Shown: piece by piece, positions 1-20,898 of the stretch | Layout: the number at the start of each line of letters is the position of its first letter | Position numbering within the stretch: the first letter of the stretch is position 1 | Source of the DNA: a virus | Reading direction: 5' to 3' (one strand) | Virus record (IMG/VR): IMGVR_UViG_3300008450_000579 | Span: 1 to 20,898 of that record | Length of the DNA: 20,898 bases | Translations under genes and position numbers: made by a program | The notes under the pieces: generated by a model | The model's input: the letters and a program-made list of their open reading frames with translations, nothing else | The model's database searches: none | What the model was told of the DNA's origin: nothing

Positions 1-2375
1 CCTAAGTATGTATTACCTATATTATTCCAACTTGGGTTTGAAATAGTAATACTAGATGAAGCTTGGAAACCAATTTGATTACCATCTTCTCCATTATATA
101 TTTTATTTTTAACATATAAATTATGAGTTGAACCGTTTTTAGTTATTAATACTGACCACCAATCTTCATTGAATAAAGGTAAGTAAACACTACAAGAGGC
201 AGAAACATTTGGTAATACTAATTTTAATGTACCCCAATCATAAGTTGAAGAAGTAGGAGCACCAGAACCTGAGTAACTTCCATATACTGACTCTGAGTAT
301 TCTAATACTAAACTAAATGGTGAACCACCAAATGATGATTCATTATATAATAATGATTGACTAGGATGTAATGTTGGTATTCCATTAGTTTTAAACCTAA
401 AAGCAACTGATGAGGGGACAGTATTTACAATAGATAAATTTTCCCAAGGTATAATAACAACTCCAGAACCATAAACTGAGGGTCCATATGATGCTGTTCC
501 ATAAGTGCCTAATCCATAAGTACTTCCTGATATTAAAACATTTGATAAAGATGAGGATAAGGTATAATTAAATTGATCTTGCCATTGATCCCAATCATTA
601 GAATTATCTTTATTCTTACCACCAAATTCATTTATTCTTAAAATAGTATCTGGAATACCGTATAATGTGATTAATGCTCTTAATCCTTCAATGGTACCTT
701 TTTTCTTAAATAAATAAGGTACATTATGATAAATACGTTTATAAATTGAAGCATTAACATCAGCTAATGGAACTACAATTGGTTGACCATTAACATATCC
801 TGTTATAACATAGCCTGGGAGAACATATGGTCCAAAAGATGCTGAGATATAATTAGTAATAATTTCACTTCCAGTTGGAGGTAATAATGAACCACCAGGT
901 GTTATACCTAAAAATGATGAATATAAGTCATCTGTTGAAAAATTATTTTGATATATTTTAATACCTAAGTCTTTTAAAACATCTGATATTAAATCTTTTG
1001 AAACACCATAATCTAAACGATTATCAGCGTTATATTTATTAGTTATATCTTTTATATAAACCCAAATACTATCAAAATGTTGACCAATCATTTCAACAAA
1101 TAAAATATATTGATCATTATTTGGATCATCTCTTAAATAACTAGGTACAGTGTTTACTAGATTATTTGGATTTAAATTTTCATCATAATTTGAAGCACTA
1201 ACATATTGTTGTGTTAACCAAGATTGAACTAAAGCTGAACCTGTTAAAGCATTAATATATGGAATTTCATTATTAGTTTTAGGCCATGATTTACTTCCAG
1301 ATTCAAAATATAAGAAATATTCGTATCCATCAAATTTAGATATTATATCATTTATTTTAGCTTGATATATATCAAAACTTGAAGAAACATAATATGAACT
1401 AGTAACTGAGCCTGTAATGTTTTGATTTGATAAATTACTATATTCTTCAATTAAAGACATCTTATAGTAAAAATTCTCTAATCTAGTTTGAGCTGATGAG
1501 AAAAATGTAAAATTAGAATAATCAGTATAATCTATATTTATTTCAAATCCTTTTTCATCTAAAATACTATTTAATTGATATTTTAAACTAGAAGTTCCAT
1601 ATGTTGAAGAAGTACCTTTTAAAGTATTAAAATTAGTAAATTCAGTAGAATTATTAATTCTATCTTTTATAGGTATATTAAAGTTAGGACCTTGTAAATA
1701 AATATTTTCATCTAAATTATCAAAAATTAATGTTATATCTATTTGATAAGCTAAAGGTTCTGATATAGTTTCAACTACCCACAGTACTGATTTTAGATCA
1801 AATTGAGTGGGTAATGGTTCATATAATTTAATTAAAACTGTTGGATTATTAGGATCTGAGTTGTCTAGTAATAAATTATTAGCTATAATTAAATTATTAT
1901 CTCCAAAGTTTAAATAAAAATCTTTATAATAAGGTGATTGTTCTAATTGTATTTTATAATCATTTACTTGATTAATAAGAATATCATTAGGTATTAAAGT
2001 AGTATCTAAACGAATTTCAGTTCTATCAGAACTAATTTCAGAAATATAATAGGTATTATCATTATTTGAACCTAAAATATTCTTAAAAAAGTTATAATTA
2101 GTTATATATTGTCCTTCATCAAAACCATACAATTCTAAATCTTTTTCAGGTTCTAACTGCACATTATTATTTAATATTGAGTAATTAGTAAAATTATCTA
2201 TATATAATAATAAATTTTGATTTATATCATAAACTGAGTATTCAATGTAATCTACACTAGAAGTAAAAGAATTCTCTAAATCAAAACTAGATATTAAGCT
2301 TTGATCATCTGTAGAATATGTTTGTAATTCTAAAGTTGTAGGGTCTAAATTTTGTATATTAACTATTTTATCCAT
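1..2375 (-). CDS. Large tail/baseplate protein, tail-protein-I-like with LamG-like C-terminal region (3' end outside window)
   Basis: The frame is open for 791 codons from the ATG at 2375 to the left edge, so the C-terminus is missing. The protein is rich in Ser, Asn, Tyr and Asp, as phage structural proteins often are. Around residues 545-585 it reads YKRIYHNVPYLFKKKGTIEG followed by LRALITLYGIP. This resembles the conserved block of phage tail protein I, in which a KGT-x-x-GLR...GIP segment joins the baseplate to the fibres. From about residue 640 the sequence resembles a LamG/concanavalin-like beta-sandwich, including WWSVLITKNG near residues 735-745, which could bind glycans or hold fibres. 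It overlaps the 118-aa gene upstream by 8 nt and is the last gene visible in the baseplate operon. The structural role is fairly secure; the exact family is an inference. Confidence 0.8.
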   Translation of the reverse strand, partial: MDKIVNIQNLDPTTLELQTYSTDDQSLISSFDLENSFTSSVDYIEYSVYDINQNLLLYIDNFTNYSILNNNVQLEPEKDLELYGFDEGQYITNYNFFKNILGSNNDNTYYISEISSDRTEIRLDTTLIPNDILINQVNDYKIQLEQSPYYKDFYLNFGDNNLIIANNLLLDNSDPNNPTVLIKLYEPLPTQFDLKSVLWVVETISEPLAYQIDITLIFDNLDENIYLQGPNFNIPIKDRINNSTEFTNFNTLKGTSSTYGTSSLKYQLNSILDEKGFEINIDYTDYSNFTFFSSAQTRLENFYYKMSLIEEYSNLSNQNITGSVTSSYYVSSSFDIYQAKINDIISKFDGYEYFLYFESGSKSWPKTNNEIPYINALTGSALVQSWLTQQYVSASNYDENLNPNNLVNTVPSYLRDDPNNDQYILFVEMIGQHFDSIWVYIKDITNKYNADNRLDYGVSKDLISDVLKDLGIKIYQNNFSTDDLYSSFLGITPGGSLLPPTGSEIITNYISASFGPYVLPGYVITGYVNGQPIVVPLADVNASIYKRIYHNVPYLFKKKGTIEGLRALITLYGIPDTILRINEFGGKNKDNSNDWDQWQDQFNYTLSSSLSNVLISGSTYGLGTYGTASYGPSVYGSGVVIIPWENLSIVNTVPSSVAFRFKTNGIPTLHPSQSLLYNESSFGGSPFSLVLEYSESVYGSYSGSGAPTSSTYDWGTLKLVLPNVSASCSVYLPLFNEDWWSVLITKNGSTHNLYVKNKIYNGEDGNQIGFQASSSITISNPSWNNIGNTYL

Positions 2376-2724
2376 TAGTTGGTAAATTGTTATTTATAAC
2401 TTGCAGTTGTTGTTGTAAATCTAAATTTTGTTGTCTTAAAAATGTCACCTCATCAATTAAAGCCTGGATGTTATCAGATTGAAAAGTTGAGCCAACATAT
2501 TCTTGGCTTGTTTTTATAAGGTACTCATGAGAGTTTATTTCTCCAAGTTTAGGTATATCAAAAAATAATTGATTATAATAGCCAAAAAATTGATCTACTG
2601 TAACTGAGGATGTTACTTCAGTTGTTACTTGATTAGCAGGTACTAATTGAGTAAAAGAAGTATCAATTACCTTTTGATATTGTTTTTTTTCAAATACTGT
2701 TTTACTTAAATCAACTTGTGCCAT
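2368..2724 (-). CDS. Small baseplate-operon protein with C-terminal coiled coil
   Basis: This 118-aa protein is not one I recognise. Residues 1-80 are mixed, with aromatic residues around VDQFFGYYNQLFFDIPKLGE. Residues 84-112 (IQALIDEVTFLRQQNLDLQQ and onward) form a convincing coiled coil rich in Leu and Gln, so a trimeric or dimeric connector is plausible. Its start ATG overlaps the stop of the 374-aa gene in a TAATG junction, and its own 3' end overlaps the start of the large tail protein by 8 nt. This packing suggests translational coupling and a shared role at the baseplate or fibre attachment site. The function is inferred from context only. Confidence 0.7.
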   Translation of the reverse strand: MAQVDLSKTVFEKKQYQKVIDTSFTQLVPANQVTTEVTSSVTVDQFFGYYNQLFFDIPKLGEINSHEYLIKTSQEYVGSTFQSDNIQALIDEVTFLRQQNLDLQQQLQVINNNLPTNG

Positions 2725-3848
2725 TATCCATTAATTATTTTGAAATAATAATAATCATCAAGTACTATAGTACTTCCACCAATAGTAGTCTTAATTAAAA
2801 TTTTATAATAACGTTCTGGCTGTAATCCATTCATATATATTGTGAAATAACTACTATTACTATCAGCACTTATTTGAGTATATTGATTATCAAAATCAAT
2901 TACATATTCATTAGTATCTAAATCTTTTATAGCATAATATGATGCTGTTGGTAAATAATAATTAGTAGTATAAATTGATGAGGTTTGATATACTCTAGTT
3001 GGATATTGTGGTCTACAATTTATTCTAAATTTATTAATACTTTCTGGGTAGAAAAAACCTGGATTTTCAGTTACAGAAGCATAAATTTGAGATGTGTTTA
3101 CAATTGTTTGAGTTGAAGATCCAGTGTTAAAATTATAATCTCTCCATCTAAATTCTAGTTCAGGAGGATAAATAGTATGTGTATCAACTGAGAAAAATTT
3201 TAAATCTGGTTGTATTGATTCTGAATTTGAAAATTCAATTGAATCACTCCATTTGACTAAAAATCCATTATTATTAAAAGATGAACTATACCATCCTTTA
3301 ACTATATCAGTTACTATAACATTAAAATCTTTACTACTTCTAATATCATATGATTGTGATGATACAACATTTAAACTTGGATTTGAAGAACCAGTAAACC
3401 ATACTCCTCCACCTTTATTATTATTAGGAAAAGAAGCAGTAGCATAAGCTCCAAAACTTGATTGTTCCCAAGCACTACCACTTTCAAAAGTTCTCCATTT
3501 CCAGCTAACACCATCTGTTGTTATAGGATTATCTCCAAAATGACCTGTTCCATTATCCCAAGTACCTGATACTGGGTAAACATAAACTGTGCTATTAAAA
3601 TTTACTCCCTCAGCGTTTGCGATATAACATCTTAAGTTAGATTGCCATACTGAACTACTAATTTTATTAGTAATAATATCAGTTATTTCAGATTGATCAA
3701 ATGCTAATAAGAATCTAAAAACACCTGATGAACCATCTGATGTTAATGGACTACCTACTTCTAATATTGAGTCAAGTCCCATATTGGCATTCTCATAGAA
3801 TGAATATAATGTAGAGTCTTTGTATGGATATATTTTATAAATTGCCAT
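2724..3848 (-). CDS. Virion structural protein with DNRLRE/CBM96-like N-terminal beta-sandwich
   Basis: This is a 374-aa protein. Residues 1-55 (IYPYKDSTLYSFYENANMGL, then a VGS segment and RFLLAFDQSEI) follow the pattern of DNRLRE/CBM96-type domains: K-D-(A/S)-T-(I/L)-Y, N-x-G, L-x-V-G and R-x-L-x-x-F-D. Those domains are beta-sandwiches found in cell-surface and carbohydrate-binding proteins. The middle has many Trp residues (GVSWKWRTFESGSAWEQSSF, about residues 112-131), compatible with a glycan-binding surface. The C-terminus (about 280-374) looks like another beta-rich domain. The gene lies between the gp6-like gene (9-nt gap) and the 118-aa gene (TAATG overlap), so it is probably a baseplate or short-fibre component. 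The domain match is by eye; glycan binding is an inference. Confidence 0.7.
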   Translation of the reverse strand: MAIYKIYPYKDSTLYSFYENANMGLDSILEVGSPLTSDGSSGVFRFLLAFDQSEITDIITNKISSSVWQSNLRCYIANAEGVNFNSTVYVYPVSGTWDNGTGHFGDNPITTDGVSWKWRTFESGSAWEQSSFGAYATASFPNNNKGGGVWFTGSSNPSLNVVSSQSYDIRSSKDFNVIVTDIVKGWYSSSFNNNGFLVKWSDSIEFSNSESIQPDLKFFSVDTHTIYPPELEFRWRDYNFNTGSSTQTIVNTSQIYASVTENPGFFYPESINKFRINCRPQYPTRVYQTSSIYTTNYYLPTASYYAIKDLDTNEYVIDFDNQYTQISADSNSSYFTIYMNGLQPERYYKILIKTTIGGSTIVLDDYYYFKIING

Positions 3849-3857
3849 TTCTTTTTA

Positions 3858-5714
3858 TTATAATGATACTACTTTACCTTGAATATCAGTGTTAGGATAT
3901 TTTACCTCAAATATAGAAGGATCTAAACTAGGATAAATAACATTATTTTGTGTGGCACCTTCAATATCATAAGCATATTGTGAGTATCCTATATTTGTTC
4001 CAACTTTATTAACTATACTAATATTTTTAACTGTTTGTACACCATCTATTTGATCTAAAAGAACATATAAATCTCTTAAAATTATTGGTTGATTTATTGA
4101 CCATTTATTAATAGCAAAATATTCTTTTAAAGTATTTATACAATTTAAAAGTACGTCATTATTATTATAGTCAGGTAAAACTACTATTTCAAAATTTACA
4201 CCTATATTAATAATAAATCCATCTTTTATTCTAACTGAATCACCTATCACTCTATATTGTGATAAATAAGTAGATAAATTTTGTTTTAAAGTATTAGAAC
4301 ATGTTCTTAGATTATTATTAGCATCATATGATAAAATATATAAATCTAATGTAGATGGTATTTCACCTGACAGAACATTTTGGGCTTTTACAGGTTCAAT
4401 ATATGCTTTAGCTATTACTCCATATTGTGAAGGTAAACTTAAAGCTCTAACTAAATAGTCATCTTGAGTTACATTTCTAAGTTGTGAACCAAAATTACCT
4501 ATAGCGTTTTGTCTAATTTCTTCTATTGAATCACCATCTTGTCCTCCGTCAGCTGCTGCTGCGTTATTTACTGCTATTGAACCTATAATTGAATTAGCGG
4601 TTGTAGTATTTAAATTAGGAGTTAAAAATACAGGTTGATTAACAATTCCATTTATTGTGTTAGCAGGTACATTTGATTCTACTCCTCCACCTGTTAAATA
4701 TCTAACAGTCAATGTAGTTGATGAAGGTGCTATACCATATGTTTTAGTAAATATAAAATTAGATGGTGAATAGGCTGTAGTTAATTTACTTTGTTCTGAA
4801 GGTAAACCTATACCCACATTAAATGGATTAGGTGTTATTTCTTCATCATTATCATATGCTATACCTGATCCAAATTGGATTTGTAATGAACCTGAGTTTA
4901 TAAATCTAGTGGCAAACCTACGTTGTATTTTTTCTAATTTTAAAATATAAGGAGCATCACCATTATTTACATATGAATTAGGGTCATTAGTATTAGTATT
5001 TTTTATTGGTTGATATACTGTTTCTTGAGCTAAATAATCTACCTCATACCATATATTTCCATCACTATCAACTATATCTAAAATACCAACTATATTATCA
5101 GCATTGATATTTACAGTAGCAAAGGGTGTGGGATCCCCAAAAGTAAAGGTAGTAGTGTTAATAGTAGCAGATATAGCTTTGCGAGTCTTTTTTAATAAGA
5201 AACGATTAGGTTGATTTCCACTAACACTATAAACAGTTACTTCAGTTGGATCTGTTGAACTTGAAACACTAAAATCAATAGAATCTTGTATTAAAAAATT
5301 TACTGGGTTAACTGTTGTTGTTCTAACTGAGGTGTTTGGGGCAAAATATAAAGCGTATGAAAAGTCAGGTACCTGTACACTTCCACTTGTAACTGAAGGT
5401 ACTTGTTGATATACATCTATATCAGCTGTCGCTACACCAGTTACATTTGGTTTATACCCAAACATATAAGCTAATTCATATAAATTATTAGTTTGACGAG
5501 CAAACTGTAGGAATGTTTCTTGGATTTGATTATCTTGATAAAATGATAATATATCACCAACATATGCTGCCATTTCCATAAAAGCCATACCTGGTGAGGC
5601 TGGACTAAAATCAGTATATGTAGTTGGAAAATATGTTTTAGTAAAGTTAATTAAAGCTTGTCTTAATTCACTAAAATCTTTATTAATATATTTTATGTCT
5701 CTATTTTCAGCCAT
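3858..5714 (-). CDS. Baseplate wedge protein, gp6-like (Baseplate_J family)
   Basis: The protein is 618 aa; T4 gp6 is 660 aa. The N-terminus is diagnostic: residues 8-28 carry KYINKDFSELRQALINFTKT, then YTDFSPASPGMAFMEMAAYV (about 33-52) and GDILSFYQDNQIQETFLQ (53-70). This is the opening of gp6/gpJ-type baseplate wedge subunits in many myoviruses. The central part contains a GGGVESNVPANTI segment and DGGQDGDSIEEIRQNA, the latter typical of the baseplate-J core. In T4, gp6 forms the inner ring of the baseplate that links wedges and transmits the contraction signal. The gene directly follows the gp25-like gene (1-nt gap), matching the usual gp25-gp6 pairing. I am confident of the family. Confidence 0.93.
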   Translation of the reverse strand: MAENRDIKYINKDFSELRQALINFTKTYFPTTYTDFSPASPGMAFMEMAAYVGDILSFYQDNQIQETFLQFARQTNNLYELAYMFGYKPNVTGVATADIDVYQQVPSVTSGSVQVPDFSYALYFAPNTSVRTTTVNPVNFLIQDSIDFSVSSSTDPTEVTVYSVSGNQPNRFLLKKTRKAISATINTTTFTFGDPTPFATVNINADNIVGILDIVDSDGNIWYEVDYLAQETVYQPIKNTNTNDPNSYVNNGDAPYILKLEKIQRRFATRFINSGSLQIQFGSGIAYDNDEEITPNPFNVGIGLPSEQSKLTTAYSPSNFIFTKTYGIAPSSTTLTVRYLTGGGVESNVPANTINGIVNQPVFLTPNLNTTTANSIIGSIAVNNAAAADGGQDGDSIEEIRQNAIGNFGSQLRNVTQDDYLVRALSLPSQYGVIAKAYIEPVKAQNVLSGEIPSTLDLYILSYDANNNLRTCSNTLKQNLSTYLSQYRVIGDSVRIKDGFIINIGVNFEIVVLPDYNNNDVLLNCINTLKEYFAINKWSINQPIILRDLYVLLDQIDGVQTVKNISIVNKVGTNIGYSQYAYDIEGATQNNVIYPSLDPSIFEVKYPNTDIQGKVVSL

Positions 5715-5715
5715 T

Positions 5716-6123
5716 TTATTGGAATTCTAATTGTAAATTATCATTTATACCTGTGTCTGCAACATTGTAATATAATTCTACTATTATACTATTATTATCT
5801 GGGTTTTGTAATATATTTAATGACGAAACTATAACACTAGGAAAAAAGTTAGATATTTGAGTTTGAATATCTTCTTTTAAAAAATCTGTATTTCCTGTTG
5901 TTATTTGTTCAAATATAAATGCTCTTAAATTACCACCTAAATTTGGATTTAAGTAACGTTCATTTTTATTTGTTAAAAAATAATTAATTAAATTTGTTTT
6001 AACAGCATCTTTAGTGACATATGTTTGGCCAAAAACTCCAGGTTGATTAAAAGGAATAGACACACCTATGGCTACTCTAGGTTTTCTATCAACTGGAAAT
6101 ATTTTTTTAGCTCCGTATGCCAT
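5716..6123 (-). CDS. Baseplate wedge protein, gp25-like (GPW/gp25 family)
   Basis: The protein is 135 aa, close to T4 gp25 (132 aa). It shows the family pattern: an N-terminal strand with VAIGVSIPFN (17-26), a helix with KDAVKTNLINYFLTNKNERY (39-58), then LNPNLGGNLRAFIFEQ (58-73). The NKNERY...P..GG segment corresponds to the conserved T-x-x-GER...P-x-x-G-S motif of gp25 and type VI secretion TssE. gp25 joins gp6 and gp53 in the wedge and nucleates the sheath. The start ATG overlaps the stop of the 114-aa gene (TAATG), and the gp6-like gene follows after 1 nt. I am confident of the family. Confidence 0.93.
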   Translation of the reverse strand: MAYGAKKIFPVDRKPRVAIGVSIPFNQPGVFGQTYVTKDAVKTNLINYFLTNKNERYLNPNLGGNLRAFIFEQITTGNTDFLKEDIQTQISNFFPSVIVSSLNILQNPDNNSIIVELYYNVADTGINDNLQLEFQ

Positions 6124-6467
6124 TATTTATTAGGATTTAATAAACCCATTATTTGACTCATGTCTACTTCACCTGGTGGTAAGGATGATCCTTCTGCAGC
6201 AGTGTTTGTAGATGTAGGTCTAAACACATTATTACTATTTAAACTAATAGTACCAGATGAGATACCTGCTGTTTCATTTAGAATATCCATGTAACGCTGA
6301 CGTTTTTCAGGAGTAGGTATGACATTTTCAGTGACAGTACCAAAACCTGTACCTACTGGAACTGATTTAGGTGAGCGGACAGCTTCTAAAAGAATTTCTT
6401 TTAATTCTTCTTGAATCGCCTCTTTTACACTTTCTTTAATTATTTTTTTAAATTCACTAGGTTTCAT
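6123..6467 (-). CDS. Small hypothetical protein of baseplate operon
   Basis: I do not recognise this 114-aa protein. The first 30 residues (MKPSEFKKIIKESVKEAIQE, then ELKEILLEAV) form a strongly amphipathic, Lys/Glu-rich helix that could be a coiled coil or docking helix. The rest is rich in Gly, Ser, Thr, Asn and Pro and probably disordered, ending PPGEVDMSQIMGLLNPNK. In operon position it corresponds to a small factor just before gp25, where other myoviruses may carry a wedge or assembly factor. There is no sequence evidence that it is gp53. An 18-nt gap separates it from the gene upstream, one of the few non-overlapping junctions here, and that gap holds an ATATTTAT element. Confidence 0.65.
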   Translation of the reverse strand: MKPSEFKKIIKESVKEAIQEELKEILLEAVRSPKSVPVGTGFGTVTENVIPTPEKRQRYMDILNETAGISSGTISLNSNNVFRPTSTNTAAEGSSLPPGEVDMSQIMGLLNPNK

Positions 6468-6473
6468 ATGATT

Positions 6474-6481
6474 ATAAATAT
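6474..6481 (-). promoter_or_regulatory. ATATTTAT element before the 114-aa gene (weak late-promoter candidate)
   Basis: On the minus strand ATATTTAT occurs 6 nt before the ATG at 6467. The same octamer lies 21 nt before two other structural transcription units (fibre gene and 112-aa gene). There is no TTG at the -33 distance. The spacing here is shorter than at the other two sites, and AT-rich DNA makes the octamer common by chance, so this is weak. Confidence 0.2.
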
Positions 6482-6485
6482 TTAA

Positions 6486-7340
6486 TTAATTAGCTTTTAA
6501 ATTGTCTCTATCAATAATAAATTTAAGTTCATCTATCAATGTCTGTTGATTTGTGGTAAAAGACAATGGGGTTTCAATAAGTTTTATATTATCTGAATTA
6601 AGTCCAATTGCTCTATAACGATTCACAGTATCTGTAAATGGTACAGTCTCTATTTGGATTACAAAACCATTATATAAAGCTTCATTAGGACTATCAGTAG
6701 CTTCAATAGCTTGATTACTAATATTTATTAAATTTTGATCAATTGGAGCTAATGTTACATTAGAACATTTTAATAATTCAGTGTCTAATTGATTTAATAA
6801 TAATATAGTATTTTTTATAGTTACTGATAATACTGCTATAGCTATTGCTGCTCCTCCAATTATATTTTGGACTTTTTCTAAACGTGACGCTCCTAAAGTA
6901 TTATATGTTATTTTATCTGAGGCATTTTGGATAGTACCAATAGTAGTGATTGCTGCACCAGGTACTACAGGTGCAAAACCTAACGCGACATATGATGCTA
7001 ATGTGGTAACATCTAATATACTTTTAGCTAATACTAATAATTCAAATAAAGTAGCTATACCTGTAAATGCTAATGATGTTTGATCTAAAAATCTAGATAT
7101 ACCATTTAATTTACTTACTATATTATTTCGAGTTTGAACTAATTTATTTAATTTATCTGTATTAATACATAATTGACTATCTTTAGCATTTTGGATTTCT
7201 TGTGTTAATTTAGGTTCAATTTGGGTTTTAATCTCCTCACCTTTTTTAATAAGTACACTAGATAACTTATCTACACCCTGTCTTTTTAAATTATCAGGTG
7301 TAGCATTTTGGATTGTAGTTATATCGATTCCTAAAGCCAT
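6486..7340 (-). CDS. Putative baseplate/tail-associated protein with hydrophobic central segments
   Basis: I cannot assign this 284-aa protein to a family. Residues 20-80 are helical and charged (for example VLIKKGEEIKTQIEPKLTQE). Two long hydrophobic stretches follow, at about 88-135 (LAFTGIATLFELLVLAKSIL and onward, including GFAPVVPGAAITTIGT) and 160-183 (IIGGAAIAIAVLSVTIKNTI). The C-terminal 80 residues are mixed and polar. Placed between the gp5-like spike and the gp25/gp6 wedge genes, it may be a hub component or a protein that meets the host inner membrane during DNA delivery. The second idea rests only on the hydrophobic segments. Its start overlaps the stop of the gp5-like gene (TAATG). 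Confidence 0.6.
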   Translation of the reverse strand: MALGIDITTIQNATPDNLKRQGVDKLSSVLIKKGEEIKTQIEPKLTQEIQNAKDSQLCINTDKLNKLVQTRNNIVSKLNGISRFLDQTSLAFTGIATLFELLVLAKSILDVTTLASYVALGFAPVVPGAAITTIGTIQNASDKITYNTLGASRLEKVQNIIGGAAIAIAVLSVTIKNTILLLNQLDTELLKCSNVTLAPIDQNLINISNQAIEATDSPNEALYNGFVIQIETVPFTDTVNRYRAIGLNSDNIKLIETPLSFTTNQQTLIDELKFIIDRDNLKAN

Positions 7341-8581
7341 TATAGTGTTTTACTTATTTTTGATTTGGTTGTAGATTCTAAATTAATTTTTAGTTGAGAT
7401 AAGTATGATATTAATTGAGTAGCTGCTGGAGCAACAGCAGGCCCAGCGGGTGTTGTAACACTTTGTAAAGCAATAGATAAAGCAGTTAATTGGTCTACTA
7501 AACCTGTTAATAAATCAATTGTAGTGTCACCTTTCAAAACTGATTCAGTAGCTGTTTTACCACCTAATAATATAGATTTAGAATTTAATATAGTATTATT
7601 AGTATCAATATTAACTGATTCTATGGCGTTTAAATTAATACTTTTATTAGAACTTAATAAAATATGATCTTTATTACTATTAAATACTAAACGACCTGAA
7701 CTAAGTATTATTTGTCTATCTTGATATTGATCTGGTTTAGTGGGAGCAGTACCATAACTATTATAGTTAATACTAGCCGCGGCTAATGGTACTTGTTGAG
7801 TACTAGTTAAATAAATTGATGATAAATCTTTATTAATATTTTCAATAACAGGTATCCATCCTTCATTAGATATATCTGAGGGTTGGCCATTTTTTAAAAT
7901 TAAAATGGGATCACCATCAGTACCTGTTATAGACCAATTATTAGGTCTATTTTTTACAGTTGAACCTAAACGAATACTATTTCCCCATCTACCTTCATAT
8001 ATAACATCTCCTTCAAATGGTAATAAAGGATGAATATTAGAACGTTCTTTAAATGTATCACCTAAGAATATTTCTGTTGATTGATCAGTGACTCTTCTAA
8101 CACTACCAACAGTTGTTTGATTATAATCTTTATTTTGAGAATCAGGTAAGGCATTAGGTGTATCTGGATAAGCATTATGATGAGGATGGTTCCATAATGC
8201 TATAGTATTTATATAATAAGTTGTTTTTAAAGCAGTATTAGTACCTATATTAGTAGATGGTAAATTAATAACATAAACTAATTCATTAATTAAAGGATAA
8301 TTTTTTATATTACTATATAAAGGACGAGCATATTGAAATAAAGATATATTATTATTAATATTAGGAATTTCTATATTATCATCATATAAAATAGTACCTA
8401 TACTATTAGGTCCACCCAATTCATTATATCTTGGATGACTTGGATCTAAAATAATACTTTTAACTCTTACAGCTTTAATAGTACCTAACTTTTCATTTTC
8501 AATGTTGGTTAGTATATTACTGTAGGCTATAGGATTATAGGTATTATTTATAGCATTTTGTCCTTCTTTATATGTAGGCAT
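7340..8581 (-). CDS. Baseplate hub/spike protein, gp5-like, without lysozyme domain
   Basis: The protein is 413 aa; T4 gp5 is 575 aa with an internal lysozyme. Residues 30-130 look like the OB-fold region (KLGTIKAVRV, LINELVYVINLPS). Residues 188-207 read PFEGDVIYEGRWGNSIRLGS, a segment I associate with gp5/VgrG-type spike proteins of T4-like phages of marine and Bacteroidota hosts. Residues about 290-345 alternate polar and aliphatic residues (LLSSNKSINLNAIESVNIDT), as in the triple-stranded beta-helix needle. A helical tail follows. No lysozyme-like E...D...T catalytic segment is visible between OB region and needle, so peptidoglycan cutting would need another protein. It overlaps both neighbouring genes by 1 nt. 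Confidence 0.85.
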   Translation of the reverse strand: MPTYKEGQNAINNTYNPIAYSNILTNIENEKLGTIKAVRVKSIILDPSHPRYNELGGPNSIGTILYDDNIEIPNINNNISLFQYARPLYSNIKNYPLINELVYVINLPSTNIGTNTALKTTYYINTIALWNHPHHNAYPDTPNALPDSQNKDYNQTTVGSVRRVTDQSTEIFLGDTFKERSNIHPLLPFEGDVIYEGRWGNSIRLGSTVKNRPNNWSITGTDGDPILILKNGQPSDISNEGWIPVIENINKDLSSIYLTSTQQVPLAAASINYNSYGTAPTKPDQYQDRQIILSSGRLVFNSNKDHILLSSNKSINLNAIESVNIDTNNTILNSKSILLGGKTATESVLKGDTTIDLLTGLVDQLTALSIALQSVTTPAGPAVAPAATQLISYLSQLKINLESTTKSKISKTL

Positions 8582-8919
8582 TACTTACCCTCCTGTATTT
8601 TTTCTATTTCAGCCATTAATTGTGCTCTTTCTTCCTCAGATATACCTAAACTATCACCACTTTCAGATATATTAGACATGGTTCTTTGGATAATGGTAGC
8701 AATTTTAACTAATTGCTCATCATTTTTAACATCAATTTCTAGGTATTCTTTAATTAAGGGAACAATTAATGTAGCATCACTTATTTCTTGTACAAGAGGC
8801 TTCAACTCAGCTATTAACGCTGATATTTGGCGAGATTTTTTCTTTTGGTTATCATAAATCTCTTCAAGTAAATTTGAAAATGTTTTTTTACCAAATACTA
8901 TTTTATTAAAATCACTCAT
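8581..8919 (-). CDS. Small helical protein, first gene of baseplate operon
   Basis: I do not recognise this 112-aa protein. It is almost entirely predicted helix: residues 15-50 (FSNLLEEIYDNQKKKSRQIS, then LIAELKPLVQEI) and 55-112 (VPLIKEYLEIDVKNDEQLVK and a Glu/Lys-rich end). It lacks membrane segments and a signal peptide. Its stop overlaps the ATG of the gp5-like gene (TAATG), so it is probably translated with the spike. A chaperone, assembly factor or small hub component would fit the position; that is inference. It starts 36 nt after the sigma factor stop, and the gap contains candidate promoter elements. Confidence 0.7.
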   Translation of the reverse strand: MSDFNKIVFGKKTFSNLLEEIYDNQKKKSRQISALIAELKPLVQEISDATLIVPLIKEYLEIDVKNDEQLVKIATIIQRTMSNISESGDSLGISEEERAQLMAEIEKIQEGK

Positions 8920-8932
8920 ATTTATTAGTATC

Positions 8933-8948
8933 TATTTATAATAAATAT
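8933..8948 (-). promoter_or_regulatory. Candidate late promoter of baseplate operon
   Basis: Between the sigma factor stop and the 112-aa start the minus strand reads CTATATTTATTATAAATAGA. It contains ATATTTAT (8948 to 8941), 21 nt before the ATG, and an exact T4-late-type TATAAATA (8940 to 8933), 13 nt before the ATG. No TTG sits at the -33 distance, as expected for gp55-type promoters, which lack a -35 element. I cannot tell which of the two octamers would be used. Confidence 0.4.
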
Positions 8949-8955
8949 AGGATAA

Positions 8956-9657
8956 TTAAAACTTTACATATCCATACTCTAGATAATGAGCATAGCCATT
9001 TTTAAATATAGAGTATAATGTATTGGCTATTTTGGTTATTTTAGGTGTTTTAACATCAATTATTTCTCGTATATAAATATATAACGCTTTTTTATTAAAT
9101 ATATCTAAATATTCACGTTTACGAAATAACTCAAGAACAGCATCAGCTACTTTAGCATCATTTTCTTTAGGAAAAATTTTATAAATATTATTAGTACAAT
9201 AAGTTATATATTGCTCTATAAACCAATATAACTGATCATTAGTACTAATATTATTATCTAATGTGTATGAAAATTCTTCATTTTCCTCAATATCCTCAAC
9301 CATTACTTTATCAACACGCTTTTTATAATTTTTAGCATTATCAATAATTAAATAACGTTTAGCAATTGTCCCAAAATATGAATATGCTTTAGCTCCTTTA
9401 TTTGGGTTGAATAAGTGAATTTTAGAAAGTAAAAATGTAATTACTTCATGTTGTAAATCCTCAATATTATCTACCTCAGTATAATAAAACTTGAAGGTAT
9501 GAATAATATTTTCAGTTAATTTAAAAAAGGCAGGATGTATTTTCTGATAGTATATTCTACTTCTTTCCTTAAAAGAATCTGTATTGTTATATAATACTAT
9601 AGCCTGTTCAGTTTCAGAAGTGAAGTAGGGAATAGACTTTTTTCTAACTTTAGTCAT
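8956..9657 (-). CDS. RNA polymerase sigma factor, T4 gp55-like (late transcription)
   Basis: The protein is 233 aa; T4 gp55 is 185 aa. Residues 55-115 match sigma region 2: EVDNIEDLQHEVITFLLSKI (61-80) followed by FNPNKGAKAYSYFGTIAKRY (83-102) and a basic stretch, KNYKKRVDK. The D-L-x-x-E...F-x-P-x-K-G-x-x-x-x-x-Y..-A-K-R pattern is the core-binding and -10-melting part of sigma-70 proteins. I see no region 4 helix-turn-helix, as in T4 gp55, which recognises only a -10-like late promoter. The acidic stretch EDIEENEEF follows region 2. It is placed last before the baseplate operon, which suits a switch to late gene expression. The 91-aa gene upstream ends 5 nt before it. Confidence 0.8.
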   Translation of the reverse strand: MTKVRKKSIPYFTSETEQAIVLYNNTDSFKERSRIYYQKIHPAFFKLTENIIHTFKFYYTEVDNIEDLQHEVITFLLSKIHLFNPNKGAKAYSYFGTIAKRYLIIDNAKNYKKRVDKVMVEDIEENEEFSYTLDNNISTNDQLYWFIEQYITYCTNNIYKIFPKENDAKVADAVLELFRKREYLDIFNKKALYIYIREIIDVKTPKITKIANTLYSIFKNGYAHYLEYGYVKF

Positions 9658-9662
9658 ACTAC

Positions 9663-9938
9663 TTATTTAGGTAATTTATATTGATTTAAGATGTCTTGAA
9701 TTTGTTTTACTTTAGTAAAAAAGAATCCAATTTCATCATCACTTTTAAACATACCTCTCTCATCAATTTCTTTTAATTTTTTATCAGTGTAATGAATAGT
9801 ATCACTAATATTGTCAATATACTTTTTTTGAGAGAAGATTATATCTTCAGCCTTTTCATTTTTTCTTAGAAGGTTAATAGTCGTGAATGTTAATATCACG
9901 ACTAAAACACTTAAAATACTAATTATAATTGTTATCAT
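9663..9938 (-). CDS. Small membrane protein with N-terminal anchor and coiled coil
   Basis: This 91-aa protein has one N-terminal transmembrane segment, residues 2-24 (IIISILSVLVVILTFTTINL). A basic RKNEK turn and a charged helical region (about 30-88) follow, probably a coiled coil. I see no signal-peptidase site, so it is likely anchored with the C-terminal part either in the cytoplasm or the periplasm. The topology has something in common with inner-membrane spanins (i-spanins), but no lysis gene adjoins it, so I do not call it that. The start ATG overlaps the stop of the HD-domain gene (ATGA), indicating coupled translation. Confidence 0.7.
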   Translation of the reverse strand: MITIIISILSVLVVILTFTTINLLRKNEKAEDIIFSQKKYIDNISDTIHYTDKKLKEIDERGMFKSDDEIGFFFTKVKQIQDILNQYKLPK

Positions 9939-10714
9939 AAATTGTCTAACATATTTTTTAAACTATCACTCTTAATACTACCTAATGCTTTTGCTTTAGT
10001 AGTTACTTTAGATGATTTTTTCTCTGTTATAGTAAAATTTTTCTCTGAGGAAGACAAGTTTGATTTTAACTTAGGTAACCATTCACGTTCAAATTCAACT
10101 CTAGCAGCTAATAAATCAGCCTGATGGATAATATAAATTAATGAAGTACGTGGTTTAGTCTCAGGCATCCAAGTCATTAAATAAGGCTTATTTGCATCAT
10201 CATATAAACCATCATGAAGTTTGATTGCTAATAATTCATTTTTAGAATATGAAATACCATGTTCATTTAATAAATATAAACCTCTATCAGGAACTGACAT
10301 ATATTCTAAGCGGTCATTGAATTTATAATCTTCACCTAGTTTATCTTTTCTCCATTGATCAGTCTGAGGAATATATGCCTCATTTTCTTGATCACCCATT
10401 TTACCTAGATCATGATTTAGAGCTGAGAATACTAGTTCTTCAATTGTATAAGTAGTAGTGTCTACTCCATACTTAACCCACACATTATGAATGTCTAAAG
10501 CAGCATCTATAACTCTAAGAACATGTTCAACATATCCTCCTGGGAATGCATTGTGATATTCTTTTTTATGAGCAGCAGGCATAAGCATAATACGCTCAGC
10601 ATATTTTTCATAAAATTCTTTAAGTTTAGTCTTACGTGGCTCTGAAATGTAAGCATCTATTCTAGACATTAACTTAGCCCAATTGTCTTGTATTTGTTCT
10701 GCTGTTAAATTCAT
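9935..10714 (-). CDS. HD-domain metal-dependent phosphohydrolase
   Basis: The protein is 259 aa with a clear HD superfamily metal site: H64 in NAFPGGYVEHVLRV, H101-D102 in ALNHDLGKMGD, H167-D168 in IKLHDGLYDD, and H197/D200 in IHQADLLAARVEFE. HD enzymes hydrolyse phosphate esters such as nucleotides, cyclic dinucleotides, (p)ppGpp or RNA ends. The opening H-x-A-x-P-G-G-x-x-x-H is reminiscent of the YhaM/nucleotidase type, but the substrate cannot be read from sequence. The last 40 residues are Lys/Ser-rich and probably flexible. In a phage, roles in nucleotide salvage or in removing a host defence signal are both possible; neither is shown. It lies 2 nt after the 87-aa gene and overlaps the 91-aa gene. 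Confidence 0.85.
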   Translation of the reverse strand: MNLTAEQIQDNWAKLMSRIDAYISEPRKTKLKEFYEKYAERIMLMPAAHKKEYHNAFPGGYVEHVLRVIDAALDIHNVWVKYGVDTTTYTIEELVFSALNHDLGKMGDQENEAYIPQTDQWRKDKLGEDYKFNDRLEYMSVPDRGLYLLNEHGISYSKNELLAIKLHDGLYDDANKPYLMTWMPETKPRTSLIYIIHQADLLAARVEFEREWLPKLKSNLSSSEKNFTITEKKSSKVTTKAKALGSIKSDSLKNMLDNL

Positions 10715-10716
10715 AA

Positions 10717-10980
10717 TTATTGTAACCCAAATCCTTCCTCAGGTGATAATGGTTCTTGTTGAATAAATGATTTTACCTCGGCTAATATTTCCTCAGTGTT
10801 CTCAATAGTCTTAATAAACTCTTGAATTGGTGCTCCTCGGTTTACCATAAACCTTAGCGCCTTTAATTGCGCCTCGATATTCTCTATCTTACGCGTTGAT
10901 AATTCTCTATACCTCATATTATTATATTTGTTTCCTAATTCCTTAAACCCGTAATTAGAATATACGGGTACTATATTCAA
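10717..10980 (-). CDS. Small hypothetical protein, start uncertain
   Basis: From the first ATG (10980) this would be an 87-aa protein. From the internal ATG at 10917 (Met22, MRYRELSTRKIENIEAQLKA) it would be 66 aa. The second form is a compact charged helical protein that ends EEGFGLQ. The second start deserves attention because a promoter-like TTGGCT-N17-TATATTCT and a 7-bp inverted repeat lie across the first 21 codons. The gene also uses more G/C-containing codons than its neighbours (for example GCG, CGC, GGC and CGT). It ends 2 nt before the HD gene. I do not recognise the family. Confidence 0.6.
   Translation of the reverse strand: MNIVPVYSNYGFKELGNKYNNMRYRELSTRKIENIEAQLKALRFMVNRGAPIQEFIKTIENTEEILAEVKSFIQQEPLSPEEGFGLQ
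10947..10969 (-). repeat. Inverted repeat ACCCGTA-N9-TACGGGT
   Basis: Seven-base perfect arms (10969-10963 and 10953-10947 on the minus strand) flank a 9-nt centre. The repeat covers the putative -7 element of the promoter-like sequence in the 5' part of the 87-aa frame. It could be an operator or an RNA hairpin in a leader; it could also be chance plus coding sequence. Confidence 0.45.
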
Positions 10981-10987
10981 TAGCCAA
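10957..10987 (-). promoter_or_regulatory. Variant of the TTGGCT-N17-TATNTTTA promoter
   Basis: TTGGCT (10987 to 10982) lies 2 nt after the stop codon of the 138-aa gene. It is followed by exactly 17 nt and then TATATTCT, which matches the family -7 box at TATATT but not in the last two bases. The same placement at the 3' end of an upstream gene is seen for the stronger members. If used, transcription would start inside the annotated 87-aa frame and favour Met22 as start. Confidence 0.4.
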
Positions 10988-10989
10988 GC

Positions 10990-11406
10990 TTAGGATAAAC
11001 TTTGTTCTACTATATCTTTAATTGGTAAGATAAAAGCACATTTTTCATACTCTTCATTTTCCTCAAAATAAGACATAGATAATTTTAAAGCTGTTAAAAA
11101 CTCTAAACTCGCTTTATCTTTTATAGTCTGAAGATGTATATCATCATTTATATCTAATCTATTGATAAAAACGTAGGATCTAGTGTATATAAGGTATTCT
11201 CCAGCATTAATAACATCATTCATATCCATATTAGGGAAGGCGGCTTTAAACACACTTATGTGGGCTAAATTAAAATTAGAATGATTCATTATTATCTTAG
11301 TGAACATACCTACCCAGAAAGAAGGGTGTTCACTAATGTCTTTATACACTTGTTTTTTGACATTAATGTTGTCTTCAAATAAACCAAATATTTTATCTAT
11401 ATCCAT
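10990..11406 (-). CDS. Hypothetical helical protein, 138 aa
   Basis: I do not recognise this protein. It begins MDIDKIFGLFEDNINVKKQV at the ATG at 11406. A TTG two codons upstream would add two residues, but ATG is preferred and no signal favours TTG. The sequence is soluble, helical and fairly rich in Phe, Ile and Asn (WVGMFTKIIMNHSNFNLAHI at about 31-50), with no membrane segment and no catalytic motif I can name. Downstream, its stop is 2 nt from a promoter-like TTGGCT. It follows the 50-aa lipoprotein gene after a 50-nt gap that contains an inverted repeat. It probably belongs to the transcription unit that ends in the sigma factor. Confidence 0.7.
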   Translation of the reverse strand: MDIDKIFGLFEDNINVKKQVYKDISEHPSFWVGMFTKIIMNHSNFNLAHISVFKAAFPNMDMNDVINAGEYLIYTRSYVFINRLDINDDIHLQTIKDKASLEFLTALKLSMSYFEENEEYEKCAFILPIKDIVEQSLS

Positions 11407-11417
11407 AAACAAGGGAA

Positions 11418-11451
11418 AATCCCTGACTAGTTTTAAACTTCATCAGGGATT
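11418..11451 (-). terminator. Inverted repeat downstream of the lipoprotein gene, possible terminator or attenuator
   Basis: Nine-base perfect arms AATCCCTGA and TCAGGGATT flank a 16-nt loop. The structure starts 6 nt after the lipoprotein stop and, on the transcript, is followed by TTTCCC, a poor U-tract. It could partly terminate transcription after the lipoprotein gene, or fold in the leader of the 138-aa gene, whose ATG is 11 nt further on. The stem is GC-rich against its surroundings. Confidence 0.45.
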
Positions 11452-11456
11452 AAATG

Positions 11457-11609
11457 TTAGTTTACTGAATCTACAGTAAGTGTATCTTGAACAGATACTG
11501 AGTCAATTACAGTTGATGTTGAATCAGTTGTTGATACTGTTTTGTTTTCTGTTGATTGGCAAGAGATCATAACTACTGCCAATAGTGCTAGTGCTACTAC
11601 TTTTTTCAT
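11457..11609 (-). CDS. Very small predicted lipoprotein (50 aa)
   Basis: This short gene encodes 50 residues: MKKVVALALLAVVMISC, then a Ser/Thr/Val-rich tail (QSTENKTVSTTDSTSTVIDS and 13 more residues). It has a textbook type II signal: KK at positions 2-3, a hydrophobic core, and a lipobox ending in Cys17 (MISC) as common in Bacteroidota. The mature peptide would be about 34 residues, almost without charge or aromatics, consistent with a flexible lipid-anchored peptide in the periplasm or on the outer membrane. Its own promoter (TTG-N19-TATATTTA) lies upstream, and the leader contains GTTTGTTTGTTT on the plus strand. Possible roles are superinfection exclusion, a spanin-like lysis function or receptor masking; none is shown. 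Confidence 0.8.
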   Translation of the reverse strand: MKKVVALALLAVVMISCQSTENKTVSTTDSTSTVIDSVSVQDTLTVDSVN

Positions 11610-11640
11610 TTTTGTTTGTTTGTTTTTAATTGTTTAATTA

Positions 11641-11670
11641 TAAATATAAAATGTTCCTTTAATTAGGCAA
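11641..11670 (-). promoter_or_regulatory. Bacteroidota-type promoter of the lipoprotein unit
   Basis: TTGCCT (11670 to 11665), 16 nt, then TATATTTA (11648 to 11641), giving TTG-N19-TATATTTA. The ATG is 31 nt further on. The -33 box overlaps the last codons of the 362-aa gene (AAA TTT GCC TAA). The published Bacteroidota consensus is -33 TTG and -7 TAnnTTTG with about 19-21 bp between. Confidence 0.6.
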
Positions 11671-12751
11671 ATTTAATGTCCTCTATTTTTATACCTGATA
11701 AACTTTTAAATTCATTATTTAATCTGTCAATGAAATATTCTTTAATTAGTGATTCATGTTCTGTATTTGTAAAATTTTTAACTAAACCACCTGCAAATTG
11801 TTTCCAATCTTTATCCCAATATATTTCTTTAGATCTAAATGTATTTAATAGAGTTTTTAAATTACGATTATTCATTGTTAATTGATTTATAATACCTCTA
11901 TTACGTCTAGTATTACTATTATTTCCCATATTAACAAAATTATTTAACATTAAAGATATTTTGTATAATGTATAATCATTAATTTCTAAATTAGAAAGCA
12001 TTTCTAATCCTAATTTAATATTAGCTGCATCTTTACTATAGATCATATCTTTTAATGTATTTTCAATTTCATTATCTAATTGAACACCTTCTTTATTAAG
12101 ATCTGATATAAGATCTTCATCAAATACTACTTTAATATTAGGATTATTATAAATAAAGTTTATAATCTCTAATACATCTATCATTTTATTATTTCTATAA
12201 ACACGATATCCTTCATCTTTAATAAGATGAGTATTAATAAATGATGAGTATTTTTTTGAATACTTTAATAGACTTTTATTTGTGCCTTTATTTACATATT
12301 CTTCTGGGATATAAAGCCATTTATTAAGATCTTTAGGTTTATCTTTAAATAATTCCTCACTTCTTTTAATAGTTTTAAAAACTATATTAACAAACTCTTC
12401 ATTAAGAAAATAAACTGTTTTAGATTCTTTTAATTCATTGTTTCCTAAAATATCTAATAATATTTTTTTACTTAATAAAATACAAGTACTTTGTTGTATT
12501 CTAGTTGTACGTTTAATACCTTTTTCTGTTATAAATTCCTTTAATTTAAAACGAGGTATATCACTAGCTTGACTTGTATATATAATATCTTTACTATCTA
12601 ATTTATTATTAGAATTTAGTAATTCATTTATTTTAGTTTTTGAATTATTTATATAATCTAATTCAAACCAAACAAACTTATTCCAATATGAATGTTGTAA
12701 TTCATCATTATAGCTATTATAATAAATTTCCTTTACTTTATTTTTATTCAT
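11663..12751 (-). CDS. Hypothetical 362-aa protein co-transcribed with the MoxR ATPase
   Basis: I do not recognise this protein. It is soluble, very rich in Asn, Lys, Ile and Leu, and mostly helical. Residues 1-110 contain WNKFVWFELDYINN and a Thr/Arg stretch (GIKRTTRIQQ). Residues 220-310 (DNEIENTLKDMIYSKDAANI, LGLEMLSNLEINDYTLYKIS) look like helical repeats. There is no catalytic motif I can name. It begins 8 nt after the MoxR gene ends and has no promoter of its own, so the two are almost certainly one transcription unit. A MoxR ATPase often works with a partner encoded next to it; this protein could be a client, adaptor or substrate. That is inference. Confidence 0.75.
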   Translation of the reverse strand: MNKNKVKEIYYNSYNDELQHSYWNKFVWFELDYINNSKTKINELLNSNNKLDSKDIIYTSQASDIPRFKLKEFITEKGIKRTTRIQQSTCILLSKKILLDILGNNELKESKTVYFLNEEFVNIVFKTIKRSEELFKDKPKDLNKWLYIPEEYVNKGTNKSLLKYSKKYSSFINTHLIKDEGYRVYRNNKMIDVLEIINFIYNNPNIKVVFDEDLISDLNKEGVQLDNEIENTLKDMIYSKDAANIKLGLEMLSNLEINDYTLYKISLMLNNFVNMGNNSNTRRNRGIINQLTMNNRNLKTLLNTFRSKEIYWDKDWKQFAGGLVKNFTNTEHESLIKEYFIDRLNNEFKSLSGIKIEDIKFA

Positions 12752-12759
12752 AATCTTTA

Positions 12760-13947
12760 TTATTTAACAATATACTTAACTAAATCTTTATTTAACATCA
12801 ATAAACTAAATTTAGATGAATTTTCATTGTAAATTGATTTTACCATTTGATAACAAATATCAGTTGCAAAAACACCTTCAATTACAATTTTACTTAAACG
12901 ATCAATAATTGGTTTTTCTATTTTATTTGTTTTAGCATAAACACCTAAATAGTTAGTAATCCTAGTACCTAATGTTGAAGCAATATCTGCTCTATAATTC
13001 TTATCTTTACCAACTAAACCTTTTAAAGTAGTCATAACATATTTTTCATCTTGTTCAAATATATTTTGAGGTGAAATCATTTTATCTAATTTATTATTAA
13101 TAAACATTGTAAATAAACTAGCAAATTCTTGACCAACACTACCTTCACCTATCATTTGAATCAAAGGTAATTCATTTTCAAATGATTTAATAGATGATAT
13201 TGAATTAAAAAACATTACAATACTTCTAGCATTTATCTCTTTAGTAACTAACTCAGGATGCATTAATAAAAAGTTTATACATCTACCATCTAATCCATTT
13301 TCTTCAGCCCATTTGCCCCAAGTATTTAAATCAAATTTTAGATTAGCAGATATAAATCTTGTTTTCTGGGCTGTATCAATACTATTAACTAAATAATCAC
13401 CATTATCAGGATTAGCAGTTAATATAATATGCCAATCTTTAGGTAATTTCCAACTGATATATTGTTGACGATCTATTAGTTCCATAACAGCTTGAATAAA
13501 CCTAACATCAGCTCTATTCCAATCATCTAATAGTAACACACCACCATTTGTTTTACCACTAATCCATTCAGGTGGACAATAACTCATTCTATTTTTAGAA
13601 GTTGATTTATAACCTAATTTTCTATATTCATCAAATGCATGTTCATCAACCCACATTTTATCTCCATCTAATTCCATTTCAAATTGGCGAATTGGAAAAC
13701 CTACTAAATCACCAATTTCTTCAATTTGTGCTAAATTTAATTTAACAAAATTTAAACCTAATTCATCTGCTAATTGAATTATTGATGAGGTTTTACCAAT
13801 ACCTGATTCACCAACTACTTCTGTTGATACAGGTGATTTACCATTATCTTGTAAATAACGATTGTTAGTGATAATGTGTTTTAAAAAATCCTTTAGTTCA
13901 TTTGGATTTAATGATAATGCTTCTGTTTTTGATGTTTTTTTAGCCAT
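12760..13947 (-). CDS. MoxR-type AAA+ ATPase (AAA_5/dynein-related)
   Basis: This is a 395-aa protein. Residues 46-53 (GESGIGKT) are the Walker A motif. GGVLLLDDWNRAD (135-147) is Walker B in the form typical of MoxR ATPases (LLLDEhNRa, here DD). ILTANPDNGDY (175-185) holds the sensor-1 Asn, and AQKTRF (193-198) holds a candidate arginine finger. MoxR ATPases form hexamers that remodel proteins, usually together with a VWA-domain partner; one is encoded two genes upstream. The Walker B second acidic residue is Asp142 rather than the commoner Glu; ATP hydrolysis may still occur. The gene has its own promoter and a leader that ends AATAAAGGTTATG, as does the DUF932 gene. Confidence 0.9.
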   Translation of the reverse strand: MAKKTSKTEALSLNPNELKDFLKHIITNNRYLQDNGKSPVSTEVVGESGIGKTSSIIQLADELGLNFVKLNLAQIEEIGDLVGFPIRQFEMELDGDKMWVDEHAFDEYRKLGYKSTSKNRMSYCPPEWISGKTNGGVLLLDDWNRADVRFIQAVMELIDRQQYISWKLPKDWHIILTANPDNGDYLVNSIDTAQKTRFISANLKFDLNTWGKWAEENGLDGRCINFLLMHPELVTKEINARSIVMFFNSISSIKSFENELPLIQMIGEGSVGQEFASLFTMFINNKLDKMISPQNIFEQDEKYVMTTLKGLVGKDKNYRADIASTLGTRITNYLGVYAKTNKIEKPIIDRLSKIVIEGVFATDICYQMVKSIYNENSSKFSLLMLNKDLVKYIVK

Positions 13948-13976
13948 AACCTTTATTAATTAATTTTTTTACATTT

Positions 13977-14007
13977 TAAATATAACAAATTTTTCCTAGA
14001 AAGCCAA
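13977..14007 (-). promoter_or_regulatory. Bacteroidota-type promoter of the MoxR unit
   Basis: TTGGCT (14007 to 14002), 17 nt, then TATATTTA (13984 to 13977); TTG to TAT distance is 20 nt. The ATG follows 29 nt later. The -33 box is formed by the last codons of the nucleotidyltransferase gene (GAT TTG GCT TTC TAG). The spacer carries a loose inverted repeat TTTC-TAG-GAAA. Confidence 0.7.
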
Positions 14008-14700
14008 ATCTGGGTCACTAGTATATTTTCTTTTATTGGTTCTATATTTTTCAATATCTTTTAATACACGAAAATATTTATCCGCATTTTTTCTATGAAA
14101 TAATTCTTCTAAATCTTCCCAATGCTTAAATTGTTTACCAACCCTAACATCAAAAGCATATTTAGCTTTAGCAGCTAATATAATTGATGGGTGTGTTAAT
14201 TTAATTCCCCATGTTTGATCATCATGTGTTTTATATGTGATTGGTAGGTAATCACGTTTTGATAGATAAGTATGATTAAAAAAATCTATTTTATATCTTT
14301 GTATTAACTGTTTATATCCACTGGGTTGGAGATTACTATCCATAATTTCTACCTCTTCTAATTTTGTAAATAATAGCAAATCCTGTTTTAAAAGTTTTTC
14401 ATCTACAATATGTCCTTCAGGTTTATAAGGATTTTCATCTCTATTAATCAAATTAAAGAAATCAACTATAATAGATAATTCTTGTTGAGTTAGAGGTTCA
14501 GTTAAAGAAAAATCTAAATCAGGTTGTCTAAGTGTTTCTTCAAACTCCATTAAACCTAACATTTTCATAGCTAAGCTTCCTCCTAAAACTACTTTATCAG
14601 ATAAAGTAAAATAAGGTAATATAAATTGTTCATACATTGGATGAAGCATTTTACTACATACTAAACCCTCAGTATTATTAACATAAAAATATGATTTCAT
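13996..14700 (-). CDS. Nucleotidyltransferase-fold protein, AbiEii-like
   Basis: This is a 234-aa protein from the ATG at 14700. A longer frame from a GTG at 14760 exists, but it would overlap the previous gene by 59 nt, while the ATG follows that gene's stop directly (TAATATG). The nucleotidyltransferase pattern is visible: GGSLAMKML (40-48), then RQPDLDFSL (59-67) with D61 and D63, a third acid at D139 in YKIDFF, a Lys pair in HPSIILAAKAKYAF (170-183), and KHWEDLEELF (192-201). GG-S...R-x-x-D-x-D...K...KD-x-x-DL is the layout of AbiEii/DUF1814-type enzymes, which transfer nucleotides to RNA or protein in toxin-antitoxin systems. No AbiEi-like antitoxin is adjacent. The target is unknown. 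Confidence 0.7.
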   Translation of the reverse strand: MKSYFYVNNTEGLVCSKMLHPMYEQFILPYFTLSDKVVLGGSLAMKMLGLMEFEETLRQPDLDFSLTEPLTQQELSIIVDFFNLINRDENPYKPEGHIVDEKLLKQDLLLFTKLEEVEIMDSNLQPSGYKQLIQRYKIDFFNHTYLSKRDYLPITYKTHDDQTWGIKLTHPSIILAAKAKYAFDVRVGKQFKHWEDLEELFHRKNADKYFRVLKDIEKYRTNKRKYTSDPDLAF

Positions 14701-14701
14701 A

Positions 14702-15970
14702 TTATCTTTTAATTTGAACTTTAGCTCCAGGCAAATTATAAGTTGATGTACCATTTTCACTTATAACCCATAATATAGGTCTAACTGGTTTAGTTTTTGG
14801 AGCTGGACATTCACCATCAGTTAAATAAATAATGTTTTGATATTTATGTTTATGTTCATTTAAGTAAACCATTACAGGTTCAAAATCAGTTCCTCCTCTA
14901 CCTTTAACATCAATTTTTTCTTTTTGTTTACCATCATATTTGTATACTCTTTGAATAGCGGCATCACATTCAATAATATCTATTTCAGTGCCTGTTTTAT
15001 AGATATGATGTATTTCATTAAAAAATTCTTGTAAATCTTTAGCACCAACTGAACCTGAGGTATCTATTGCTACTAAAGTATTTTTACGTTGTTTAATTTT
15101 TAATGCTGGATTACCCACAAAACGTTTATTTAATTTACGTCTTGTTTTCTTAGTATATACTTTAGTAGCCATACCATTAAAACGTCTTAAATATGCTTTC
15201 CAATCAATTACTGGTTCTACTATTTCAAATAAACCATTAATATAATCTGCTATTTCTGAAGGTATAGTCCCTCTTGATTTGTTTATTTGTTCTGCTATTT
15301 CTTTTAATTGATGGTCAATTTGTTTACCTAATAACTTTTTATCAGCCTCACTCATACCCTCAAATTCTTTCCACATTTCATGAGTACAAGGAACAGTCAT
15401 GGTTGAACCATCATCTAATGTTATAGTTATTTCTGTTCCATCTCCTGATCCAGAAATACCAGGCATACTTATATTTCCTTGCAAAGCATTAACCATGTTA
15501 GCTATATTACCATTAGGATTATTTTGAATTTCTTGTTGTAATAAATCATAATAAACTCTAGTACCTGCTTTTTTAGGTAAGTTAAGTTCTTTAAATGGTT
15601 TTTTATCTATTTCCAAACCCTCCCAAGTTTTACCTTTCCATTCTTTTTCAATAAATTGATTAATCTCAATATCAGCGGCTATATTTAACAATTCTTTATT
15701 TCCATAAGAATCAAGTTGAGATAAATGATGAAATGCTATATGTAACAACTCATGTTTTAAAATAGCCACTTTAGTTTGTTCATCTTGTTTAGACCAAAAT
15801 TCAGGATTAATCATTAAGGATGTGTTTATATTTTCTTTACAAACACAGGCAGTGCTAATACTTTTATTTAGTTTTTTATTTAAACCAATTAAAAATAGAC
15901 CATAAAATGGTTCTTTAAACATCAAAGTTTTAGAGTACTTTGCAATCTCAGAGTGAATATTATCTATCAT
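14702..15970 (-). CDS. Metallopeptidase-like protein with C-terminal VWA domain (DUF2201 type)
   Basis: This is a 422-aa protein. The N-terminal region contains HELLHIAFHH (73-82), a zinc-binding HExxH site, followed by AADIEINQFIE (98-108), which supplies acidic residues as in related metal-dependent peptidase-like domains. The C-terminal VWA domain begins LVAIDTSGSVG (299-309), giving the MIDAS D303-x-S305-x-S307. GRGGTDFEP (357-365) and YLTDGECPAP (382-391) supply the Thr361 and Asp385 positions. This two-domain layout is widely annotated as a VWA-like putative metallopeptidase and is usually found beside a MoxR ATPase, as here. The VWA domain probably recruits or is remodelled by the ATPase. 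It shares a promoter with the nucleotidyltransferase gene, 1 nt downstream. Confidence 0.88.
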   Translation of the reverse strand: MIDNIHSEIAKYSKTLMFKEPFYGLFLIGLNKKLNKSISTACVCKENINTSLMINPEFWSKQDEQTKVAILKHELLHIAFHHLSQLDSYGNKELLNIAADIEINQFIEKEWKGKTWEGLEIDKKPFKELNLPKKAGTRVYYDLLQQEIQNNPNGNIANMVNALQGNISMPGISGSGDGTEITITLDDGSTMTVPCTHEMWKEFEGMSEADKKLLGKQIDHQLKEIAEQINKSRGTIPSEIADYINGLFEIVEPVIDWKAYLRRFNGMATKVYTKKTRRKLNKRFVGNPALKIKQRKNTLVAIDTSGSVGAKDLQEFFNEIHHIYKTGTEIDIIECDAAIQRVYKYDGKQKEKIDVKGRGGTDFEPVMVYLNEHKHKYQNIIYLTDGECPAPKTKPVRPILWVISENGTSTYNLPGAKVQIKR

Positions 15971-15989
15971 AAATTTTATTTTTACATTT

Positions 15990-16020
15990 TAAATATAGGA
16001 AAGGCTCCCTGAGGAGCCAA
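15990..16020 (-). promoter_or_regulatory. Bacteroidota-type promoter of the VWA/nucleotidyltransferase unit
   Basis: TTGGCT (16020 to 16015), 17 nt, then TATATTTA (15997 to 15990). The ATG is 19 nt further on. The spacer contains a perfect palindrome (see 16003-16018) that overlaps the -33 box, a placement suited to an operator. Confidence 0.7.
16003..16018 (-). repeat. Palindrome GGCTCC-TCAG-GGAGCC (copy 1)
   Basis: Six-base perfect arms with a 4-nt centre. The palindrome is part of a 22-bp sequence (16001-16022) that recurs unchanged at 17218-17239. It overlaps the -33 box of a promoter, so it may be a repressor site. It could instead form an RNA hairpin ending the DUF932 transcript, but only three Ts follow, so I rate a terminator as less likely. 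Confidence 0.65.
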
Positions 16021-16041
16021 ACCTATGTTTAGTAATCAATA

Positions 16042-16842
16042 TTAGTTAGTATATTCAAGAGCTAATTTATATAACTCTGAATTCAACTTCATGTCTTGTT
16101 GAAAGTTCTTTATTTTACGAGCTTTACGTGTTCTAGTACCATATGAATAATTAAACATTCCATGTGTTAATTTTTCTTGAACTACATTATAAACACTCCA
16201 TAAATCAGAACCTTTATCTTCAGGACGAGTTGGTGATAACAATTCATTTAAGTCAATTGTGATGTTTTTAACTTCATCCTCATTGAAACGAACTTCAAGT
16301 GCTTTTTTAGCAAAATCAAGAGCCATATCTTGATTAAGTTCAATTTGTTTAAACTTATTCATTGAATCAATTGTTAGTGGAAGTTTCTCAACCATTGATT
16401 TAATAGTTTCTTGTAGTGTTTCAAAATTGTAACCCATATGACGAATTTTCATATCTTCAAAATTCTTATCTGATACTACTAGTCCGTTTTCACAAACCAT
16501 TCTAAACAAACCAGCTGTGAAAGTAAAAGCATTTTTACCATCATGACTATTAGTTAATAGAATTTGTGGGTAAACATTATCACCATCTTTTCCTTCAATG
16601 ATCAAATCATTATTACGGAATACAATTAGGTGTTTCTGAAATCCAACTCCTTTACGAGCACGTACTTGTTTACAATCAATCACTCCCCAACCTAAAAGAG
16701 TCATATCATCAATGATACGTTCAGTTGAGATATGTGAATACTTAGTTGAAGTTGATGGAGCAGATGTTTTAGTAAAAATTGAACCTGCTTTTTCTTTAAT
16801 TTGTTCTTTAGTTAAGAACGTGTTGTTTTGAATATTTAACAT
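16042..16842 (-). CDS. DUF932 (phage/plasmid-like) protein
   Basis: This is a 266-aa protein. The DUF932 core is clear: KGVGFQKHLIVFRNNDL (64-80), then YPQILLTNSHDGKNAFTFTA (91-110) and GLFRMVCENGLVV (111-123). The N-S-H-D-G...F..G.-R-x-V-C-x-N-G-L pattern is characteristic of this family, which is common in phages and plasmids of many hosts. Its biochemical function is unknown. The length is in the family range and the start is supported by a leader ending AATAAAGGTTATG. It has its own host-type promoter and lies alone in its transcription unit, between the 106-aa gene and the VWA gene. Confidence 0.9.
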   Translation of the reverse strand: MLNIQNNTFLTKEQIKEKAGSIFTKTSAPSTSTKYSHISTERIIDDMTLLGWGVIDCKQVRARKGVGFQKHLIVFRNNDLIIEGKDGDNVYPQILLTNSHDGKNAFTFTAGLFRMVCENGLVVSDKNFEDMKIRHMGYNFETLQETIKSMVEKLPLTIDSMNKFKQIELNQDMALDFAKKALEVRFNEDEVKNITIDLNELLSPTRPEDKGSDLWSVYNVVQEKLTHGMFNYSYGTRTRKARKIKNFQQDMKLNSELYKLALEYTN

Positions 16843-16868
16843 AACCTTTATTTATTAATTTTACATCT

Positions 16869-16899
16869 TAAATATAACATCTTACTCTTGAGGAGCCAA
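16869..16899 (-). promoter_or_regulatory. Bacteroidota-type promoter of the DUF932 gene
   Basis: TTGGCT (16899 to 16894), 17 nt, then TATATTTA (16876 to 16869). The ATG is 26 nt further on. The -33 box is inside the last codons of the 106-aa gene (GAT TTG GCT CCT CAA GAG TAA), so these bases have a double use. Confidence 0.7.
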
Positions 16900-17202
16900 A
16901 TCAAATGTTTCCCATTCACGTTTTTTCATTGGAACTGGTGTGATTAGATGTTGAATTTTTTCACCATTTGGTTCTTTACAAATAGTATTAGTCATGAAAT
17001 AATAGATAGGACCATTATATTCATCATGAATTGGGTTATTATCTTTATCCCAAGTAGTTATTCTACGTTTACCACTATATGCTCTAAATTCTCTAGGTGT
17101 TACTCTATGCCATTTTTGCATTGACTCAACATAGATTTCTAGACATCTCCATGATTCAAAATCATAAATAATTTTAACTGTATTACCTTTCTTTTCACTC
17201 AT
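16882..17202 (-). CDS. Hypothetical protein, 106 aa
   Basis: I do not recognise this protein. It reads like a compact soluble beta-rich domain: IIYDFESWRCLEIYVESMQK (11-30), WHRVTPREFRAYSGKRRIT (31-49), then IYYFMTNTI and a C-terminus WETFDLAPQE. Basic and aromatic residues in the middle could contact nucleic acid, but there is no named motif. The start ATG lies only 4 nt after a TATCTTTA box, and the next Met is at residue 27 or so, so if that promoter is used the message would be leaderless or nearly so. The last codons encode the -33 box of the DUF932 promoter. It is a single-gene unit. Confidence 0.7.
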   Translation of the reverse strand: MSEKKGNTVKIIYDFESWRCLEIYVESMQKWHRVTPREFRAYSGKRRITTWDKDNNPIHDEYNGPIYYFMTNTICKEPNGEKIQHLITPVPMKKREWETFDLAPQE

Positions 17203-17206
17203 AATG

Positions 17207-17237
17207 TAAAGATAACGAAGGCTCCCTGAGGAGCCAA
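17207..17237 (-). promoter_or_regulatory. Bacteroidota-type promoter of the 106-aa gene
   Basis: TTGGCT (17237 to 17232), 17 nt, then TATCTTTA (17214 to 17207). The ATG begins only 4 nt after the -7 box. The surrounding GTTATCTTTACATTATG closely resembles GTTATATTTACAATATG before the 284-aa lipoprotein gene. Confidence 0.65.
17220..17235 (-). repeat. Palindrome GGCTCC-TCAG-GGAGCC (copy 2)
   Basis: This is the second copy of the palindrome described at 16003-16018, within 22 identical bp (17218-17239). It again overlaps the -33 box of a promoter and stands 30 nt after the stop codon of the YkuD-like gene, so a terminator role for that gene remains possible. Confidence 0.65.
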
Positions 17238-17264
17238 ACGTTTTCTTTAAAAATATGTAAGTGA

Positions 17265-17855
17265 TTACTTTATATCTGCACTCTCGATTAAAGTGTAAGT
17301 AAATGAAGGACCATGAATCTTTGCTGCTTGACGAGCAATAATCATAAATTCTTCAAAGTTTGCTGCCTTTTTAAACACTTGACATCCCTCAGACCAGTTC
17401 TCAACATAAGTTGAATCAACACCTGCTTTATGAATATTGATACCAAAGATACCTTCTTGTATTTTAGTTTCATCATAAGTCATATCTTTATTTGCATCAC
17501 GATAAACTTTAACTGGTTTAGCTTGTTTTAAAGCCTCATATTTACCTTGATGTAAACCTAAAGTATGTGAACCACGATACTGTCCTTCAACCAAACGAGC
17601 AACACCTGCTGCATTATGGAATTCTCTTACTCCTTTGGTACCTGGATCAGTTGTGCAAGCCCATTGCTTGAATACCCACGCTCCATTTACTTTGTAAGAT
17701 ACAGTCATTGTATCATCAAATACATTGGTAACTTTATTACCAGTAGCTGAATTACGAACACCAACTATGTTTAAATCATAGTCTTTTGCTCCTTCAAACC
17801 ATACATAACCTTTTGCTTTTACAGCTGTTTCGATTTGTTCTTTTGTGTAAGTCAT
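17265..17855 (-). CDS. YkuD-like (L,D-transpeptidase-fold) protein, candidate cell-wall enzyme
   Basis: This is a 196-aa protein. Residues 138-159 hold the diagnostic pair of motifs: GINIHKAGVDS with H142, then NWSEGCQVF with S155 and C158. H-x(n)-S-x-G-C is the catalytic layout of YkuD/L,D-transpeptidases; related small proteins occur in phage genomes. Cys158 would be the nucleophile. The upstream part (FEGAKDYDLNIVGVRNSATG, and GSHTLGLHQGKYEA at 95-108) fits the beta-barrel of the fold. There is no signal peptide. Following the tail fibre gene by 11 nt, it may act in lysis or on host peptidoglycan, especially as the spike protein lacks a lysozyme. Whether it cleaves or crosslinks cannot be read from sequence. 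Confidence 0.7.
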   Translation of the reverse strand: MTYTKEQIETAVKAKGYVWFEGAKDYDLNIVGVRNSATGNKVTNVFDDTMTVSYKVNGAWVFKQWACTTDPGTKGVREFHNAAGVARLVEGQYRGSHTLGLHQGKYEALKQAKPVKVYRDANKDMTYDETKIQEGIFGINIHKAGVDSTYVENWSEGCQVFKKAANFEEFMIIARQAAKIHGPSFTYTLIESADIK

Positions 17856-17866
17856 ATATTTAATTA

Positions 17867-19786
17867 TTAAATTGATCCACTTATCAAAGTCGCAACCTGT
17901 AATTTTAATTCTTCTATTTGTGTTTGTTGTTCTTGAACAGCTTTAGTTAATATAGCTATTAAACCTCTATCATATATACCCCATTGCTGACCTGTAGCAG
18001 GTGTATTAGCGGCTTCTTCAGACACTGAGTTTACTTCTTGAGCATAAAAACCTAATTGTCTAGTATTTCCAAATCCAGTTGATGGTTTCCAATAAAAGTA
18101 TCTAGGTTTTAAAGCCATTACTTTTTCAATACCATTTTCAATAAAACCATCTGCTGTTTTTAAATTTTTATCAGAGGATACAGATATTGTTCCGTTAGCT
18201 CCTGTAGTTGTAACTGTCCCGTTAGAGGTGTAATTATTAAATTCTATAACACCATTTTGATTTAATGATAGAGTTAATTTTTCCGTGCCTCCTGTTTGTT
18301 GTTGAGTATAAAACTCTATACCTGCTGGGTATTGTCCTCCAGTCCAATTTCCTTGGGCTACAAATTTGATATAAGGACCGTATTGGTTGTATTTAGATGT
18401 ATATCCTGCTATAATTCCTATTGCTTGGTCTGTTTGAGGATCAGCAGTTGAACTTGAGTAATCTAATCGTATATGAGGATTTGTTCTAGTAGGATTAGTA
18501 ATGAGTCTGTTTATTAAGCTACCTGTTATAGTAGTATTTCCATTTACATCTAATTTAGTAGTAGGAGTAGTTTTACCAATACCCACATTATTACTACCAT
18601 TAATTGAAAGTACACTAGTTCCACTTCCATAAACACCACCTCCTATACTAAATATAGAATTAAAATCTTCTATATAATACGCATTACCTGAGGCATTATT
18701 AGGATAAAATTGTATATGACTTGCATTAGTTACACCTGGGGTACCTATAGTCACAATACCTGAGGCTGAGAAATTGGTAGTGGTGAAATTAGTAGTGGTC
18801 ATAGTAGAACTAGATATAATACCAGTTGATGTGATATTACTTGTAGCTGTAATACTACCCGTTACTGTAGCGTTACCATTAACATCTAATGGAGATGTTG
18901 GTACATATTTATTTATACCTATAAATCCACCATTAGTTACTATAGCTATATTTCCGCTTGCATTTTCATTTTCAAGAATGATATTTGTTGAACCTGAAGC
19001 AGCAAAACCAAAATAAGCACGTCTAGTACTATTATCTGGATACCACTGAATATAACTGTGGTTTGTACCACGTAAGTCTAAAGTGCCTCCATTATTAAAT
19101 AATATTGTTGAACCTGTTATAATAGTATCACCACTAACATTTAAAGGAACAGTTGGAGCAGTAGTACCTATACCTACATTACCATCTCTATTAATAACCA
19201 TTTTTTGACTGCCATTAGTATAGAATCTATGACTACCAGTTGTACCTGTAGATATAAAATAAACTAAATCTAAAGGAGCAGAAGATGACCTATTAATACT
19301 TTCAATATAATTAGCATTTAATCCAACAGAATAATCCATCTCAATACTTTGAGAGCCGTTATTAGAAACAGATAATCTAGTTAGTGGAGTAGAAGTACCT
19401 AAACCAGTATTACCACTCACAAGAACACTACCAGCAGAGGCAGTAAATCCAACATTTATACCAACTACACCTAAAGCACCTAATGGACTTAAAGTCAGTA
19501 AATCTGAACCAGCATATGGATTTGCACCTGTACCTATAGTAAGAGTACCACTAGGATTCTTAGCATAAAAAACAGAGTTTCCCTGTGCGTCTGGATTAAA
19601 AATTAATGGTGATTGAGTATTTTTTCCTAATTTTCCTAAATTAGTAATACCTTCTACACTTAGTGATCCTGTTATTAAAATATCGATTGTACTTCCCGAT
19701 GCTGTTAAAGCATCTATAATTTGAGTCACGTGAGCGGGTTGAATGATACTTCCCGATGTTATACCTGCTTTTGATAAAATGGCCAT
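17867..19786 (-). CDS. Tail fibre/appendage protein with C-terminal S74 intramolecular chaperone
   Basis: This is a 639-aa protein. The C-terminus holds a peptidase S74 (endosialidase-type) chaperone: SDKNLK (538-543, predicted Ser538/Lys543 autocleavage), then MALKPRYFYWK (557-567), LGFYAQEV (578-585), and a coiled-coil tail AVQEQQTQIEELKLQ. Such domains fold trimeric fibres and then cut themselves off, here releasing about 102 residues. The body contains four related units at about 127-141, 203-226, 288-311 and 400-423, for example NVGIGTTAPTVPLNVSGD and NVGIGKTTPTTKLDVNGN, typical of beta-rich fibre shafts. The N-terminus (MAILSKAGITSGSIIQPAHV) presumably attaches to the virion. It is preceded by an ATATTTAT element, 21 nt from the ATG. 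Confidence 0.9.
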   Translation of the reverse strand: MAILSKAGITSGSIIQPAHVTQIIDALTASGSTIDILITGSLSVEGITNLGKLGKNTQSPLIFNPDAQGNSVFYAKNPSGTLTIGTGANPYAGSDLLTLSPLGALGVVGINVGFTASAGSVLVSGNTGLGTSTPLTRLSVSNNGSQSIEMDYSVGLNANYIESINRSSSAPLDLVYFISTGTTGSHRFYTNGSQKMVINRDGNVGIGTTAPTVPLNVSGDTIITGSTILFNNGGTLDLRGTNHSYIQWYPDNSTRRAYFGFAASGSTNIILENENASGNIAIVTNGGFIGINKYVPTSPLDVNGNATVTGSITATSNITSTGIISSSTMTTTNFTTTNFSASGIVTIGTPGVTNASHIQFYPNNASGNAYYIEDFNSIFSIGGGVYGSGTSVLSINGSNNVGIGKTTPTTKLDVNGNTTITGSLINRLITNPTRTNPHIRLDYSSSTADPQTDQAIGIIAGYTSKYNQYGPYIKFVAQGNWTGGQYPAGIEFYTQQQTGGTEKLTLSLNQNGVIEFNNYTSNGTVTTTGANGTISVSSDKNLKTADGFIENGIEKVMALKPRYFYWKPSTGFGNTRQLGFYAQEVNSVSEEAANTPATGQQWGIYDRGLIAILTKAVQEQQTQIEELKLQVATLISGSI

Positions 19787-19807
19787 TTAATAAAATATTA
19801 TTTGACC

Positions 19808-19815
19808 ATAAATAT
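19808..19815 (-). promoter_or_regulatory. Candidate late promoter of the fibre gene
   Basis: ATATTTAT lies 21 nt before the fibre ATG, exactly the distance found for the first baseplate gene. No TTG is at the -33 distance (the bases there are ATA), which sets it apart from the host-type promoters in this window. It is compatible with a gp55-like factor that uses only a -10 element. Confidence 0.35.
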
Positions 19816-19893
19816 ATCTAAGTTGTAAAATGATTATATGCATGTCCTTCCACCTAGCGACCTCTCATATGTATATACAGATATAAAAAATAT
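19816..19893. other. Intergenic stretch with a GC-richer core
   Basis: This gap between the 284-aa lipoprotein gene and the fibre gene contains GTCCTTCCACCTAGCGACCT (19843-19862), much richer in G/C than its surroundings, flanked by TATATGCATG and CATATGTATATA. I see no gene, no strong hairpin and no tRNA-like fold. TATGTATATA followed by GATATAAAA recurs near 20795-20821. Confidence 0.4.
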
Positions 19894-20748
19894 TTATTTA
19901 GGATCAAACACTATATTCATTCTATATTGGCGCTTAATACTCTCACCATAATCAGAATTAAATAAAATTTCAATTGTTATAGTGGCAGTATCACCAACCA
20001 TACTTTTATCAAAAAATATATTACATTTAGGTTCATAATTGTATTTTGAATACACAGCTAATAAATCAATAGCATATGGACAAGTATAACAAAAATGTTT
20101 TGATATTTGATATCCTACAATATTTAATGGTGGGTGATTATTTGCTATATCAACCATAGTATAAGTACGATTTCCAATAGGTATGGGGTCTTTAAAACGC
20201 CTATCTCTGTATAAACCCAAATGTGAATACACTGGGAAACGATACTGAATAGTATCAAATAAAACCCAGTAATCAGAATCAAAAGAGGTTTCCATTAATG
20301 GAACTCCATTAATAACATACTCAGGATGTAACTCGTCTGTTTTACCCCTAATAGAAAAATAATTAGGTCCCCAAACAGGAACATGCCAATATCCATTTTG
20401 ATCTTGTTTAGCTGCAGCAGGTGTTTCAATCCAAAACTCAGCATCACAGTTACCATCTAAACATGGGTAAGGATGATCTGGGATTTCATTACATGAGGTA
20501 AAACCTAGAGTTAATAGTAGCAAACCTATGAAAGCATTTTTTCCAAACCATTCTTTAATGTAAGCATTAGGAAATGTTTTTGGTAACCATCTTTTATTTA
20601 AAAAATCTATTATCATAATTAAATTTATTTTACGTTTGAGTTGTTCTTTGTTTTCTGTTTTTAGACCAACTAAAATACCTCTAGCTAATTTTCTATCGTC
20701 ATGGTTGGCTTTAATCATATGTTCAATTTCGTCCATTAAATCATCCAT
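19894..20748 (-). CDS. Predicted lipoprotein with long N-terminal cytoplasmic-like extension
   Basis: This is a 284-aa protein. Residues 70-86 (KNAFIGLLLLTLGFTSC) are a lipoprotein-type signal with Cys86 as lipid-modified residue. It is followed by a polar, Pro- and aromatic-rich domain (NEIPDHPYPC and onward) with several Cys (C96, C101 and the FCYTC pair) that could form disulphides outside the cytoplasm. What is odd is the 70 residues before the signal: a charged helical segment (DDLMDEIEHMIKANHDDRKL) and a Lys-rich stretch. Either the true start is an internal Met (for example Met45 at 20616, giving a still long signal), or the extension stays in the cytoplasm and the hydrophobic segment is an anchor. 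A surface or periplasmic role such as superinfection immunity is possible. The family is not recognised. Confidence 0.7.
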   Translation of the reverse strand: MDDLMDEIEHMIKANHDDRKLARGILVGLKTENKEQLKRKINLIMIIDFLNKRWLPKTFPNAYIKEWFGKNAFIGLLLLTLGFTSCNEIPDHPYPCLDGNCDAEFWIETPAAAKQDQNGYWHVPVWGPNYFSIRGKTDELHPEYVINGVPLMETSFDSDYWVLFDTIQYRFPVYSHLGLYRDRRFKDPIPIGNRTYTMVDIANNHPPLNIVGYQISKHFCYTCPYAIDLLAVYSKYNYEPKCNIFFDKSMVGDTATITIEILFNSDYGESIKRQYRMNIVFDPK

Positions 20749-20752
20749 ATTG

Positions 20753-20783
20753 TAAATATAACATCTCTTACCTGGTGAGCCAA
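20753..20783 (-). promoter_or_regulatory. Bacteroidota-type promoter of the 284-aa lipoprotein gene
   Basis: TTGGCT (20783 to 20778), 17 nt, then TATATTTA (20760 to 20753). The first ATG lies 4 nt after the -7 box, so use of that ATG would need a leaderless message; Met5 (20736) and Met11 (20718) are alternatives. Confidence 0.65.
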
Positions 20784-20796
20784 GCCAAAAGTATAT

Positions 20797-20898
20797 ATGT
20801 ATATATCATTTCGATATAAAAGAGATACCAAAAAGAAAAAATTTGATTCACGTGAGATGTTTGCAAAAGGGTATATTCGGAATTTGATGTGTGGTGTT
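20797..20898 (+). CDS. Possible start of a plus-strand gene running off the right edge
   Basis: From the ATG at 20797 the plus strand is open for 34 codons to the window end. The peptide (MYISFRYKRDTKKKKFDSRE then MFAKGYIRNLMCGV) is basic and looks protein-like. If real, this would be the only plus-strand gene here and would mark a divergent boundary with the 284-aa lipoprotein gene. I find no clear plus-strand promoter, and two minus-strand frames are also open in this stretch, so support is weak. Confidence 0.25.
   Translation, partial: MYISFRYKRDTKKKKFDSREMFAKGYIRNLMCGV

Follow-up and report, generated by a model that had tools for sequence, protein, structure and literature searches.

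A rigidly spaced promoter-like family and a gp55-like sigma factor in a clade of T4-like Bacteroidota phages

The 20.9-kb IMG/VR virus contig analysed here (the window), whose minus strand carries all of the main genes, repeats a short element, TTGGCT-N17-TATNTTTA, in front of several of these genes. This raises the question of whether the element is a promoter, which polymerase would read it and which genes it would serve. An earlier note on this DNA had claimed five exact minus-strand copies with a 17-nt spacing, each placed 4–29 nt before a gene, and all five are present as described (Table 1). A lack of enrichment over shuffled sequence, which that note had named as evidence against the family, was not found, as the five sites, all of them on the gene strand, compare with a mean of 0.001 exact sites in dinucleotide shuffles of the window and a maximum of one in 1000 such shuffles. 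A relaxed scan of the window that allowed three mismatches was at background (37 matches vs 28) and thus the signal in the window resides in the exact motif. Between 12760 and 16842 the window clusters genes for a DUF932 protein, a DUF2201 VWA/metallopeptidase and a MoxR-like ATPase, each with a candidate promoter of its own; the PHROGs label 'HNH endonuclease' on the VWA protein is apparently wrong.

Table 1. Features of the window discussed in the text; promoter, terminator and sigma assignments are predictions.
Feature	Position	Strand	Remarks
T4-like baseplate wedge genes	3858..6123	(-)	Putative late block, without TTGGCT promoter
Late-type motif ATATTTATAA	6472..6481	(-)	5' of gene 6123-6467, just ahead of baseplate genes
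Late-type motif ATATTTATTA	8939..8948	(-)	5' of gene 8581-8919
gp55-like late sigma factor (putative), 233 aa	8956..9657	(-)	Region 2 of sigma-70; search for region 4 negative
Hairpin ACCCGTA...TACGGGT	10947..10969	(-)	Variant -7 box in loop; -9.5 kcal/mol; terminator- or leader-like
Variant candidate promoter TTGGCT-N17-TATATTCT	10957..10987	(-)	Upstream of cluster holding putative late sigma gene
Late-type motif ATATTTATAA	11638..11647	(-)	5' of small lipoprotein-like gene 11457-11609; sixth site of the earlier note
AAA_5 (MoxR-like) ATPase gene	12760..13947	(-)	Behind candidate promoter 14007
Exact candidate promoter	13977..14007	(-)	29 nt 5' of AAA ATPase gene; preceding gene's stop codon within spacer
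DUF2201 metallopeptidase/VWA protein gene	14702..15970	(-)	Behind candidate promoter 16020
Exact candidate promoter	15990..16020	(-)	19 nt 5' of VWA/metallopeptidase gene
Hairpin GGCTCC-TCAG-GGAGCC	16003..16018	(-)	Inside spacer of candidate promoter 16020
DUF932 protein gene	16042..16842	(-)	Behind candidate promoter 16899
Exact candidate promoter	16869..16899	(-)	26 nt 5' of DUF932 gene; preceding gene's stop codon within spacer
Exact candidate promoter TTGGCT-N17-TATCTTTA	17207..17237	(-)	4 nt 5' of ATG at 17202
Hairpin GGCTCC-TCAG-GGAGCC	17220..17235	(-)	In 17237 spacer; 5' arm part of -33 box; T-rich DNA after, terminator-like
Late-type motif TATATTTAT	19808..19816	(-)	5' of tail fibre gene 17867-19786
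Exact candidate non-late promoter TTGGCT-N17-TATATTTA	20753..20783	(-)	4 nt 5' of ATG at 20748

Relatives of the window were gathered via its VWA and DUF932 proteins and 26 whole records were scanned for the motif; a DNA-level search among named phages found no relatives. The pattern TTTGGCY-N17-TATNTTTA is present in 13 of the 26 records, and its reversed form, used as a control, has no match in any of them. One record, G001 (154,840 bp), has a 123-bp direct terminal repeat, which suggests that it is a complete genome, and carries 29 copies of the motif, all on the gene strand and one of them duplicated in the terminal repeat. When the spacing was freed to N8-N28, all 29 copies fell at N17 and none elsewhere, and five further records likewise populate N17 almost exclusively. 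The core of the family can be written as TTG-N20-TAT[AC]TTTA, with the 20-nt gap found in nearly all sites of the motif-bearing records and with the end of the motif mostly 4–30 nt from the ATG. The last base of the -7 element (position -5) is A and not G, as had been noted before, in 153 of 160 sites chosen without using that base. The statement that GCT is fixed after TTG is wrong, since among 202 clade sites picked without bias TTG is followed by GCT in 114, GCC in 35 and GCA in 5 (154 together), and the cultured relative immuto, described below, has the box GTTGCY. TTG at the fixed gap has G as its next base in about 97% of the 202 sites and is usually preceded by T, and GGCY after TT is a strong preference, not a fixed sequence. 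The rigid N17 spacing, the confinement to the gene strand and the placement 5' of genes support the earlier proposal of a promoter-like family with fixed geometry, and, judged from sequence comparison, a rigidly spaced family of putative promoters precedes non-structural genes in this clade of T4-like Bacteroidota phages.

The leaders 3' of the early-type sites in L009, L020 and L033 are A-rich, and a conserved start context, AAAGGTTATG or AAAAGTTATG, often closes them right before the gene. Neither this motif class nor the second one described below was found in a distant clade (G012, G014, G017 and G018) with a VWA protein about 45% identical, in which genes lie on both strands (L264-L275, L287-L296). 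Similar proteins occur in Pseudomonadales and Campylobacteraceae MAGs, and that clade may therefore infect other phyla. An uncultured 484-kb relative, LR756508, has no TTG-N20 class within the 150 kb read.

Many of the sites also hold structure in their spacers. In 22% of 236 unique sites, against an expected 1%, the spacer and -33 box together form a fold that beats 99% of spacer shuffles, and the hairpins begin in the -33 box and extend into T-rich DNA. Their stems vary among sites with paired changes (GGCTCC/GGAGCC, GGCCCC/GGGGCC and GGCCTC/GAGGCC). The candidate promoters often overlap the stop signal of the preceding gene, and sites with a hairpin mostly lie directly after the upstream stop codon. 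T is modestly enriched in the first 4 nt after the hairpins (0.60 vs 0.48), which is partly explained by the -7 region being T-rich at all sites. The hairpin-bearing sites may be read as terminator and promoter in one, with termination itself likely. One could go further and suppose that hairpins and GGCY box alike serve purely as terminators or RNA elements, promoter activity not being the function under selection, and strong hairpins at about a quarter of the sites would suit such a role; however, box, -7 element and exact 20-nt gap are retained in most sites although these are free of hairpins, which makes this a very improbable account of the family.

The geometry of the sites invites comparison with the host. 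The Bacteroidota sigma-A promoter has TTTG at -33 and TAnnTTTG at -7, and in F. johnsoniae the -5 G is near-invariant and the -33 box hardly visible (PMC6847099, PMC7366714). As the earlier note held, the TTG-to-TA distance and the TAnnTTT core of the phage sites do match this promoter. Like sigma-ABfr promoters (PMC6847099, PMC7366714, PMC9723704), the phage sites have TTTG or TTG at -33, a gap of about 20 nt, TAnnTTT and an expected start a few nucleotides after the -7 box. They differ in that the gap is exactly 20 nt, the box is extended to TTTGGCY, A replaces the near-invariant G at -5, and the -33 element dominates, whereas it can hardly be seen in F. johnsoniae.

Counts upstream of genes show the same mixture of likeness and difference. 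TAHHTTTG shows 3.3-6-fold enrichment 5' of genes in four Bacteroidota genomes, and A at -5 is accepted to a degree (1.5-2.6-fold enriched). Upstream of phage genes TAHHTTTG is not enriched and TAHHTTTA is, with TTTG almost only at gap 20, and promoters of the sigma-70 type (TTGACA/TATAAT) were not found in these phages. A scan of 395 Bacteroidota genomes gave 40 matches to the full motif, which is not above the reversed-letter control, itself an imperfect match in composition, so that use of the phage element on host chromosomes was not seen. Host chromosomes as a source of the motif were rejected on this background-level count. The box is thus more conserved than the host requires, as had been suggested. 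With TAHHTTTG unenriched in the phages and the full motif at background in the hosts, the promoter geometry appears to be that of the host and the element as such that of the phage. To call the motif direct evidence for the host phylum was an overstatement, and the host assignment rests mainly on a cultured relative.

The closest such relative is Flavobacterium phage vB_FspM_immuto (NC_055915, Immutovirus), in whose record the promoter motif is unannotated. Its sigma-like and baseplate proteins match at 44% and 47% identity, respectively, and the gene order HD protein, sigma, baseplate is common to both. TTG stands at a gap of exactly 20 in 32 of the 40 TAHHTTTA sites of immuto, where 7 of 20 spacers form hairpins, and the early-type sites lie mostly at 60–77 kb, 5' of small genes of unknown function. 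As in the window clade, TTG-N20-TAT[AC]TTTA precedes small non-structural genes and a second motif, ATATTTATAA, precedes structural genes; immuto differs in its box, GTTGCY in place of TTTGGCY, and in its leader, GGTATCAATAATTAAAA. Since the core is shared and the box letters are not, TTG-N20-TAT[AC]TTTA is common to two lineages. Microcystis phage Mel-JY01 (PP395634) likewise has TTG-N20-TAnnTTTG sites and a homologous sigma, but its -5 base is the host-type G and its letters after TTG vary. Its twelve TTG-N20-TA[ACT][ACT]TTTG sites 5' of genes (L324-L327) agree with the sigma-A consensus of Bacteroidota, and its proteins are similar to those of a Flavobacterium phage; the stated cyanobacterial host should be checked, in case the culture contained a Bacteroidota bacterium.

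The second motif emerged from k-mers enriched 5' of other genes and has no conserved upstream box. The site at 11670 (TTGCCT-N16), which had been counted as a sixth member of the TTGGCT family, lacks the -33 box and spacing of that family, and its -7 region, ATATTTATAATTAAA, fits the second motif; it is better read as a member of a second, late-type promoter class. The gene behind it, 11457-11609, encodes a 50-aa lipoprotein-like product (MKKVVALALLAVVMISCQSTENK...). In immuto the late-type sites precede the genes for tail sheath, tail tube and other structural proteins, and with structural blocks delimited by us from the record annotation, 9 of 14 late-type sites fall within them vs 1 of 33 early-type sites (Fisher p = 1.3e-5). 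A -10-only box before structural genes, as expected of T4-type late promoters, is therefore found in this group.

A candidate for the factor that reads this class is the product of 8956-9657. It is 80% identical to a protein of G001, and its profile found homologues in all six records searched, including Mel-JY01 and immuto, where the homologue is gp118 (L321, record 78174-78872), annotated as hypothetical. Pfam Sigma70_r2 is matched by 13 of 17 homologues, with the match of the window copy falling below the Pfam cut-off, and sequence searches of PHROGs and the PDB did not reveal the sigma, so that its identity is visible only via Pfam region 2 and fold comparison. The AlphaFold model is helical and of middling confidence; sigma factors make up nearly all of its listed PDB neighbours, with T4 gp55 (7d7c_F) ranking second among the structural matches (Z 10.5, 7.4 Å over 114 residues), and Foldseek E-values against the PDB are weak. 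A search for sigma region 4 in this clade found none, and hence no second full sigma. These data suggest, with moderate statistical support, that the protein is a gp55-like sigma with region 2 only. The seventh site of the earlier note (10987, TTGGCT-N17-TATATTCT) lies upstream of the cluster that ends with this gene. It is conserved in relatives but is a variant of the motif and not an exact copy; the variant is kept by L011 and L015, and the L014 version is looser. Site and cluster probably form one operon.

Given such a factor, one possibility is that the gp55-like sigma reads both classes, as ATATTTA is common to TATATTTA, a -7 box, and ATATTTATAA, the late box, and the sigma gene is present in every record searched with its profile. 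However, factors of the gp55 type do not use a -35 element (PMC2988020), few parts of these sites are as conserved as the -33 box, and the two classes diverge after TTTA and in genomic position, and we give this idea very little credence.

What would read the TTG-N20 class is then the main issue. Four records and immuto gave no match to an RNA polymerase large subunit, although a divergent virion polymerase could escape such a search. With neither an enriched TAHHTTTG class nor a polymerase large subunit, the TTG-N20 class is the only visible one for host polymerase on entry, which favours host sigma-A acting at a phage-optimised -33 box with a fixed spacing. We think it probable that the clade uses early or continuous host sigma-A promoters with nested terminators, followed by a gp55-like late switch. 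The TTG-N20 sites would be the non-late (early, possibly continuous) promoters, at which the primary sigma-A of the host RNA polymerase would recognise two elements separated by exactly 20 nt, TTTG (-33) and TA(T)nTTT (-7), the phages keeping the spacing rigid, extending the -33 box and ending the -7 element in A where the host has G. The spacer would, at about a quarter of sites, be the intrinsic terminator of the preceding gene, and small transcription units would end where the next begins. The gp55-like sigma, encoded in the cluster downstream of the variant site at 10987, would steer host core polymerase to the -10-only class (ATATTTATAA) 5' of structural genes.

Against this scheme, A stands at -5 where the host has a near-invariant G, so that unaided sigma-A may recognise the sites only weakly, and the full motif does not form a class on host chromosomes. 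The main rival to host sigma-A is that a phage factor (a sigma appropriator, an anti-sigma or a second sigma) retargets host polymerase, in which case the sites would be middle and not immediate-early promoters, and the strong TTTGGC box and -5 A would mark phage promoters that the modified holoenzyme prefers over those of the host. The host primary sigma would be redirected so that TTTGGCY at exactly 20 nt is needed and A at -5 is accepted, with promoters doubling as terminators of the preceding gene. If true, phage genes would stay active during the shut-off of host promoters, which require the G and make little use of -33. The prevalence of A at -5, the background-level count in 395 genomes, a spacing that hardly ever varies and box letters specific to each lineage are all consistent with such a factor. 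Against it, the phages show no enrichment of TAHHTTTG, which would be the alternative immediate-early class, the region 4 search offers no second full sigma, and hosts tolerate A at -5 to some extent, and on balance we consider a retargeting factor rather unlikely.

As a pair the two motifs would allow two gene classes to be mapped from sequence alone in genomes of uncultured phages and would provide a marker for this phage clade, and immuto with Flavobacterium is a cultured phage-host pair suited to testing. Short promoters that end one unit and start the next could also be useful genetic parts for Bacteroidota, where standard promoters are not read. The new features are the lineage-specific -33 box, the A at -5, the near-absolute spacing and the nested terminators. 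In the open-access literature we found no paper on the motif, on these features or on transcription of these phages, and no account of gene timing in large lytic Bacteroidota phages.

Two promoter classes with a late sigma are the logic of T4 and already known. The late box of this clade, ATATTTATAA, is unlike the T4 late TATA box, which is TATAAATA. T4 late transcription, which employs gp55 at a -10-only promoter with no conserved -35 site (PMC2988020), also pairs a region-2 sigma with a promoter class that has no upstream box and lies before structural genes, as the putative late system of these phages appears to do.
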